Made by a program: the position numbers and the translations under genes | Shown here: in pieces, positions 1 through 64,000 of the stretch | Layout: each line of letters opens with the position of its first letter | How positions within the stretch are numbered: the stretch's first letter is position 1 | Source: Rhodothermus profundi | Lineage (GTDB): Bacteria; Bacteroidota; Rhodothermia; Rhodothermales; Rhodothermaceae | Assembly: GCF_900142415.1 (NCBI RefSeq) | Contig: NZ_FRAU01000001.1 | Location: 613,246-677,245 of the forward strand | Direction: 5' to 3' | DNA: 64,000 nucleotides | The notes under the pieces: generated by a model | What the model was told of the DNA's origin: nothing | Seen by the model: only the letters and a program-made list of their open reading frames with translations | Databases searched by the model: none

Positions 1-2
1 CA

Positions 3-563
3 CCGGCCTTCGTGCGCCAGCACTTGCTGCAGGTCTACGGCCCTCTGGTTGAACTGATAACGTCGATCGAAAAACCCATCCTGGGCGCTATCAATGGCAC
101 CGCGGCCGGGGCCGGATGCTCGCTGGCGCTGGCCTGCGACCTGCGCATCATGGCCGACAACGCAAGCCTGATGCTGGCTTTTAGCAACATCGGCCTGGTC
201 CCCGACATGGGGGCCACGTTTCTACTGGTGCGCCTGGTGGGCTATGCACGCGCCTTTGAAATGGCAGCCGAAGGGCAGCGCATCCCGGCCAGCCGTTGTC
301 TTTCGTGGGGACTGGCCAACCGGGTGGTGCCAGCAGACCGACTCCAGGAAGAAGCGCGTCGCTGGGCCCATGAGCTGGCGGCCCGTCCCACGCTAGCCCT
401 GGGCCTGACCAAAACAGCCCTGCACTATGCACTTACCGCTTCCTTGCGTGAGGCCGTTGCCTATGAAGCGCTCCTTCAGCAACAGTGCATCCTGAGCAAC
501 GACCACCGCGAAGGGGTCCAGGCCTTCCTGGAAAAACGTCCCCCCGTATTTACCGGAAGCTGA
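3..563 (+). CDS. Enoyl-CoA hydratase/isomerase (crotonase superfamily), 5' truncated by window edge
   Basis: The reading frame is open to the first base, so the start lies upstream. About 187 residues are visible of the roughly 260 usual for crotonases. The oxyanion-hole loop is present (GAINGTAAGAGCSLALACD). Where classical crotonases have a PGAGGT-type catalytic loop, this one reads GLVPDMGATFLL, close to the PDSGGT form of PaaG/PaaB-like epoxy-phenylacetyl-CoA isomerases and related beta-oxidation hydratases. The family hydrates or isomerises an enoyl-CoA in the cytoplasm. It is the first visible gene of a six-gene operon and stops 3 nt before the amidase start. The exact substrate cannot be read from sequence; the hydratase versus isomerase role is open. 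An internal GTG at 12 is probably not the start, because the fold needs the missing N-terminus. Confidence 0.85.
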   Translation, partial: PAFVRQHLLQVYGPLVELITSIEKPILGAINGTAAGAGCSLALACDLRIMADNASLMLAFSNIGLVPDMGATFLLVRLVGYARAFEMAAEGQRIPASRCLSWGLANRVVPADRLQEEARRWAHELAARPTLALGLTKTALHYALTASLREAVAYEALLQQQCILSNDHREGVQAFLEKRPPVFTGS

Positions 564-566
564 ATC

Positions 567-1994
567 ATGGAACTGTGGCAACACTCCGCACTCGAACTGG
601 GCCAGTTGATTGCCCGCCGAGAGCTGCGTGCCGTCGAAGTGGTCGAGCATTTTCTAGAGCGCATCGCCGCGCTAAATCCTACCCTTAACGCGCTTGTCAC
701 GCTGGACCCGGAAGGTGCTCTGGCGGCTGCCCAGGCTGTGGATGAACAGTTGGACCGTGGCGAATCCCTTTCGCCGCTGGCCGGAGTGCCCGTCACGATC
801 AAGGATCTGACGGAAACGAAAGGTCTGCGGACCACGTACGGCTCGGTGCTGCTGCGCAACCACGTGCCCACCGTCGATGCCGTGCTCGTTGAGCGGCTGC
901 GCCGGGCTGGACTCCCCATTCTGGGCAAAACCAACACGCCGGAATTCGGTGGCAAATTCGACACCGAGAATCGTCTGTTTGGCGCCACACGCAATCCCTG
1001 GAAGCTGTCGCACAGCCCGGGCGGCTCTTCGGGAGGAGCAGCCGCCCAGGTAGCGGCCGGCCTAGGCCCTCTTGCTCACGGCAACGATGGTGGGGGCTCG
1101 ATTCGCGTGCCTGCCTCCTGTTGCGGCGTGTTCGGACTTAAACCGCAGTTCGGACGCGTGCCTTTCTGGCCCCGCCAGGATAGCTGGGCCACGCTGAACC
1201 ACGAAGGCCCTCTTGCCCGAACCGTGCGCGACGCGGCCGTCCTGCTGGACATCATGGCCGGGCCAGATGCCCGCGATCCCTACAGCCTGCCCGGCCCTGT
1301 CCCTTCGTTTCTGGCTTCCTGCGAAGGCGACGTGCAGGGCCTGCGAGTGGCCTGGAGCCCTACCCCAGGCTATGGCCGCATCGATCCCGAAGTGAAAACG
1401 CTCTGCGAGACGGCCGCTCGCACCTTTGAAGACCTGGGTTGTTACGTCGAAGAAGCTTCTCCGCGGTTGGACTTTCCTGCGGAAGCGTTCCTGGGCATTA
1501 TCGTCCCCCGCATGGTTGCCCAGCTTGAACGCGACCTGCCTCCAGACTTTGCAGCGCACCTGGATCCCATGCTGGCCGTCTTTCTACCTTATGCCGATCA
1601 CCTTTCATCCCGCGACGTAGCTCGCGCCGAATTTACCCGGCTACAACTTTATGATCGGGTGGAAGCCTTCTTGCAACAATACGATCTCTGGCTTTTGCCG
1701 GTTATGGCGGCTCCTCCTCATCGCTCGGGTGAATTCGGTCCTACCGAAGTGGCAGGCCACCCGGTCGAAAGTCCTCTAGAACCATTCTTTACGTTTCCAT
1801 TCAACTTGACCGGACACCCGGCCGCCAGCGTGCCGGCTGGTTTTACGCAGGAGGGATTACCCGTCGGTCTGCAACTTGTCGGTCGACGCTTTGACGAAGC
1901 TACCGTTCTGCGGGCCGCAGCCTGTTACGAGGCGGCTCGTCCATGGGCCAACCATTGGCCTGAGATTGCGCTTCAGCCAACCAACCACGCCTGA
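567..1994 (+). CDS. Amidase signature family hydrolase (GatA-like)
   Basis: 475 residues, the normal length for amidase-signature enzymes. The Ser-cisSer-Lys triad is visible: Lys79 in PVTIKDL, Ser154 in GGSSGG and Ser178 in GGGSIR. The Gly/Ser-rich signature runs from about 150 to 190. These cytoplasmic enzymes hydrolyse carboxamides to acid and ammonia; GatA itself works in the tRNA amidotransferase. No gatB or gatC lies nearby. Instead it sits 3 nt after an enoyl-CoA hydratase and 6 nt before an SDR in a CoA-metabolism operon, so a catabolic amidase is more likely than GatA. The ATG at 567 follows the previous stop closely. The substrate is unknown; it could release an acid that the rest of the operon degrades as a CoA ester. 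Confidence 0.88.
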   Translation: MELWQHSALELGQLIARRELRAVEVVEHFLERIAALNPTLNALVTLDPEGALAAAQAVDEQLDRGESLSPLAGVPVTIKDLTETKGLRTTYGSVLLRNHVPTVDAVLVERLRRAGLPILGKTNTPEFGGKFDTENRLFGATRNPWKLSHSPGGSSGGAAAQVAAGLGPLAHGNDGGGSIRVPASCCGVFGLKPQFGRVPFWPRQDSWATLNHEGPLARTVRDAAVLLDIMAGPDARDPYSLPGPVPSFLASCEGDVQGLRVAWSPTPGYGRIDPEVKTLCETAARTFEDLGCYVEEASPRLDFPAEAFLGIIVPRMVAQLERDLPPDFAAHLDPMLAVFLPYADHLSSRDVARAEFTRLQLYDRVEAFLQQYDLWLLPVMAAPPHRSGEFGPTEVAGHPVESPLEPFFTFPFNLTGHPAASVPAGFTQEGLPVGLQLVGRRFDEATVLRAAACYEAARPWANHWPEIALQPTNHA

Positions 1995-2000
1995 CAGACA

Positions 2001-2801
2001 ATGAGCGAACACCGCAATTCATTTACAACCAACCTGAAGGACAAAGTAGCCCTGATCACCGGCGCAAGCCGCGGCATTGGACGAGCTATTGCCGAAGCGT
2101 ACGCGGCTGCCGGCGCCCGCGTCGTCCTAGCTGCTCGTAAGGCCGAAGCGCTTGAGGCTGTGGCCGAAGTAATCCGTAAACAGGGCGGCGAAGTCCTGGC
2201 CATTCCCACCCATGTCGGCCACCCCGAGGAGGTAGATGCTCTGGTTGCCCGAGCTGTTGAGACCTTTGGCGGCATCGACATTCTGGTTAACAACGCGGCG
2301 ACCAATCCGCACTTTGGCCCGATTTTGACGGCCGAACCGTCGCACTGGGACAAAACCTTTGAGGTAAACGTCAAGGGCTATTTTTACACAGCCCGCGCCT
2401 GCCATCCCCACATGAAACGCCGAGGTGGAGGCAAAATCATCAACATTGCCTCCATTGCAGGGAAGCGCCCTCAACCCGGCATGGGCGTCTACTGCGTTAC
2501 CAAAGCGGCCGTGCTCATGCTGACCGAAGTGCTGGCCGCTGAACTGGCTTCCGACAATATCCAGGTCAACGCAATCGTGCCGGGCTTCATCCGGACGCGT
2601 TTTAGTCGCGTGCTCTGGGAAACCCCAACCCTGCACGACACCATCGTGCAGCAAATTCCCCAGCGCCGCATGGCTGAACCTGATGAGCTGATCGGCCTGG
2701 CGCTGTTTCTGGCCTCGGAAGCCTCTAACTATATGACAGGCACAGCCCTTCCCATTGACGGAGGTTTACTGATTGGTTATTCACCCATGAAGCTGTCATG
2801 A
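2001..2801 (+). CDS. Short-chain dehydrogenase/reductase
   Basis: 266-residue classical SDR. The NAD(P)-binding motif TGASRGIG starts at residue 20, NNAA is at 97-100, and the catalytic Ser151, Tyr164 and Lys168 (YCVTK) are all present. The C-terminal [11 protein letters not shown] segment is typical of FabG-like enzymes. The family oxidises or reduces hydroxy/keto groups on small molecules or CoA thioesters. Basic Arg44-Ala-Ala-Arg after the second beta strand would favour NADP(H), but that is only a hint. Its stop overlaps the start of the next dehydrogenase (ATGA), indicating translational coupling. Within this operon it could oxidise a hydroxyacyl-CoA to a ketoacyl-CoA. Substrate not determinable from sequence. 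Confidence 0.9.
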
Positions 2802-3991
2802 ATACGCAGGTCTTACCGAACACCTTACTGGACGAGGTGCAATCCTTTCTTGAATCGCGGGTATACCCGCTGGAGCAGCGCCTGTTGCGCAAAGGATTAG
2901 GGGCGCTGCGCGAGGAACTGGAGCAACTACGCGCCGAAGTAAAGGCCCGCGGCTGGTGGTGTCCTCCGCTCCCCCAGCACCTGGGCGGCATGGGATTGTC
3001 GCTTACGGAATTCGCTCATCTGAGCGAGCGTCTGGGCCGCACGCCGCTGGGCCATTACCTGTTCAACTGCCAGGCACCCGACATCGGGAATATGGAGCTG
3101 CTGCTGGCCCATGGTACGCCGGAGCAGCAGGAGCGCTTTCTCCAGCCCCTGGTACGGGGCGAAATACGCAGCTGTTTTGCCATGACGGAGCCAGAGCATG
3201 CCGGTTCCAACCCCGTCTGGCTCAGCACCACAGCCCGCCGCGAAGGAGATTACTATATTCTTGACGGCCACAAGTGGTTCGTTACAGGTGCTGAGGATGC
3301 AGCCTTCGCCATTGTGATGGCCATCACCAATCCGGAGGCCGAGCGCCCTCATGAGCGGGCCAGTCTGCTCATCGTTCCTACCGATACACCGGGTTTTTTG
3401 CATGTGCGTCGGCTGCCTGTCATGGGCGAGCTGGGCGAGGGATGGCTAAGCCACTCCGAAGTGCGCTTTGAACGTTGCCGCGTCCCTCTAAGCTACCGGC
3501 TGGGGCCCGAAGGCGCAGGCTTTGCGCTGGCGCAGGAGCGGTTAGGCCCGGGCCGGATTCATCATGCCATGCGCTGGATTGGCATTTGCGAACGCGCACT
3601 GGCCCTGATGTGTCGTTATGCGCTGCGCCGGGAGCTGGCGCCGGGACAGCCCCTGGCCGATCAGCAGGTAGTCCGGCATGCCATTGCCGACAGTCGGGCT
3701 GAAATTGAAGCCGCTCGCCACCTTATCCTGGCCACTGCCGAGAAAATCGAACAAGCGGGCACTCATGCCGCACGTGTCGATATTTCACTGCTCAAGTTTT
3801 ACGTGGCGGGTGTGCTGCAACGCGTGCTCGACCGAGCGCTGCAGGTGCATGGCGCGCTGGGTATGACCGACGACACTATTCTGGCCTTCTGGTACCGCCA
3901 CGAACGCGCTGCTCGCATCTACGACGGTCCGGACGAGGTGCATCGCGACCTGGTCGCGCGTTTGGAGCTACGCCGCTATCTGGAAACCTGA
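2798..3991 (+). CDS. Acyl-CoA dehydrogenase, ACAD10/11 dehydrogenase-domain type
   Basis: 397 residues with the usual FAD-dependent ACAD layout: helical N-terminus, beta domain with the [12 protein letters not shown] loop, and C-terminal helical bundle. The segments [17 protein letters not shown] and YDGPDEVHR closely match my recollection of the dehydrogenase domain of mammalian ACAD10/ACAD11, where Asp replaces the Glu of the classical YEGT catalytic loop. In that family the enzyme works with an APH-type kinase that phosphorylates 4-hydroxyacyl-CoAs; the phosphate is then eliminated to give an enoyl-CoA. A separate gene for that kinase lies two genes downstream (5693-6754), so the eukaryotic fusion is split here. 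The start overlaps the SDR stop by 4 nt. Substrate range is inferred from family only. Confidence 0.9.
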
Positions 3992-4001
3992 CTTGCCGCC
4001 T

Positions 4002-5696
4002 ATGTTTGTGCAGGAGCCGCCTGTCCTCGACAACACCTATGAAACCGACCCGATGCTGCGCGGCTACCTCGCGCGCGTTCTTCCTCCTGAGGTGCTGCGC
4101 GACCTCGAACCCGAACTGCAGGAGCTGGGCGCCCTCGCTGGCGGACCGCTTTACCGTCTCCAGCTTGAAGACCGCACCAGCGAACCCGTTCATATTCCCT
4201 GGAGTCCCTGGGGCGAACGTATCGATGAAGTGCGCCTGACCCGGGTCTGGCAGGAAGCTGAACGCCTGGCTGTACGCTTCGGCCTGGTCGCCACTGCCTA
4301 TGAACAAGCGCACGGGGCCTTTTCGCGCATTCATCAGTTTGCCAAAGTCTACCTGTTTGCGCCTTCAACTGATATCTATGCCTGTCCGCTGGCAATGACC
4401 GACGGCGCCGCTCGCACGCTGCTCGCCAGCGGCAATCGGCAACTGATCGAGCGGGCTCTGCCGCACCTGACAAGCCGGGATCCTGCGACCTTCTGGACCA
4501 GTGGTCAGTGGATGACCGAGCTGGCAGGCGGCTCAGATGTCGGACGAAGCCAGACCGTGGCACGCCGCGCACCGGACGGCTCCTGGCGCCTCTATGGCCG
4601 CAAATGGTTTGTCTCGGCCGTTACAGCCCAGATGGCGCTTATCCTGGCCCGTCCGGAGGGCAATCCTCCAGGAGGCCAGGGACTGGCCCTCTTCTATGCT
4701 GAGCTGCGCGACGCGCAGGGACGACCACGGGGCTTTCAAATCCTGCGCCTGAAAGACAAGCTAGGAACGCGCAAGCTGCCTACAGCCGAAGTCCTGCTAG
4801 AAGGACTACCGGCAGAGCCGGTGGCCGGCCTCACGCATGGCACGCGGGCCATCGCTCCAATGCTGAACGTCACGCGCACCTGGAACGCCATCACAGCCAC
4901 GGCACTCATGCAACGCGGTCTCATGCTGGCCTGCAGCTATGCTCGGCGGCGAATCGCCTTCGGTAAGCCCCTGATCGAACATCCGCTTCACCTTGATACG
5001 CTGGCTGGTCTGCAGGCTGAAACGGCTGCCGCCTTCCACCTGTCCTTCCTGATTGCTGAACTCATGGGCCGGGCCGAAACCAACATAGCGACGGACAGTG
5101 AACGGGCCCTATTGCGGCTGATGACTCCGGTCGCCAAGCTAACAACGGCCCGGCAGGCAGTAACGGTGCTGAGCGAAGTACTGGAGGCTTTTGGAGGCGC
5201 CGGCTACGTTGAAGACACGGGACTGCCCGCCCTGCTGCGCGACGCGCAAGTGCTTCCTATCTGGGAGGGCACGACCAACATACTGGCTCTTGATGTGCTG
5301 CGCGCGCTCGACGAGGTCGAGGGCCTAACTGCCCTGCAGGAAGCTTTTGACACCTGGCTACCGTCGCTGCCTGCTGCGTTGGCATCGCCCGCCCGAAAAG
5401 CGCAGGCGGCGCTGCAGGCAGCCACAACCTGGTTAACCAGAGTGGCTGCCGATCCCGCTCGGCTTCAGGCCGACGCTCGTCGCTTTGCGCTCACGCTGGG
5501 ACGAGCTACGGCGCTGGCCTTGCTATTACGCCAAGCAGCCTGGGGGCTAGCGCGCCATGACGGCCGCCCAGCCGCAGCTGCGCTGCGTTTTGCCCGAACC
5601 GACATCAACGCCCTGGCAGCCTGCGCACCGCCAGCCGAAAGCCGCGCCCTGGTGCTGGACGAACCGTTCCACCTACAGCCGTCTCTGTCGCCATGA
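4002..5696 (+). CDS. AidB-like acyl-CoA dehydrogenase with C-terminal extension
   Basis: About 564 residues, long for an ACAD. The central domain has WMTELAGGSDVG and RLKDKLGTRKLPTAEV, and the C-terminal domain EAFGGAGYVEDTG and LPIWEGTTNILALDVLRAL; this order and wording resemble E. coli AidB, an FAD protein with DNA-binding activity and weak isovaleryl-CoA dehydrogenase activity. About 130 extra helical residues follow. The frame also opens at a TTG (3993), but the ATG at 4002 is the more probable start. The gene overlaps the next start by 4 nt (ATGA). Location in a CoA-catabolism operon favours a metabolic dehydrogenase over a DNA-repair role, though the AidB similarity leaves both open. 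Confidence 0.85.
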   Translation: MFVQEPPVLDNTYETDPMLRGYLARVLPPEVLRDLEPELQELGALAGGPLYRLQLEDRTSEPVHIPWSPWGERIDEVRLTRVWQEAERLAVRFGLVATAYEQAHGAFSRIHQFAKVYLFAPSTDIYACPLAMTDGAARTLLASGNRQLIERALPHLTSRDPATFWTSGQWMTELAGGSDVGRSQTVARRAPDGSWRLYGRKWFVSAVTAQMALILARPEGNPPGGQGLALFYAELRDAQGRPRGFQILRLKDKLGTRKLPTAEVLLEGLPAEPVAGLTHGTRAIAPMLNVTRTWNAITATALMQRGLMLACSYARRRIAFGKPLIEHPLHLDTLAGLQAETAAAFHLSFLIAELMGRAETNIATDSERALLRLMTPVAKLTTARQAVTVLSEVLEAFGGAGYVEDTGLPALLRDAQVLPIWEGTTNILALDVLRALDEVEGLTALQEAFDTWLPSLPAALASPARKAQAALQAATTWLTRVAADPARLQADARRFALTLGRATALALLLRQAAWGLARHDGRPAAAALRFARTDINALAACAPPAESRALVLDEPFHLQPSLSP

Positions 5697-6754
5697 GCGT
5701 TCGACTCGAACCCCATGAGCTGAGCGACGTCCGCCCCGAAGCTCGCTTTAATGAAGCCCGGCTTGCTGCTTTTCTGCGGGGTAAGCTGCCGGGCACCGAC
5801 CAGCCGCTGCGCGTACGGCAATTTACCGGTGGCGCCGCTAACCTGACTTATCTGCTTGACTACGGCACCCATCAGTACGTACTGCGGCGCTCTCCACCTG
5901 GCCCCCTGCCACGCGGCGGCCACGACATGCGCCGCGAGTACACGGTGCTCTCGCGTCTATGGCAGGCGTATCCGCTCGCACCCCGTGCCTTCCTTTTCTG
6001 CGACGACCCCGAAATTGTGGGCACCCCCTTTTTTGTAATGGAGCGACGGCATGGCGTGGTCGTACGCACAGAGCTGCCCGCCATATTTCAGCCACATCCC
6101 GATGCGCCTCGCCGCATGGCCCTGGCACTTGTCGACGCGCTGGCCGACCTGCATGCCGTCGACTTTCGCGCCATTGGTCTCGGCGAGCTAGGCCGCCCCG
6201 CAGGCTTTCTCGAACGCCAGATCGAAGGCTGGTGGAAACGCTGGGAAGCTGCACGCACCATGGATTTGCCTGACCTGGCGGCCGTTTACACCTGGCTCCA
6301 GGCTAACCGGCCAGCCCATGCTGAAACGGCGCTGGTGCATAATGATTATAAGCTGGACAATGTGATGTTCGCGCTTACCGATCCAGGCCGTATCGTTGCT
6401 GTCTTCGACTGGGACATGTGCACTCTGGGCGACCCGCTCAGCGACCTCGGGGCCCTGCTGGCCTACTGGGTTCGTCCAGACGATCCTCCTATCTTTCGTT
6501 CCCTGACCACCATGCCCCTGGACGAGCGCTTTCCTACGCGGGAGGAGCTGGTGGCCCGCTATGCAGCCCGCCGTGGCCGCCCACTTCCAGACGTGCGCTT
6601 CTACCATGTGCTGGGGCTTTACCGCGTCACGGTCATCGTAGCCCAGCTCTATGCTCGCTTTGTTCGGGGCTTAAATGCTGATCCACGCTACAAAGCCCTC
6701 GGCTCTGTTCTCCCTGCCCTGGCCCGGGCCGCCCGCACTGTGGCAGAAGCCTGA
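5693..6754 (+). CDS. APH-family phosphotransferase, ACAD10/11 kinase-domain type
   Basis: 353 residues of the aminoglycoside-phosphotransferase/choline-kinase fold. The nucleotide loop is near 44-55 (FTGGAANLTYLL). The Brenner motif HNDYKLDN is at 216-223 and the metal-binding DWD at 239-241, followed by TLGDPLSDLG. This wording matches the kinase domain of ACAD10/ACAD11 and bacterial LvaA-type kinases rather than antibiotic-resistance enzymes. By family knowledge it would phosphorylate the 4-hydroxyl of an acyl-CoA so the partner dehydrogenase can eliminate it. It is the last gene of the operon and overlaps the AidB-like gene by 4 nt. The convergent prolyl oligopeptidase gene ends 11 nt downstream. 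Aminoglycoside modification is unlikely given the context. Confidence 0.87.
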   Translation: MSVRLEPHELSDVRPEARFNEARLAAFLRGKLPGTDQPLRVRQFTGGAANLTYLLDYGTHQYVLRRSPPGPLPRGGHDMRREYTVLSRLWQAYPLAPRAFLFCDDPEIVGTPFFVMERRHGVVVRTELPAIFQPHPDAPRRMALALVDALADLHAVDFRAIGLGELGRPAGFLERQIEGWWKRWEAARTMDLPDLAAVYTWLQANRPAHAETALVHNDYKLDNVMFALTDPGRIVAVFDWDMCTLGDPLSDLGALLAYWVRPDDPPIFRSLTTMPLDERFPTREELVARYAARRGRPLPDVRFYHVLGLYRVTVIVAQLYARFVRGLNADPRYKALGSVLPALARAARTVAEA

Positions 6755-6765
6755 TGCACGCATCG

Positions 6766-8895
6766 CTACCGCATCGTTTCTATCCGGGATAAATCAAGCA
6801 TTCGCACCAGAAAAGCCCACTTATCCGCCTCCATCTCGATTCGTTTCCGGGTCGGGATGCCTCCCCCGTGCCCGGCCCGAGTCTCAACGCGTAGCAGAAT
6901 GGGCCGGGCGCACCCCTGCGCCCGTTGCAGCGTGGCGGCAAACTTGTACGAATGCGCCGGCACCACCCGATCATCGTGGTCCGCCGTCATGATAAGCGTC
7001 GGCGGATAGCAGCGGTGCAGGCGTACGTTGTGCAGAGGAGAATAGGCATACAGAAAACGGAAATGCTCAGGGTTCTCGGGTGAGCCGTATTCGGGCACCC
7101 AGGCCCATCCAATCGTAAAACGGTGGTAGCGCAACATATCCAGCACGCCCACCTGCACAATCACCGCTCCAAACAGCTCCGGCCGCTGCGTGAGCACGGC
7201 CCCGGTCAACAATCCGCCGTTGCTGGCTCCACCAATAGCCAACCGATGAGGCGAAGTATACCCTTCCCGGATGAGATATTCTGCTGCCGCAATAAAGTCG
7301 TCAAACACGTTCTGCTTGTTTTCGAGCATGCCCGCCCGGTGCCAGGCTTCGCCGTACTCTCCCCCTCCCCGGAGATTGGCCACGGCATAGATTCCACCGA
7401 GCTCTAACCAGACCAGGTTGCTCGGATTGAACGAGGGGGTGAGACTAATGTTAAAGCCACCGTAGCCGTACAGGTAAACGGGATGCGTTCCGTCGCGCAC
7501 CAACCCCTTGCGATGAACCAGAAACATGGGAATCCGCGTCCCATCCTTGCTTTGATAGAAAACCTGCCGTACTTCGTAGGGATCTGGATCGAAGTCAATC
7601 TCCGGTGCATGAAAGACCGTTGTCCTGCCCGTCTCCAGATCATGTCGGAAGATGGTCGTCGGATAGGTAAAGCTGGTGAAACTGAAAAACAGCTCCGAAT
7701 CGTCCGGACGCCCGCTTACGCTGGAGACGCTTCCCAGCGTAGGCAGTGCGATAGTATCCAGAAGCGTTCCGTCCAACGCGTGCACGGTCAAACGCGTTTT
7801 GACATCTTCGAGCGCCCGCACCACAAAACGTCCACCGGCCAGCGTTACTGACTGGATCACCGCCTTGCTTTCCGGGATGATCGTGCGCCAGTTGGCACGT
7901 TCTGGACGGGTAATGTCAATGGCGATCAGGCGGCCATTCGGGGCCTCCAGGTTGGTCAGAAGGAAAAATGTTGTCCCGGTGTTGCCCACAAATTCGTAGC
8001 GCGCGTCAAAATCATCCAACAACCGCACGACCGGCGCATCTGGTTGATTTAAGTCTTTGTAGTACAGTCGATTACGCGTATCAGTCCCTTTCCAGACGGT
8101 TAGAATCAAGTACTGTCCGTCGCGGGTTACTTCGGCGCTAAACCCCAGCTCTGGATCGTCCGGGCGCTCGTAGATCAGCACATCCTGGGATTGGTCCGTG
8201 CCTAACCGATGAAAGTATAGCTTCTGGTTTCGGTTGGCGGCCGCCAGCGTATCATCGGTTGGTTCAGGGTAGCGGCTGTAGAAAAAGCCGCTGTTGTCAG
8301 GCAACCAGGCAGCTCCGCTGAATTTGATCCATCGCAGCGTTTCCGGAAGATCTTTGCCGGTCTCTACCTCGCGGATGCGGAACGTGCGCCAGTCGGAACC
8401 TGCCTCGCTGAGTCCATAGACCACATAACGACCATCTGGACTGATGGCCAGCGTGGCGAGGGCGATGGTGCCATCCTCGGAAAACGTATTGGGATCAATC
8501 AGCACGCGAGGTGCCCCGTCGCGCCCTTCCTGCACGTAAAGCACCGATTGATCTTGCAGGCCGTCGTTTTTAAAGAAGAAATACCGTCCTCCTTCTTTCT
8601 GAGGCACGCCATAGCGAGGATAATTCCACAGCTCTCTCAGGCGCTGGCGAATCCAGGCACGCTGTGGAATACTGTCGAGATAGGCAAAGGTCAGCGTATT
8701 TTGCGCTTCGATCCACCGCCGGGTTTGCTCGCTGTCCAGATCTTCCAGCCAACGATATGGGTCTGGTACCAGCACCCCGTGGTAATGATCAACCACAGGC
8801 ACCCGGGGCGTTTCCGGATAGCTGATCTGTTGAGCCCAGAGCGTTGGCGTTTGCAGCAACGCCACCACCAGCCATCCAATCATGCGCTGCTTCAT
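6766..8895 (-). CDS. Prolyl oligopeptidase family serine peptidase (S9A), exported
   Basis: 709 residues. A signal peptide occupies about residues 1-21 (hydrophobic MIGWLVVALLQTPTLWA then AQ). The beta-propeller follows, then an alpha/beta hydrolase domain with Ser558 in GGASNGG, Asp641 in TADHDDRVVP and His676 in TRAGHGGG, the complete catalytic triad. It cleaves after proline in short peptides. Cytosolic mammalian POP has no signal; exported forms like this are common in Bacteroidota and would act in the periplasm. The ATG at 8895 has an AGAGG Shine-Dalgarno on the minus strand and a promoter candidate about 45 nt upstream. The gene stands alone, convergent with the CoA operon. Confidence 0.95.
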   Translation of the reverse strand: MKQRMIGWLVVALLQTPTLWAQQISYPETPRVPVVDHYHGVLVPDPYRWLEDLDSEQTRRWIEAQNTLTFAYLDSIPQRAWIRQRLRELWNYPRYGVPQKEGGRYFFFKNDGLQDQSVLYVQEGRDGAPRVLIDPNTFSEDGTIALATLAISPDGRYVVYGLSEAGSDWRTFRIREVETGKDLPETLRWIKFSGAAWLPDNSGFFYSRYPEPTDDTLAAANRNQKLYFHRLGTDQSQDVLIYERPDDPELGFSAEVTRDGQYLILTVWKGTDTRNRLYYKDLNQPDAPVVRLLDDFDARYEFVGNTGTTFFLLTNLEAPNGRLIAIDITRPERANWRTIIPESKAVIQSVTLAGGRFVVRALEDVKTRLTVHALDGTLLDTIALPTLGSVSSVSGRPDDSELFFSFTSFTYPTTIFRHDLETGRTTVFHAPEIDFDPDPYEVRQVFYQSKDGTRIPMFLVHRKGLVRDGTHPVYLYGYGGFNISLTPSFNPSNLVWLELGGIYAVANLRGGGEYGEAWHRAGMLENKQNVFDDFIAAAEYLIREGYTSPHRLAIGGASNGGLLTGAVLTQRPELFGAVIVQVGVLDMLRYHRFTIGWAWVPEYGSPENPEHFRFLYAYSPLHNVRLHRCYPPTLIMTADHDDRVVPAHSYKFAATLQRAQGCARPILLRVETRAGHGGGIPTRKRIEMEADKWAFLVRMLDLSRIETMR

Positions 8896-8936
8896 TTGGC
8901 GTCCTCTTATTAGCCTTCCTGAATTAGACAGGACAA

Positions 8937-8965
8937 TTTAGAAAACGGTGGTCACTATGTGGCAA
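8937..8965 (-). promoter_or_regulatory. Probable sigma-70-type promoter of the prolyl oligopeptidase gene
   Basis: On the minus strand TTGCCA (8960-8965) is followed after 17 nt by TCTAAA (8937-8942). These match five of six and four of six consensus bases with ideal spacing. The predicted transcript would have a leader of about 35 nt before the ATG at 8895. Chance matches in a 350-nt gap are possible. Confidence 0.45.
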
Positions 8966-9242
8966 GCGTGACTGGCGGATCAGCGTAGGGGATGCCCTGC
9001 GTTGTCTGCGCTTTCGAGTAGAAGGGCTTCGGAGCATTTCGGGCTACTGTCCAGCAGGACCGATACTTGACCTTCCGCAGCAGGTTGAGCAAGGCGCCCA
9101 ATCGCTCCTTAGAGAAACGCGGCGAATCTGTAGCAGGCGGCTCCTCCGATCTGCAACGCATCAGCACCGACAGCACAGGCCGCCGTGCGCAACAGAGCTG
9201 CGGCGAGGCGAGGGTTTGCGCCTCCAAAAAGCTCAGAGCGGT
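8966..9242. other. Intergenic stretch without a recognisable gene
   Basis: This stretch has short open frames on both strands (for example 90 codons on the minus strand, 8955-9227), but none shows a known motif, a Shine-Dalgarno or biased composition. I see no repeat, tRNA or clear terminator. It could be decayed coding sequence. Confidence 0.4.
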
Positions 9243-9584
9243 TCAGCAGCGCTGTTCTCCAAATACCAGTTCCAACTCTCCTTCTGGAGGGTGGTCCATT
9301 CGCTCGGCTGGAAACTCCCGGTAAATGCGACCGGCATACTCAAAAGGTCCGCAGGAGAAATAGTAGTCATGTGTACCGGGCGTTCGATACAGCACCATGC
9401 CTTCCGGGCAGCCCAGCGTCCGGTAGAACCGTTCAAAGCGGTGTAGAAAGACCTCGACCCGGTGCCGGCGCACTTCTTCTTCGGTAAACCGAATGCGATA
9501 CCAGTAACGTGAGGCCGGATGGTGGGCCCGTGGCTTGCCGGGACAGGCCCGCCCAGGCGTCGCGGATGTCGAAGAAACAGCCAT
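9243..9584 (-). CDS. Hypothetical protein, 113 aa
   Basis: Not a family I recognise. The first 25 residues are low in structure (Ser/Pro/Gly), then a compact aromatic-rich domain follows: RYWYRIRFTEEEVRRHRVEV, a helix, then CPEGMVLYRTPGTHDYYFSC and an acidic ELELVFGEQRC end. The strand-helix pattern and balanced composition make it a credible small globular cytosolic protein. The real start could be nearer residue 20. It lies alone, about 100 nt from moaA on the same strand, with no visible partner. Three cysteines are present but without a metal-site spacing. Confidence 0.55.
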   Translation of the reverse strand: MAVSSTSATPGRACPGKPRAHHPASRYWYRIRFTEEEVRRHRVEVFLHRFERFYRTLGCPEGMVLYRTPGTHDYYFSCGPFEYAGRIYREFPAERMDHPPEGELELVFGEQRC

Positions 9585-9690
9585 AGTCCCCCCTTAGCAA
9601 TCGTACGTATCTACCGTGCTACCGGGGGGATCGGCCAAATCGCGCCGAATTTAAGCTGTTATTACAGGAAATGTCCGGAGAACCAAAATT

Positions 9691-10773
9691 TTAGCCCCCG
9701 ATCGTAATCATGGGGCGGTTTCGCATGCGGGCCAGGTTATACATTCCGGCGTGACGCGCATGCTTGCGTCCCACGGCTGCGCTGATGAGTGCCAGCAGCT
9801 CCTCGTCGCTGGCTCCCTGGCGCATGGCATCCCGGAGGCTGACCTCGGCTCGGCCAAACAGACATACCTTCAGGCTGCCATCGGCCGTAATCCGCAGCCG
9901 GTTGCATCCTTCGCAGAAGGGTTCCGTCATGGAGGCAATAAAGCCCAACCGCCCCTGATGGCCAGGAATGCGAAACAGGCGGGCTGTGCCATGGGGGTCA
10001 AATGCGATGGGCTCCAGGACATAATGCGCCTCAATGCGGGCGCGCATTTCAGCGGCTGGTACCAGTTGCGCATCGTTCCAGCCATTCCCATCGAAAGGCA
10101 TAAATTCAATAAAACGCACTTCAACGGGTCGGTCCTTTGTCCAGGCCGCAAAGTCCAGCAGTTCATCGTCGTTAAAGCCGCGCAGCACCACACAGTTTAC
10201 TTTGAGGGGTCGATAGCCGCGCTCAATGGCCAGGTCGATAGCGCGGATTACCTGCTCGAAGCCTTTGCGGCGCGTGAGGATTTCGAAGCGTTCCGGGCGC
10301 AAGGTATCCAGGCTGATGTTGAGTTGCGTTAGCCCGGCCGATTGCAAGCGTTCCAGTTTTTTAGGAAGAAGCAGACCATTTGTGGTCATAGCCAGCGTTT
10401 TGAGTCCGGGCAGGCGGGCCAGTTCCGCCACAATATGCTCAACGCCCTTTCGGAGCAACGGCTCGCCGCCTGTTAATCGGATTTTTGTTACCCCCTGCGT
10501 CACAAAAAGGCGGGCCAGCCGAACAATCTCCTCATCGGTCAACAGATGTTCCGGAGGGGTCCAGTCCAGCCCTTCTTCGGGCATGCAGTAGCGACAGCGC
10601 AGGTTGCAGTGCTCAATCAGCGAAATGCGCAGATAGGTATGGCGGCGTCCGAATCCATCAGTTAGCACGTCAGCAGCCGAGCGGGCCGGATCGTAGGACA
10701 GCCCAAAATCTTCTGGGACGTGTGCGGGGTCCCCCCCTTCCGGTGTCGTCAGCACAGGCAGGAGGTATTGCAT
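9691..10773 (-). CDS. moaA: GTP 3',8-cyclase MoaA
   Basis: 360 residues. The radical-SAM cluster is Cys56-x3-Cys60-x2-Cys63 (CNLRCRYC), with the SAM-binding [10 protein letters not shown] next. The C-terminal second cluster signature [18 protein letters not shown] is present, and the protein ends in Gly-Gly, as MoaA needs. It rearranges GTP to 3',8-cyclo-GTP, the first step of molybdenum-cofactor synthesis. About 40 N-terminal residues precede the usual MoaA start ([11 protein letters not shown]), so translation may begin later than the ATG at 10773, for example at a GTG. No other moa/moe gene is visible in the window. No Moco riboswitch fits in the 65 nt upstream. Confidence 0.95.
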
Positions 10774-10838
10774 AGCAACCGGTGCCGTAGGCTTTTTGGT
10801 AACTTCTACAAAATAAAGCCCAAAAGTTCAACGGGAGC

Positions 10839-11639
10839 TTACGATTTTTTGCGGGGGGGTTGAAAGACGGGCTCAAACTCGCGCAGCGGCATTCCTTCGG
10901 CAGGGGGAATGCGGTGTCGGCTATCGCGCTCCAGAACCAGTTCGTAAACAACCCGGTCACTTCGGTAGTAGCGCTGCTGGTAGTACACCACTTTTCCGCC
11001 GGTTGTGCAGGAGATGCGATGGATGCACAGCAAGGCCATGCCTGAGGGCACCTCTAACCAGCGCGCTACTTCAGGCGTTGCATTGATCGCCTCAATGCGG
11101 TAGCGACCGCGCACAATGGGGATGTCCAGCGCTTCCAGAATGCCGTAGATGGTTTCACGCTCCAGATCTTTCCCCTCCAGGAACTGCGCGTAGAAGGGAG
11201 TCAGCCAGGTTCGGTCAAATGCAATGGGTTCGCCATTGCCCAGGCGCAGCCGGTCCAGCCGCACCACCGTGCTACCTTCTGGAACTTCCAGTCGGGCGGC
11301 CACCTCGGCCGTGGCATCTTCTGGCGCAAAGTGGACCACTTTTGAGCGGGCTTCAAGCCCGGCACGCGCCATGTCTTCCGCGAAATCGGTCAACCGCACC
11401 AGCCCTTGCTGAATGTGCGGGCGCCGCACAAACGACCCAACCCCCTGGCAGCGATAGATCAATCCCTCGTACTCCAACGTCTGCAAGGCCCGCCGCACGG
11501 TTATGCGGCTGACGCCAAAACGCTTGCTCAACTCATGCTCGGATGGCAGCCGATCCTGCGGCTTATAGACCCCCTGCTCGATCTGCTCACGCAGCCAGTC
11601 GCTGAGCTGCTGATGGCGCGGTCGTCCTGGTTGCAACAT
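10839..11639 (-). CDS. GntR family (HutC/UTRA) transcriptional regulator
   Basis: 266 residues. The N-terminal winged helix (about 8-75) has RLPSEHELSKRFGVSRITVR, typical GntR. The C-terminal two thirds are a UTRA/chorismate-lyase-fold effector domain (GSTVVRLDRLRLGNGEPIAFDRTWL, later VPSGMALLCIHRIS). Such regulators usually repress genes next to them and are released by a small effector such as a sugar phosphate or amino-acid derivative. The neighbours are moaA downstream (same strand, 65 nt) and ndk divergently upstream; neither is a classical UTRA target, so the regulon is unknown. An AT-rich 150-nt divergent spacer could hold its operator, but I could not single out a convincing palindrome. 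Confidence 0.9.
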   Translation of the reverse strand: MLQPGRPRHQQLSDWLREQIEQGVYKPQDRLPSEHELSKRFGVSRITVRRALQTLEYEGLIYRCQGVGSFVRRPHIQQGLVRLTDFAEDMARAGLEARSKVVHFAPEDATAEVAARLEVPEGSTVVRLDRLRLGNGEPIAFDRTWLTPFYAQFLEGKDLERETIYGILEALDIPIVRGRYRIEAINATPEVARWLEVPSGMALLCIHRISCTTGGKVVYYQQRYYRSDRVVYELVLERDSRHRIPPAEGMPLREFEPVFQPPRKKS

Positions 11640-11723
11640 TGTCTACCACAAAATGTGTTTTAACAAACTTACAACAAAATTATCGACCTGGTTTTTGAAC
11701 GCGTTTTTTCACCGGCAATTTCC

Positions 11724-11753
11724 TTTGCAATAGCTGAATTCCCTGTATCTTTG
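11724..11753 (+). promoter_or_regulatory. Bacteroidota-type promoter of ndk
   Basis: TTTG (11724-11727) and TATCTTTG (11746-11753) are separated by 18 nt. The second matches the TAnnTTTG -7 element recognised by the Bacteroidota housekeeping sigma. It lies 35 nt before the ndk ATG. Confidence 0.65.
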
Positions 11754-11788
11754 GGCGCGTTCTCAGGAAATCAACAGGATATAGAGCG

Positions 11789-12211
11789 ATGGAACAAACA
11801 CTGGCCATTCTGAAGCCGGACTGCGTGCGGCGTGGTCTCATAGGCGAGGTCATTCGCCGGATTGAGGCGGCAGGCTTTCGCATCCGTGCCATGAAAATGG
11901 TGCATCTGACCAAAAAAGAGGCGGAAGGTTTTTATGCGGTCCATCGGGGACGGCCGTTTTTTGAAGAACTGACCACGTTTATGTCGAGCGGTCCCTGCGT
12001 GCCGATGGTATTGGAAAAGGAAAATGCCGTGGCAGACTTTCGGGCGCTTATCGGCGCGACCGATCCCGCCGAAGCGGCTGAGGGTACGATCCGGCGTGAA
12101 TTTGCTGAATCCAAAGGTCAGAACATCGTCCATGGCTCCGACTCCGTCGAAAATGCCCGGATCGAGATCCATTTCTTCTTCCCAAGCATCGAGCTGGTGG
12201 ATCGTAGGTAA
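11789..12211 (+). CDS. ndk: Nucleoside-diphosphate kinase
   Basis: 140 residues, the family length. Starts [11 protein letters not shown] with Lys9, and carries the phosphorylated His115 in NIVHGSDS. It transfers the gamma-phosphate from ATP to other nucleoside diphosphates through a phospho-histidine, balancing NTP/dNTP pools. The RGRPFF loop and final FFP segment are in place. A promoter with a TAnnTTTG element is 35 nt upstream. The downstream lipoprotein gene starts inside the last part of ndk in another frame, suggesting co-transcription. All catalytic residues are present. Confidence 0.97.
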
Positions 12212-13448
12212 GCAGCTGGTTGTCGCTTTAGTGGTGCTACAGGCGGGCTGCTTCACCGCAGCGCCCTCCAAACGCGTGCGCACAGGCGCAGAGGTGCTGG
12301 CAGCCCGCCATTTTGATCTACTGCGTGGCAAGCGGGTCGGGCTAATTACCAATCATACCGCCCGCATCGATACGATGCATTTGATCGACCGGCTCATGGC
12401 CGAACCTGAGGTGCATCTGGTGGCCCTGTTTGCGCCGGAGCATGGACTGCGGGGCACAGCCGCCGCCGGCGAAGAAATCCGAGACGGGCGCGACGTGCGC
12501 ACAGGGCTTCCGGTTTATAGCCTCTACGGCGCTACGCGCAAGCCAACGCCAGAGATGCTGGCCGACCTCGACGTGCTGGTGTTCGATATTCAGGACGTAG
12601 GCGCTCGCTGCTACACGTACATCTCCACCATGGGGTTGGCCATGCAGGCTGCGGCGGAGGCCGGTATCCCCTTTGTGGTGCTTGACCGGCCCAATCCCCT
12701 CGGCGGCGAGCTGATTTCAGGCTTCGTGTTAGAGCCGGCCCAGACTTCGTTTGTGGGCCTCTACCCCATTCCTCTGGTCTATGGCCTGACCATTGGGGAG
12801 CTGGCTCAATTGATCCGGGGAGAACAGTTGTTGCCTGGGCTGGAGCATCTGGAACTGATCGTGGTGCCGATGGAGGGATGGCAGCGTGCTATGCAATGGC
12901 CCGACACCCAGCTCCCCTGGCGCTCGCCCAGCCCTAACCTTCCTTCGTTTGAGGCGGCTCTAGCGTACCCGGGGACCGTCTTTTTTGAAGCAGTCGACGG
13001 CAGCGAAGGACGAGGTACGGATGCACCTTTCCTGCAAGTAGGTACGCGCTGGGCCAACGCCCGAGCGCTGGCTGACACGCTCAACGCCCACCAGTTGCCA
13101 GGCGTCCGTTTTGAGCCCGTTTCATTCGTGCCGCAGCCTCGTCCGGGCGCTCCGCATCCTCGCTACGAGGGTGAACGGCTGCAGGGGGTACGTCTGCGCA
13201 TTACAGACCGCCGGCAATTCCGTCCGGTTGTTACTGGCATCTATCTGCTGCACGCCTTTTATCACCAGGCTCCGCCCGCATATCGGGAGACATTCATTCA
13301 GCGGCCAGCCTGGCTAGCCCGGCTGGCGGGCACCGAACGGCTCTATGCTCTGCTAAAAGCAGGCGCCTCGCCAGAAGCCATTGTTGCTGCCTGGGAAGCA
13401 GATCTCAGGGCGTTTCAGCAGCAACGTCAACCCTATCTGCTCTACTGA
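12153..13448 (+). CDS. NamZ-like exo-beta-N-acetylmuramidase (DUF1343/GH171), lipoprotein
   Basis: About 431 residues from the ATG at 12153. A hydrophobic segment ending LVVLQAGC looks like a lipobox, placing the mature protein on a membrane facing the periplasm. The DUF1343 features follow: [66 protein letters not shown] and a C-terminal half with [21 protein letters not shown]. NamZ releases terminal MurNAc from peptidoglycan fragments during recycling. The start is uncertain: the frame stays open far into ndk and an ATG at 12132 is an alternative; either gives a 30-60 nt overlap with ndk. The following PBP4 and MreD genes support a cell-wall role. It converges with the DUF3098 gene by a 7-nt overlap. 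Confidence 0.85.
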
Positions 13449-13705
13449 GTGGTTTTAGAAGCGCGTGGCCGCCAGAGAATTGCCCAGATCACTTCCAGAT
13501 AGCCGACCACGATCACAATAGGGGCCACATTGCGCGACCAGAAACCATCCAGTTCATGTTCAATGGCCATGATGGCAAAGCCCAGCACCACAAGCGCAAC
13601 CCCCAGCAGCAGCAGTTGGTAATTGCGTCGCGAAAAAACCATAGGCCGTCCGGCAGAAGCCGCCGGACGCGTTCTGGTGCGAGCCGTTGTGCGTGGACGA
13701 GCCAT
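13442..13705 (-). CDS. DUF3098 family small membrane protein
   Basis: About 87 residues from the ATG at 13705 (frame also opens 22 codons earlier). A basic, Arg/Thr/Pro-rich N-terminus of about 25 residues is followed by FSRRNYQLLLLGVALVVLG and a second hydrophobic helix with PIVIVVGYLEVIWAIL, so two membrane passes with a short loop. This matches DUF3098, a Bacteroidota-typical family often found beside ftsX; here it is alone on the minus strand between two cell-wall genes. Function unknown. Its 3' end overlaps the NamZ-like gene by 7 nt in convergent orientation. Confidence 0.7.
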   Translation of the reverse strand: MARPRTTARTRTRPAASAGRPMVFSRRNYQLLLLGVALVVLGFAIMAIEHELDGFWSRNVAPIVIVVGYLEVIWAILWRPRASKTTQ

Positions 13706-13797
13706 TCTGGGTTTCACGCTACGTTGCTTCGCTTCGCGAACCTGAAGGCATACGTCCAGGTTCCACCGCACGAAACGTTGCCAACCATTCAGCGGCT

Positions 13798-15231
13798 ATG
13801 CGTGCTGCGCACTTGCTGTATGCGGTGCTCTTTGGATTCTTGAGCACAACTGGTCTGCATGCACCGGTCTCGTTGGAAGCCCGCCTTGAGCGCGTTCGGT
13901 CCACACTGGCTACGGAGCAGGCTTTCTGGGGATTGTATGTGGCCGACGTGGAAAATGGCCATGTGCTGGTAGCCCAGCATGCCAGGCAGGGTTTATTGCC
14001 GGCCTCGACGCACAAACTGTTGACCACAGCCGCCGCCCTGGACCTGCTGGGTCCGGATTACCGGTATCGGACGGTTTTATACTTTAATGGTCGCGTAGAA
14101 GGCACGACGCTGCGAGGTGACCTGATCCTGCGCGGCTCGGGAGATCCTACCTTTGGCAGCCCTGCCTGGCCCGGACCCGACCCGCTGCAGCGCTGGGCGT
14201 TCCAACTGGCCCGCATGGGCGTCCGGCGCATCGAAGGCCGCCTTATCGGAGATGACAATCGCTTCGACGAGCGCCCCTATGCAGATGGCTGGGATATTGA
14301 CTATGTTACTTCGCAGCTTAACCTGGGACTAGGGTTTGCTGTCAGTGGGCTCTCGTATCACGACAACGTAGTGCACCTGCGGATGCGCGCTACCCGGCCA
14401 GGCGCTCCTCTTGCTGTTGCGCAGGAGCCCTTTAATTACCTGACAATAGAAAACCGGGCTTACACAGCCGCCCGGCGCTATGGCGAAGCGCTCCAGCTTG
14501 AACGAGCGTTTGCTTCAGAGCAGGTGCGTCTGCGAGGCTCGGTACCGTATCGATACCGGGGAACCATTGAGCTCCCCGTAGCCAACCCTACCCGTTATGC
14601 CCTGGAAGCCTTTCGCTACTATCTGGAGCAGGCGGGGATTACCGTAGCGGCTACGTTGGTAGACATCGACGATTTACCCCAACCGCCTCGCTACCACCAG
14701 CGACATGCGCTGCTGGTGCATTTCTCGCCACCGCTAGCTGAAATTGTGCGCGTGATTAACCATCGCAGCCATAACTTCTATGCAGAGCAGGTTTTTCGCA
14801 CGCTGAGTCCGGACGGTTCGTCCGAGGGGGCTGCCCGGCGCATTCGTGCCTTTTTACAGCGCCAGGGCATTAACCCACGTGGCCTTACCATTCGCGACGG
14901 ATCCGGGCTTTCTCGCAAAAACCTGGTTCCACCGGCTGTTCTGGGACAGCTTTTAGTCGCCATGCAGCATCACCCTGCGCATCAGGCATTTGTTGCGTCC
15001 CTGCCTCAAGGGGGCGCGCGCAACTCAACGCTGGAAGACCGCCTGCAGGATCTCCCTGTCCGGGCCAAGACAGGCTCTCTACTTCACGTGCGTACGCTGA
15101 GCGGCTATCTTACTACCCGCCATGGACGTCAGCTTGCCTTTGCCTTTATGGCAAACAACTACACCATACCTGCTGCGCGTATTGTGCGCACACTGGATCA
15201 AATGGTCCACACCCTCTACGCTACCCCCTAG
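13798..15231 (+). CDS. dacB: D-alanyl-D-alanine carboxypeptidase/endopeptidase, PBP4 (S13) family
   Basis: 477 residues from ATG 13798, chosen because MRAAHLLYAVLFGFLSTTGLH is a signal peptide; the frame extends upstream. The three penicillin-binding motifs are visible: SxxK as Ser-Thr-His-Lys in LPASTHKLLTTAAALD, SxN as Ser-His-Asn in NHRSHNFYAEQV, and KTG in VRAKTGSLLHVRTLSGY. The GDPTFG-containing insert typical of S13 enzymes lies between. It trims D-Ala or cleaves DD-crosslinks in periplasmic peptidoglycan. It is followed 6 nt later by mreD and preceded by a NamZ-like muramidase, so this is a small cell-wall group. Confidence 0.93.
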   Translation: MRAAHLLYAVLFGFLSTTGLHAPVSLEARLERVRSTLATEQAFWGLYVADVENGHVLVAQHARQGLLPASTHKLLTTAAALDLLGPDYRYRTVLYFNGRVEGTTLRGDLILRGSGDPTFGSPAWPGPDPLQRWAFQLARMGVRRIEGRLIGDDNRFDERPYADGWDIDYVTSQLNLGLGFAVSGLSYHDNVVHLRMRATRPGAPLAVAQEPFNYLTIENRAYTAARRYGEALQLERAFASEQVRLRGSVPYRYRGTIELPVANPTRYALEAFRYYLEQAGITVAATLVDIDDLPQPPRYHQRHALLVHFSPPLAEIVRVINHRSHNFYAEQVFRTLSPDGSSEGAARRIRAFLQRQGINPRGLTIRDGSGLSRKNLVPPAVLGQLLVAMQHHPAHQAFVASLPQGGARNSTLEDRLQDLPVRAKTGSLLHVRTLSGYLTTRHGRQLAFAFMANNYTIPAARIVRTLDQMVHTLYATP

Positions 15232-15237
15232 CTGCCT

Positions 15238-15738
15238 ATGCCCACGCTCCAACTGCCCCCCTTCCTTGTAGCCCGCATGTTACGCGTGGCGCTGGGAGGG
15301 CTTTTGGTGGTGCTGCTGCAATGGTTGGTGTTAAACCGTCTGCTTCTCTGGGGCGCCTATCCCGACGCGGTCTTACTTTTTGTAGCCTATCTTGGACTGG
15401 CTTACGGCCGCCGGGCAGGCCTGATTGGCGGCTTTGCCAGCGGACTTCTACTGGATGCGCTGCTCGACAGTTGGGGGTTGCACGCGCTGGCCAAAAGCCT
15501 TATAGGCTTTCTGGTGGGCCTGTTCGCTCTGGAAGAGCCGGAAGCGTTTCGTCCGACGCTTGGCCAGGCGTTCCTGGGCGGTCTGGTGCTGGCGTTGGTT
15601 CATAACGGTTTGCTGGTAGCGCTGCTGGCCCTGGCTGCCGGCACGCGCACGGCTTTCATGGTTGAAGCGCTCTGGTTAGGGAGCGCCCTGTACACCGCAT
15701 TTCTGAGTGCGCTGGTTGTCCTGGTGCGTCCGAACTGA
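15238..15738 (+). CDS. mreD: MreD-like rod-shape membrane protein
   Basis: 166 residues, nearly all hydrophobic, with about five membrane helices. The segment AYPDAVLLFVAYLGLAYGRR followed by AGLIGGFASGLLLDAL is the characteristic part of MreD, which works with MreB and MreC in elongation of the cell wall. mreB and mreC are not adjacent, which is unusual, so the name rests on this motif and on the wall-enzyme neighbours. It starts 6 nt after the PBP4 gene. A rho-independent terminator follows about 80 nt downstream. Confidence 0.72.
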   Translation: MPTLQLPPFLVARMLRVALGGLLVVLLQWLVLNRLLLWGAYPDAVLLFVAYLGLAYGRRAGLIGGFASGLLLDALLDSWGLHALAKSLIGFLVGLFALEEPEAFRPTLGQAFLGGLVLALVHNGLLVALLALAAGTRTAFMVEALWLGSALYTAFLSALVVLVRPN

Positions 15739-15818
15739 AGGACAAATGCGGAAAGCTGCCAATACGTTTGCTTCCTGGTGCTGGCTGGTGGCGGTCCAGG
15801 CTTAATTCCGATACGACT

Positions 15819-15842
15819 GGCCGCGTCCGGCGGCCCCTTTTT
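15819..15842 (+). terminator. Rho-independent terminator after mreD
   Basis: A 6-bp GC hairpin (GGCCGC, loop GTCCG, GCGGCC) is followed by CC and five T residues. It ends the plus-strand ndk-to-mreD group and abuts the 3' end of the convergent thrA gene. Confidence 0.65.
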
Positions 15843-18313
15843 CAGCGCATTTGCTCCAACGCGCGCCGCAGGTCTGACAGGATCCCGGCTGCCGTTACCT
15901 GAGGGCCGGCGCCTGGCCCACGCACGACCAGAGGTGTGCGACAGTAGTAGGTTGTCGTGAAAGCAATCAAATTATCGGTGCCCTGCAGGTTATAGAAGGG
16001 CGAGTCGGGACCAACGGCCTGCACGTTGACGGCCAAGCGACCATCTTCAATGCGTCCGATATAGTGCAGGCGCTGTCCCTGCTGACGCGCCTTTTCAATT
16101 TGCTCCTGCCAGTGGGCATCCCAGTCGGACAACCGTTCCAGAAACTCTTCAAGCGACACGCTGCGCAGTTCACTGGGCACCAGTGGTTGCACGGTTACAT
16201 CGCTTCGCTCGACCGGCAATCCCAGTTCACGTGCCAGAATAAGCAGCTTGCGCGCCACGTCTTCTCCTGAGAGATCATCACGGGGATCTGGTTCCGTATA
16301 GCCTGCCTCACGAGCCGCCCGCACTGCTTCAGAGAACGGAACGCCTTCAGCCATTTGATTGAACAGATAGGCAAGCGTACCCGAAAAAACCCCTTCGATT
16401 CGTTGCACTTTGTCACCAGCCAGGAGCAAATCCTGCAGCGTAGCAATGACAGGCAGCCCCGCCCCGACCGTTGTTTCGTAGCGATAAGGCACGCGCCGTT
16501 CCCGGGCAACTTCGCGCAGGCGTTGGTAGAAGGCATATGGCAGCGTATTTGCCCGTTTATTGGGCGTAACCACGGCGACGCCAGCGGTTAGTAATTCCGG
16601 ATAGCGCCGAGCAACTTCCTCAGAAGCTGTTGCATCGACCACAACCAGCCGCCGCGGTCGCTCTGTGGTTAGCAGTTGGACCAGTCGGTCCAGGTCCATT
16701 GGTTCTCCTTCTGCCTGGAGTCGCTCGCGGGCTTCATTCCACGGAATACCGGCGGGTTGCCAGAGCATTCGTTCAGCCGTGGCCAGGCCGGCCAGCCGCA
16801 GCTCCAGTCCCTCTTCTGCCTGCAGATGGGGAATCTGACGGGCCAGCATATCCAACAGCGTCTTGCCAATGACCCCCACCCCGATCAGGAACAGATGGGC
16901 CCGCATGGTGCGCAGAATGAACGTCTCATGCAGCGCCTGCACTGCCCGTTGCGTATCTCGCTGGGCAATGACGGCCGAGATATTTGTCTCGGCCGCTCCC
17001 TGCGCAATAGCCAGCACGTTAACGTTGGCCTGGCCAAGAGCTGAAAACATGCGTCCGGCCAACCCGGGCTGATGGCGCATGCGATCCCCAACGACCGAAA
17101 CCGTGGCGCATTCCGGTACGACGTAAATGCGCCGAATTCGTCCGGTCTCCAGTTCAAAGGCGAAGGTGCGTCGGAGCGTCTCCAGCGCCGCTTCTGCATC
17201 GGCCGCGCGCACGCCCAGGCAGAGACTCTGTTCGCTGGAGGCCTGCGAAACCAGCAGTACGTTGATTTTCTGCTCAGCCAGTGCCAGAAAGGCCCGTCCC
17301 GAGATGCCCGGCGTTCCCAGCATACCAGCGCCTTCCAGCATGAGCACTGCAATATCTCGAATGGCCGTTACCGCCCGGGCGTACCACGGCGGTGGAGGGG
17401 CATCGGCCGTGATGAGCGTACCCGGTGCTTCGGGGCGCAGCGTGTTTCGGATGCGCAGGGGGATCTTTTTGGCCTGCAATGGCTCCATGGTTCGCGGATG
17501 TAATACTTTGGCCCCGAAATAGGCCATTTCAGCCGCTTCTCGATAACTCAGATGCGGCAACACGAAGGCTTCGGGCACCAGCCGAGGATCCGCCGACATG
17601 ACGCCATCCACATCCGTCCAGATCACCACAAGTTCGGCTTCCAGGGCCGCGCCCAGAATCGTTGCCGTGTAGTCGCTGCCAGAACGCCCCAGCGTCGTGG
17701 TCACGCCCTCCGGCGTCGCCCCGATAAAGCCGGTTACGACGACCACCTGATCCTCCGGAATTGCCGCAAAGCGCTCACGGATCAGGCGATGGGTCGTTGC
17801 AAAATCAACATTAGCCTCCCCGAACGTATCATCTGTGCGGACCAGTTCGGTCGCTTCCAGGGCAATAGCCGCACTCCCTGCCGCCCGAAAGGCTGCCGCG
17901 ACCAACGGTGCTGCCAGCCGCTCACCAAAGCTGAGAATGGCGTCCCGCGTTCGGGGGGTGCACTCGCGCAGCAGGTACAGTCCGTCAAGCAGTTCGGTCA
18001 ACGCCTGCCAATGCGCATTGAGCTGGGCTTCGAGAGCCGTCCGCTCCTCAGGTAGCACAAGCGCCTCCAGCACTTCCTGATGCCGCTGCCGGAGCGTTTC
18101 GATAGTGGCACGATGCCCCCCGGTGCGCGCCAGAGCTGCGTCAATGCATCCCAGTAGCTGATCGGTTACGCCGCCCAGCGCCGACACCACTACGACGCGC
18201 CGGACCGTCTCCGGCTCGGCCTGAACAAGCTGCACCACGCGCCGAATTCGATCGGCCGTGGCTACCGAAGTGCCCCCGAACTTGTGAACCCGGACGGGAC
18301 GTGTGGTTGCCAT
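15842..18313 (-). CDS. thrA: Bifunctional aspartate kinase / homoserine dehydrogenase I
   Basis: 823 residues, the length of ThrA/MetL. The aspartokinase domain (about 1-290) begins VHKFGGTSVA and has GRSGSDYTA; two ACT regulatory modules follow (about 310-460, with EQKINVLLVSQASSEQS and GQANVNVLAIAQGAAETN); the homoserine dehydrogenase domain (about 465-823) has LIGVGVIGKTLLDML and GVFSGTLAYLFNQM. It catalyses the first and third steps from aspartate to threonine/methionine, and threonine inhibition through the ACT modules is the family norm. No thrB/thrC follows. The gene is monocistronic here, convergent with mreD; tRNA-Ala lies upstream in the other direction. Confidence 0.96.
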   Translation of the reverse strand: MATTRPVRVHKFGGTSVATADRIRRVVQLVQAEPETVRRVVVVSALGGVTDQLLGCIDAALARTGGHRATIETLRQRHQEVLEALVLPEERTALEAQLNAHWQALTELLDGLYLLRECTPRTRDAILSFGERLAAPLVAAAFRAAGSAAIALEATELVRTDDTFGEANVDFATTHRLIRERFAAIPEDQVVVVTGFIGATPEGVTTTLGRSGSDYTATILGAALEAELVVIWTDVDGVMSADPRLVPEAFVLPHLSYREAAEMAYFGAKVLHPRTMEPLQAKKIPLRIRNTLRPEAPGTLITADAPPPPWYARAVTAIRDIAVLMLEGAGMLGTPGISGRAFLALAEQKINVLLVSQASSEQSLCLGVRAADAEAALETLRRTFAFELETGRIRRIYVVPECATVSVVGDRMRHQPGLAGRMFSALGQANVNVLAIAQGAAETNISAVIAQRDTQRAVQALHETFILRTMRAHLFLIGVGVIGKTLLDMLARQIPHLQAEEGLELRLAGLATAERMLWQPAGIPWNEARERLQAEGEPMDLDRLVQLLTTERPRRLVVVDATASEEVARRYPELLTAGVAVVTPNKRANTLPYAFYQRLREVARERRVPYRYETTVGAGLPVIATLQDLLLAGDKVQRIEGVFSGTLAYLFNQMAEGVPFSEAVRAAREAGYTEPDPRDDLSGEDVARKLLILARELGLPVERSDVTVQPLVPSELRSVSLEEFLERLSDWDAHWQEQIEKARQQGQRLHYIGRIEDGRLAVNVQAVGPDSPFYNLQGTDNLIAFTTTYYCRTPLVVRGPGAGPQVTAAGILSDLRRALEQMR

Positions 18314-18470
18314 CGTCAGCGCCCCCGAATATATGCGTTAACATTCCGTCAATTTAGGCGTGGAATTTACGATAGGAACTTGCGTTTTTCGTTTTAAAGA
18401 CCCATTAAATTACTGAAAGCGCTTCGCCCTCAACGACCCGTGAAAAAACAGCGCAACGCTCGCCTGGCCA

Positions 18471-18500
18471 TTGACGAGTGCGGAGCTTTTTTCGTAAGCT
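18471..18500 (+). promoter_or_regulatory. Candidate promoter of tRNA-Ala
   Basis: TTGACG (18471-18476) is five of six to the -35 consensus; the best -10 is TAAGCT at 18495-18500 after 18 nt, a weak match. It lies 22 nt before the tRNA 5' end, so its position is right although the -10 is poor. Confidence 0.4.
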
Positions 18501-18522
18501 GGCGTTCCAGCGGTCAGAAGAT

Positions 18523-18595
18523 GGGGCCATAGCTCAGTTGGTAGAGCGCCACAATGGCATTGTGGAGGTCGCCGGTTCGAATCCGGCTGGCTCCA
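18523..18595 (+). tRNA. tRNA-Ala (GGC)
   Basis: A full cloverleaf can be folded: acceptor GGGGCCA with TGGCTCC, D-stem GCTC/GAGC, anticodon stem CCACA/TGTGG around loop ATGGCAT giving anticodon GGC, T-stem GCCGG/CCGGC with TTCGAAT loop, discriminator A. The 3' CCA is not encoded (ACAG follows). A strong terminator follows directly. Confidence 0.95.
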
Positions 18596-18599
18596 CAGA

Positions 18600-18638
18600 A
18601 AGTGGGATGCTTCTTCTGAAGCGTCCCACTTCTTTTTT
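18600..18638 (+). terminator. Rho-independent terminator of tRNA-Ala
   Basis: The inverted repeat AAGTGGGATGC ... GCGTCCCACTT makes an 11- to 13-bp stem with one G-T pair, followed by C and six T. It is a textbook terminator only a few nucleotides after the tRNA. Confidence 0.9.
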
Positions 18639-19193
18639 GGATTGCTCTTCGCCAGCGTCCCGTGCCCGCTGCCAGGCCTGCCTGAGCGGTACTGGTCTGC
18701 GCCCTCACCCCGGTTTCTCCACTTTTTGGGGTAAGCGACCCGGTGCTCGGTTGCCAGGGCGCCCTCATGTGCATCTGCGGATCGAATATGCCTGCCGCTC
18801 TGTCTTCGGCTGGTGTGCCTTGCAGAAAAGCAGCGCCAATGCCGGAGCTGTCAGAGACCGTTTGAAAAGCCGGTAATACGCGGTCGCCTGCGCCTTCATG
18901 CCCTTTTCGCCGGAGAGCGCTCAGGCTTCCCATCGGCAGGCCCGCATGTCCAACCAGAACACTTCCGCTCAAGCGCAATAGCCCCAAGACCGTGCTAATC
19001 GATCAGCGCGTACGCCCCGTCTTCGAGGGGAACGCCACGCATTGTTTTTTCCTAGCTTTCTCTCTGGTCTCTATGATTTTTTCGTACGCTTCTAACGAAG
19101 AATCCTGGTAGATTGGCTGCTTAAAGCGTAACTTCGCTAAGCTAAAAATCTTCTTTTGCGCTGCAAGTTGTTCAAGGGAAATCGGAGCCGACC
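18639..19193. other. Non-coding stretch upstream of citrate synthase
   Basis: About 550 nt without a gene I can support. The open frame antisense through tRNA-Ala into this region is a known artefact type. The left half is GC-rich; the last 150 nt are more AT-rich and should carry the citrate synthase promoter and leader, but I see no TAnnTTTG or good -35/-10 pair. Small hairpins near 19017-19032 and 19080-19100 are weak. Confidence 0.4.
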
Positions 19194-20471
19194 ATGCCAA
19201 CTGCCAAGCTTATCCTCGAAGACGCGACTGTTGAGCTGCCCGTCATCATTGGCACAGAAGGCGAGCGGGCGATTGACATTCGCAAGCTTCGGAGCCAGAC
19301 CGGCTACATCACCTACGATCCGGGCCTGGCCAACACGGGTTCCTGCCAGAGCAGCATTACGTTCATCAACGGCGAGGCTGGCGTTTTGCGCTACCGAGGA
19401 TATGCTATTGAAGACCTGGTGGCGCACTCCTCCTTCGTTGAGGTCAGCTATTTGCTCATTTATGGAGAATTGCCCACGCGCGCGCAGCTAGAGCAGTTTC
19501 AGGATCGGCTGACGCATCACAGCCTCCTGCACGAAGACATGAAGAAGTTTTTTGAGGGGTATCCCCCCAGTGCCCATCCGATGAGCGTACTCTCGGCCAT
19601 GGTGGCTTCGCTCTCGACATATTACCCGGATTCGACGGATCCGGAAATTACAGAGCTGAACATGATCCGATTGCTGGCGAAGCTAAAAACTATCGCCGCC
19701 TTTTCTTATAAGAAATCAATTGGTCAGCCGTACATCTATCCTCGCAATGACCTGAGCTACACGGCGGACTTTTTGCACATGATGTTCGCCGTCCCTTCCG
19801 AACCGTACGAAGTGCCTCCTCTGTTTGAAAAAGTACTGGACGTGCTGCTCATTCTACATGCCGACCATGAGCAGAATTGTAGCACCTCAACGGTACGCAT
19901 GGTAGGCAGCAGCGGAGCCGATCTGTTTGCAGCCATTTCGGCAGGTATCAGTGCCCTGTCGGGACCGCTACATGGGGGCGCCAATCAAGCGGTTATTCAA
20001 ATGCTGGAGGCCATTCACCAGGACGGTGGCAATTATCAGAAGTATCTGGCCAAAGCCAAAGACCCGAATGATCCCTTCCGGTTAATGGGGTTTGGGCACC
20101 GCGTTTACAAAAACTTTGACCCGCGCGCCCGGCTGATTAAAAAGCTCGTCGATCAGGTCTTTAATGAAATGGGCGTCCACGATCCGCTCCTTGAAATTGC
20201 TAAAAAACTGGAGGAAGCGGCGCTGCAGGACGAATATTTCATTGAGCGCAAGCTGTACCCCAACATTGACTTCTACAGCGGCATTCTGTACCGGGCCATG
20301 GGCATCCCAACCAACATGTACACCGTCCTGTTTGCAATGGGCCGATTGCCCGGATGGATTGCTCAGTGGAAAGAAATGCGCGAAGATCCCCACACGCGCA
20401 TTTACCGGCCACGTCAGATCTATCAGGGGGCTACGCACCGCCCGTACCGTCCTCTTGACGAACGGGAATGA
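19194..20471 (+). CDS. gltA: Citrate synthase
   Basis: 425 residues, the Gram-negative hexameric (NADH-sensitive) type, recognisable from its extra N-terminal beta domain (AKLILEDATVELPVIIGTEG). Catalytic residues are present: His260 in GPLHGGANQA, His302 in GFGHRVYKNFDP and the Asp of NIDFYSGI. It condenses acetyl-CoA with oxaloacetate to start the TCA cycle. The ATG at 19194 has a GGAG upstream. It ends 14 nt before the convergent anti-sigma gene, with no clear terminator in that gap. It stands alone, unlinked to other TCA genes; isocitrate lyase is in the same window at 47.6 kb. Confidence 0.96.
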   Translation: MPTAKLILEDATVELPVIIGTEGERAIDIRKLRSQTGYITYDPGLANTGSCQSSITFINGEAGVLRYRGYAIEDLVAHSSFVEVSYLLIYGELPTRAQLEQFQDRLTHHSLLHEDMKKFFEGYPPSAHPMSVLSAMVASLSTYYPDSTDPEITELNMIRLLAKLKTIAAFSYKKSIGQPYIYPRNDLSYTADFLHMMFAVPSEPYEVPPLFEKVLDVLLILHADHEQNCSTSTVRMVGSSGADLFAAISAGISALSGPLHGGANQAVIQMLEAIHQDGGNYQKYLAKAKDPNDPFRLMGFGHRVYKNFDPRARLIKKLVDQVFNEMGVHDPLLEIAKKLEEAALQDEYFIERKLYPNIDFYSGILYRAMGIPTNMYTVLFAMGRLPGWIAQWKEMREDPHTRIYRPRQIYQGATHRPYRPLDERE

Positions 20472-20485
20472 CCGAAAACAGGAGA

Positions 20486-20788
20486 CTAGGAGGCGTTCGT
20501 CTCCGAGGGTGGCTCCTGGGCGAGGCGTGCGCGGAGAAAAGCCAGGGTATGCGCAATGAGTTCGGGAGGCGGCTCCGGGATTTCGGTTGCCTGACGAGCC
20601 AGTGCGATGGTCTTGCGATACTGGTCCAGGTAGGCCTGACAATCGGGACAATCTCGCAGATGGGCCTCAAAGGCTGCCTGCGTGCGCGCGTCCAACGCTC
20701 CGTCCAGGTACGCTGCCAGAAACCGGTTCACCTCTTCGCAGGTGAGTCCGCGTTTACGGCCCAGCCATTTTCGGATCCAGGCTTTCAT
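20486..20788 (-). CDS. Zinc-finger (zf-HC2) anti-sigma factor, soluble
   Basis: 100 residues. The zinc site of ZAS anti-sigma factors is visible: Cys at about 16 (LTCEEV) and His43-x3-Cys47-x2-Cys50 (HLRDCPDCQ). It overlaps the stop of the ECF sigma gene by 4 nt, the usual sigma/anti-sigma arrangement. There is no membrane helix, so it is a cytoplasmic anti-sigma; a HxxxCxxC site often makes release redox-sensitive, which is an inference here. The N-terminal WIRKWLGRKR is strongly basic. Confidence 0.85.
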   Translation of the reverse strand: MKAWIRKWLGRKRGLTCEEVNRFLAAYLDGALDARTQAAFEAHLRDCPDCQAYLDQYRKTIALARQATEIPEPPPELIAHTLAFLRARLAQEPPSETNAS

Positions 20789-21387
20789 AAGTCTTCCTTT
20801 TCAATGTGGGGACTGAGCAGGGCGCGCAGTGCCTGACGGGCGCGGTGCAGCCGCACCCGCACTGCTCCTTCGCTCAGGTTAAGCAATTGCGCGACTTCTT
20901 CCGTCGAGAATCCTTCAATGTCGCGCAGCAAAAGGACCTCCCGATAGGTGTCGGGGAGTCGATCTATTGCTTCTCGGACCAGCCGGCGCAGGTCTTCGCG
21001 TTCAGCCAGCACGTCGGGTGGCCAGGGACGGTAGCGCTGGGCATACATGCCCTGGGAGAAAGCAGGCTGAAGGCGATCCAGGTCGGCTTCATCCATGGGC
21101 GTATAGCGACGCGTTTTGCGCAGAAGAACCCGCGCCTGGTTCAGCGCAATGCCGTACAGCCAGGTAGTCAGCCGCGAGTCGCCCCGGAACGAGTCGATTC
21201 GGCGAAACGCCTGCAAAAATGCCTCTTGCATGACGCTCTGGGCTGCCTCCCTGTCGCCTAACAGGCGCAGCAGAAAGCGAAATAGCCGCGGGCTTTCGGC
21301 ACGGACCAGCGCCTCGAAGGCGGCCGGATCGCCCCGCCGCAACGCCTCTAGATCATAAGGGGGCGGTGTGTCTGAAAACTCCGGCAT
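20785..21387 (-). CDS. ECF RNA polymerase sigma factor
   Basis: About 200 residues from the ATG at 21387 (a TTG seven codons upstream is possible). Region 2 has RLFRFLLRLLGDREAAQSVM and then SFRGDSRLTTWLYGIALNQA; region 4 has LPDTYREVLLLRDIEGFS and a helix-turn-helix with LSEGAVRVRLHRARQALR. Regions 2 and 4 without region 3 define ECF sigmas. It is followed by an overlapping zinc anti-sigma gene, so its activity is likely held off until a stress signal arrives. Its target promoters and signal are unknown. An autoregulatory promoter was not identified in the 65 nt before it. Confidence 0.93.
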   Translation of the reverse strand: MPEFSDTPPPYDLEALRRGDPAAFEALVRAESPRLFRFLLRLLGDREAAQSVMQEAFLQAFRRIDSFRGDSRLTTWLYGIALNQARVLLRKTRRYTPMDEADLDRLQPAFSQGMYAQRYRPWPPDVLAEREDLRRLVREAIDRLPDTYREVLLLRDIEGFSTEEVAQLLNLSEGAVRVRLHRARQALRALLSPHIEKEDL

Positions 21388-21452
21388 GCCCTGTGCTTTA
21401 CGTAACAAGCCGGCTCTAAGTTGGTACAGGAAGCGCGGTGAGCCGACCTGGT

Positions 21453-22106
21453 TCAGGCCGAGCGTTCGTTTTCAACCCATTGCACGGCGTGTTGCATCAG
21501 TTCAGCCGCTGTGCGCAGACCTAGCTTGGCCTTAATGCGCGCTCGGTACGACTCCACGGTTTTGACGGATAGATGCAGCCGCTCAGCAATTTCACGGGTG
21601 CTGAGACCGCGTCCAGTCAGCTCAAACACCTCCAGTTCCCGATCACTGAGCAGCTCCAGGGGCGACTGGCCTGCTGAACGTCGATGCCCCGTCATGCTCA
21701 TCAATAGCCGCTCGCTCACCTCCTCACTGACGTACAGTCCCCCTGCCAGCACGCGCCGCACTGCTTTCACAATTACGTCTACGGCTTCCACTTTCATGAC
21801 GTAGCCGCGCGCTCCGGCTCGGATAGCTCGCTCTGCATAGAGCGCTTCATCGTGCCGCGAAATGACCAGTACCGGCAACTCCGGATCCCAGGCATGCAGA
21901 TGCTTGATGAGCTCCAGCCCGCTCATGCCGGGTAGCGAGATGTCCACAATCGCCAGGTCGGGGCGGACGTCATCCAGCATGCCAAGCGCCTCTTCGGCCG
22001 AAGCCGCCTGCCCACACACCTCCAGATCCGGTTCGGCTTCCAACGTCAGCGCCAGCCCTTTGCGGACCAGCGGATGATCATCAACGATCAGAATGCGTTT
22101 CTTCAT
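21453..22106 (-). CDS. NarL/FixJ-type response regulator
   Basis: 217 residues. The receiver domain has the acidic pair Asp9-Asp10, phospho-acceptor Asp55 (LAIVDISLPG) and a conserved Lys near 108, so it should be phosphorylatable. A LuxR-type helix-turn-helix is at about 150-215 (LSDRELEVFELTGRGLSTRE then AERLHLSVKTVESYRARIKAKL). It lies 7 nt after the sensor kinase and is certainly its partner. Output genes are not evident. With the FixL-like PAS in the kinase the pair may report oxygen or redox state. Confidence 0.95.
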   Translation of the reverse strand: MKKRILIVDDHPLVRKGLALTLEAEPDLEVCGQAASAEEALGMLDDVRPDLAIVDISLPGMSGLELIKHLHAWDPELPVLVISRHDEALYAERAIRAGARGYVMKVEAVDVIVKAVRRVLAGGLYVSEEVSERLLMSMTGHRRSAGQSPLELLSDRELEVFELTGRGLSTREIAERLHLSVKTVESYRARIKAKLGLRTAAELMQHAVQWVENERSA

Positions 22107-22113
22107 CCTGCGC

Positions 22114-24078
22114 TCAGGGAATCACTTCACTTTCGGGCAGAACCTGCGATGCGTCGGCTGGAAGCACGCGTCCGCTCAGCGGAACAACCGCATGTACTTC
22201 CGTGCCCCCTTCTGCGCGCCGTCGAATTTCCAGGTGGCCGCCCAGCAAGCGGGCCCGGTAGTGCATGATGCGCAGCCCCATCCCCCGCGTTTCCGGCAAT
22301 TTGTCCGGAATGCCTACCCCATCGTCCCGCACCCACAGATGGAGCGCTTCGTCGTCGGCCTTGAGCGTAACCGTTATACGCTGCGCCTGTCCGTGCCGCA
22401 CGGCATTGTTCAGCGCTTCCTGCGCGATGCGGTATAGATGCGTGGCTACCAGGTTGTCGGCTACAGGCACCTCTTTCTCTGTCTGGAAGCGGCAGCGAAT
22501 GCCAAACAGTTGCTCGGTCTGGCGGGCCAGGCGGTGCAACGCAGCCTGCAGGCCGTTCGCCTCCAGTTCCACTGGGATCAGCCCACGCGCCAGCGTGCGC
22601 GCCTGCTGGTCGGCCTGCCGAATCAGCTCTGTTAGTTCTTCCAGCTCGCGGGCTTCCGGTCTTCCCTGAGCTGCCAGTCGCCGCGCCAGACTCTGGCTGA
22701 TCAGGGCCATACCGGTCAGCATCTGGCCGAGTCCGTCGTGCAGATCTTGTCCGATGCTGCGCCGTTCCTCGTCGCTAATGCGCAGGATCTCCTGCTCCAG
22801 GCGTCGGGTTTCGGACAGATCGCGCACGATCCCGGTAAAAAGTCGCCGATCAGGCAGGCGCACCTCGCTGACGGCCAGGTACATGGGAAACGTGGTGCCG
22901 TCTTTTCGCTGGCCGGTTACTTCTCGACCTCGGCCAATAATGCGGCGGCGCCCCGTTTCCAGGTAGTTTCGGATGTAGCGGTCATGCTGCTCGCGATAGG
23001 GCGAGGGCATCAGCACCGAAATATTTTGTCCGATGACCTCTTCGGCCCGGTAGCCAAAGATGCGCTCTGCCGCAGGATTAAAGAGCAGAATACGGCCTGT
23101 TTCATCGATGGTAATGATGGCATCGACAGCTGTCTCCACAATAGCCCGGTAGCGTGCTTCGCTTTCACGAAGCGCTTCCTCATGGGTGCGGCGTTCAATA
23201 GCCGTGGCCAGCACGTGCGCTACGGCCTGCATGAAGTGTACATCGTCATGCGCGAAGGTGCGGGGGCGGCAGGTGTGCGCGCCCAGCACCCCCCAGGAGT
23301 GTCCACCGACGAAGATGGGCACGCTCAATCCGGCCTGCACGCCATGGCGTCGAAGTAGCTCGGGACAGGCAAAGCGGCGCTCCTGAGCGAAATCTTCCAC
23401 GACGATAGGGCTGCCGGCTCGCAACGTATAGCCGGCTTGGGACTCGGTCCCGGCTGGCACGCGGAAGGTTCCTACGACGCCTTCCTGCCAGCCATAGCCA
23501 GCCACCAGCAAGAATTCCTGCTCTTCGGGGAGCAAGCGCAGGACTTTGGCCAGTTCAACTCCCAGCGCAGCCGCTACGCGTTCCGTGGCATATTCCAGCA
23601 GTAGCGGTAAGGGCACATTGGCCAGTGCCCGACGGCCCAGTTCGGCTACGACGGCTTGCTGCCCTACCCGCACTTGCAGTTCGCGCTCAATGTCCCAGCG
23701 CCGCTGCCGCGCGCGCGCTCGACGCACCAGCAGTCGCAGCCGCGCCTTTAACAGCATTGAAGGAGCCGTTACGTCCAGGAGATCGTCGATACCCGAGCCC
23801 AGCAGTTCGTCCAGCGCCCCCAGTTGGCTGGTGTCGGTCAGCGCTGCCACCAACACCACCTGTTCTCCACCGGCTGTTGCCCGCACCGTCTCAACCTGCT
23901 CACGCAAATGATCCGGAGGGCCAAACAAGATGAGGAGGTGCGGAAGTGTTTCTGGAGATGGCAGCACTACGTCGGGGCGCAGCGTTACCATAACCTCTCC
24001 TTCTTCGCGGAGTAGGCGGCTTAGCCGCCGCCCCACGTTCCGCGAAGCCCCCCAGATTCCGACCTGGACCGATGTCAT
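22114..24078 (-). CDS. Sensor histidine kinase: pseudo-receiver, GAF, FixL-like PAS, HisKA_3, HATPase
   Basis: 654 residues, no membrane helix, so cytoplasmic. About 1-120 resembles a receiver domain but has no acceptor Asp (PHLLILFGPPD). A GAF domain covers about 145-295. A PAS domain (about 305-425) reads closely like FixL: GQNISVLMPSPY, then His365 in QHDRY and Arg385 twenty residues later in GRGREV, the spacing of the haem-ligand His200 and ligand-sensing Arg220 in B. japonicum FixL, then GQRKDGTTFPM. HisKA_3 has His447 in DLHDGLGQ; the HATPase has NNAVRHG and DDGVGI. It phosphorylates the NarL-type regulator encoded 7 nt downstream. Haem binding is inferred from two residues, not proven. 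Confidence 0.92.
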   Translation of the reverse strand: MTSVQVGIWGASRNVGRRLSRLLREEGEVMVTLRPDVVLPSPETLPHLLILFGPPDHLREQVETVRATAGGEQVVLVAALTDTSQLGALDELLGSGIDDLLDVTAPSMLLKARLRLLVRRARARQRRWDIERELQVRVGQQAVVAELGRRALANVPLPLLLEYATERVAAALGVELAKVLRLLPEEQEFLLVAGYGWQEGVVGTFRVPAGTESQAGYTLRAGSPIVVEDFAQERRFACPELLRRHGVQAGLSVPIFVGGHSWGVLGAHTCRPRTFAHDDVHFMQAVAHVLATAIERRTHEEALRESEARYRAIVETAVDAIITIDETGRILLFNPAAERIFGYRAEEVIGQNISVLMPSPYREQHDRYIRNYLETGRRRIIGRGREVTGQRKDGTTFPMYLAVSEVRLPDRRLFTGIVRDLSETRRLEQEILRISDEERRSIGQDLHDGLGQMLTGMALISQSLARRLAAQGRPEARELEELTELIRQADQQARTLARGLIPVELEANGLQAALHRLARQTEQLFGIRCRFQTEKEVPVADNLVATHLYRIAQEALNNAVRHGQAQRITVTLKADDEALHLWVRDDGVGIPDKLPETRGMGLRIMHYRARLLGGHLEIRRRAEGGTEVHAVVPLSGRVLPADASQVLPESEVIP

Positions 24079-24147
24079 TGTGCCGTATGCCTAACGTACC
24101 GCCTGCGGTGAAAGGTGGGCCCCTTCTTCGGAAAGTATAGCCAACCC

Positions 24148-24330
24148 TCAGACGGCACGCAAGCCGGCAAGTCCGGTTCCTGGCAGCTCAAACAACGCGG
24201 CTGCACTTCCTGTGGTATCTAACCGCGCCTCTGGCCCCAGTACATAAGCCAGAAACACGAAAAATATGACCGTCAGCACGAACAGTAGCACAAGCGTTAC
24301 CAGCAGCCAGCGTGGCGTAATTTCAGCCAT
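24148..24330 (-). CDS. Small single-pass membrane protein, unknown
   Basis: 60 residues from ATG 24330. After a short polar start (MAEITPR) comes one strong membrane helix, about residues 8-32 (LLVTLVLLFVLTVIFFVFLA), then a polar tail of some 25 residues. I do not recognise the family. It lies between the sensor kinase and the glycosyltransferase fusion on the same strand. It resembles small respiratory-complex accessory subunits in size, but there is no evidence for that. Genuine expression is likely because the helix is preserved and composition is coding-like. Confidence 0.5.
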   Translation of the reverse strand: MAEITPRWLLVTLVLLFVLTVIFFVFLAYVLGPEARLDTTGSAAALFELPGTGLAGLRAV

Positions 24331-24402
24331 GGATCTTTGCAACTAAGTGCAGGCAAACTGTTGTCCGTTTTAAATAACCACAATAGCCTGCACTTCGTCA
24401 AG

Positions 24403-26574
24403 TCAGAAGGCGGCAATGAGCACAATATGGTCCCGCAAAGCAGGATACTGTTCCAGGAGACGCTTTGTTGAATCATTCATGGGGCCCAGGCCTTGCGCAA
24501 AACAAAACCGCTCTACCTGGAATCCTGCGTCGGTGACCACTTTACTGAGCGTGTACGGAGTAAACCAGAATCGATGGTCGGAATTGACAATTTCCTGATG
24601 CTGCTGGGCTGCCTGATAGTTTAGAGCTTTCAGCGCATTGGGGACGGTCAGAATCAGTCGATCAACCAGTTCAGCATATTTCTCGTGGATCTGCTGTAAA
24701 AACTGCACGGGATTTCCAATATGTTCCAGGACTTCGCCGAGAATCATATAATCCCAGTGTTCGGCTTGCAGCTCTTCCGGTACTGGATCGGTGAGCACAT
24801 TGTGTTGCAGGATAGTGTACCCGAACTGACGCGCCACGGCAATGGCTTCTTCGTCGATGTCCACCCCTACGCATCGTCGGGCCACACGAGCCAGCTCGGC
24901 ATGCAGCCAGCCTCCCTGTCGCAACTTTTGCTCAATCAGGGGCGCGTGATCGGCGCACCCAACGTCCAGAATAGCCCGATCTTTTACAATATTTTTGAGC
25001 AACTCATTTCTGTAAATAATAGCCACATTAGGATGGGATATAATAGCTCTAAATCCATTATCAAATTTACTTCCCAAAAGATAGTCTTTCCACTTTGCAA
25101 CATTTATCCATCCATATTTATCTAATATCACTCTATTTTTATTATCATATTTATTTTCCATTTTATTATTATCTCTCACAGGTTTAATGTTAGATGAGGC
25201 ATATTCTCTATTCAAAGACAAAACTAAATTGTCAATGGCTTTAATCTGATCTGATTGATTAAAATTTTCAACAATCCAATCTCTATATTTTTTGCTATCA
25301 TAATTATCAGAATATATAGCTTCCAAAAATTCATCAATATTCCTAAACAACCATTCTCTGGGAAAAATTTTATCAGCTCCAAAAAAATAATGAATCACAG
25401 GCTTGATGCCACATGAAGCAGCTTCTAAAACACTATACGGACATCCTTCATGTACACTGGTAGAAATTATAAAATTCTTATCATCTAACCATGTTTCTAT
25501 ATCTTCTACCCATCCTTCCATTATTACATGATCCTGTAAATCCAATTCTCGAATCATGTGATTCCAGTACACCTCAAAGCGACGCTCTTGATGAATGCCG
25601 GCTACATACAACCGATAACGCTTATCCCTCTGCACAAGCCGATAAATACATTGAAGAAGGAATGAAGGATTCTTCTTATGATTAATATATCCCACATAAG
25701 CTAGATTAAATCCAGGATTTCTATTTTTAAACTGAAATCGATTAATATCCACACCATTTGGAATTACTATTTTCTCTACATGATAGGCTATACGAGGAAA
25801 ATATTGTTCAAAGAGTTGCTTTATATGAGGCGCAACAAATACTAGCCTGTCGATAAACTCCCAGTTCACTCGCTGGGGTAACTCTGAGAAAACTTCGTAG
25901 CTGTGCAACCGGCAGACGACCGCTGCGCGCTTGGTCAAACGATGGCTTGCCTCCACCAGGAGCGAATCACACCACTCAAACCAGACCACATCGGCCCAGT
26001 CCAAAGCTTCCTGGACCTGCAACCAGTTAACGCTTTTCGGGAAATGATACACGCGCACGTGATGGCGGCGCGCTAGCTGTTTTTCAATGTCCACAATAAA
26101 CGTTGTATGGGGCCCGCACACAAACGCTACTTTGCATACCTGCTCCCCCGGTTCCGTTGGTTCTCCCAGATAAATGCCGGGCTGCGCGTTCAGCGTCGCC
26201 TCCCATTGCCGGCGGACTTCGCGCGCCAGGTCGCGCTCATATTTGCGTTTCTGTTCACTATCAGGAATGGCTTCCTGATAGCGCACAAACGTCTCAACCG
26301 CTAACTCGAACTGATTGTACCGCAGCAGTTGATCGATCAGATTGAAGAAGGCGTTCTCATGGCCGGGATCCACCTGCAAGGCGCGCTCAAAGCATGCTAC
26401 GGCTCGCTCCAGTTGTCCCAGTTCGGCGTAGGCCAGTCCGGCATCGTTGAGCGCGTAGGGATTGTCGGGCTCTTGCTCCAGTACCGACTCGAAGCGCTGC
26501 AGCGCCTGCGGGTAAGCCCCGCGCACGAACAGTTCTTCGCCTTCTAACAGTTGGTTTTTTAGATCGTCGCGCAT
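24403..26574 (-). CDS. TPR - glycosyltransferase - SAM methyltransferase fusion protein
   Basis: 723 residues in three parts. Residues about 1-130 are TPR repeats (ALNDAGLAYAELGQLERAVA, then ACFERALQVDPGHENAFFNL). About 150-460 is a GT-B glycosyltransferase of the GT4 kind: VAFVCGPHTTF, a long acceptor domain, then IPNGVD, NLAYVGYINHKKNP and a donor-site STSVHEGCPYSVLEAASCG, where the Glu is the GT4 signature. About 525-700 is a class I methyltransferase (AILDVGCADHAP, VGVDIDEE, ILGEVLEHIGNP). It likely adds and then methylates a sugar, perhaps on protein. DNA for residues about 239-532 is AT-rich, while both ends are GC-rich like the chromosome, so the gene looks mosaic. Confidence 0.85.
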   Translation of the reverse strand: MRDDLKNQLLEGEELFVRGAYPQALQRFESVLEQEPDNPYALNDAGLAYAELGQLERAVACFERALQVDPGHENAFFNLIDQLLRYNQFELAVETFVRYQEAIPDSEQKRKYERDLAREVRRQWEATLNAQPGIYLGEPTEPGEQVCKVAFVCGPHTTFIVDIEKQLARRHHVRVYHFPKSVNWLQVQEALDWADVVWFEWCDSLLVEASHRLTKRAAVVCRLHSYEVFSELPQRVNWEFIDRLVFVAPHIKQLFEQYFPRIAYHVEKIVIPNGVDINRFQFKNRNPGFNLAYVGYINHKKNPSFLLQCIYRLVQRDKRYRLYVAGIHQERRFEVYWNHMIRELDLQDHVIMEGWVEDIETWLDDKNFIISTSVHEGCPYSVLEAASCGIKPVIHYFFGADKIFPREWLFRNIDEFLEAIYSDNYDSKKYRDWIVENFNQSDQIKAIDNLVLSLNREYASSNIKPVRDNNKMENKYDNKNRVILDKYGWINVAKWKDYLLGSKFDNGFRAIISHPNVAIIYRNELLKNIVKDRAILDVGCADHAPLIEQKLRQGGWLHAELARVARRCVGVDIDEEAIAVARQFGYTILQHNVLTDPVPEELQAEHWDYMILGEVLEHIGNPVQFLQQIHEKYAELVDRLILTVPNALKALNYQAAQQHQEIVNSDHRFWFTPYTLSKVVTDAGFQVERFCFAQGLGPMNDSTKRLLEQYPALRDHIVLIAAF

Positions 26575-26735
26575 CGCAGATATTTCGGATATGTGCTGGT
26601 TGACTCCGCAGCACCCTTGCTACAAAAGCATTGCCACTTGTGACGGGTCCCTTCAACACCCTCCGAAAGGACAGGGAGCCAGGGCCCGAAGCCTCTGGAA
26701 GCCCAGAAAAGTGTTACGAGGGAGATGGGCCGTTG

Positions 26736-26789
26736 CTATCGGTACGAGAAAAAGTTTTCCGCCGGCACGGCAAAAAATTCATTGATGCT
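26736..26789 (-). pseudogene. Relic of an M90 (MtfA-like) peptidase gene
   Basis: Read on the minus strand, this piece encodes SINEFFAVPAENFFSYR followed by a stop, and it is preceded by a stop. It matches residues 247-257 (EFFAVAVENFF) of the intact M90 gene at 31223-32101, the segment with the third metal-ligand Glu. Nothing else of the gene is recognisable on either side. It marks the left boundary of the AT-rich glycan island. The rest of 26575-26860 holds no gene I can support. Confidence 0.6.
26748..26780 (+). repeat. Left copy of 33-bp direct repeat flanking the glycan island
   Basis: Matches 31331-31363 in the same orientation with 31 of 33 bases identical by eye. The core GAAAAAGTTTTCC and CACGGCAAAAAATTC are identical. 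This copy is in the non-coding gap. Confidence 0.85.
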
Positions 26790-26860
26790 TTAACAACTTC
26801 AGCCATACGTTCACTCTACCTCAGCAGAATTAAAATAGATGTATATGGATGTTTAAATGC

Positions 26861-27586
26861 TTACTTCTTTTTAGCAACACAAAAAATCTCCGCACAATAT
26901 TCTGGCAATTCATCGCCAATTTTGAATAATGCATCACAATATGAATCACTTAAGGTATCCATCATTGAGTTCGGAAGAGGTTTTAACATAATTCCCTTCA
27001 TAGCCAAAATTTCAAAATCATTATTTTCTAATTCATGTCTTAATGATCTAAAATCGTAGTATCTTTGGTGGCCTACTTTATAATCTAATGGTCCAAGCTG
27101 ATCTAGATAGCTGATATAGCCCATTGCCTTTCCAATACGACGATGCAGAGAGGTGGCATTGGGGACAGTCAGAATAAAGCATGAATCAGCATGCATGAGC
27201 TGATACACTTTGCTCAGAAAAATGCTTGTATCCATTACATGTTCAAGGACGCCGAAAGCTAATATACAATCAAAAGACTCACTACTCACAAATTCTTCCA
27301 ACATACACTTTTTAACTTCAACATTTGAATTAGCCAGTCTTTTACTTGACTTCTCAAAAAAAGTATGCGCCGGTTCTAATGCGATCATATGATCAAAATA
27401 CTTCCTCAATTCCATTGTTGTCCTTCCTTCACCACATCCTATCTCCAGCGCTTTATTTCTTCTTTGAATCAGCGGTAGGGATTCAATAAATCGCAATATA
27501 CGATATTTTGCCAGTCTGCCATTGAAGCCTGCTTCATAGCTATGAGTCCGGGCAACCTGATCCAATATCGATTGATATGACTTCAT
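26861..27586 (-). CDS. Class I SAM-dependent methyltransferase
   Basis: 241 residues. Motif I is ALEIGCGEGRTT (about 45-56), the acidic post-I residue is in MIALEPAHTF, and post-motifs ILAFGVLEHVMD and FILTVPNATSLHRRIG match the UbiG/Methyltransf_23-type enzymes found in polysaccharide loci. It probably methylates a sugar or related small group. The C-terminal half of the TPR fusion protein has a similar VPNA segment, so the two methyltransferases may be related. The gene is AT-rich with AT-ending codons, unlike the flanking chromosome. It lies 21 nt after the GT2 gene in a minus-strand operon. Substrate unknown. Confidence 0.85.
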   Translation of the reverse strand: MKSYQSILDQVARTHSYEAGFNGRLAKYRILRFIESLPLIQRRNKALEIGCGEGRTTMELRKYFDHMIALEPAHTFFEKSSKRLANSNVEVKKCMLEEFVSSESFDCILAFGVLEHVMDTSIFLSKVYQLMHADSCFILTVPNATSLHRRIGKAMGYISYLDQLGPLDYKVGHQRYYDFRSLRHELENNDFEILAMKGIMLKPLPNSMMDTLSDSYCDALFKIGDELPEYCAEIFCVAKKK

Positions 27587-27607
27587 TGTTGTATCATTAA
27601 ACTTGCT

Positions 27608-28588
27608 TCAAAATATCATTGATCTGCCGATTGTCGATAGCATTTCGACAAACTCATAAGGAAGCATAGCCCGTTGTTCACGTAAATACGACAGCGCCCA
27701 GGAAGCCTCATCATCTCGGGGAGTAAAGGAGCATTCTATCAGCAAATCACTTAATAGTATGGCTATCTGCAGTCCTATACCATAAGCTCGTTGGAGAATT
27801 TGCCCTCTTCGTAAGATAAGCTTTGCCAGTTCAAATCTTTGGATTCTATGCATTTGCTCCAGATAATATCCTGCAACAATCAGTGCTACCAGATGTACCA
27901 AAGCTTTCTCTTTATTGAATTTTTTTCTGTGAGATAAGGTATTTTCATGGATACATCTCATATACTTTCCGTATTTCGTTACATGCATCCTGCGGTGGGG
28001 ATACATTCCACACAGACGTGCCATGAGCACCAGATCCTCGTTGATTCGAAAAAAGGAATCCGCTAACAAATTTTTAACTTCATCAACTCTAAAAAGAGAA
28101 CCAGCTACCAGAGCAAATATCTCTCCGGTTTTTACAATAACTTCCAATAATTCTAATCCTGTTTTGTTATGGAATAGATATCGATCATATTGTTTTTTGA
28201 AGGCGATATGATTAAATGCTATAACTTCTGGCATTGTAATGCATAATACATTTTCCTGATTTTTCTCTACATTTCTTGCTTCTTCAAGAAAACTATCAAA
28301 TTCTTCATAATAATCGTCATCGCCACACATCATACAATACGCTGTTTTTACGCGATGCACCCCTTTGCTAACAGCGTGAGCTACACCTTGATGAGGCTGT
28401 TCATCAAATACTTTGATTGTCCTACCCGATATCTTACGCTTTAGTTCATTCACTATCTCATCATCACATCCATCACACACCAGATAAACATTCATGTTAT
28501 CCCATTTTCCATCCTCCATGTTTGCTAGAAAATGATCATTCCGATTGAATGTAGGAATAATCACTGTTATATTTTCTATATTCACCAT
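27608..28588 (-). CDS. Family 2 glycosyltransferase
   Basis: 326 residues. The N-terminal GT-A domain has TVIIPTFNRNDHF and the metal-binding acidic motif CGDDDYYEEF, so it should use a nucleotide sugar with a divalent cation. The C-terminal half is helical and not obviously membrane-spanning, so it is likely cytosolic. It sits between a HAD phosphatase and a methyltransferase in an AT-rich operon, which fits stepwise assembly of a surface or flagellar glycan. Donor and acceptor cannot be assigned. AT-rich codon use suggests acquisition from elsewhere. Confidence 0.87.
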   Translation of the reverse strand: MVNIENITVIIPTFNRNDHFLANMEDGKWDNMNVYLVCDGCDDEIVNELKRKISGRTIKVFDEQPHQGVAHAVSKGVHRVKTAYCMMCGDDDYYEEFDSFLEEARNVEKNQENVLCITMPEVIAFNHIAFKKQYDRYLFHNKTGLELLEVIVKTGEIFALVAGSLFRVDEVKNLLADSFFRINEDLVLMARLCGMYPHRRMHVTKYGKYMRCIHENTLSHRKKFNKEKALVHLVALIVAGYYLEQMHRIQRFELAKLILRRGQILQRAYGIGLQIAILLSDLLIECSFTPRDDEASWALSYLREQRAMLPYEFVEMLSTIGRSMIF

Positions 28589-28609
28589 ATCTCACCCTAT
28601 CTTTATCTA

Positions 28610-29167
28610 TCAGATGCATTGCTCTATATTCACAAATGTAATGCCAGCCTGAAAGGCAGCCAACTGATCCAGTTCTGTATCTCCTACATAAATTGCATTT
28701 CTGGGATCTATGTTAAAAAAATGACAGACCTTCAATAACCCTTCTGGACTTGGCTTCCCCGACCACACGTCCTCCTTGCCCACAATATAAGGGGTAATCT
28801 CTCTCCAGATCGAGTGATTAAAAATTTGACTCAGTGCAGCGTGGGTATTCGAGGAAACTATTCCAACGGGCCGACTACGCCGCTTACGCAACACTTCATA
28901 TAAGACAGGATGCACCGACGCCGGATCAAAGGCTGCCGCCTCCTCCTCTGCAATCAGTCGGCACAGCTCCTTGAACGCATCGCCGCCCTTTTCTATGCGC
29001 AGACGCCGCAGATTCTTATCAATACCTGCTCCCTCATCCCATACCATGCCCCAACCTTGCGCAGCGCGCGCAAGGCGCTGCTTTAGCGCACGCCAGTCGA
29101 GATGCAAACGGGCCACAGTGCCATCAAAATCACAGATTAATAGCGGCACCTCAATCAGGACACGCAC
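28610..29167 (-). CDS. HAD-superfamily hydrolase (phosphatase)
   Basis: 185 residues. Motif I is DFDGT (CDFDGTVARL), motif II the Ser in GIVSSNTH, motif III Lys in GKPSPEGL, and motif IV YVGDTELDQ; a small helical cap lies between I and II as in phosphoglycolate-phosphatase-like enzymes. It would remove phosphate from a sugar or acid phosphate intermediate. Translation seems to start at a GTG (29167), overlapping the ATP-grasp gene by 13 nt, so the two are probably coupled. In sugar-activation loci such phosphatases precede nucleotide transfer. Substrate unknown. Confidence 0.85.
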   Translation of the reverse strand: MRVLIEVPLLICDFDGTVARLHLDWRALKQRLARAAQGWGMVWDEGAGIDKNLRRLRIEKGGDAFKELCRLIAEEEAAAFDPASVHPVLYEVLRKRRSRPVGIVSSNTHAALSQIFNHSIWREITPYIVGKEDVWSGKPSPEGLLKVCHFFNIDPRNAIYVGDTELDQLAAFQAGITFVNIEQCI

Positions 29168-30222
29168 GCCTCTTGCCAGTTTACTTCGTGAAATAACCGC
29201 GGACGTCGATCAACTCCACGTATCCAGTAAAGACCTTCCGCTACCGGATTGTAAGGAGGAACCTCTGGAATCGACTCACCAAGTGCCAACCGAACATAGT
29301 AATAAGGCATGTTACAGCCTGCCGCACTAAAGAAGTTACTTGTCGTAAAGAACCGACCGGGATTGATCTCCGTCACACACGGACATCCAGCCACATTCTC
29401 TTTCAAATCGACACAGTAAACGCCATGCGGCTCCGGATCAACCGCCTTCACAGCCTGCGTCGCAATCTCATTCACATCAGCTCGGTGTACCGTGCGGGCA
29501 ACAGCAGGCGACGAGGATTGTCCACTCGGCATTAAATGTCCCATAAGGTATTCCAGACGCTCCCTCGCCATGGAAGTAACTAACTGCCCTTGATACCATA
29601 GACTCTGAAAGGCAAACTCTCGACCAGGTAAAAACTCGGATAACATAAAATGCTCGGGACGCAATCCTTTCATTTCCACCCAATACCGAATCCACCCTTC
29701 TGCTTGCCTGCCACTCCGAACAGGAAGTGCAGCCCTGGAGCCTGCTCCATGGATAGCTCGCACCCAGACCAGCCCCTCAGAATGCGATCGAATCTGCTCA
29801 AAAGCACGGGACACTTCCGCCAGGGAAGTAATGCGCACAGACTTCGGCACTGGAACGCCCGCTGCTGCCAGCACTTGGTTACACCAGAACTTATCGTGAC
29901 AAATGCGAATGGCGCTCATAGACGGCAAAAAAATGCGGGCCGGAATTTGCTCTCGATGCGCCGCTAAAAATGCAACTTCTACATCTGGCTGAGGATGCAC
30001 TAAATCAATTTGCTCTCGCTCAATAATTCGACACAAAACAGATAGATAGGCTGGATCGGTACATCGAGGCACTACGTAACGCGATTCTACCTCGGCACAG
30101 GCCAGATGATAAGGATTTATATCAACACCTACGATATAAAAAGGCTCTTCTGCCATTCGAAGCGAATCAATAAAATTGGCTGCAGCTGCACCACCAGCTC
30201 CAGTTACCAGAATGCGCTTCAT
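29155..30222 (-). CDS. ATP-grasp domain ligase
   Basis: 355 residues. The N-terminus is a Rossmann-like pre-ATP-grasp domain (RILVTGAGGAAAANFIDSL; IDLVHPQPDVEVAFL). The middle (about 110-320) is an ATP-grasp fold with WVRAIHGAGSRAALPV as the nucleotide loop and ending VTEINPGRF, which holds the metal-binding Glu and Asn. It resembles carbamoyl-phosphate-synthase-like ligases found in polysaccharide clusters; these join a carboxylate to an amine or other nucleophile using ATP. It lies 11 nt after the Gfo/Idh gene. The exact bond it makes is not predictable. Base composition is intermediate, less AT-rich than the genes downstream. Confidence 0.83.
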   Translation of the reverse strand: MKRILVTGAGGAAAANFIDSLRMAEEPFYIVGVDINPYHLACAEVESRYVVPRCTDPAYLSVLCRIIEREQIDLVHPQPDVEVAFLAAHREQIPARIFLPSMSAIRICHDKFWCNQVLAAAGVPVPKSVRITSLAEVSRAFEQIRSHSEGLVWVRAIHGAGSRAALPVRSGRQAEGWIRYWVEMKGLRPEHFMLSEFLPGREFAFQSLWYQGQLVTSMARERLEYLMGHLMPSGQSSSPAVARTVHRADVNEIATQAVKAVDPEPHGVYCVDLKENVAGCPCVTEINPGRFFTTSNFFSAAGCNMPYYYVRLALGESIPEVPPYNPVAEGLYWIRGVDRRPRLFHEVNWQEACVS

Positions 30223-30233
30223 AGATCCACTCG

Positions 30234-31157
30234 TTAAAGGCTGATTACCTCCTTGAAAGCTTCCGCCTGTAACGCAACTTCCAAAGCACGCAGCCCCTCT
30301 TCTCCTGTAACAGGAGGCTCCTGTCCCTGTTTAATCGCTATAAGAAAAGCCTCTATCTGTAATCGAAGCGGCTCTGCCTGATTATTGCCCCCCAGACATA
30401 GCTGATCTTTCCCCATGACCATAATCTGTCTCGTGATTAAATTTGATTGTATCAATTTAGTAGAAGTTACAATATGAATCTCTCTGGCCTTATAAGGAGT
30501 AATCCAATTGACAGTAAGTTGTGCGCTAATTCCTTTTTCCGTACGCAACAAAATAGAGGCCACATGCTCTCTTCTCAATGAAAAATCAGGTACTACACAA
30601 AAAACATCTGATATATCTTGATTTGTTATATAACGTACCAGATCGATATCATGAATAGCTAAATCCACAATAACACTTGTGTCTCTGATGCGAGGTGGAC
30701 AGGGACCTACGCGAATGATATTTATAGAAAGAATTTCATCTGAACTAACAAGTGATTTGATAGTCTGCACAGCAGGGTTAAAACGCTCAATATGTCCTAC
30801 CATCAGCTTCCGCCCACAATCTGCAGCTACCTGAATCATCGCTTGCGCTTCAGAAAGGGAAGTCGCTATGGGCTTTTCGACCAGTACATGCATCCCATGC
30901 TCCAGAGCGGCAAGTGTAAGCTCCGCATGTAAGGAAGAGGGCACCGCTATACTCACTGCTTCAATACCAGCGTTAAAAAATGCTTCCAGCGAATCAAATG
31001 CCTGGCATCCATAGAGGCGCGCACACGCCAGAGCAGCCGACTTATCCACATCATAAATCCCTACTAACATACTCTGGGGCAGAGTCGCATAAATACGAGC
31101 GTGATGGCGCCCCATCTTCCCTACCCCAATTACACCTGTGCGAATAGGACAACTCAT
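30234..31157 (-). CDS. Gfo/Idh/MocA family oxidoreductase
   Basis: 307 residues. The NAD(P)-binding motif is GVIGVGKMGRHHARIY at the start; EKPIATS holds the conserved catalytic Lys of the family; AIHDIDLVRY gives the HD motif. It would oxidise or reduce a hydroxyl of a (nucleotide) sugar. It is the first gene of the minus-strand glycan operon. A promoter-like pair, TTGGCA and TAATGT with 17-nt spacing, ends only 5 nt before the ATG at 31157, so the transcript from it would be almost leaderless; AAAGG touches the ATG with no normal Shine-Dalgarno gap. That promoter is therefore tentative. Substrate unknown. Confidence 0.9.
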   Translation of the reverse strand: MSCPIRTGVIGVGKMGRHHARIYATLPQSMLVGIYDVDKSAALACARLYGCQAFDSLEAFFNAGIEAVSIAVPSSLHAELTLAALEHGMHVLVEKPIATSLSEAQAMIQVAADCGRKLMVGHIERFNPAVQTIKSLVSSDEILSINIIRVGPCPPRIRDTSVIVDLAIHDIDLVRYITNQDISDVFCVVPDFSLRREHVASILLRTEKGISAQLTVNWITPYKAREIHIVTSTKLIQSNLITRQIMVMGKDQLCLGGNNQAEPLRLQIEAFLIAIKQGQEPPVTGEEGLRALEVALQAEAFKEVISL

Positions 31158-31222
31158 CCTTTACATTAGTTAACCTGTTTATCATTGCCAATCGAAAGGC
31201 CTACAAATGCATTGCCAGCGAA

Positions 31223-32101
31223 TTATTGCTCCGCCTTGTTTCTCCCAGGATGACGTGGATCTAGATTAAAAAATGCCCGAAGTGCCGCGAAAAGCTCTGC
31301 ATGACGATAAGCCAGGAGCTCCGGTCGCTCGAAAAAGTTTTCCACCGCCACGGCAAAAAATTCGGCCGCATTCGTCGCGGCATACGGCCGCAGCAACGAA
31401 CGTCCTTGCCTCACCTTCACCATCTCCTGCCGGATAAGGCGTCGCCAGGCCTCCGCCGAAGTCGGATCTAAGAGGGTCGGCATCCCATCAGCATCCAGAT
31501 TCCCAAAGTCGAACACGTGCGCCAGCTCGTGCAGCACCACATTGCTCCCATCATGGGGCACCGCCCACCCCTCCTGGACGGCTTTCACCGACAGAATAAT
31601 CGGCCCCTGCGCATGCGCCATCCCATCAAACGCCCCGGCCGCATCTTCATAATAGTCTTCGTCAAACCGATCGGCATAAAACAAAAACGTGCGCTGCGCA
31701 GGCCATTCCCAGTCAGGCCGGCCATGCAGCAACAGCGCAGCGCCAGCCGCAACCGCCAGCCGAAGCTCGTCGGTCACCGCCACCCCCACACCTTCAAACC
31801 GCTGCTCGGCCAGGAAAAACTGGACGTCCCGTTCAAAGCGGCGGCGCCCCTGCGCATCAAGCTGCCGGTAGAAAGGCACATGCACTTCCAGCCAGCGACG
31901 CCAGGACGCTGGAAAAGGACGGCGCGCCAGACGCCAGCGCCGAAGCGGCTTTCGGATTCCCATAAGCAGCACGCCGAATCCTACCAGCACCCCGGGCCAG
32001 CCTCCAACACCAGCCCGCAGGCCTACCAACGCTGCCAGGCTGCCCAGCACCAGCGCCAGAATCCCATAAAACCACACCGTAACTGGTCGCACAATTCGCA
32101 T
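31223..32101 (-). CDS. M90 family zinc metallopeptidase, MtfA-like, membrane anchored
   Basis: 292 residues. Two N-terminal membrane helices (about 9-49) precede a peptidase domain with the zinc motif His191-Glu-Leu-Ala-His195 (VVLHELAHVFDFG) and the third ligand Glu247 in NAAEFFAVAVENFF. This is the glucose-regulated metallopeptidase (MtfA/Mlc titration factor A) fold; E. coli MtfA is cytosolic, so the membrane anchor is a difference. Biological substrate unknown. The segment coding for residues 247-257 is repeated as a relic at 26.7 kb on the other side of the glycan island. GC content is that of the chromosome, so this gene is probably resident and not part of the insert. Confidence 0.85.
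   Translation of the reverse strand: MRIVRPVTVWFYGILALVLGSLAALVGLRAGVGGWPGVLVGFGVLLMGIRKPLRRWRLARRPFPASWRRWLEVHVPFYRQLDAQGRRRFERDVQFFLAEQRFEGVGVAVTDELRLAVAAGAALLLHGRPDWEWPAQRTFLFYADRFDEDYYEDAAGAFDGMAHAQGPIILSVKAVQEGWAVPHDGSNVVLHELAHVFDFGNLDADGMPTLLDPTSAEAWRRLIRQEMVKVRQGRSLLRPYAATNAAEFFAVAVENFFERPELLAYRHAELFAALRAFFNLDPRHPGRNKAEQ
31331..31363 (+). repeat. Right copy of 33-bp direct repeat, inside the M90 peptidase gene
   Basis: Matches 26748-26780 at 31 of 33 positions in the same orientation, and lies within the coding sequence of the intact peptidase gene at its third zinc-ligand motif. Confidence 0.85.
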
Positions 32102-32216
32102 AGTATCGCCTTCCCTGGCCCAAACTCAAGGAAAAGTTGCCCGTTTGACTGGAAAATTATGCCTCTCTCAGGCCAGGCATGTTCGGTAAACGCGCCTGTC
32201 CCCCCGGCAACCTCCT

Positions 32217-32232
32217 TGGCAACCCTTTTGCC
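32217..32232 (+). promoter_or_regulatory. Sigma-54-like (-24/-12) promoter of the flagellar operon
   Basis: TGGCAACCCTTTTGCC has the GG and GC dinucleotides exactly 10 nt apart (32218-32219 and 32230-32231), as RpoN promoters require, with TGGCA and TTGC as in the consensus. It lies about 40 nt before the flgF ATG. No TAnnTTTG element is seen in the 170-nt gap. It is also a TGGCAA/TTGCCA inverted repeat, so an operator is an alternative reading. Confidence 0.55.
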
Positions 32233-32272
32233 AGGCATATAAGTCGGTCCTCGAAGCCATCCTACCTGCCCC

Positions 32273-33001
32273 ATGTTGTTGCGTCTTCAGAATGCGGCCG
32301 CCTCCATGACCGAGGCCATCCGCCAACAGGAACGCCTCGCAAATAACCTGGCCAACGTGAACACGGCCGGTTTCAAACAAGCACGACTTTTCGTGGAAGC
32401 ACTGAACGAGCGCCTCGACGCCGAACGCGCTCCCCGGAGCGACCGCCGCCTCACTCAGTGGAATGATATGACGCAGGGAGCGCTTGAGCATACCGGTAAT
32501 CCCCTGGACGTGGCTATTGAAGGCGACGGGTTCTTTGTCGTGATTGACGAGACAACCGGCGCAGCCTTCTACACGCGCGCCGGCCAGTTCCGGCTGGACG
32601 CGGAAGGGTACCTGCGCACCCTCGATGGACTGCTGGTCGAAGGCGAGGAGGGTCCCATTCAGCTCTTGCCCCATGAACGCACCCGCTCGCTTTCCATCAG
32701 TCAAGATGGCGTGCTCCGCGCAGACGAACGTGAAGTAGCCCGCCTGCGCATTGTACAATTTGCTCGGCCGGAGGCGCTGCAACGCGTAGCCGGTGCTCGC
32801 TTCACGGCACCAGACCAGGAACCCCAGCCTGTCGAAGCCCCGCGCCTGCGCCCCGGCTTTCTTGAAAGCAGCAACGTAAACCCGGTGCTCGCCATGACAG
32901 AAATGATCGAGCACTTTCATCGCTTTGAAACCCAGCAAAAGATTATCCAGACCACTGACCAGCTACTGGGACAGATTATTCGGAATCTCGGGAAGTTCTA
33001 A
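32273..33001 (+). CDS. flgF: Flagellar basal-body rod protein FlgF
   Basis: 242 residues. It starts with the rod-family N-terminus (ANNLANVNTAGFKQAR), has the hook-basal-body central motif GNPLDVAIEGDGFFVV and ends with the C-terminal D0 helix (ESSNVNPVLAMTEMIEHFHR). FlgF is one of the proximal rod subunits of the flagellar shaft and is exported by the flagellar type III system, so it has no signal peptide. It is first in the operon, 18 nt before flgG, behind a sigma-54-like promoter. FlgF rather than FlgG is chosen because of its shorter length and its place before a clear FlgG. Confidence 0.93.
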   Translation: MLLRLQNAAASMTEAIRQQERLANNLANVNTAGFKQARLFVEALNERLDAERAPRSDRRLTQWNDMTQGALEHTGNPLDVAIEGDGFFVVIDETTGAAFYTRAGQFRLDAEGYLRTLDGLLVEGEEGPIQLLPHERTRSLSISQDGVLRADEREVARLRIVQFARPEALQRVAGARFTAPDQEPQPVEAPRLRPGFLESSNVNPVLAMTEMIEHFHRFETQQKIIQTTDQLLGQIIRNLGKF

Positions 33002-33019
33002 ACCATTCCGCGTGCGCTT

Positions 33020-33808
33020 ATGTTACGGGCACTCCGCACAGCTGCTCTGGGCATGAACGCCCAGCAAACCAACGTTGACAACATCGCCCATAATCTAGCC
33101 AACGCAAACACAACGGGCTTTAAAAGCGCCCGCGTCGTCTTTCAGGATCTGCTTTACCAGACTGTTCAGACGCCCGGCCAGGAAGAAGCAGAAGGCCTGA
33201 CGCCGCCGGCTTCGCTGCAGCTCGGAAGCGGCGTAGCGGTCGTTGCCACCGTGCGTCAGTTCACGCAAGGCAGCCTGGTAGAAACCGGCAACGCACTGGA
33301 CCTGGCAATCAACGGGGACGGATTTTTCCAGATACGACGGCCAGACGGCTCCATCGTTTACACCCGGGATGGCACGTTCACGCTGAACGCCGACGGAACG
33401 TTTGTCACGCAAACAGGCCTCCCGCTGGAGCCAGAACTGAGCGTTCCTCCCGATACGGTTGAGATTCATATCAGCCAGGACGGCGTGGTATCTGTCCGGC
33501 TGCAAGGTGAAACGGAACGCATCGAGATTGGCCAGCTCGAACTGGCACGCTTTCCCAATCCGGCCGGCCTGCGCGCTCTGGGCGGCAACCTCTATGAGCA
33601 GACGGAAGCCAGTGGCTTTCCCATTCTGGGCACTCCGGGTGAAGAAGGCTTCGGAACGGTCAAGCAGGGTTTTCTGGAAGCGGCCAACGTCGATGTGGTG
33701 CAAGAAATGGTCAATCTGATTACCGCCCAGCGGGCTTACGAGATCAACTCCAAAATGGTCTCTACCACCGAAGAAATGCTGCAAACGGCCAGCCAGATGA
33801 AGCGGTAA
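33020..33808 (+). CDS. flgG: Flagellar basal-body distal rod protein FlgG
   Basis: 262 residues, the standard FlgG length. N-terminus MLRALRTAALGMNAQQTNVD with DNIAHNLANANTTGFKSAR; middle GNALDLAINGDGFFQIRRPD; C-terminus GFLEAANVDVVQEMVNLITA then QRAYEINSKMVSTTEEML, the diagnostic distal-rod ending. It forms the drive shaft that passes through the P and L rings. It overlaps flgA by one base (stop/start TAATG). Highly conserved, so the call is firm. Confidence 0.97.
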   Translation: MLRALRTAALGMNAQQTNVDNIAHNLANANTTGFKSARVVFQDLLYQTVQTPGQEEAEGLTPPASLQLGSGVAVVATVRQFTQGSLVETGNALDLAINGDGFFQIRRPDGSIVYTRDGTFTLNADGTFVTQTGLPLEPELSVPPDTVEIHISQDGVVSVRLQGETERIEIGQLELARFPNPAGLRALGGNLYEQTEASGFPILGTPGEEGFGTVKQGFLEAANVDVVQEMVNLITAQRAYEINSKMVSTTEEMLQTASQMKR

Positions 33809-34524
33809 TGATGCGGCTGCTGTGGATCATCGGACTGCTGCAATGGCTTGGAGTCCCTCACCCGACTCCCGAGCCGCTGGAGGTGCGGCTCCAGCGCGCC
33901 ATTGATTCGCTGCTGGCCGAAACGTTTCCTGCTCTGGCTGCCCACCTCAAACCGCGCCTGCTGCGCTATCAGCCTGTAGCTGCCGGCCAAATTCGCATGC
34001 AGCTACCTTCCACAGTCGATGATCCCACGGGCCCTCTGCAGGTTGAACTCTGGACCCCTGATAATCGGGGAACGTGGCGCAAGGCAGGATGGGCCCTGTT
34101 TTACGTGGCCCGTTACGACTCTGTGGTTGTCGCTCGCCAGGCGCTCCAGCGCGGTGAACCGGTTGATCCAACGGCCCTGACAATTGTCTGGCAGGAAATT
34201 ACTCGCCTTCGCACCCCTCCGCTGACTCCTACGCGGCTACGCCAGTTGCAACAGCAGGGCGTCCTGCTGGCGGCTCGCTCGGTAGCTGCGGGCCAGATCC
34301 TGCGCGCCACTGATCTACGCCCTCCCTATGCGGTCCAGACAGGCGACACGGTCTGGATGCGCTACCGCCGAGGCACCCTCCTGCTGCGGCTCCGCTGCCA
34401 GGCCCGCGCTTCCGGGTTCATTGGCGACGTGATTGAACTATACGCCCCCCAGACCCAGGCCACCTATCGGGGACGCATCGTAGCGCCCGGCCTGGTTGAA
34501 TGGATTGCCACCCTCCAACCCTAA
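33808..34524 (+). CDS. flgA: Flagellar P-ring assembly chaperone FlgA
   Basis: 238 residues. A short signal-like hydrophobic start (LLWIIGLLQWLGV) sends it to the periplasm, where FlgA helps FlgI assemble. The C-terminal SAF/ChapFlgA domain is clear: VLLAARSVAAGQILRATDLR, then GDTVWMRYRRGTLLLR. The N-terminal half is weakly conserved, as usual for this family. It lies between flgG and flgH and starts on the last base of flgG, supporting a single transcript. Confidence 0.88.
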   Translation: MMRLLWIIGLLQWLGVPHPTPEPLEVRLQRAIDSLLAETFPALAAHLKPRLLRYQPVAAGQIRMQLPSTVDDPTGPLQVELWTPDNRGTWRKAGWALFYVARYDSVVVARQALQRGEPVDPTALTIVWQEITRLRTPPLTPTRLRQLQQQGVLLAARSVAAGQILRATDLRPPYAVQTGDTVWMRYRRGTLLLRLRCQARASGFIGDVIELYAPQTQATYRGRIVAPGLVEWIATLQP

Positions 34525-34537
34525 GCGTTACCAGCCC

Positions 34538-35119
34538 ATGCGTACGCTGCTGTTGCTAAGCCTGCTGTTGCTGCCCGGCCTGTCGGCTGCTGCACAACCT
34601 TCGCTGTACGCCGACTTCCGCGCAGTGCGCCCGGGCGATATCATCACCATCATTCTTGCTGAGCGCACCGCGGCGCAACGCGAAAGCAACTATGAACACC
34701 TGGCCAATGCTAAGGTAGGGGGAACCGGTGCGGTCAGCGGTACGCTGGGCGGACGCTTCAGCGCCGACGCCACGTTCGTGCGTGAAAGCAAGGCCAACAA
34801 TGAAACCATTCAGCGCGACCTGCTGGAAGGAACCGTCACAGCGCTGGTGGTTGGCATCGATTCCACGACAGGCAACCTGTTCATCGAAGGGGAACGAAAG
34901 CTCAACATTAACGGCGTCACCCACCTCATGCGCATTTCTGGCGTTGTGCGTCCCTACGACGTCCGCCATGACAACACGGTGTTTTCCTACCAGATTGCTA
35001 ATGCCCGGATCGAATACCGACAGAGCGGTCTGCCCCGTAAGTTCTTCCGCCCAGGTCTGTTAACCCGCCTGGGCGCCCTGGCGCTGATTGGTGCCGCCAT
35101 TGCCCTTGGCGTTCAGTAA
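34538..35119 (+). CDS. flgH: Flagellar L-ring protein FlgH, without an obvious lipobox
   Basis: 193 residues from ATG 34538; the frame opens 14 codons earlier inside flgA, but the signal peptide MRTLLLLSLLLLPGLSAAAQ fixes this start. The family core is present: DIITIILAERTAAQRESNYE, GTVTALVVGIDSTTGNLFIE and GVVRPYDVRHDNTVFSYQIA. FlgH builds the outer-membrane L ring. In E. coli and most others it is a lipoprotein; here the signal cleavage region has no Cys, so it would not be lipidated. A last hydrophobic segment (LGALALIGAAIALGV) ends the protein. flgI follows after 16 nt. Confidence 0.93.
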   Translation: MRTLLLLSLLLLPGLSAAAQPSLYADFRAVRPGDIITIILAERTAAQRESNYEHLANAKVGGTGAVSGTLGGRFSADATFVRESKANNETIQRDLLEGTVTALVVGIDSTTGNLFIEGERKLNINGVTHLMRISGVVRPYDVRHDNTVFSYQIANARIEYRQSGLPRKFFRPGLLTRLGALALIGAAIALGVQ

Positions 35120-35135
35120 ATGAGCGGTAAGCGCC

Positions 35136-36245
35136 ATGCGTCATTGGATCTGGATCGGATTACTGTTTGCCGCCTTCCTGCCCGCGCAGGGGCAGGACGC
35201 TGGCCAGGCGCGTCTGAAGGACCTGGTCACCATAGAGGGAGCCGCCCCCCTTCAGCTCATTGGCTATGGCCTGGTGGTGGGGCTGGACCGCACCGGCGAC
35301 CGCGCTCGCGGTCAGCGTGGCGCTCCTTACACCGTGCAAAGCATCGCCAATATGCTGCGTCGCTTTGGCATCACAGTCGATCCCAACCTGCTGCGCGCGC
35401 GCAACGCAGCCGCCGTCATGGTTACTGCCACGCTGGACCCATTTGCAGCGCCAGGTACACGTCTGGACGTTACTGTCTCTGCCCTTGGCGACGCGCGGTC
35501 GCTTTCCGGCGGGGTTTTGCTACAGACGCCCCTGCAGGACCCCACGACCGGTCAGGTGTACGCAATTGCCCAGGGCCCCATCTCAACGGGAGCAGTCCTC
35601 GCTTCCAGCTTCGGCTCCTCTGTCCAGATCAACCATACCAATACAGGCCGCGTGCCCGGTGGCGGCGTGGTCATTGCCACGCCTCCGGTTACGCTCAGCG
35701 GGCCCCAACTGGGCCTGGTGCTTAAACGTCCAGATTTTACGAACGCCACGCGCATTGCCGAAGCGATCAATGGGCGCTTCCCCAACGCAGCCGAAGTGGT
35801 TCACGCCGGCCTGGTGCGCATCAACGTACCGGACGGCATGGACAATCCAGCCCAACTGCTGGCTGAGCTGGAGCCATTGACCATCGCGGTTGATATCCCG
35901 GCTCGCGTTGTAATCAACGAGCGAACAGGGACCATCGTGGCCGGTGGCAACGTGCGCATCAGCGAGGTGATGATCACCTATGGCAGCCTGGTTATCTCCA
36001 CACAGGCCGAGCCATTCGTAGCCCAGCCGCCACCCTTGAGCCAGGGAGAAACGGTAACGGGCGCGCGCGCCACCATCGACGTGCAGGAAGAAGTAGCCCG
36101 CTCGGTTGTGCTGGGCCCTAATGCCAACGTAGCCCAACTGGCTGCTGCCCTGAACGAGCTCGGCCTGACTGCCCGCGATATCATCGCCATCTTCCAGGCT
36201 ATCGAACGAGCTGGTGCCCTCCAAGGTGAACTCATCATCCTATGA
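35136..36245 (+). CDS. flgI: Flagellar P-ring protein FlgI
   Basis: 369 residues, normal for FlgI. Signal peptide about 1-20 (HWIWIGLLFAAFLPAQGQ), then RLKDLVTIEGAAPLQLIGYG, VVGLDRTGDRARG, and the conserved GDARSLSGGVLLQTPL. C-terminal VVINERTGTIVAGGNVRISE is diagnostic. It forms the periplasmic P ring around the rod. It overlaps the next gene by 4 nt (ATGA). Confidence 0.97.
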   Translation: MRHWIWIGLLFAAFLPAQGQDAGQARLKDLVTIEGAAPLQLIGYGLVVGLDRTGDRARGQRGAPYTVQSIANMLRRFGITVDPNLLRARNAAAVMVTATLDPFAAPGTRLDVTVSALGDARSLSGGVLLQTPLQDPTTGQVYAIAQGPISTGAVLASSFGSSVQINHTNTGRVPGGGVVIATPPVTLSGPQLGLVLKRPDFTNATRIAEAINGRFPNAAEVVHAGLVRINVPDGMDNPAQLLAELEPLTIAVDIPARVVINERTGTIVAGGNVRISEVMITYGSLVISTQAEPFVAQPPPLSQGETVTGARATIDVQEEVARSVVLGPNANVAQLAAALNELGLTARDIIAIFQAIERAGALQGELIIL

Positions 36246-36598
36246 ATAACATGCCCCAGAACATCCAACACCTTCTCGGTCCTACCGGCGCCAGTGCCCT
36301 GCTGGGCGCGCGGCGCCCTCATACCCCGGAAGAGGCGGCACGCCAGTTTGAAGAGCTCCTGCTCCGCCAGTTCGTGCAGGTTATGACCCGCAACCTCTTT
36401 CGCGAATCGTTGACCGGAGACGAAGCACCCGGCTGGCTCAGCACCTACCGCGATGCCCAACGGGACGCACTAACAGATGTGCTGGCCCGCCATTTAGCTG
36501 AGCAGGGACGCCTGGGCATTGCAGAATTGCTACTGCGCCAGTGGCAGCAGTCCGGTTACCTCCCTCCTTCAGATAACGAACCGGAGTCGAATCCATGA
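36242..36598 (+). CDS. flgJ: Rod-binding protein, FlgJ N-terminal domain only
   Basis: 118 residues. It matches the N-terminal rod-capping domain of FlgJ: EEAARQFEELLLRQFVQVM, then TRNLFRESLTGDEAPGW and a C-terminal helix. The muramidase (glucosaminidase) domain of enterobacterial FlgJ is absent, as in many other phyla, so another enzyme must open the peptidoglycan for the rod. The start overlaps the flgI stop by 4 nt and its stop overlaps flgN by 4 nt. Confidence 0.85.
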   Translation: MNNMPQNIQHLLGPTGASALLGARRPHTPEEAARQFEELLLRQFVQVMTRNLFRESLTGDEAPGWLSTYRDAQRDALTDVLARHLAEQGRLGIAELLLRQWQQSGYLPPSDNEPESNP

Positions 36599-37119
36599 AC
36601 ATTCCGCATAACCTTTTGCAGCAGTTTATTGAGACCATCGAAGCCGAGCTGCAATTGCTGGGGCAGCTCGAACAGAGCTTTGAAGCGCAGTTAGACGCGC
36701 TGCGACGCCATGAGCACGAAGCCCTGGAGCAGGCTGCCATGACTACCAGCGAACTGGTAACCCGGCTTGAACGCCTGCAACAGAAGCGAGCCGGCAAAGG
36801 GCGTCTGCTGCGCCGCATGCTGCGTCTGGAGCTTTCCGCCCCCACCGAACAGCTACTGGCCGCTCTTGAAGCCCACCCGGAAAGCCGTCCAGCCGCTCAC
36901 GCGCTCCGGCAACTACAGCAGAAGCTTCAAGAGCGACTCCGCCAGACTCGCCAACGCTGTGAAACGCTTGAGTTTTCGCTGAAATACGCGATACAAATAG
37001 GACAGGAGCTGCTGGAACTCCTACAGCTCCTGGACCAGCCTGCCAGTCGTGTATATACCCCCACCGGACAAACCCGGCAGGCCTGCCCCCAACGATCTGT
37101 CGTCAATCGCCTGGGTTGA
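36595..37119 (+). CDS. flgN: FlgN-like flagellar export chaperone
   Basis: 174 residues, highly helical and Gln/Leu/Glu-rich, with long coiled coils (about 5-60 and 95-145) as in FlgN. FlgN binds the C-terminal helices of FlgK and FlgL and keeps them for export; its position directly before flgK and flgL supports the name more than any one motif. The FlgK gene starts 3 nt after its stop. Sequence conservation in this family is low, so the call leans on context. Confidence 0.78.
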   Translation: MNIPHNLLQQFIETIEAELQLLGQLEQSFEAQLDALRRHEHEALEQAAMTTSELVTRLERLQQKRAGKGRLLRRMLRLELSAPTEQLLAALEAHPESRPAAHALRQLQQKLQERLRQTRQRCETLEFSLKYAIQIGQELLELLQLLDQPASRVYTPTGQTRQACPQRSVVNRLG

Positions 37120-37122
37120 TCC

Positions 37123-38517
37123 ATGAGCCTGAACCAACTGTTTAGCCTGACGCGCCGCTCCTTTCAGACGATCCAGGCGGCGATGAATACCATCGGCCAA
37201 AACGTGGCCAACGCCAACACCGAGGGCTACGCGCGCCGGCGCGTTACGCTCCAGGCCGTTAACATTCGCGACGTCGGCCTTTATACCGCCCTTCCTCCCC
37301 GCTCGGCCACCGGCATGGGCGTCTCGGTAGCCGCCTACGAACGCCTGCGCGATCACCTGCTTGACGTGGCGGCCTGGGAGGCTCGCGCCAGTCTGGGGGC
37401 CTCCGACGAAGAAACCCGCATCTTGCAGGTGCTGGAAGGCATGCTGGCCGCCGACAGTGAATCGGGACTACCCGCCCTGCTCAATGACTTCTGGAATCGC
37501 TGGACCGACCTTGCGAACCACCCCACCGACACCGGTGTCCGTGAAGCGCTACGCGGACAGGCCCAGACGCTCGTTGACACGTTCCGTCGGTTGGCTCGCA
37601 ACCTCGAAACCCTCACCACGCAAACCACAGATGCCCTGCGCGACGCTGTCGATCAGGCCAACAGTCTGCTTCAGGAGCTTGCCTCGCTTAACGCTACCAT
37701 CCAGGCAGCCCGCCAGAAAGGCAATCCCGACTTAGTGGCCGAAGACCGCCGCGATCAACTGGTTCACGAACTGGCCGAACTGCTCCCCGTCCAGGTCCAA
37801 ACGCTCGACGATGGCTCCTATCAGCTTACGGTCAACGGCATGGCCCTCGTGCAGGGCGATCAGGTCATGCCGCTCACCCTGAATCTGAGTGGCTCCACCC
37901 CTACCCTAACGTTTGGCAACACAGGCATTGCCTTCCAGACGAAGGAAGGCCAGGACGGACGCATTGGGGCGCAGCTTCGCCTGCTTACGAATACAATCCC
38001 CGACGTGCGACAACGCCTTGACACCCTGGCCGCCACCTTAGTCAACGAAATCAACAATCGCCATACAACCGGGTATGGACTGGACGGAGGGACCGGCCGC
38101 CCCTTCTTTGATCCAGCCGGTACCACTGCTGCCACCATTGCCCTGTCATCGGATGTGCTGAATGATAGTCGGGTTATTGCGGCCTCCGGCGATCCTACCG
38201 CACCGGGCGACAACAGCGTCGCCCTGCAGATCGCCGGGCTGCGCGACGCGCTGCTGTTCAACGGTGGCACTGAAACCGCCGAGACCTATGCAATCAACCT
38301 GGCTGCAGGCATCGGAACCGCCGCCAAAGACGCTACAAGCCGCCTGGAACGCTCCCGAGCCACTGTTGACCACCTGGACGCCCTCCAGCAGGGCGTTATG
38401 GGAGTGTCGCTCGACGAAGAGCTGACCAACATGATTCGTTTTCAGCAGGCCTATGCCGCCACCGCCCGCGTGCTGGACACCGCCCGCACCATGATGGACA
38501 CGCTGCTAAACCTTTAA
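37123..38517 (+). CDS. flgK: Flagellar hook-associated protein 1 FlgK
   Basis: 464 residues. N-terminus RRSFQTIQAAMNTIGQNVAN, then NANTEGYARRRVTLQ; C-terminus SLDEELTNMIRFQQAYAATA then RVLDTARTMMDTLLNL, the FlgK/FlgE D0 pattern. The middle has LAADSESGLPALLNDFWNRW, typical FlgK. FlgK is the first junction protein between hook and filament. It is followed 14 nt later by FlgL. The filament protein itself is not in the window. Confidence 0.95.
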   Translation: MSLNQLFSLTRRSFQTIQAAMNTIGQNVANANTEGYARRRVTLQAVNIRDVGLYTALPPRSATGMGVSVAAYERLRDHLLDVAAWEARASLGASDEETRILQVLEGMLAADSESGLPALLNDFWNRWTDLANHPTDTGVREALRGQAQTLVDTFRRLARNLETLTTQTTDALRDAVDQANSLLQELASLNATIQAARQKGNPDLVAEDRRDQLVHELAELLPVQVQTLDDGSYQLTVNGMALVQGDQVMPLTLNLSGSTPTLTFGNTGIAFQTKEGQDGRIGAQLRLLTNTIPDVRQRLDTLAATLVNEINNRHTTGYGLDGGTGRPFFDPAGTTAATIALSSDVLNDSRVIAASGDPTAPGDNSVALQIAGLRDALLFNGGTETAETYAINLAAGIGTAAKDATSRLERSRATVDHLDALQQGVMGVSLDEELTNMIRFQQAYAATARVLDTARTMMDTLLNL

Positions 38518-38531
38518 ACGCGTAGCTGGCT

Positions 38532-39464
38532 ATGAATTCGTTGCACGTTGCGTTTACCCGCCAGCAGAGCCTCTACCAGCTCCTGGCTGAGCGCCAGATT
38601 CAGGAACGTCGCCTGGAGCTGGCCCGCCTCCAGGAGCAGATGGCAACGGGCCGCCGCGTTAACCGCCCTTCTGACGATCCCAGCGCCTATGCAACGAGTC
38701 AGGCGCTGCGCCAACTGGCGCAGCGCTACGACCAGCACGAGCGTACGCTGGCACTCGGGCGCGCCTGGCTGGCAGCCACGGAAGACGCACTGGCCACTCT
38801 CGTCGATCTGTTTAACAGCGCCTACGAAGAAGGTTTGCGGATGGCCACGGAGACGGCCGCAACAGCCGACCGCGCTACCACCGCCAACGTGCTCGAAAAA
38901 CGCCTGCAGGCCGTGCTCGACCAACTCAACGCGCGCCATAACGGGGAATATCTATTTGCCGGCACCCGCACCACAACGCAGCCTTTCCAGCTCAGCGGCG
39001 CTACTGTCGTCTACAACGGCAACAACCAGACGCGCCTCCAGGAAATTCTGCCCGGCCTGCAAATCGCTCTCAATTTACCCGGCAACGAGGTCTGGGAAAT
39101 TGATGAAAACGGCGATGGCACTCCGGACTTTACCCTGACCGAAGCCTGGCAAGACCTGATCAATGCGCTACGTGCGGACGACACCAACCAGATCCAGGCT
39201 GCTATGGCACGCCTGGACGCTGCCCGCAATCATTTGCTCGACCGCATCGCGCAGGTAGGCGAAATCACCCGACGACTATCCATGGCTGAAACAGAGCTGC
39301 AAGATGCGCGCCTGCGCTTAGAAACGCAACGCAGTCAGTTGGAAGACGCTGACTTTGCAGAGGTCGCGGTCAAACTCCAACGCAACCAGCTCAGTCTGGA
39401 AGCGACCCTCCAGGTAACCTCCCGCCTGTTGCAAACCAGCCTGTTGAATTATCTGGCACCATGA
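38532..39464 (+). CDS. flgL: Flagellar hook-associated protein 3 FlgL
   Basis: 310 residues. It has the flagellin-type N-terminus (LQEQMATGRRVNRPSDDPSA) and C-terminus (QLSLEATLQVTSRLLQTSLL), with the FlgL insert NARHNGEYLFAGTRTTTQPF. FlgL is the second junction protein, to which the filament attaches. A flagellin would lack that insert and be longer in D2/D3, so FlgL is preferred. Its stop overlaps the next start (ATGA). Confidence 0.94.
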   Translation: MNSLHVAFTRQQSLYQLLAERQIQERRLELARLQEQMATGRRVNRPSDDPSAYATSQALRQLAQRYDQHERTLALGRAWLAATEDALATLVDLFNSAYEEGLRMATETAATADRATTANVLEKRLQAVLDQLNARHNGEYLFAGTRTTTQPFQLSGATVVYNGNNQTRLQEILPGLQIALNLPGNEVWEIDENGDGTPDFTLTEAWQDLINALRADDTNQIQAAMARLDAARNHLLDRIAQVGEITRRLSMAETELQDARLRLETQRSQLEDADFAEVAVKLQRNQLSLEATLQVTSRLLQTSLLNYLAP

Positions 39465-40285
39465 TGCACGGATCGTTTCTGGAAAACTTTCAGCTTCCGC
39501 TTCCCGCCTTTAACCGGATGGAGCACGTAGATGAGCGGCTCCGCCCGCTCTGGGCGGCGGTTAAGCGGAAGGAACCGCGACGGGTGCTGGCGCAAGCCGC
39601 TTCTATGCTGACGTTGCCGGAAATGGCAGCGGCTGAAATACGGGCTGGCCTGCTCAACGCCCTGGGCGCTGCTCGCCTGCAGCTTCGCCACTACGAAGCG
39701 GCCGAGCGCATGCTGCGGCTGTCGCTGGCAGCCCTACCGCACCAGTGGATCGCACCACGCCTGCTGGCACACCTCTATGAGGTGCAGCGTCAGTACGAGC
39801 CAGCCTACACCCTACTGGACCAGCTAAAAGCGCAGCCTGCAGAGGTACCCTGGGACGAGCCGCTTGCCGAAACGGACTGGCACCTGGGCCTGGCCGCACT
39901 GGCCTGGCGCCTGCGCCGCTGGTCCGTCGTTGCCGCCCATGTACGGGCAGCTTTTCCGATAGCTGACCAGATGCCACCGGCGCTGCAGGCTGACCTGCTA
40001 CGACTGGCTTTTTACCAGGGACGCCCTGCTGAAGCGCTTGCCATGGCCCAACACCTGCTTCAGCAGCAGTCCGACGAGCAGGCGGTCGATGTGCTCCTGC
40101 AGACCTTTGTGCAGCAGGGCTGGAAACAGGAAGCATGCATCCTCTACCGGCAGGCCTACCATCGCTATCCAGAAAGCGAACGCTTCCGCCGGCGCCTGAT
40201 CGCCCTGTGTTTGCAAACAGGGGCCGTCGAAGAAGCCCGCCGGCTAGCTCGCCTGGGCGCGCTCTCCCTGGATGTCGAACTGTAA
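39461..40285 (+). CDS. TPR-like helical repeat protein in the flagellar operon
   Basis: 274 residues, almost entirely helical. Alternating helices such as RAGLLNALGAARLQLRHYEA and AERMLRLSLAALPHQW, then LLRLAFYQGRPAEALAMAQH, look like degenerate tetratricopeptide repeats from about 45 to 265. No enzyme motif, signal or membrane helix is seen. It is translationally coupled to flgL (4-nt overlap) and followed 12 nt later by an HDOD gene, so it probably works with flagellar assembly or its control. I do not recognise it as a named flagellar protein. Confidence 0.75.
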   Translation: MMHGSFLENFQLPLPAFNRMEHVDERLRPLWAAVKRKEPRRVLAQAASMLTLPEMAAAEIRAGLLNALGAARLQLRHYEAAERMLRLSLAALPHQWIAPRLLAHLYEVQRQYEPAYTLLDQLKAQPAEVPWDEPLAETDWHLGLAALAWRLRRWSVVAAHVRAAFPIADQMPPALQADLLRLAFYQGRPAEALAMAQHLLQQQSDEQAVDVLLQTFVQQGWKQEACILYRQAYHRYPESERFRRRLIALCLQTGAVEEARRLARLGALSLDVEL

Positions 40286-40297
40286 CCTACCCGGGCC

Positions 40298-41236
40298 ATG
40301 CACGCGGCGCGTCCAACCCTCAGTCGACTGGAACTTCGGTGTCCACCGCTTCCTCAAACGCTGGTGGAAGCGATGAAGCTGCTTAACCAGCCCGACCAGC
40401 TCGAAGTCGGGCCGGTTACGCGCCTGGTCGAACGCGACCCAGTCGTAGTTGCCCGCCTGCTGCAGATTGTCAACTCGGCCTACTATGGCCTGCGCCGCAC
40501 CGTCAGCAGCGTAGAACGCGCTGTGGTGCTGCTTGGCCCCGTGAGCGTAGCCGGCATTATCGTAGGGATGCATATGCTGCGGCTGCGCACCACGCTCCCC
40601 TCTTCGGCGCTGGCCTGCTTTAACCGGTTAGCTCAGCACTGCCAGGCCACCGCTTTTCTTGCCCGCCACCTGCTGGAAACGCTCCTGCCTCGCCAGAGCG
40701 GCCAGACAAGCGTGGGGTTTACAGCCGGCCTGCTGCACGACTTCGGCAAAATCATCCTGATCTACAACTTTCCCCTGGAGGCGGTCGGCTTTTACGAGCA
40801 GCAACGTCTGCAGGGCGAAGTGCAAGCGCGCGATGAACGCCATCTCGAACAATTGCTCTTTGGCTGTGACCATACCGAAGCTGGTGAGTACGTCGCCCGC
40901 AAGTTGAATTTTCCTGACGTGCTGGTGGACGTCATCCGCTACCATCACGTCCCCGAACAGACCCCGCACGTTAGCGAGGCGTACATGATCACCCCTGCCG
41001 TAGCGGTGGCCGATCTGGTCGCGCGCACCATGGGCTATGCCTTCACGCATCCGCTGAGCTCGGAGCAATGCCTGGCCCATCCGGCCTGGCATTTGCTAAT
41101 GCAACGCTATGATCTGACGGACTGGACGCCGCAGGCTCTCCTGACCCACCTGCAAGAACAGCAGGAATTTTTAGATCAACACGTACAGCATCTGAGTCTA
41201 CCGAATCCACGCCAACGCAACCGACGCCTTCTATGA
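40298..41236 (+). CDS. HDOD domain signalling protein
   Basis: 312 residues. The HDOD domain (about 10-215) has LLNQPDQLEVGPVTRLVERD, PVVVARLLQIVNSAYYGLRR and FTAGLLHDFGKIIL, and later DVIRYHH. HDOD proteins lack HD-GYP phosphodiesterase metal sites and act as scaffolds in signalling and motility. It starts 12 nt after the TPR protein and overlaps the receiver-like gene by 4 nt, so the three form a unit at the end of the flagellar operon. Its partner may be the degenerate receiver that follows. Confidence 0.88.
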   Translation: MHAARPTLSRLELRCPPLPQTLVEAMKLLNQPDQLEVGPVTRLVERDPVVVARLLQIVNSAYYGLRRTVSSVERAVVLLGPVSVAGIIVGMHMLRLRTTLPSSALACFNRLAQHCQATAFLARHLLETLLPRQSGQTSVGFTAGLLHDFGKIILIYNFPLEAVGFYEQQRLQGEVQARDERHLEQLLFGCDHTEAGEYVARKLNFPDVLVDVIRYHHVPEQTPHVSEAYMITPAVAVADLVARTMGYAFTHPLSSEQCLAHPAWHLLMQRYDLTDWTPQALLTHLQEQQEFLDQHVQHLSLPNPRQRNRRLL

Positions 41237-41682
41237 AGCTGCTGCTCATTGAACCCACCCGGCTTCGCTGCCGCATCGGCAATTTGCTACGCCTGGGCGG
41301 CATTGAAGAGATCACCGAGGCTACCAGCAGCACCGAGGCGCTCCAGTTGCTGCAAAAGCAACCCTATGACCTGTTGCTCATTGGCCCCCACGTCCGGGAG
41401 CCTTCCGGACTGGAGCTGCTGCGGCGCCTGCGTCAGACAGAAGGGCTGAAAGACACTGAAGCACTGATCTTTCTGGAAACTCCTACCGACGAGATGGTGC
41501 TGGAAGCCGCCGAGCTCAACGTACAGGGTATTATCGTTGTCCCCTTCGACGATGATTACTTGCTCTTTCGCGTGCGTGAGACGCTGCGCAAACTACGACA
41601 ACGCCGGCAACCCGCCAACAAACCCACCTATCACAAACGACTCCATCTGGTTACGCCGTCGGCTTCTAAACCCGCTTCATAG
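41233..41682 (+). CDS. Degenerate (pseudo-)receiver domain protein
   Basis: 149 residues with the CheY-like fold pattern: KLLLIEPTRLRCRIGNLLR, YDLLLIGPHVREPSGLELLR, EALIFLETPTD, GIIVVPFDDDYLLFRVRETL. The residues for phosphorylation are missing: the N-terminal acidic pair is Glu-Pro, the acceptor position after LLLI is Gly, and the Lys of the KPF motif is Val (VPF). It therefore cannot be phosphorylated in the normal way and probably works by protein binding. A basic tail (KLRQRRQPANKPTYHKR) follows. It overlaps the HDOD gene by 4 nt, which suggests a stable pair. Confidence 0.85.
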   Translation: MKLLLIEPTRLRCRIGNLLRLGGIEEITEATSSTEALQLLQKQPYDLLLIGPHVREPSGLELLRRLRQTEGLKDTEALIFLETPTDEMVLEAAELNVQGIIVVPFDDDYLLFRVRETLRKLRQRRQPANKPTYHKRLHLVTPSASKPAS

Positions 41683-41781
41683 TCACGAAACCGTTCCCAA
41701 AATACACCGCCGTCTTCTCATTCAGCCCGCCAGGCCGTAGATTCTCCCCAGATTTTTTACGGGTAATCAATCCGGCCTGCC

Positions 41782-43602
41782 ATGCATCTAACGTGGCTCG
41801 ACGGCGCGCTGATCGCTGCCTACTTTGCGCTTTCGCTGGCCATTGCGCTGTACTACTACCGACGCGCCGGCAAAGACACGTCGGAATTTTTCCTCTCGGG
41901 CCGTAGCATGCCCTGGTGGCTGGCCGGCACCAGCATGGTAGCGACCACCTTTGCCGCCGACACGCCGCTGGCTGTTTCTGAACTGGTGGCATACAACGGC
42001 ATTGCCGGCAACTGGCTCTGGTGGAATTTCGCGCTGGGAGGCGTGCTCACCGTGTTTTTCTTTGCCCGGCTATGGCGGCGAAGCGGTGTGCTGACCGACG
42101 TTGAGTTTGTCGAACTGCGCTACAGTGGACGCGCTGCAGCCTGGCTGCGTGGCATCAAGGCTGTCTACTTTGGCCTGCTGATGAACGTGATCATCATCGG
42201 CTGGGTGTCGCTGGCCATGGAGACTGTGATTGAGGTGCTGTTTCCTGATCTGACGCTGTTTGGCCGCACGTCATTCACGATTCTGGGGATTGAGCTAAGT
42301 GCTTCCCTGGCCCTGGTCGGCCTGCTGGTTCTGCTCGTAGGCGTCTATTCCCTGATTTCCGGACTCTGGGGCGTGGCCGTCACTGACCTGTTCCAATTTG
42401 TGCTGGCCATGACGGGCACCACGCTTCTGGCCTTTCTAGCGCTCAACCTGCCCGAAATCGGAGGCCTCGCGGGCCTGAAATCGCATCTGCCAGAACCCAC
42501 GTTTCGCATGCTCCCCACCATCGGCGAGGCGGTCCAGGGCGTGGGCGTGCTGACCCTCTCCGCCGTGGCCTTTGCAGCCTACGTGGGCGTCCAGTGGTGG
42601 GCCAGTTGGTATCCCGGCGCTGAACCCGGTGGCGGCGGCTATATCGCGCAGCGCATGCTGGGCGCCCGAGACGAACGCCATGCCATGTTCTCGGTGCTCT
42701 GGTTTACCATTGCCCACTACTGCGTGCGCCCCTGGCCCTGGATCCTGACCGCCCTGGTGGCCCTGGTCCTGTTTCCGGACGAAAATCCCCGAACGGCCTA
42801 TGTGCTCGTTATGCGCGACACCCTGCCACCGGGATTGCTGGGCCTGCTGTTTGCCGCGTTCCTGGCTGCCTTTATGAGCACCGTATCGACCCAGCTCAAC
42901 TGGGGCGTTTCATACCTGGTCAACGACGGCTGGCGCCGGTTTGTGCGCCCTCATGCCAACGAGCGGCACTACGTGCGCGTCGGTCGTATCCTGACGTTCC
43001 TGCTGGCTGTTATCAGCGTGCTGGTCACTACGCAGTTGGAGTCCATCAGTGGCGCCTGGAGCCTGATTCTGACCGCCTCAGGCGGACTGGGGCTCGTGCT
43101 CATTCTGCGCTGGTACTGGTGGCGCATCAATGCCTGGAGCGAACTGACCGCTACGCTGGTGCCCCTCTTGCTGGCTGGCCTTGCCCTGATCGGCGTGCCG
43201 GTTCCGGGACTGCTGGATCCTTTTCCTACTAACCTGTTCGCCGTCGTTGCCTACACCACGCTGGCCTGGGTAACCGTCACGCTCTTTACGCCTCCTACCG
43301 ACCAAGCCACACTCGACGCCTTCTACCGCCGCGTGCGCCCTGCTGGACCAGGATGGCGTCCGGTTGCCGCACGCCATCCCGACATCCAACCCGACACGTC
43401 GCTGCGCACGCTGGCCATCGACTGGCTGGCCGGTGTTGCGCTCGTCTACAGCTCCCTGTTTGGGGTCGGTCAGTTACTCCTGGGATCGCGACTCTGGGGC
43501 CTATTGTTGTTGCTGGGCGCCGCTGGTGCCGGTGCCTTTCTGTGGCACCACCTGCGCCATCAGCTTCCATCCCACGCCCCGAAACGTCCCGTCGGCGATT
43601 GA
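41782..43602 (+). CDS. Sodium:solute symporter family transporter
   Basis: 606 residues with about 14 membrane helices. The start is SSS-like: a first helix, then YYYRRAGKDTSEFFLSGRSM, and the Na-site region TSMVATTFAADTPLAVSELV. GLLGLLFAAFLAAFMSTVST is the conserved TM8 segment of the family. It imports an organic solute (sugar, organic acid or similar) with sodium. The insertion FLSGRSMPWWLAG matches the mostly uncharacterised SSS group of Bacteroidota. It stands alone, 99 nt after the flagellar operon and 40 nt before the GroES-like gene. Solute unknown. Confidence 0.9.
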   Translation: MHLTWLDGALIAAYFALSLAIALYYYRRAGKDTSEFFLSGRSMPWWLAGTSMVATTFAADTPLAVSELVAYNGIAGNWLWWNFALGGVLTVFFFARLWRRSGVLTDVEFVELRYSGRAAAWLRGIKAVYFGLLMNVIIIGWVSLAMETVIEVLFPDLTLFGRTSFTILGIELSASLALVGLLVLLVGVYSLISGLWGVAVTDLFQFVLAMTGTTLLAFLALNLPEIGGLAGLKSHLPEPTFRMLPTIGEAVQGVGVLTLSAVAFAAYVGVQWWASWYPGAEPGGGGYIAQRMLGARDERHAMFSVLWFTIAHYCVRPWPWILTALVALVLFPDENPRTAYVLVMRDTLPPGLLGLLFAAFLAAFMSTVSTQLNWGVSYLVNDGWRRFVRPHANERHYVRVGRILTFLLAVISVLVTTQLESISGAWSLILTASGGLGLVLILRWYWWRINAWSELTATLVPLLLAGLALIGVPVPGLLDPFPTNLFAVVAYTTLAWVTVTLFTPPTDQATLDAFYRRVRPAGPGWRPVAARHPDIQPDTSLRTLAIDWLAGVALVYSSLFGVGQLLLGSRLWGLLLLLGAAGAGAFLWHHLRHQLPSHAPKRPVGD

Positions 43603-43642
43603 GTATCACAGGGGCGTTCGAAAACAGCAGGGTTGTGGGACC

Positions 43643-44062
43643 ATGTCCACTTTCCGCGGAGAATTGATTATCGTCGGCGATCGCGTGCTGATTGAGCCCG
43701 ACGAAGGAGAGCGCCAGACAAAAACAGGCCTATACCTGCCCGCTACCGTCGTAGAACGCGAACGCGTGGGCACCGGTCGGGTCGTTAAAGTCGGCCCAGG
43801 CTACCTGATGCCCAATCCGGAATACTCCGAAAGTGAGCCCTGGGCCTCACACAAGGAAGCCGTTCGTTACCTTCCGCTCCAGGCCCAGCCCGGGGACTAT
43901 GCGTTTTTTCTGAAGAAAGATGCCATTGAGCTTACGTACGACAACCGCAACTACGTGATTGTCCCCCACAGCGCTATTCTGGCCCTCGTGCGCCCGCACA
44001 CCGAAGATCTGCTGGAAAACCTGGACGACCTGGGCGATCTCGACGATCTGCTCAACTCGTAG
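43643..44062 (+). CDS. GroES-like co-chaperonin paralogue with acidic tail
   Basis: 139 residues from ATG 43643 (the frame is open into the symporter gene). The Cpn10 fold is seen as IIVGDRVLIEPDEGERQTKT, GLYLPATVVERERVGTGRVV and DAIELTYDNRNYVIVPHSAI. Normal GroES is about 95 residues; here an insert (YLMPNPEYSESEPWASHKEA) replaces the usual short roof region and a tail rich in Asp and Leu (EDLLENLDDLGDLDDLLNS) is added. No groEL is adjacent, so this is probably an accessory copy. Whether it caps GroEL or another ring is unknown. Confidence 0.82.
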   Translation: MSTFRGELIIVGDRVLIEPDEGERQTKTGLYLPATVVERERVGTGRVVKVGPGYLMPNPEYSESEPWASHKEAVRYLPLQAQPGDYAFFLKKDAIELTYDNRNYVIVPHSAILALVRPHTEDLLENLDDLGDLDDLLNS

Positions 44063-44079
44063 CCGACGGGTTAGCCCCC

Positions 44080-45894
44080 TTAGGCCACCTGCTCCCACCA
44101 GGGGCGCGTCTCGTCCAGGGAAACCGATACAGGAGGCAGTGACTCGCGGACGGGCGGCGGCGCAGGAGGTGCAGGGGCTTGCTCCAGCGAAGGCAACGCA
44201 CAGATTCGGAGCAAATAGCCTGCATAGCGCCCGAAGGTCAATGAGGGGAGCGCCTCCAGTCGTTGCGCAATCTGGGCCCGCTCTTGTTGCTGGGCCTGCA
44301 TGCGCTCAAGCAGCCGCTGCCGCTCCTCGTCGAAGCGGGCCAGACGCTGCCGCACGTAGCGCTCCAGCCGCAACTCTTCGGCGGGCGACAGTCGCGTAGG
44401 CAGTTCGTGCTGGTAGCGGGCAACCAGCGTAGCTCGCCAGAGATTAATGCGGGCGCGCGTCTCATCGCTGAGCTGGCGGGCGCGGGCCACCCGCTCGGGC
44501 GTGGCCTGATAGGCATTACGGATGCCGGCCGCTTTGAGCCGGATCACCACCTTGTGCGACAGCCCCTCGAACTGGGCTGCCTCGTCGATGAAATGATACT
44601 TCAGGCGATCGTACAGGGCCTCCTCGCGCAACTCCTCCAGACGTTGCTGCCGGAGCGTCTGTTGCCGCTCCAGAAACGCCCGGCGTTCCTGCTCCACCTG
44701 CACGAGTTGCTGGCGCAACCTTTCAAGCAATTCATCGAAAAAGGCCAGTTCACGCTGCAGCCGCCGCCTGCGCCGCACAATAGGCAGCCGTTGATAGTGC
44801 ACCAGCGCCATGCCCAGCGCGACCAGGGCGCCTCCTCCCCCCACGGCCAGTCCTGCAGTCCCTCCTCCCATCAGCGCAAGCCCTGCGCCGAGCATGCCAA
44901 TGCCCAGCAGGCCGGGCAAGAACGCCCGTTCAAAGCCGGTGCGCGCCTTCCTTCCTACCCGCTGTCGACGAGCTCGGCGGCGCCCGGGCACCTCCTTCAC
45001 CGCCCCCTGATGCACGTCCGCAAGCCGCGGCACCTGCACAGGCTCCAGGTGGCACGCCTGCTGGAGCAGTTTGACCACAGGTTGGAGTGGCGTTATAGCT
45101 GCCAATTCCTGAAACAGCGGCGAACGTTCCGGCGCATACAGATCGCCGGCCCGAAACAGCAGGGCTTCATCAAGCGGATAGCGGCGAGCCAGCTCCGGTC
45201 GATGCCGCAATGCCTGCAGGGCCGTGTAGATGACCAGCGCCGGAAAGCGATCGATCCAGGGTCCAAAGTCGGCTTCGCTTCGATCCGGATGCTGGTAGTT
45301 GCGGTGACCCAGTTCCGGACTTTTGCGGCCGCGCAGTGCTGGCACATAGACTGCGTCGTAATCGACCAGCGTCAGCCTCAGGCGATCTTCTTCCCCAGCG
45401 ACAAGCACATTCCCGTGCTGCAGATCCCCATGGGCCATGCCGGCTGCTTCCAGTTGCGCCACGAGCGCCACCCAGGCTTCAATCAGTCGTTCAAGCACTT
45501 CAGGATGCTCCAGGTGCGTGGCTACGAACCGGTTAAGCGGAATTCCCTCGGCCCAGTCCATTTTCAGCAGAGGCCAGGTCTGCCCCTCTACCTGAATACC
45601 GGCTTCTTGAAAATCAAAGGCAACCAGCGGTAGCGTTGGATGGCGTGCCAGATGCCGGGCCAGTGCCCGGTAACGCGCAGCCAGATCAGGCACCGGCGCA
45701 TGGAAGCAGCGCACGGCCCACCGATGGGTGCGCCCTTGCAACACGAACACCGTTGCAAACGCCCCGCTGATGGCCCGGGGTAGTCCCAGGGCATCCACTT
45801 CCGGAGTGGCCTGTTGCAGTTCCGGATCGACAAACGCCATTTCCGGAAACTGCACCGCCTCTCGGTACTGGCTGGGCGTCGGAAACGCCGGCAT
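44080..45894 (-). CDS. TerY-P/YegI-type protein kinase with TM, coiled coil and helix-hairpin-helix
   Basis: 604 residues. The kinase domain (about 35-260) has SGAFATVFVLQG as Gly-loop, WAVRCF where the usual VAIK Lys is replaced by Arg62, catalytic HGDLQHGN (155-162) and VDYD in place of DFG (178-180). About 322-366 are two Gly-rich membrane helices, about 375-430 a coiled coil, and about 440-500 a helix-hairpin-helix-like part (GLSHKVVIRLKAAGIRNAYQ). This architecture matches YegI-like kinases that occur with a PP2C phosphatase and a VWA protein. Both partners are on the same strand at 48.9-50.5 kb, separated by the aceA pair. Activity is plausible but not certain given the Arg. Confidence 0.85.
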   Translation of the reverse strand: MPAFPTPSQYREAVQFPEMAFVDPELQQATPEVDALGLPRAISGAFATVFVLQGRTHRWAVRCFHAPVPDLAARYRALARHLARHPTLPLVAFDFQEAGIQVEGQTWPLLKMDWAEGIPLNRFVATHLEHPEVLERLIEAWVALVAQLEAAGMAHGDLQHGNVLVAGEEDRLRLTLVDYDAVYVPALRGRKSPELGHRNYQHPDRSEADFGPWIDRFPALVIYTALQALRHRPELARRYPLDEALLFRAGDLYAPERSPLFQELAAITPLQPVVKLLQQACHLEPVQVPRLADVHQGAVKEVPGRRRARRQRVGRKARTGFERAFLPGLLGIGMLGAGLALMGGGTAGLAVGGGGALVALGMALVHYQRLPIVRRRRRLQRELAFFDELLERLRQQLVQVEQERRAFLERQQTLRQQRLEELREEALYDRLKYHFIDEAAQFEGLSHKVVIRLKAAGIRNAYQATPERVARARQLSDETRARINLWRATLVARYQHELPTRLSPAEELRLERYVRQRLARFDEERQRLLERMQAQQQERAQIAQRLEALPSLTFGRYAGYLLRICALPSLEQAPAPPAPPPVRESLPPVSVSLDETRPWWEQVA

Positions 45895-45899
45895 AGCCT

Positions 45900-47417
45900 T
45901 CAGGGCAGTCGTCCGCTTCGCACCGTTTCAAGCAAGGCTTCCAGTGCTGCTTCACGCTCTCGCTGGGCTTCCTGGGCCTGATACACTTCGGGATCGGCGG
46001 CCCGTTCGGCGCAGTCGGCCAGCGGACAGCGCTCGCAGGTCAGGTTAACCTCCAGATCAGGCAACGCCGGGTCCTGCGCAAAATGCACCTGCTGCCGAAA
46101 GTGGTCATCCATGAGAAAGCCAATCGCTACGCAGGCGTTTTGCTCGGGCGTCAGCACCAACGGACGCGCCAGCGCTACCGTAAAGAAGGTGGCGTCTTCG
46201 TTCAAAAAGTGCATCCGTGCTGCCGCTACCATCGGATCGTCCCCGGGGTCCGGCGGCGGCGTCTGGGCGGCCAGTTGGCGCAGCAGTTGGATGGCAGGCC
46301 AGCGGCGACAATAATGCTCACCCAGTCCAATGCCATGCGGCACAGGAACCCGCGACAGATTGAACACCTTGGTTAGCTGAAAGCGATCGGTGCCTGGCCG
46401 ATGGAACAGACGCAGGAAAAAGATCTCGCGCAGCCCAAAGTGTTGCGGGATAAGCTCGGTCAGGCGATAGCAGAGCATTTCAGGAGTTGCACCGTAGCGC
46501 TTCAGAAAGGCCCGCAGCACTGCGCTATCCCAGTGCGCATACGCCAGAAACGTCCGCAGATCGGCGCAGAGCGTATCCTCATCCAACAGCAGTGCTCCCG
46601 CAAAGTAAGAAGCCCGGAAGTTGTTGAGCACCTGGTCAAACGACTCGACGCGAAGCCAGGACGACGTAATGGCCCGTTCTTTCAGGTCCAGAAACTGGTA
46701 GCCCAGTTCGCGCGCCAGAATAAAGGCCTGTTGCACCGGTAAGAGTCGGCCATTGACAAAAAGCACCGGCTGAGGGCCCTCAGCAAAAACAGAACGAAAG
46801 TTGTGGAGCACAGGATGACGGGGCAGGGTCTCCGTGTCGATCCGGTATCCGTACGACTCCTCCAGAATCTGGCGCAGCCGCTCAGGGGGAATGGGTTCTC
46901 CTGCGGGCAAATCATACTGCGCCCGAAAATTCCGCGCCGCCTCTTCTAGCTCGGGAAAGTAGTTGTTATGCATCTGTTGGTAGGAGCGCAGGGCGGCAAA
47001 CAGGAAGTGTTCGACCTGCACATCGTACATTTTGCCGATTTCCAGGAACGTGCGCACCAGAGCCCCGGCCTTTGTCGGGTGATCGGTAAAGAGCTGGAAG
47101 AGATCTTCGGGCGTCAGGCCAAACAGTTCAAACGGGAATTCTTGAACAAAGTCGGAGGAGAACACGGCAGCCAGCGGATCGAGCCGTTCATCCAGGCGCG
47201 GCGAAATCAGCTCCTCGTAAGAGACCGAAAAGACGGCGGCCAGCTCAATGAGTTTGTCTGGCTTAGGGAATTTTTTCCCCTTTTCGATCTCACTCAGGTA
47301 GGAGACCGACAGACCGGCCCGCGAGGCCACGTCCTGCAGCGTCAGCCCGCGTTGCTGGCGGAGTGCTTTGAGCTTAAGGCCCAGGACAAAGCGTACCAGG
47401 TCGGCGTTGAGTTCCAT
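45900..47417 (-). CDS. RamB/ScfR-like XRE regulator with degenerate ImmA/IrrE domain
   Basis: 505 residues from ATG 47417 (the frame is open 45 codons further). An N-terminal XRE helix-turn-helix (about 10-65: LKALRQQRGLTLQDVASRAG, LSVSYLSEIEKGKK) is followed by an ImmA/IrrE-like region where the zinc motif is degraded (ARELGYQF), and a C-terminal DUF2083 domain ending CERCPLADCAERA. This is the layout of RamB, MlcR and ScfR-type regulators, which in actinobacteria control acetate, propionate and glyoxylate-cycle genes including aceA. Here it is divergent from aceA, strong context for the same role. It ends 6 nt from the kinase gene's upstream end. Confidence 0.9.
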   Translation of the reverse strand: MELNADLVRFVLGLKLKALRQQRGLTLQDVASRAGLSVSYLSEIEKGKKFPKPDKLIELAAVFSVSYEELISPRLDERLDPLAAVFSSDFVQEFPFELFGLTPEDLFQLFTDHPTKAGALVRTFLEIGKMYDVQVEHFLFAALRSYQQMHNNYFPELEEAARNFRAQYDLPAGEPIPPERLRQILEESYGYRIDTETLPRHPVLHNFRSVFAEGPQPVLFVNGRLLPVQQAFILARELGYQFLDLKERAITSSWLRVESFDQVLNNFRASYFAGALLLDEDTLCADLRTFLAYAHWDSAVLRAFLKRYGATPEMLCYRLTELIPQHFGLREIFFLRLFHRPGTDRFQLTKVFNLSRVPVPHGIGLGEHYCRRWPAIQLLRQLAAQTPPPDPGDDPMVAAARMHFLNEDATFFTVALARPLVLTPEQNACVAIGFLMDDHFRQQVHFAQDPALPDLEVNLTCERCPLADCAERAADPEVYQAQEAQREREAALEALLETVRSGRLP

Positions 47418-47485
47418 CAGGGTAGTGGTTGACGGTGGACGGACCGCGCAAGTTAACGACAAAGTCGGCCGAAAGTCTCTTTTGT

Positions 47486-47512
47486 GAAATTTTTGTGTTG
47501 GCGAAATTTCGC
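47486..47512. promoter_or_regulatory. Probable operator between the RamB-like gene and aceA
   Basis: GCGAAATTTCGC at 47501-47512 is a perfect 12-bp palindrome ending 2 nt before the aceA -35. The same GAAATTT core occurs 17 nt upstream (47486-47492). Two helical-phase repeats beside a promoter fit binding of the neighbouring regulator. The sequence differs from the actinobacterial RamB site, so this is inference. Confidence 0.55.
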
Positions 47513-47514
47513 TA

Positions 47515-47543
47515 TTGACATACCTTTTCGCTTGTTGTATGGT
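47515..47543 (+). promoter_or_regulatory. aceA promoter, near-consensus sigma-70 type
   Basis: TTGACA (47515-47520), 17 nt, then TATGGT (47538-47543). The -35 is perfect and the spacing ideal. The aceA ATG is 42 nt downstream. Such a strong core beside a palindrome suggests repression. Confidence 0.75.
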
Positions 47544-47584
47544 AGAGACCATAGCGCTTCCACTTAACCAACCCAGTAGTTGCT

Positions 47585-48871
47585 ATGCGCCAACCAGTTG
47601 CTGCGGCCAAAGCTGCGCGTCTCGAAGCCGAATGGCGGTCCAATCCGCGCTGGGAGGGTATTCGTCGTCCCTATTCCGCTCAGGACGTGCTGCGCCTGCG
47701 CGGCTCCGTCGAAATTGCCTACACGCTGGCCGATCGTGGTGCCCGTCGCCTCTGGGAACTGTTGCACACGGAACCCTACGTAGCCGCGCTCGGCGCCCTG
47801 ACCGGCAACCAGGCCATGCAGCAGGTAAAGGCTGGCCTCAAGGCTATCTACGTCAGCGGCTGGCAGGTAGCCGCCGACGCCAACCTGGCCGGCCAGATGT
47901 ACCCGGACCAGAGCCTCTACCCGTCGAACAGCGTTCCGGCTCTTGTGCGCCGCATCAACAACGCGCTGCTCCGCGCCGATCAGATCCACCATGCTGAAGG
48001 AGACGATTCGATCGACTGGCTGGTCCCCATCGTGGCCGACGCCGAGGCAGGCTTTGGCGGAACGCTCCATGCGTTTGAACTGACAAAAGCGCTCATCGAA
48101 GCGGGCGCTGCCGGCATCCATTTCGAAGACCAGCTCGCTTCTGAAAAGAAATGCGGCCACCTTGGCGGCAAGGTGCTCGTGCCCACCGGCCAGTTCATTC
48201 AAACGCTGATCGCCGCTCGCCTGGCCGCCGATGTCATGGGCGTACCGACTGTCATTATCGCCCGCACCGACGCCAATGCCGCTACCTTGCTCACCAGCGA
48301 CATTGACGAGCGTGACCATCCTTTCCTCACCGGTGAGCGCACGCCCGAGGGCTTCTATCGCGTTCGCGCAGGCCTCGACCAGGCCATCGCCCGCGCGCTG
48401 GCCTACGCTCCCTACGCTGATCTGATCTGGTGCGAAACCTCCACGCCCGACCTGGACGAGGCCCGGCGCTTTGCTGAAGCGATCCATCGCGAATACCCGG
48501 GCAAACTGCTGGCTTACAACTGCTCGCCCTCGTTCAACTGGAAGAAGAACCTGGACGAGGCCACCATTGCCCGCTTCCAGCGAGAGCTGGCGGCCATGGG
48601 CTATAAGTTCCAGTTCATTACGCTGGCTGGCTTCCATACGCTCAACTACTCCATGTTCGAACTGGCCTATGACTACGCCCGGGAAGGCATGCCCGCCTAC
48701 GTGCGCCTGCAGCAGAAAGAATTTGCTGCCGCAGAGAAAGGCTTCACGGCCGTGCGACACCAGCGCGAGGTGGGCACCGGCTACTTCGACACGGTGCGTC
48801 TGATCATTTCGGGCGAGCAGTCCAGCACTGTCGCGCTGGACGGGTCCACCGAAACCGAGCAGTTCCACTAA
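47585..48871 (+). CDS. aceA: Isocitrate lyase
   Basis: 428 residues, the bacterial length. The substrate regions [20 protein letters not shown] and DAEAGFGG are present, and the catalytic loop Lys-Lys-Cys190-Gly-His (EKKCGHLGG) is intact. It splits isocitrate into glyoxylate and succinate, the first step of the glyoxylate shunt needed for growth on acetate or fatty acids. Malate synthase is not in the window. A near-consensus promoter and a palindromic site lie upstream, shared with the divergent RamB-like regulator. The fatty-acid-type operon at 1-6754 would feed acetyl-CoA into this route. The gene interrupts a kinase/phosphatase/VWA triad. Confidence 0.97.
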
Positions 48872-48884
48872 TTACGCGACCTTC

Positions 48885-49580
48885 CTACCGCGGGCAGTGT
48901 ACCACTACGGCGGCTACGTCGTCGTTGCGCAGGTCGCGACGACGACGGGCCGCCGTAATGTGTACAGCCCACTCCTCCGGCGCCAGCTGCAATAGCCGCG
49001 CCGGATTGGTGGCCAGCAGCCAGGCCCCCAGCGCATCGGTAGCTAGAATGAACGCATCGCCTGCACGCCAACGTCCTGCCATCCCTTCAACAGCCGGAAG
49101 AGCGGCGTCGCCCCGGCTACTAATCAGAACCGGCCGATGATGAAAGCCGGCTGGATCTTCCAGCGGCCAGGCCTGCCGCAAACAACCCTGACGCAGATGC
49201 AGTAACACCGCATCCCCTACCGCTACAGCACGCCAGGTGCCATCCGATTGTACAACCAGTCCTAGCAGCGCCGCATGCGCTCCTTCCTCCAGCTTCGCAG
49301 CCAGATACCAGGGCAGCGCTGCTTGCGGCGCACCGGGTTGCCAGCACGCCCGCCACGCTACAATCCGTTGCCGCAACCTTTCAGGCGTGGCCGGAAGCTC
49401 CTGGCAGAAACGCTGCACCAGGTGCCGGGCCCAGGCTCCCGAAAAGATCGACTCGGTTGCCCCATCTGCCACTGCCGCAGCAAAGGGCCACCCAGGCCGC
49501 ACCGCAAAGGCGTCTTCACAGGCGGCCAGCGACGACCCGGCCCGCGGCAGCCAGAACGTCTGCACCAGCGGCGCGTCCAT
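48885..49580 (-). CDS. PP2C-like serine/threonine phosphatase of a TerY-P triad
   Basis: 231 residues from ATG 49580, chosen because it lies 7 nt after the VWA gene (the frame also opens further upstream, inside that gene). PP2C metal residues are seen in EDAFAV, AAVADGATES, AVGDAVLL, ILATDALGAWLL and a final RNDDVAAVVV. These match PphC/YegK-like phosphatases, shorter than classical PP2C. It probably reverses the action of the YegI-like kinase encoded at 44080-45894. It ends 13 nt from the convergent aceA gene. Targets unknown. Confidence 0.85.
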   Translation of the reverse strand: MDAPLVQTFWLPRAGSSLAACEDAFAVRPGWPFAAAVADGATESIFSGAWARHLVQRFCQELPATPERLRQRIVAWRACWQPGAPQAALPWYLAAKLEEGAHAALLGLVVQSDGTWRAVAVGDAVLLHLRQGCLRQAWPLEDPAGFHHRPVLISSRGDAALPAVEGMAGRWRAGDAFILATDALGAWLLATNPARLLQLAPEEWAVHITAARRRRDLRNDDVAAVVVHCPR

Positions 49581-49587
49581 CGCCAGC

Positions 49588-50451
49588 TCAACGCAGCGTG
49601 CTCGGACGGGTCCCAATCTCCAGGAAACGGACCAGCGCCACTGGATCGGCATTGAACACAAAGCCGCGCGTATCCATGGTTACCCGATACCCCTCCTGCT
49701 CGGCTGCCGCCCGCATGGTAAAAGGCAGCACGCTCGACATCTGAAACAGCAGCAGCGCATATTCGTCGCGCGGCAACTCCTCTACGCTGGCCGGTAGCTC
49801 CACCGCCGGTTCCTCAGACGAAGAAAGGTGCACGTTGAAGAGCAATGTTTCGCCGTCATCCGTCGCAAAACTCCGGAGCTGCTGCGCATAGCGCAGCGGA
49901 TCGCCGTCTGTGGCCTCGCCGTCGGTAATGTTGATGACGATAGGCGGAAACGAGTGGGGATGCAGATCAATCCAGGTACGCACCATTGAAGCCGCCAGAT
50001 CTAGCGCCTGGCACATCGGCGTGCCATTTTTAGCATACGGATCGAACCATACCGGAAATTTGACGCGCCGCTCTACAAAGCCCCCTTTGCCATCTGGCAC
50101 TTTTTTCAACCGTTCTTCCAGCCGCAGCGGCCGCTCGGCCAGATGGCTGATCGGGACCAGCTCGCCTGCCACTCGGTAGCCTTCGGCAGGCCGAATCAGT
50201 GGCTGCACCCGCTCGCCATAGCCAATTACCCCCACGTAGAAGTAGTCCCGCACGCCGTCTTCTTTAGCGCAGCGCAGAATCAGATTCTGAAGCAGCCGGT
50301 TGACCACGTCGGCCAGCACCCGTGCCTTGCTGGGCGCTGCATCGCCGCGCTGCTCGGCCCCGCCAAAGGGCTCCTGCATGGAAGCCGACTGGTCCAGCAA
50401 AAACAGGATGGCTGTCGGCGAGGTCCGGCTGATCTCCGCAGAGTAGGCCAT
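49588..50451 (-). CDS. VWA domain protein, TerY/YegL-like
   Basis: 287 residues. The von Willebrand A fold has the MIDAS motif Asp20-x-Ser22-x-Ser24 (LLDQSASM), a mid Thr region and NITDGEATDGD. There is no signal peptide or membrane helix, so it is cytosolic like TerY and YegL. It is 7 nt upstream of the PP2C gene. VWA-PP2C-kinase sets are known as TerY-P triads, linked to stress responses in comparative genomics, with DNA-associated roles proposed. Its metal site is intact, so it likely binds a partner via Mg2+. The kinase partner is 3.7 kb away rather than adjacent. Confidence 0.87.
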   Translation of the reverse strand: MAYSAEISRTSPTAILFLLDQSASMQEPFGGAEQRGDAAPSKARVLADVVNRLLQNLILRCAKEDGVRDYFYVGVIGYGERVQPLIRPAEGYRVAGELVPISHLAERPLRLEERLKKVPDGKGGFVERRVKFPVWFDPYAKNGTPMCQALDLAASMVRTWIDLHPHSFPPIVINITDGEATDGDPLRYAQQLRSFATDDGETLLFNVHLSSSEEPAVELPASVEELPRDEYALLLFQMSSVLPFTMRAAAEQEGYRVTMDTRGFVFNADPVALVRFLEIGTRPSTLR

Positions 50452-50520
50452 GTAGGATTGGGAGGGTTTAGGGCTTTCAAAGGGCGCGCTGCCATAGAAA
50501 CGGCGTGAGATGCGAAGAGT

Positions 50521-51285
50521 TCAGCGAATACGCCCCAGCAAGCGGCGAGCGTCTTCCTGATAGGTTGTATCGCTGGGCTCAGTAGGAGGCAGCGCAAGCG
50601 CGCGTTTCAGTTCCCGAATGGCTCCGGCGCGGTCGCCCAGGCGTAGCAACGTGCGTCCGAGCTCCAGGTGGTGCACCACGCGCTCGCGAATGGCCAGCGC
50701 TCGTCGGAAATCGGAGGCCGCTTCCTCCAGTGACGCATCGGGCAATCCACCATAGAGCAGGCGCACCAGCGTGCGCTCAAACCCACTGAGCGTTGCGACT
50801 TCGTAGTGCCAGCGACCGCGCAGGTGGTAGGCCACATCGTCGTTGGGATCAAGCGCGAGGGCTCGGTCGATATAGGCGCGGATCTGACGGGCGTGCTCCA
50901 CCTTAGCCCGGGCGCCAGAAACCAGCGCCAGCCGACCTGCCGCAATGGCCGCCGCCACATAAGCCTGACTGTTAAGCGAGTCGGCCGCAATGGCCGCCTG
51001 CGCGTCCTCCAGCGCCTGCCAGTACAGCGCGCGCTGCTGCTGCTTTTCAGACGCCCGCATGCCCAGCTCAACGCGCACGCGCGACCGGCGCCAGAGCAGT
51101 TCGGCAGCATTCGGAGTGCGTTGGAGGCTATCGTTCAACAGGGCCAGCGCCTCTGCAAAAGCTCCCTGTTGCCACAGGCTGTCCACATAGGCCAGCCACG
51201 CGCCGTCCTGAGCCCATCCGGCTTTTCCGAGAAGCAACCCGAGCAGACTTCCCAGCAGCCAGGTTCTGACGAAACGCACCGGCAT
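50521..51285 (-). CDS. Exported TPR protein
   Basis: 254 residues. A signal peptide is at about 1-25 (LLGSLLGLLLGKAGWAQ). Tetratricopeptide helices follow, for example WQQGAFAEALALLNDSLQRT, ALALDPNDDVAYHLRGRWHY, and a final RAIRELKRALALPP-like helix pair. It should lie in the periplasm or on the outer membrane as a scaffold. The gap to RicT upstream is 19 nt on the same strand, so they may be co-transcribed. No specific function is recognisable. Confidence 0.85.
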   Translation of the reverse strand: MPVRFVRTWLLGSLLGLLLGKAGWAQDGAWLAYVDSLWQQGAFAEALALLNDSLQRTPNAAELLWRRSRVRVELGMRASEKQQQRALYWQALEDAQAAIAADSLNSQAYVAAAIAAGRLALVSGARAKVEHARQIRAYIDRALALDPNDDVAYHLRGRWHYEVATLSGFERTLVRLLYGGLPDASLEEAASDFRRALAIRERVVHHLELGRTLLRLGDRAGAIRELKRALALPPTEPSDTTYQEDARRLLGRIR

Positions 51286-51304
51286 TGTTACAGACCTGAA
51301 GTTT

Positions 51305-52267
51305 TTACGGACCAGAGGTGGTTCTGGGGCGAAGGTATGGTTTCACTTCCTCAAGCGCAAGCTCTTCCCAGCTCCCATCTTCGTACTGAATCCAGACGCG
51401 CCGCTTGAAAATGTCCAGCTTCTGGACCGTTCCCCGACCGCGTTCGGTCTCAACCGGCGTATCTACCGGCGGAAAATCCTTCAGCGCGGCCATGTACTGT
51501 TCCAACTCATAATTGAGGCAACACTTCAACCGGCCGCACTGGCCACTCAGACGGGCCGGGTTAAGGGGAAGATTTTGAATTTTAGCGGTTTGCGTGGCGA
51601 CCGGCTTGAACTCCTGCAGCCAGGTGGCGCAGCACAGCTCACGGCCGCAGGACCCGATTCCTCCAATGCGGGCTGCTTCGTCGCGGGCCCCGATCTGACG
51701 CAATTCGACCCGCGTGCGAAACGTGCGAGCCAGGTCGCGCACCAGTTGTCGGAAGTCTACCCGATGATCGGCCGTAAAGTAGAAGGTGATCTTTTTGTGG
51801 TCGAATTGCCATTCGGCATCGACCAGCTTCATGGGAAGGCCCAGCCGTTCGATGGCCCTGCGGGCTATGTAAAACGCTTCAATTTCCTGCTGCTTGTTGG
51901 CTTCCCAGCGGTCGATGTCGTCGAGCGTGGCCAGACGCACGATGCGAGGAAATTCAGCCTCGTCGTCGAGCCCTTTGGCCCGCACGCGCAGGCGGACAAG
52001 CTCGCCGGTCAGATGCACGATGCCAAAATGCACACCTCGGTCTGCCTCCACAATCACATAGTCTCCTGCCTGCAGCTCCAGCCGATCGACATTGCGGTAG
52101 AGTCCCTTGCGGCGCCCTTTGAAGCGGACTTCCACGATGTCGTAGGTTGGATAGGGGCCGCTGAGGTGGCCCAGCCAGTCGAACACGTGCAGCGAGGGGC
52201 AACCGTTACCGGAGGCACATCCGCCACCGCATCCCCCTCCCTGCACGCACGCGCTACCACAGGCCAT
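51305..52267 (-). CDS. ricT: PSP1 domain protein RicT (YaaT-like), Cys-rich N-terminus
   Basis: 320 residues. The PSP1 domain (about 35-260) includes YDIVEVRFKGRRKGLYRN, ITFYFTADHRVDFRQLVRDL and GGIGSCGRELCC, then LSGQCGRLKCCLNYE. These are the RicT (YaaT) signatures; in B. subtilis RicT joins RicA and RicF in an iron-sulfur complex that affects RNA processing through RNase Y and phosphorelay. The N-terminus carries Cys at 3, 7, 13, 17 and 23 in a Gly-rich run, an additional cluster-like feature. It is next to holB, as in many genomes. RicA/RicF partners were not seen. Confidence 0.88.
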   Translation of the reverse strand: MACGSACVQGGGCGGGCASGNGCPSLHVFDWLGHLSGPYPTYDIVEVRFKGRRKGLYRNVDRLELQAGDYVIVEADRGVHFGIVHLTGELVRLRVRAKGLDDEAEFPRIVRLATLDDIDRWEANKQQEIEAFYIARRAIERLGLPMKLVDAEWQFDHKKITFYFTADHRVDFRQLVRDLARTFRTRVELRQIGARDEAARIGGIGSCGRELCCATWLQEFKPVATQTAKIQNLPLNPARLSGQCGRLKCCLNYELEQYMAALKDFPPVDTPVETERGRGTVQKLDIFKRRVWIQYEDGSWEELALEEVKPYLRPRTTSGP

Positions 52268-52338
52268 GGTCTATGAACAGGCAGGTTCTTTCATGCCAAC
52301 GTGCCAGTGATAGACCTGCTCGATCGTCAGGTTCCGCT

Positions 52339-53514
52339 TCAGGCCAGGCCCAGCGTCAGGGGGTCGTCCAGCGCCGGCACAAGGTGTTCGGGCGCCTGGC
52401 CGTGCATGGCCTCGCGCAGGGCAGCGGCCAGCACGCTCAGCACCAGGAACGGCTGCACATTCCGTTCAATAAGATCCAGTGCTTCTTCGAGCAAACGGGC
52501 CATGCCCTCCAGGTCGGCTTCGGGAAGATTTTGACAGAAGCGTTGGATGGCTTCCTGCTGATCCAGGTTGACCAGGGGAGCCTGCTCCCCGATCGTCCGA
52601 AACAGGACCAGGTCGCGCACCCACCCCAGCATAAGCTGCAACAGCCCCTTGAGGCGTTCGCGCCCCAGCGTGCTCAGTTGCTCCAGCAGATCGACCAGGG
52701 CTTCGCTGTGGAAGCGGTAGGCCTGGCGCAGAAAAGTCAGCGCCTGCTCGCGGTCAGCCTGGAGCACTTCGTTTTCGAGCAGGTCAAGGGCCCGACTGTA
52801 GGAACCGTCGGCCATACGGGCCAGCATCACGGCCCGCGCTTCGTCTACCCCTTCCCGCACCATGAGCGCCTGTGCGATGGCTTCGGCGGGCAGCGGATCG
52901 AACCGGAGGTGCTGGCAACGGGATCGAATCGTAGGCAGCAAAAGATCTGGGCGAGAAGTGGTGAGGATGAAAACCGTCTGTGGCCCTGGCTCTTCCAGCA
53001 ACTTCAGAAAGGCGTTGGCCGCCTCAACGCGCATCCGGTCGGCATCAATCAGGATCGCCACCTTGTAGCGTCCTTCCAGCGGTTTAAAGCTGACGCTGCG
53101 CCGAAGCGATTCGTTGATGCGAGCGACCGAGTAAAAGGCCTGCTTGTTGGAGACCCGGGTCGGGTCGTCCAGCACAGGCCGGCGCACGTAGTCCACGGTG
53201 GCATAGGGTTGCGCGGCCAGTCGTTGCAGGCGTTCGTAGAGGTCGTCCGGGTCGGCATCGCTGGGGTGCGGTAGCATGACCTGCACGTCCGGGTGGATCA
53301 GCCGCTGCACCTTGGTGCAGGGCACGCAGTGGCCGCATGGATCGTTGCCGCCCTGCGCACACTGCAACGCCTGGGTGAACGTCAACGCAGCCGCCCGCTT
53401 GCCCGTGCCGTCGGGGCCGTAGAACAGATAGGCGTGCGCCACGCGCTGCTGCGCCAACGCCCGGCGCAACGCTTCGACAATGCGCTCCTGTCCGATAATG
53501 CGATCCCAGCCCAT
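52339..53514 (-). CDS. holB: DNA polymerase III subunit delta' (clamp loader)
   Basis: About 391 residues from ATG 53514 (MGWDRIIGQERIVEALRRAL); a start 6 codons earlier is possible. AAA+ features: Walker A FYGPDGTGKRAA and a zinc module Cys-x8-Cys-x2-Cys-x2-Cys (CAQGGNDPCGHCVPC), then ILTTSRPDLLLPTIRSRCQ as the Walker B/sensor region. It is the delta-prime arm of the clamp loader that places the sliding clamp on DNA. delta-prime and DnaX/gamma resemble each other, but DnaX would be longer and RicT neighbourhood supports HolB. It is 71 nt upstream of ricT. Confidence 0.9.
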   Translation of the reverse strand: MGWDRIIGQERIVEALRRALAQQRVAHAYLFYGPDGTGKRAAALTFTQALQCAQGGNDPCGHCVPCTKVQRLIHPDVQVMLPHPSDADPDDLYERLQRLAAQPYATVDYVRRPVLDDPTRVSNKQAFYSVARINESLRRSVSFKPLEGRYKVAILIDADRMRVEAANAFLKLLEEPGPQTVFILTTSRPDLLLPTIRSRCQHLRFDPLPAEAIAQALMVREGVDEARAVMLARMADGSYSRALDLLENEVLQADREQALTFLRQAYRFHSEALVDLLEQLSTLGRERLKGLLQLMLGWVRDLVLFRTIGEQAPLVNLDQQEAIQRFCQNLPEADLEGMARLLEEALDLIERNVQPFLVLSVLAAALREAMHGQAPEHLVPALDDPLTLGLA

Positions 53515-53589
53515 GGATCTGTTGTTTTGCACGCTATTAACGGGACGAGGGGAAACAAAGTGCCCGGCTTGCTCATTGGGTAAGAGGCG

Positions 53590-53621
53590 TTGCGCGCAGG
53601 CGGTCTCCCACCGTAATTTTG
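53590..53621 (+). promoter_or_regulatory. Bacteroidota-type promoter of tRNA-Met
   Basis: TTG (53590-53592) and TAATTTTG (53614-53621), a full TAnnTTTG match, lie 21 nt apart. The tRNA begins 13 nt downstream, the expected distance for a -7 element. Confidence 0.6.
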
Positions 53622-53634
53622 GCGTAACGTTTCT

Positions 53635-53711
53635 GGCGCGGTAGCTCAGTCGGTTAGAGCGTCGGATTCATAACCCGGAGGTCGAGGGTTCGAATCCCTC
53701 CCGCGCCACCA
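53635..53711 (+). tRNA. tRNA-Met (CAT), CCA encoded
   Basis: Acceptor GGCGCGG with CCGCGCC, D-stem GCTC/GAGC, anticodon loop TTCATAA (anticodon CAT), T-stem GAGGG/CCCTC with TTCGAAT, discriminator A and genomic CCA. The first pair is G-C, so it is not the initiator; elongator Met is likely, and Ile2 with lysidine is the alternative for a CAT anticodon. A terminator follows at once. Confidence 0.9.
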
Positions 53712-53715
53712 GAAG

Positions 53716-53745
53716 AAAGCGTCCCGACGTCGGGGCGCTTTCTTT
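53716..53745 (+). terminator. Rho-independent terminator of tRNA-Met
   Basis: AAAGCGTCCCGA pairs with TCGGGGCGCTTT (12 bp including one G-T pair) and is followed by CTTT. It starts four bases after the CCA end. Confidence 0.8.
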
Positions 53746-54151
53746 GTTGCCGCTCCCCTACAGGTGCAGAGGACGCTTTCGGGATCGCCTCCCATCGCCT
53801 GGCCTTCAAAACGACCCTGCACCCGGAGCGTATCAAACAAATACAAACGGCTCCTCGGGGCAAACTCAGGCAGCGGCCTCCTCTACCGCGCGGCGTAGCG
53901 GCGCGACAGGCATGTCCGGATCGCAGGTCAGGCCCTGCCGTACGAAGATGCGGTAAAAAGACACAGTTGGTCAGGCCAATACAGGCCCCTTCAATGGGAA
54001 AGGGGCGGCCATTGTAGCTGGGCTGTAGACAGCGAGGGCGGCACCGACAGCACGACGAAAAGCTCGTCGGCCTCGAGCAGCAGGCAGCCGCTCAGGAAGG
54101 CTGGCAGGCAGCAGGCGGCCCGCAGCAGGCAACGGGCTCGCATGGCTGTTG
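53746..54151. other. Gap with decayed minus-strand coding remnants
   Basis: No intact gene is supported. On the minus strand, 53991-54143 could encode a 50-residue peptide with a lipobox-like FLSGC. Just downstream, two adjacent frames read like one broken protein end: FPIEGACIGLTNCVF in one frame and FYRIFVRQGLTCDPDM in the next, before a stop near 53869. This looks like a frameshifted relic, but I cannot name the family. The long frame antisense to tRNA-Met is an artefact. Confidence 0.35.
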
Positions 54152-54889
54152 TCACAGCGTGCGCACCTCTACGCGCAGGCAATCTTTGCCTTCCCGCCAG
54201 CAGCGGTAGACGGTCTCCCACAGCACGACCGGCACCCGAAACCGCCCCTGAAAATGCAACTTCGCATTCGGATACCGACTCCAACCCGGATCCCAACCCA
54301 CCGGCGAAACGACCACTTCAAACCGCCCCTCGTAAAACACCAGCAGAAACGGCTCGGTCTGCACCGTGTCGATCCGGCTGAAGCGCACCCAGCTCCGCAA
54401 CGAATCCTCCCGCGCAATCCAGTAGTTTGTCAACCTGACATCCCCTTCACTCTCGCCAAATGAACCCATTCTTCCCAGAGAAGACTCCGGCCATCTTCCC
54501 TGCGCCACGAATTTCCTGAGGTAGGGATCCGTGTTGAACAGGTAATAGGTCGTGTCTACACGCGGCGGCCTTGCCCAGACGTCAAGAGTCAGTTTGGCTT
54601 CATAGAAAGGCAGCGCGGGCGTGGGATCGCGCAGCACGAACTCCAACATAAGGTAAGGGGGCGGTAGGGTTCCGGGGCCGAAAGCTTCCGGCGGCCGCAG
54701 CTCGATCATCCCACGGGCCGAATTCGGCCGCCAGGGCCGACCGTCCAGACAGATGAACGCATAGGCCACAGGCCCCTCCGGCGGCACCACCAGCTCCGGC
54801 CGGCGACAGCGCAAATCCTCCGGACTTTGCGCCTCCAGCAAGCTACACCCCCACCACATCACCACGACCAGCAACCAACCCTTCCGCAT
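54152..54889 (-). CDS. Exported hypothetical protein, 245 aa
   Basis: Signal peptide at about 1-21 (RKGWLLVVVMWWGCSLLEAQ); the Cys in WWGC could be a poor lipobox. The mature part is rich in Pro, Arg and aromatic residues with beta-strand patterning (YLMLEFVLRD, EAKLTLDVWAR, RFEVVVSPVGWDPGW). It has no motif I recognise and no T9SS-like C-terminal domain. It likely acts in the periplasm or at the surface. It lies beside the remnants of at least one other exported protein (54968-55275), so the locus may be a decaying group of secreted proteins. Confidence 0.65.
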   Translation of the reverse strand: MRKGWLLVVVMWWGCSLLEAQSPEDLRCRRPELVVPPEGPVAYAFICLDGRPWRPNSARGMIELRPPEAFGPGTLPPPYLMLEFVLRDPTPALPFYEAKLTLDVWARPPRVDTTYYLFNTDPYLRKFVAQGRWPESSLGRMGSFGESEGDVRLTNYWIAREDSLRSWVRFSRIDTVQTEPFLLVFYEGRFEVVVSPVGWDPGWSRYPNAKLHFQGRFRVPVVLWETVYRCWREGKDCLRVEVRTL

Positions 54890-54967
54890 CGCTTCCTACA
54901 GCGGTGGATTCAAAACAAACCAAACAAAACGCGGAGGAACCCACGCCGGCCCCTCCGCAGCCCCTAC

Positions 54968-55275
54968 CTACCGAACCCGCGTGATCGACTGCGTCAACGT
55001 GCGACCACCAGCCCGCAACACCACCACATAACGACCCGCCGGCCACGAGCCCGTCGCCAGCACCACCCGATGCCAGCCCGCCTCCATGCGACCCGGCCAA
55101 CGTATCCCCTGGAGGTGGCAGTCCATGGGCAGTCGTTGCTGAGCCTGCGGCTTAAGAGCTTCTATGGTCAGGGGTGGGCTTCAACGAGCGGGACTGGCTG
55201 CGCCTGAAGCGTGCCTGGGCTCAGCCGCCAGCATCCCGGCAGAAGCATGGAGAGGATAAGCCGAGTGCGTCTCAT
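54968..55275 (-). pseudogene. Remnant of a secreted protein: signal peptide joined to a T9SS-like C-terminal domain
   Basis: The minus-strand frame from ATG 55275 encodes a signal peptide (MRRTRLILSMLLPGCWRLSP, then GTLQAQ) and stops after EAHP. In another frame, from just there to the stop at 54968, the sequence reads MEAGWHRVVLATGSWPAGRY followed by VVVLRAGGRTLTQSITRVR. That ending resembles the Por_Secre_tail/T9SS type A sorting domain (G-x-Y-x-V-x2-R-x-G-G). Only about 100 codons lie between start and end, and the frame breaks, so the large middle of a T9SS cargo gene appears deleted. The region 54890-55451 holds no other gene I can support. Confidence 0.6.
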
Positions 55276-55451
55276 GGCTTCTTCCGTTTTCGGTTGATGA
55301 AGGGTTTTTCGGTCAACCGAGAACGGCCGGTGACGGAAAGGGTCACCACGTCGCCGTGGTATACTAAAGAAATAACCTTTTGCCCGCTCTGCCAAGAGGT
55401 TTCAAAGGGCATCTAAGCGCTGCTTGCTGCACGCAGCCTGCTACAGAGGCC

Positions 55452-57575
55452 TCATGCTGCCTGCATGGCTTCGGCTTCGGCCACCACTTTCTCCTGCACG
55501 TGGCGCGGCATGGGTTCGTAGTGGCTGAAGCGGGCCCGGTGAATGCCGCGTCCCTGCGTGAGCGAGCGCAGCGTGGTGGCGTAGCGGTAGAGTTCCGCCT
55601 CGGGCACGTAGGCCTTGATCTTCTGGAAAACACCCTCCATTTCGATGCCCTGAATGCGGGCGCGGCGCGTGTTCAGATCGCCCATCACATCGCCGGTAAA
55701 GGTATCGGGTACGATCACTTCCACCTCGTCAATGGGCTCCAGCAGCACCGGTTGCGCCTTCTTGAAGGCCTCTCGGAAGGCCATGCGGGCGGCTGTCTTA
55801 AAAGCGGCCTCGTTGGAGTCGACCGGATGCATGCCCCCATGATAGATGATCACGCGCACATCGCCCACCGGGTAGCCGGCAATCGGGCCGTTCTGCATGG
55901 CCTCCAACACGCCTTTCTGGATGGCACCGAAGAAGCGTTTCATGTCGATGACGCCGCCCACGATGGCATCGACGAAGTGCACGCGGGCGCCCCAGTTTGT
56001 TTCGACGGTCACTTCACCCCGCACGGTAATGTCGGAAGGCGGCTCGAACGGCTCCGTCAGCGGCTCCACATGAATGGAAATGTCGGCGAACTGTCCGGCT
56101 CCCCCTGTCTGTTTCTTGTGGCGGTACGAGGTGCGCGCGCTGGTCTGGATCGTCTCTCGGTAGGCCACTTTGGGTTTGACAAACTCCACCTCCACGCCGA
56201 AGCGGTTCTTCAACCGGAAGCGGGCAATTTCCAGGTGCATCTCGCCCTGTCCGGCCAGCACGATCTGGCGCAGCAGCGGATCCTGGATAATTTGCAGCGA
56301 CGGATCTTCCTCGACGAGCTGGTGCAGCCCCTGCATCATTTTGTCTTCATCGCCCTCCCGTAGCGGACGGACGGCCACCGCGTAGCGCGGCTCAGGGAAC
56401 GCGATAGGCGGCAGCACAAAAGACGTCCCTTTGGGCCGGAGCGTATTGTTGGTGTGCGTGTCGCGCAGCTTGACCGTGGCCCCCAGATCGCCGGCCACCA
56501 TCCGCGGGACTGCCTCCCGCTCGCGTCCATTCATGGCGTAGAGCGCGCCCAGGCGTTCCACCGTGCCCGTCTGAGCATTTTCCAGGTCCAGTCCCTGCTC
56601 TAGCGTACCAGAGTAGACCCGGAAATAGGAAAAGTCGCCCACATGCTGCTCGGCCATCGTGCGGAAAATGAAGGCGACGGGCGGTCCTGAGGGGTCAGGC
56701 GCCAGCGTACCGCCATCTGCCAGCTTCGCAGGAGGCATATCGGCAGGCGAGGGCGCCACGTTAACCAGAAAGCTCAGCAGCCGCGAAATGCCAATGACTT
56801 CGGTGGCGCTCACCACGAAGATCGGGAAGAGCTGCCGGCGGATCATAGCCGCCCGCAACCCCTTGCGCATTTCATCCTCGGTAAGCGTCCCCTTTTCAAA
56901 GTACAGCTCCATCAGGCCTTCATCGTTTTCCGCAATGTCTTCGATGAGTGCCGTGTGGAGCGCTTCTGCTTCCTCCTGAAAGGCCGGGTCAATCTCACGC
57001 TCTTCCGGCTGCAGGCTCCCTTTCGGGTAGGTGAGCTGCTTCATATGGAGCACGTCAATAATCGAGCGCGTACCCGTGCCTGCCGGAATCTGCACCACGG
57101 TGGCCCCGCGTCCGAACCGCTCTTTGATCTGCGCCACCAGCGTTCGGAAATCAGACTCAGCCCGGTCCAGGTGGTTGACCACGAACATGGACGGAATTTG
57201 CTGCTCGCGGCCGTATTCCCAGGCCAGCTCTGTACCTACCTGGACGCCTTCCACCGCATTCATCACGTAGATGGCCAGATCGGCTACCCGGAGCGCGGCC
57301 AGCACCTCTCCGACAAAGTCCGGATAGCCCGGCGTGTCGAGCACGTTGATTTTATGATCCTGCCAGGGGACGTGCAGCAGCGATGTAAAGACCGACATGC
57401 CGCGCTCCTTTTCACTGGGGTGATAGTCGCTGACTGTATTGCCTTCTTCGATGGATCCCATGCGCGAGATGACGCCGGCCGTGTAGAGCATAGCTTCGGC
57501 CAGCATGGTTTTGCCGCTTCCCTGATGGCCGACCAGCGCAACGTTACGAATGTGCGTGGCTTCGTAGACGCTCAT
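55452..57575 (-). CDS. EF-G-2-like translational GTPase
   Basis: 707 residues from ATG 57575 (MSVYEATHIRNVALVGHQGS; frame open further upstream). G1 is GHQGSGKT, G2 is RGMSVFTS, G3 reads DTPGYPDF where EF-G has DTPGHVDF, and G4 reads NHLDRA in place of NKMD. The catalytic His is therefore Tyr, as in Thermus EF-G-2 (DAPGYGDF). Domains II-V follow, with VEFVKPKVAYRETIQ of domain IV and IEMEGVFQKIKAYVP-type domain V. Thermus EF-G-2 binds ribosomes and hydrolyses GTP but its role is unclear. The housekeeping fusA is expected elsewhere with rpsL/rpsG. A promoter lies about 100 nt upstream. Confidence 0.88.
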   Translation of the reverse strand: MSVYEATHIRNVALVGHQGSGKTMLAEAMLYTAGVISRMGSIEEGNTVSDYHPSEKERGMSVFTSLLHVPWQDHKINVLDTPGYPDFVGEVLAALRVADLAIYVMNAVEGVQVGTELAWEYGREQQIPSMFVVNHLDRAESDFRTLVAQIKERFGRGATVVQIPAGTGTRSIIDVLHMKQLTYPKGSLQPEEREIDPAFQEEAEALHTALIEDIAENDEGLMELYFEKGTLTEDEMRKGLRAAMIRRQLFPIFVVSATEVIGISRLLSFLVNVAPSPADMPPAKLADGGTLAPDPSGPPVAFIFRTMAEQHVGDFSYFRVYSGTLEQGLDLENAQTGTVERLGALYAMNGREREAVPRMVAGDLGATVKLRDTHTNNTLRPKGTSFVLPPIAFPEPRYAVAVRPLREGDEDKMMQGLHQLVEEDPSLQIIQDPLLRQIVLAGQGEMHLEIARFRLKNRFGVEVEFVKPKVAYRETIQTSARTSYRHKKQTGGAGQFADISIHVEPLTEPFEPPSDITVRGEVTVETNWGARVHFVDAIVGGVIDMKRFFGAIQKGVLEAMQNGPIAGYPVGDVRVIIYHGGMHPVDSNEAAFKTAARMAFREAFKKAQPVLLEPIDEVEVIVPDTFTGDVMGDLNTRRARIQGIEMEGVFQKIKAYVPEAELYRYATTLRSLTQGRGIHRARFSHYEPMPRHVQEKVVAEAEAMQAA

Positions 57576-57674
57576 AGGCACCTCCTGCTGGTTTAAACCG
57601 GGCATAAAGCGCTTCCACAGGCGCCTTACCCCCGGCTGTTTTCGGAAAAGAACCGCCCCGTCCGGGTTTTGTTT

Positions 57675-57702
57675 AAGATACAAGCGAATCCGAAATAGTC
57701 AA
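57675..57702 (-). promoter_or_regulatory. Probable promoter of the EF-G-2-like gene
   Basis: On the minus strand TTGACT (57697-57702), 16 nt, then TATCTT (57675-57680). The leader to ATG 57575 would be about 95 nt. The element lies directly beside the divergent tsaB start. Confidence 0.55.
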
Positions 57703-57714
57703 GCCGATCGCTGC

Positions 57715-58449
57715 ATGAAACCACTACTTCTGGCGTTAGAAACCGCCACAGACGTGTGCAGCGTGGCCCTGTTTGCCGGCGAAACGCTATGCTTCGAGGC
57801 CATCCTGCAGCGCGGGCGCATCCACGCCGAACAGCTTGTTCCGCTGATTGCCAACGCGTTGGAACGCTGCGAGCGGCAGGCGGCCGAGCTGGACGCGGTG
57901 GCGGTCTCCATGGGACCGGGCTCCTATACGGGACTTCGAGTGGGAGTCAGCACGGCCAAAGGACTGGTCGAAGCAACAGGGGCGCGCCTCATCGGCGTAC
58001 CTACCCTGGAGGCACTGGCCGCTTCCGTCATCCCTTTTGCCGAACCCCACGATCTTGTGGTGCCGCTACTTAACTCACGCCGCACCGAAGTGTACGCGGC
58101 CATTTACCGCATCACACCCGATGCCACGCTGCACCCCCTGGCTGCTCCCGCCGCGCTGGAAGCTGCTTCGGTTCCTGAATGGCTTCCCTCTATTGAGGCT
58201 TCCCATCACACGTGGCTGGTAGGCGAAGGCGTGCAGCGCGTGTCGGCACATCTGCCGGAAGATTCAACAACCCTTCGCCTGCTTGATCCCGCTCAGCATT
58301 CCCTGCGCGCTTTCTGGGTGGGATGGCTCGGCCTGGCCCGCTACCGGGCCGAACGCTTTGAGGAGGTAGCCACCTTTGAGCCCTTCTACCTGAAGGATTT
58401 TGTGGCAAAGCCGTATCGGCACGCACCGGCCCCTTCCCTTTCCTCCTGA
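57715..58449 (+). CDS. tsaB: tRNA threonylcarbamoyladenosine biosynthesis protein TsaB
   Basis: 244 residues. ASKHA-fold start LLLALETATDVCSVALFAGE, then RIHAEQLVPLIANAL and the signature VSMGPGSYTGLRVGVSTAKG. TsaB is the non-catalytic partner of TsaD in making t6A37 on ANN-decoding tRNAs. The C-terminal third (EEVATFEPFYLKDFVAKPY) is typical, with the Bacteroidota-like P-x-YLK-F ending. It is followed 47 nt later by accD on the same strand and is divergent from the EF-G-2 gene. Confidence 0.94.
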   Translation: MKPLLLALETATDVCSVALFAGETLCFEAILQRGRIHAEQLVPLIANALERCERQAAELDAVAVSMGPGSYTGLRVGVSTAKGLVEATGARLIGVPTLEALAASVIPFAEPHDLVVPLLNSRRTEVYAAIYRITPDATLHPLAAPAALEAASVPEWLPSIEASHHTWLVGEGVQRVSAHLPEDSTTLRLLDPAQHSLRAFWVGWLGLARYRAERFEEVATFEPFYLKDFVAKPYRHAPAPSLSS

Positions 58450-58496
58450 ATTTTTGTATGCTACCAATCCTCCCCCAACGAGTGTAACGCAACATC

Positions 58497-59378
58497 ATGG
58501 CCTGGTTTAAGCGCAAAACGCAGGGGATCCTGACGTCACGCGACCAGCAGATGGACGTGCCGGAGGGGCAGTGGGAAAAGTGTCCGCAATGCGCGCATAT
58601 TCTTCACCGCCGTGAGCTGACCGAGCATGCGCGGGTATGTCCCAAGTGCGGGCACCATTTCCCGATGACCAGCCTTGAATACTTTCAGCTTATTTTCGAC
58701 GAAGGCCGTTTTACGCTACATGATCAGCATCTAACGTCGGATGACCCCCTGGAATTTGTTGATCGCAAACCCTACCCGGCCCGCGTCGAAGAGGCCCATC
58801 GCAAAACAGGCCTGAACGAAGCCGCCCAGCGCGCTACCGGCACCATAGGTGGCCATCCCCTTTCGGCAGCTGCCCTGGACTTTCGCTTCATTGGCGGCTC
58901 AATGGGCTCCGTCGTGGGCGAAATTGTCGCCCGCGCCATCCAGACCGCTTATGCGGAACGTATTCCGCTGCTGATCATCTCGCAGAGCGGTGGCGCCCGC
59001 ATGATGGAAGGGATTCTCAGTCTGATGCAGATGGCCAAGACGGCCGCTTTGCTCACGCGGCTCGATGAAGTGCGCATGCCCTATATCTCCCTCATGACCA
59101 ATCCGACCACAGGCGGCGTTACCGCTTCATTTGCCATGCTGGGAGATATCAATCTGGCCGAGCCTGGCGCATTGATCGGTTTTGCCGGCCCGCGTGTCAT
59201 TCGCCAGGCCGTAGGGCAGGACCTGCCTCCCGGCTTTCAGAGCGCTGAATTCCTGCGAGAACACGGTTTTCTGGATGACATTGTAGACCGCCGCCAGCTC
59301 CGCCGCTACCTGATTCACCTGCTTGATCTGTTACTGGAATCTCATTCCCCCTTGCCCACCCCCCCATCGACATCGTAG
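58497..59378 (+). CDS. accD: Acetyl-CoA carboxylase carboxyltransferase subunit beta
   Basis: 293 residues. The zinc ribbon has Cys29, Cys32, Cys48 and Cys51 (KCPQCAHILH ... CPKCGHHF), then the crotonase-like carboxyltransferase domain with GGSMGSVVGEIV, ISQSGGARMMEGILSLMQMA and NPTTGGVTASFAMLGD. With AccA it moves CO2 from biotin to acetyl-CoA, giving malonyl-CoA for fatty-acid synthesis. accA is not adjacent. The next gene is sprA after about 180 nt of spacer. Complete and typical. Confidence 0.96.
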   Translation: MAWFKRKTQGILTSRDQQMDVPEGQWEKCPQCAHILHRRELTEHARVCPKCGHHFPMTSLEYFQLIFDEGRFTLHDQHLTSDDPLEFVDRKPYPARVEEAHRKTGLNEAAQRATGTIGGHPLSAAALDFRFIGGSMGSVVGEIVARAIQTAYAERIPLLIISQSGGARMMEGILSLMQMAKTAALLTRLDEVRMPYISLMTNPTTGGVTASFAMLGDINLAEPGALIGFAGPRVIRQAVGQDLPPGFQSAEFLREHGFLDDIVDRRQLRRYLIHLLDLLLESHSPLPTPPSTS

Positions 59379-59555
59379 CTTTACAAATGGTCTGTTTTTT
59401 GTTTTCCGGCATGCAGGTAACCCCAACCCGCTGGAGACGGATCGCTCAAGCGCTACCACCTCGGACATTCCTCACATAACGTCATCCGCATCCCTCCCCG
59501 AGGAGAAGGGAGAGGTATTCATGGTGTGGGAAGAACGTACCCTGTCCGGTTCATT

Positions 59556-62500
59556 ATGAGCAAAGCGCTGCGTGCCGGAAAATTCACAGGCGGGTTGGTA
59601 CTGCTGCTATTAGGTGGACTGCTGCCGGGCTTGCGTCCCCTGACCGGCGCGTGGACGCTGCATGCGCAGACACCGCCTGCCCGGCTCCAGGCCGATACTT
59701 CCCGGACAGATACGCTGCGCACCACCCGCGCCGATCGATGGCTCCCGCGCCCTGCTCGCGACCTTCCTTATGCCCGATTGTGGCCACGCACCGCTTCGCT
59801 CGTTACGCTTCGCCCCAGCGCCTGGCGCCAGGAAATCGTACTGGATTCAACCCGGCTGGCCTACCACATCCATGAACGCATTGGCTCCATCGAGGTGCGC
59901 GTGCCCGTCACGCTCGACTTCACGACGTACCGGGCCCTGCGCCTACGCCAGGCCCTGCACGCAAACTGGGCCACGCTCCAAACGCAGCGGCAGCGACAGG
60001 CTACCCGACGACGCCGGGGAGGTCTGGGCGTCAGCATCGCGCTGCCCGGTGGCCGCCAGAGCGCTTTTTCGACCATCTTTGGCCGTCCGGAAGTAGACCT
60101 GCGCGTCAATGGCCAGGCCAACATCAACGCTGGCTTTAACTACCGAAAAAGCGATCAGCAAGTAGCGTTCTCAGGCCGCGTTGCCCGACTCGATCCCGAC
60201 TTTAAGCAAGACCTGCGCCTGGGCATCACCGGTACCATCGGCGACAAGCTCCGCGTCAACGTCAACTGGGACACCAATAACCAGTTCGACTATCAAAACC
60301 AGCTCCGCCTCGAATACACCGGCTACGAGGACGAAATCATCCAGCGTATCGAGGCGGGCAATGTCATGCTCCAGACCCCTTCGCAACTCATCCGCGGAGG
60401 CCAGAGCCTCTTTGGCATCAAGGCGCAGTTTCAGCTCGGCGGCCTGCAGATCACCACCGTGGCCAGCCAGCAGGAAGGCCAGGCCAACTCGCTGACCATC
60501 AGTGGCGGCGCGCAGACTACCACGTTCGACCTGCAACCCACCGACTATGACGACAGCCGCCATTTCTTCCTGGCCTACTACTTTCGTAATCGGTGGGAAG
60601 ATGCCCTGTCTGATCCCCCCAACATACGAGTCGCCAATGGGTTTGAGCGCATTACCGAAATCGAAGTCTGGAAGCTGGTCTACCCGGTACGGGACGATGA
60701 GAACGTGCGCCAGGTAGTAGCGCTCGTCGACCTGGGCGAGCCGGAAGCGCTGCTGACGCTGGCCAACGCCTACACGCGCGTCGATGCCGCAGCCCTGCCC
60801 GACAACCGCAACGACCGCTACGACGATTCGCCCGGAGGCGAAGTGGACACCTATCTGCGCAACGGCCAGGCCAACGCAGCAGCCTATCTCAAAAATCAGC
60901 GCGGCCTGAGCGAAGATGACTTCCAGATTGGCCGCTTCAAGCGTCTGGAACCCGGCCGCGACTACACCTTCGATGAGGTGCTCGGCTATCTCTCCCTGAC
61001 GCAACGACTCCAGGAAAATGAAGCGCTCGCGGTCGCCTTTCGCTACCGGGCAGGCGGCCGCATCTACCAGGTAGGCGACTTTTCCTCAGAAACCGGAGGC
61101 GCCGGCGGCGGCCAGGACGAAGACCGTCTGGTGCTCAAACTGCTCCGTCCCAGCCGCCCCCGCCAGCCTTCCCCTGCGACCGGCTACAACCCGGCTGTCT
61201 GGTATCTGGAACTGCGCAACCTCTACCGCCTGCCCGGCCGCGGGATCAATCCCGAGGACTTCGAGCTGGAGATCTACTATCAACCACCCGGTAAAACGGC
61301 TCAGAAATTCCTGGCGGAACTGGGCGCCCAGCGCACCCTGCTTCAACTGCTCGGCCTGGACCGTCTCAACCAGGACCAGGCTCCTGTCCCCGACAACCGC
61401 TTCGACTTCCTGCCCAGCATTACCATTGACCCGGGCGAAGGGCTGCTCATCTTTCCGTTTCTAGAACCCTTTGGCGAGCGGCTCGCGCAACTCATCGATG
61501 CCACCGAGCTACCCGACGACCAGAAAGCGGCTCTCAAAGACCGCTACGTCTTCCAGGATCTCTACACGCAGAAAAAGGAAAACGCCCGCCGCAATACAAA
61601 ACACAACGTCTACCGCATTCAGGGCTCCTACAAAAGCGCAGTTCAGGACTTTTACGATCTGCAGGCCTATGCTGGCCTAGTCGAAGGGTCGGTGCGCGTT
61701 ACCTCAGGCGGCACGCCCCTGCAGGAAGGGGTCGATTTTGTCGTGGACTACCAGAGCGGCACCGTACGCATCATCAACCCGGCCTATCTTACGCCCGGCC
61801 GTGAAATTCAAATCTCCTATGAACAGAACGCGCTGTTCAATCTGCAAAAAAAGACGTTGCTCGGCCTCCGGGCCGACTACACGCTGGGCGAAAATCTGAC
61901 GCTGGGCGCCACCATGATGCGCCTCAGTCAGAAATCACTGGTCGACAAGTTTCGGCTCGGTGAAGAGCCCATCAATAACCTGATCTGGGGCATCGATGGT
62001 TCGTTCACGGCTCGCCCACGCTGGCTGACCTACATGCTGGACGCATTGCCATTGATCCAGACCAAAGAGCCCAGCGAGATTTCCTTTTCAGGCGAATTTG
62101 CCCAGCTACGTCCCGGACATGGCGAAACGCTGGCCTTCGAACGCACGCGCCGTGAGCTGCGCGACAACAACCGCGACTTTCCACGGGACGAATTGAAAGG
62201 CATTTCCTACATCGACGACTTCGAAGGGTTTGAAAACACTTTCTCCCTGAAACAACCGGGCAGTTGGCGCCTGGCCTCCCCACCCGACTCAATTGCCCGC
62301 TACCCTGCCGGGTTCACCGGAAGCCTGTACGACTCGCTGCGCACCACCTGGCGGGGCATCTTTACCTGGTATCAGCTCAGTGACGTGCTCGTGGCTGACC
62401 TGGCCCGCCGCGCACCCGTCTACGACCCTGAAGCGGTCCGGCCCGTTCTCATCACCGACGTGTTTCCTAACCGGGACGTCCGGGGGGAGCTAAACCAGAC

Positions 62501-64000
62501 GCTGCCCACACTCGACGTGTACTTCAACCCACACCGCCGCGGCCCTTACAACTATACCACTGAACTCGACGACTTCCTCAATCATCCAGAAGAGGTCTGG
62601 GGCGGCATGATGCAGCGCCTGCCAGAAGGATACACCGACTTCAACCTGAAAAATATTGAGTTTATCGAATTCATCTTCCGCCCCTTCCCGGAAAATCCGG
62701 AGCGAGATGCCGGCCCTCAGGCCAAACTGTACATCGATCTGGGATCCATTTCCGAAGACGTGATCCCCAACGGTAAACTGAACGCCGAAGATGGGCTCTC
62801 CATGACAGACCCCACTTCTGGTTTTCGGGGTGATCAGTGGAGTCGCTATCCTACCAGCATCCAGAATAATTCCGTCGACCTGGACCTGAGCCTGCGCCGC
62901 ACCGAAGACCTGGGGCTAGACGGCCTCGTCTCGTATGACCTTTCCGCTTATCCTGAAGTCTACACAGAAGCCTTCCACTTCCGAAAGTTTCTGGAATCGC
63001 TCGATCCTGCCCATCCAGACCCGCGATACCGAGCGGAACGGGCTCGCGCGCTCCGCGATCCTTCAGGCGACGACTATCAGAGCTTCGATAACGAAGCCTT
63101 CTTCAATGACCCCGAGCTCTTTCCACCGGAACTTTACCCGAACGGCGTTCCCCTGCAGGAACGGTTTGCCCACTACTTTCCGGGACTGGAGCTGAACGCC
63201 TATGAAACGCAGAACCAACTGGCCACAGGTGCTTCGGTGCGGCGCGGCAACTCGCGCATCCCGGACACCGAAGACTTGAACTTTAACGCCTCTATCGATA
63301 CAGACAACAGCTACTTTCAGTATGAAATTCCCCTCAGCAAAGCCATTCTCGACTCCCTGGCTCACCCTGATCGAGAGGATGACTACATCGTAGGTGCGAT
63401 CACCAATAGCCGGGGAGAAACCTGGTATCAGGTGCGCATCCCCGTGCGCAAATATACCCGCCGGGTAGGTAACATCCAGGACTTCTCGCTCATCGAAACC
63501 ATCCGCGTGTGGACCACCGGCCATCGCGTCCCGATCACGCTGCGTTTTGCCACCTTCGAGCTGGTAGGGAGTCAGTGGCGCAAGGCCGAAGAGGTTGCTG
63601 TCGAAGAACAGACGCCGTCCGACACGCTGTTTGCTAACACGCGGGTTAGCATCTCCAGCATCAACAATGAAGAAAATCCGGACATTTATCGCACGCCCAA
63701 CGGAGCTATTATCAGCCAGGTGCGCATGGCCAGCGGCGTCGTGCGTAACGCCCGCGAGCAAGCGCTGGTACTGCGCGTCGAAAATCTCTACCCCGGCCAT
63801 CAGCGAGGGATCTACAAAACCTTCACCCAGGGGTTGGATCTGCTTCGGTATTCCAACCTGCGCATGTTCGTCCATCTACATGGCACGTTAGGCGATGGTA
63901 CCCCGCTCGAAGCACTGGCCCAGCAGGATCCTGAGGCCGCGCGTCAAAAAGTCCGGCTCTTCGTGCGCCTGGGCTCAAACGCCAGCAACGACTACTATGA
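59556..64000 (+). CDS. sprA: Cell surface protein SprA/Sov, type IX secretion translocon (3' truncated by window edge)
   Basis: 1481 codons are visible without a stop; SprA is about 2400 residues. ATG 59556 gives a signal peptide with GGLVLLLLGGLLPGLRP and a cleavage near TLHAQ. SprA hallmarks: DFTTYRALRLRQAL near 120, NVNWDTNNQFDYQNQLRLEY, ERIEAGNVMLQTPSQLIRGG-like text (IQRIEAGNVMLQTPSQ), FGIKAQFQLGGLQITTVASQ, IEVWKLVYPVRD, and TKHNVYRIQGSYKS. It forms the huge outer-membrane beta-barrel through which T9SS cargo passes. Its presence implies T9SS secretion in this organism, and gliding in some relatives. Nearby 54968-55275 is a relic of a T9SS cargo gene. Confidence 0.93.
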   Translation, partial: MSKALRAGKFTGGLVLLLLGGLLPGLRPLTGAWTLHAQTPPARLQADTSRTDTLRTTRADRWLPRPARDLPYARLWPRTASLVTLRPSAWRQEIVLDSTRLAYHIHERIGSIEVRVPVTLDFTTYRALRLRQALHANWATLQTQRQRQATRRRRGGLGVSIALPGGRQSAFSTIFGRPEVDLRVNGQANINAGFNYRKSDQQVAFSGRVARLDPDFKQDLRLGITGTIGDKLRVNVNWDTNNQFDYQNQLRLEYTGYEDEIIQRIEAGNVMLQTPSQLIRGGQSLFGIKAQFQLGGLQITTVASQQEGQANSLTISGGAQTTTFDLQPTDYDDSRHFFLAYYFRNRWEDALSDPPNIRVANGFERITEIEVWKLVYPVRDDENVRQVVALVDLGEPEALLTLANAYTRVDAAALPDNRNDRYDDSPGGEVDTYLRNGQANAAAYLKNQRGLSEDDFQIGRFKRLEPGRDYTFDEVLGYLSLTQRLQENEALAVAFRYRAGGRIYQVGDFSSETGGAGGGQDEDRLVLKLLRPSRPRQPSPATGYNPAVWYLELRNLYRLPGRGINPEDFELEIYYQPPGKTAQKFLAELGAQRTLLQLLGLDRLNQDQAPVPDNRFDFLPSITIDPGEGLLIFPFLEPFGERLAQLIDATELPDDQKAALKDRYVFQDLYTQKKENARRNTKHNVYRIQGSYKSAVQDFYDLQAYAGLVEGSVRVTSGGTPLQEGVDFVVDYQSGTVRIINPAYLTPGREIQISYEQNALFNLQKKTLLGLRADYTLGENLTLGATMMRLSQKSLVDKFRLGEEPINNLIWGIDGSFTARPRWLTYMLDALPLIQTKEPSEISFSGEFAQLRPGHGETLAFERTRRELRDNNRDFPRDELKGISYIDDFEGFENTFSLKQPGSWRLASPPDSIARYPAGFTGSLYDSLRTTWRGIFTWYQLSDVLVADLARRAPVYDPEAVRPVLITDVFPNRDVRGELNQTLPTLDVYFNPHRRGPYNYTTELDDFLNHPEEVWGGMMQRLPEGYTDFNLKNIEFIEFIFRPFPENPERDAGPQAKLYIDLGSISEDVIPNGKLNAEDGLSMTDPTSGFRGDQWSRYPTSIQNNSVDLDLSLRRTEDLGLDGLVSYDLSAYPEVYTEAFHFRKFLESLDPAHPDPRYRAERARALRDPSGDDYQSFDNEAFFNDPELFPPELYPNGVPLQERFAHYFPGLELNAYETQNQLATGASVRRGNSRIPDTEDLNFNASIDTDNSYFQYEIPLSKAILDSLAHPDREDDYIVGAITNSRGETWYQVRIPVRKYTRRVGNIQDFSLIETIRVWTTGHRVPITLRFATFELVGSQWRKAEEVAVEEQTPSDTLFANTRVSISSINNEENPDIYRTPNGAIISQVRMASGVVRNAREQALVLRVENLYPGHQRGIYKTFTQGLDLLRYSNLRMFVHLHGTLGDGTPLEALAQQDPEAARQKVRLFVRLGSNASNDYY

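Follow-up and report, generated by a model that had tools for sequence, protein, structure and literature searches.

A putative flagellar glycan operon of Rhodothermus profundi beside a duplicated peptidase gene end carrying a candidate enhancer

Variable islands formed by flagellar glycosylation clusters are known from Alteromonas, Pseudomonas (PMC4033161) and Geobacillus (PMC5109656). In the islands of PMC4033161, one cluster replaces another through recombination in the conserved flanks. Control of flagellin glycosylation enzymes by RpoN is known in Helicobacter and Campylobacter (reviewed in PMC3930126), and the type B flagellin glycan operon of Clostridioides difficile contains a carbamoyl-phosphate-synthetase-like gene (PMC10889297). 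Here we describe a locus within a 64,000-nucleotide stretch of the Rhodothermus profundi genome (hereafter, the window) that resembles the flagellin glycosylation islands (PMC4033161, PMC5109656) in that a variable cluster of sugar genes, differing between close relatives, lies beside conserved flagellar genes. Unlike the islands of PMC4033161, the Rhodothermus island appears to have been added at an island-free site, with duplication of the 3′ end of the neighbouring gene and the putative regulatory elements therein. With the C. difficile type B operon (PMC10889297) it shares, by gene description, glycosyltransferases and a 'carbamoyl phosphate synthetase'-like gene, but it has no ornithine cyclodeaminase, and carries a Gfo/Idh dehydrogenase and a HAD-family gene instead.

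Gene content of the island and its flagellar neighbourhoods

The island (26781-31222, minus strand) is inserted between a complete M90 (MtfA-like) metallopeptidase gene (31223-32101, minus strand; Pfam PF06167, E = 1e-62) and a gene on the same strand that fuses TPR, glycosyltransferase and methyltransferase parts (TPR-GT; 24403-26574; Pfam) and adjoins M90 in the genus as well as in Roseithermus. Divergently from M90 runs flgF (32273-33001, plus strand; gene prediction and relatives), the first gene of the flagellar cluster, and positions 32273-41236 hold a complete-looking flgF-flgL cluster. R. marinus, the type species of the genus, is described as non-motile although the flagellar cluster is present (PMC3035238).

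All five island genes are encoded on the minus strand. The first gene of the operon encodes a Gfo/Idh/MocA dehydrogenase (30234-31157) and is followed by genes for a PylC-like ATP-grasp ligase (29155-30222) and a HAD-family hydrolase (28610-29167), all three assigned from Pfam and relatives, and then by genes for a family 2 glycosyltransferase (GT2; 27608-28588) and a SAM-dependent methyltransferase (Methyltransf_23; 26861-27586), both assigned from Pfam. The ATP-grasp protein matches 'carbamoyl phosphate synthetase' models with scores below the model cut-offs. GC content is 0.37-0.38 in the methyltransferase and GT2 genes and 0.45-0.51 in the remaining three; that of the window is 0.589. Thus, an earlier reading of the locus from its sequence only, which had noted five glycan genes between two repeats, most of them AT-rich, holds for both gene content and composition.

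Relatives of the island genes recur next to flagellar genes. In two genomes from another family of the order (G181 and G453), the Gfo/Idh, ATP-grasp and HAD genes are arranged in the same order and divergently from flgF, with identities to the island proteins of 46-48%, 61-62% and 38-43%, respectively. A third genome of that family (G452) has the Gfo/Idh and ATP-grasp genes divergent from flgF, on a contig that ends inside the ATP-grasp gene. All three loci are equipped with promoters of the form TTGGCAC-N5-CGTGC, that is, canonical sigma54 motifs, and the same form precedes an ATP-grasp gene located beside flagellar-cluster genes in G455. In G405, the ATP-grasp (69% identity to that of the island) and HAD (52%) genes are accompanied by another gene and by a GT2 gene (35%) adjoining them. 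The G405 locus (L167) is situated on a short contig (C162), whose ends leave any adjacent flgF out of view and on which the ATP-grasp gene, the HAD gene, a sulfotransferase-like frame and the GT2 gene follow the order of the island. The module is thus repeatedly tied to the flagellar cluster, and since the trio sits by flgF in another family behind sigma54 motifs, a flagellar glycan module is its best functional reading. The simplest interpretation, based on gene neighbourhood and family membership, is that the island has a role in a flagellar glycan, probably one on flagellin.

Two peculiarities of the TPR-GT gene deserve mention. The stretch 25006-25384, in the middle of the gene between its glycosyltransferase and methyltransferase parts, is very AT-rich (GC 0.27) and cannot for the most part be aligned to other Rhodothermus at the DNA level; TPR-GT therefore has a hypervariable centre. 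In addition, a 20-bp repeat (95% identical; 24635-24654 and 27156-27175) encodes the peptide ILTVPNA in two distantly related methyltransferases. The repeat raised the possibility that the island methyltransferase is a recent paralogue of the C-terminal methyltransferase of TPR-GT, which we rejected, as the two are only weakly similar (E = 3e-4). For the same reason, a tandem duplication of the entire M90-TPR-GT unit followed by gene replacement is unsupported.

The empty site and a displaced 3′ end of the peptidase gene

We compared the locus with six other Rhodothermus genomes, one genome per species. In all six, a single M90 gene with an unchanged neighbour on its flgF side directly adjoins TPR-GT through its 3′ end, and the 4.4 kb between the repeats are missing. 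These are the relatives with one M90 gene and no island that the sequence-only reading had proposed to look for; no alternative cargo between the repeats was found in the six genomes.

The 33-bp direct repeat described in that reading is present as reported, with 31 of 33 positions identical in the same orientation. Its left copy (26748-26780) lies outside any intact gene and its right copy (31331-31363) within codons 247-257 of the intact M90 gene. With up to three mismatches allowed, the window contains no match besides these two, and none of 100 shuffles yielded two; a DNA search of the whole genome (18 contigs) with the left region as query likewise returned only these two places. No Rfam match to a structured RNA was obtained in or around the repeat.

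The left copy was correctly recognized as a relic of M90: on the minus strand it reads EFFAVPAENFF-SYR-stop and is collinear with relatives. The distance from the TPR-GT start to the repeat is 173 bp in the window and about 170 bp in relatives (G002), and the left side of the island retains the ancestral arrangement, one conserved intergenic block being positioned as in G002. Because both the ancestral spacing and the position of this block are kept, the left copy represents the native M90 3′ end severed from the rest of its gene, and the region 26575-26780 (minus strand) comprises this displaced, decayed end together with the native promoter region of TPR-GT. Homology between the two sides of the island is not confined to the 33 bp but includes the second conserved block and a decayed stretch between the blocks. 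The flank of the relic is still recognizable as an M90 3′ end, with an alignment score of 61 against 29 ± 8 for shuffles. On the right, M90 has its own complete 3′ end; beyond it lie another copy of the conserved block and the island operon, in that order. The right-hand 3′ end shows ordinary identity to relatives, like a normal Rhodothermus M90, and a foreign origin for it was accordingly rejected.

A single gain of the island in the lineage of the window species is the simplest account of its origin, since the genus tree nests this species among island-less ones, albeit on weakly supported branches and with an uncertain root. The low GC content also fits a gain, and the strong decay of the relic implies that the insertion is not recent. 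The same decay would suit an island that was ancestral to the genus and lost from the other species, for instance by recombination between the repeats. Such ancestry also gains from the orthologues of the trio by flgF in another family, the ATP-grasp identity of 61-62% being similar to that of flgI (67%). We nevertheless regard it as unlikely: with the window species nested (in the weakly supported tree) and Roseithermus devoid of the island, at least two or three losses would be needed, and the AT-rich composition contrasts with the 63-67% GC of the relatives that have the genes. Under the preferred single gain, the M90 3′ end may have been duplicated either through a single crossover with an M90-carrying molecule or by a tandem duplication preceding the insertion.

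DNA-level constraint on the repeat and its likeness to a flagellar element

The right copy of the repeat is constrained beyond the peptide it encodes. In a codon alignment of M90 from the seven species, 9 of the 11 repeat codons are identical throughout, including the A/T-rich GAA and TTT, whereas among the other codons with a conserved amino acid only 13 of 171 are invariant; all seven two-fold codons of the repeat are invariant across the seven species. When codons were permuted within degeneracy classes, this level of constraint was reached in any run of 11 codons in 1 of 100,000 permutations. The repeat might have been conserved merely as the M90 peptide motif EFFAVAVENFF, which is also retained in Roseithermus, the left copy then being a young pseudogene. 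That explanation is highly improbable, because other M90 peptide stretches that are just as conserved, the zinc-binding HELAH among them, vary at synonymous sites (six species' codons), and because the part of the relic outside the core is not young. Invariant bases of the repeat have changed at 2 of 31 positions in the dead left copy, compared with 28 of 48 in the adjoining 98 bp (Fisher p = 3e-6). Two blocks surviving in the dead copy with decay between them look like conserved regulatory sites.

These observations bear on how the borders of the repeat are to be understood. With two separate blocks surviving amid decay, the repeat borders need not be recombination borders, and since the repeat is constrained in island-free species and survives selectively in the relic, its limits were more likely set by selection than by a crossover. 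The sequence-only reading had proposed an insertion or exchange that used the peptidase gene as anchor. The part that stands is an insertion beside M90 with duplication of the M90 3′ end; the 33 bp as the recombination anchor do not, because their borders coincide with a stretch constrained at the DNA level in species without the island, and because the decayed relic selectively retained that stretch. A homologous exchange anchored on M90, whether by single crossover or unequal, with the repeat as a mere scar, would account for the direct repeat flanking the island and for the duplication, and the normal, Rhodothermus-like right-hand 3′ end leaves room for a Rhodothermus donor or for tandem duplication in place. 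Such an exchange explains neither the survival in the relic of only the 33 bp and the promoter-like block nor the constraint on codons seen in other species, and we consider it improbable as a full account.

Islands integrating at the 3′ end of a gene bring a replacement 3′ end with them. The arrangement seen here, with a short direct repeat at both ends, an intact target gene on one side and a displaced 3′ end on the other, is what would be expected of a present or former site-specific integrative element carrying a replacement M90 3′ end, with the 33 bp as its attachment core. However, neither an integrase nor a transposase nor any other mobility gene is encoded in the 4.4-kb island, which holds only the five glycan genes and has no room for another, so that an own recombinase is missing; and no plasmid gene is closely related to that for the ATP-grasp protein, the best reaching about 28-30% identity. 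Furthermore, an attachment site would explain neither the synonymous constraint on the core in six island-free species nor the preservation of a second block outside the core. We thus consider an integrative element quite improbable; as judged from its sequence, the island gives no sign of mobility. If the preferred reading is right, the locus also cautions that short repeats bordering an island may be marks of selection and not of the recombination event.

The second block, here called motif B, resembles a sigma54 promoter. Its left copy (TGGCAATGCTTTTGTAG; 26620-26636, minus strand), within a block conserved in all seven species, precedes TPR-GT, and its right copy (TGGCAATGCATTTGTAG; 31201-31217, minus strand), also in the conserved block, precedes the island operon. 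Written as CTACAAA-N-GCATTGCCA, the two copies are identical at 16 of 17 positions; their distances to the repeat are 111 and 113 bp, and some 45 bp separate each from the start codon that follows. On the coding strand, the motif reads TGGCAATGCNTTTG, close to the flgF sigma54 promoter except that the last base of the -12 part is T or A, not C: the GG half is retained, and TTTGT or TTTGA stands in place of the canonical TTTGC. The GG-N10-GC pattern is therefore not attained at TPR-GT and the island operon of Rhodothermus, and their promoters can be called only sigma54-like. Roseithermus has the canonical TGGCA-N5-TTTGC between M90 and TPR-GT, and GG-N10-GC is also present at the trio or the ATP-grasp gene in four other genomes.

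The 33-bp core is a degenerate version of an element found upstream of flgF. This element, GGAAAAGTTGCC-N9-GGAAAATTATGCC in the window (32130-32163, plus strand) and with a spacer of N9/10 among the seven species, is invariant outside that spacer in all of them, and its tandem form also precedes flgF in further families of the order. It is followed by the flgF promoter TGGCAACCCTTTTGC (32217-32231, plus strand), identified in a motif scan as GG-N10-GC; its motif TGGCA-N5-TTTGC, the -24/-12 form of a sigma54 promoter, is common to all seven species. The tandem element is found upstream of fliS, too, in at least four Rhodothermus genomes, with just some 75 bp and no obvious sigma54 promoter between it and the start codon. 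We scanned 128,000 window positions with the consensus GGAAAA-N2/3-TKCC, taken twice with a spacer of 7-10. The flgF element matched at 20 of 20 positions and both repeat copies at 17 of 20, the next best of all positions (0.3 expected, with a partly post hoc consensus); under the same partly post hoc consensus, the M90 core comes second to flgF in the loci of each of the six relatives. It should be noted that the consensus was composed after the M90 core had been inspected, so that the match of the core is supporting and not independent evidence. The half-pattern TTGCC-N7-9-GGAAAA was rejected as a regulon definition because it is too loose. In Roseithermus, the core no longer matches the flgF/fliS element, although TPR-GT adjoins M90 there.

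Candidate flagellar control of the gained operon

All seven genomes encode rpoN (PF04552) and several strong sigma54 activators (PF00158). One activator, an NtrC-type regulator, is encoded together with a histidine kinase between fliF and the fliD-fliS-flagellin genes. In the genome of the window, the region L196 3833-11148 (G000:C10) carries this kinase-regulator pair between fliF and fliD-fliS, along with a gene for a TPR-containing glycosyltransferase and a flagellin gene, and is a probable flagellar control centre; there, fliS is preceded by the tandem element in the form GGAAAA-N2-TGCC and by a motif, GCCGATA, that recalls sigma28. In a genome-wide scan for exact TGGCA-N5-TTTGC, matches other than that at flgF, which was found in every genome, resembled background.

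The presence of rpoN, of a kinase/NtrC-type pair in the flagellar cluster and of GG-N10-GC at flgF parallels the situation in Helicobacter and Campylobacter, and the glycan genes would apparently belong to the same regulon. There are differences as well: FlgR of Helicobacter activates without binding DNA, whereas Rhodothermus has a conserved tandem DNA element, of which one copy is located inside a peptidase coding sequence and duplicated. In the literature searched, we found no description of an enhancer-like element within a neighbouring peptidase gene duplicated along with a flagellar glycosylation island, nor of a tandem element of this kind in the sigma54-dependent control of flagella in Rhodothermales.

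We hold with moderate confidence that a flagellar-glycan operon was gained once, with duplication of the M90 3′ end and of the putative enhancer and sigma54-type promoter associated with it. According to this model, a five-gene operon, most likely devoted to a flagellar (flagellin) glycan, would have been gained between M90 and its native downstream neighbour TPR-GT, in an event that duplicated the M90 3′ end plus the promoter region behind M90, by one of the presumed routes outlined above. The 33-bp element in the M90 coding sequence would serve as an enhancer (upstream activating sequence, UAS) for a sigma54-type promoter located 111-113 bp onward, presumably by binding a sigma54 activator. 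After the event, TPR-GT and the gained operon would each possess their own enhancer and promoter; most of the remainder of the left copy would have decayed, with the enhancer and promoter elements staying in place. The island operon would then be expressed together with the flagella, and its product would go on flagellin.

A bolder extension, which we consider rather unlikely, is that a house-keeping peptidase gene conceals an enhancer that acts as a portable dock, such that insertions behind M90 duplicate the enhancer-promoter pair; foreign sugar operons could consequently join the flagellar regulon at once, while the old neighbour keeps its promoter. If the preferred single-gain model is true, the locus would provide a comparative case of a gained surface-sugar operon wired into an existing flagellar programme, in which a control region, lying partly inside the protein-coding sequence of a neighbour, was duplicated along with the gain. 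It would also point to a tandem element as a candidate recognition site for sigma54-dependent flagellar control in Rhodothermales, deep within Bacteroidota.
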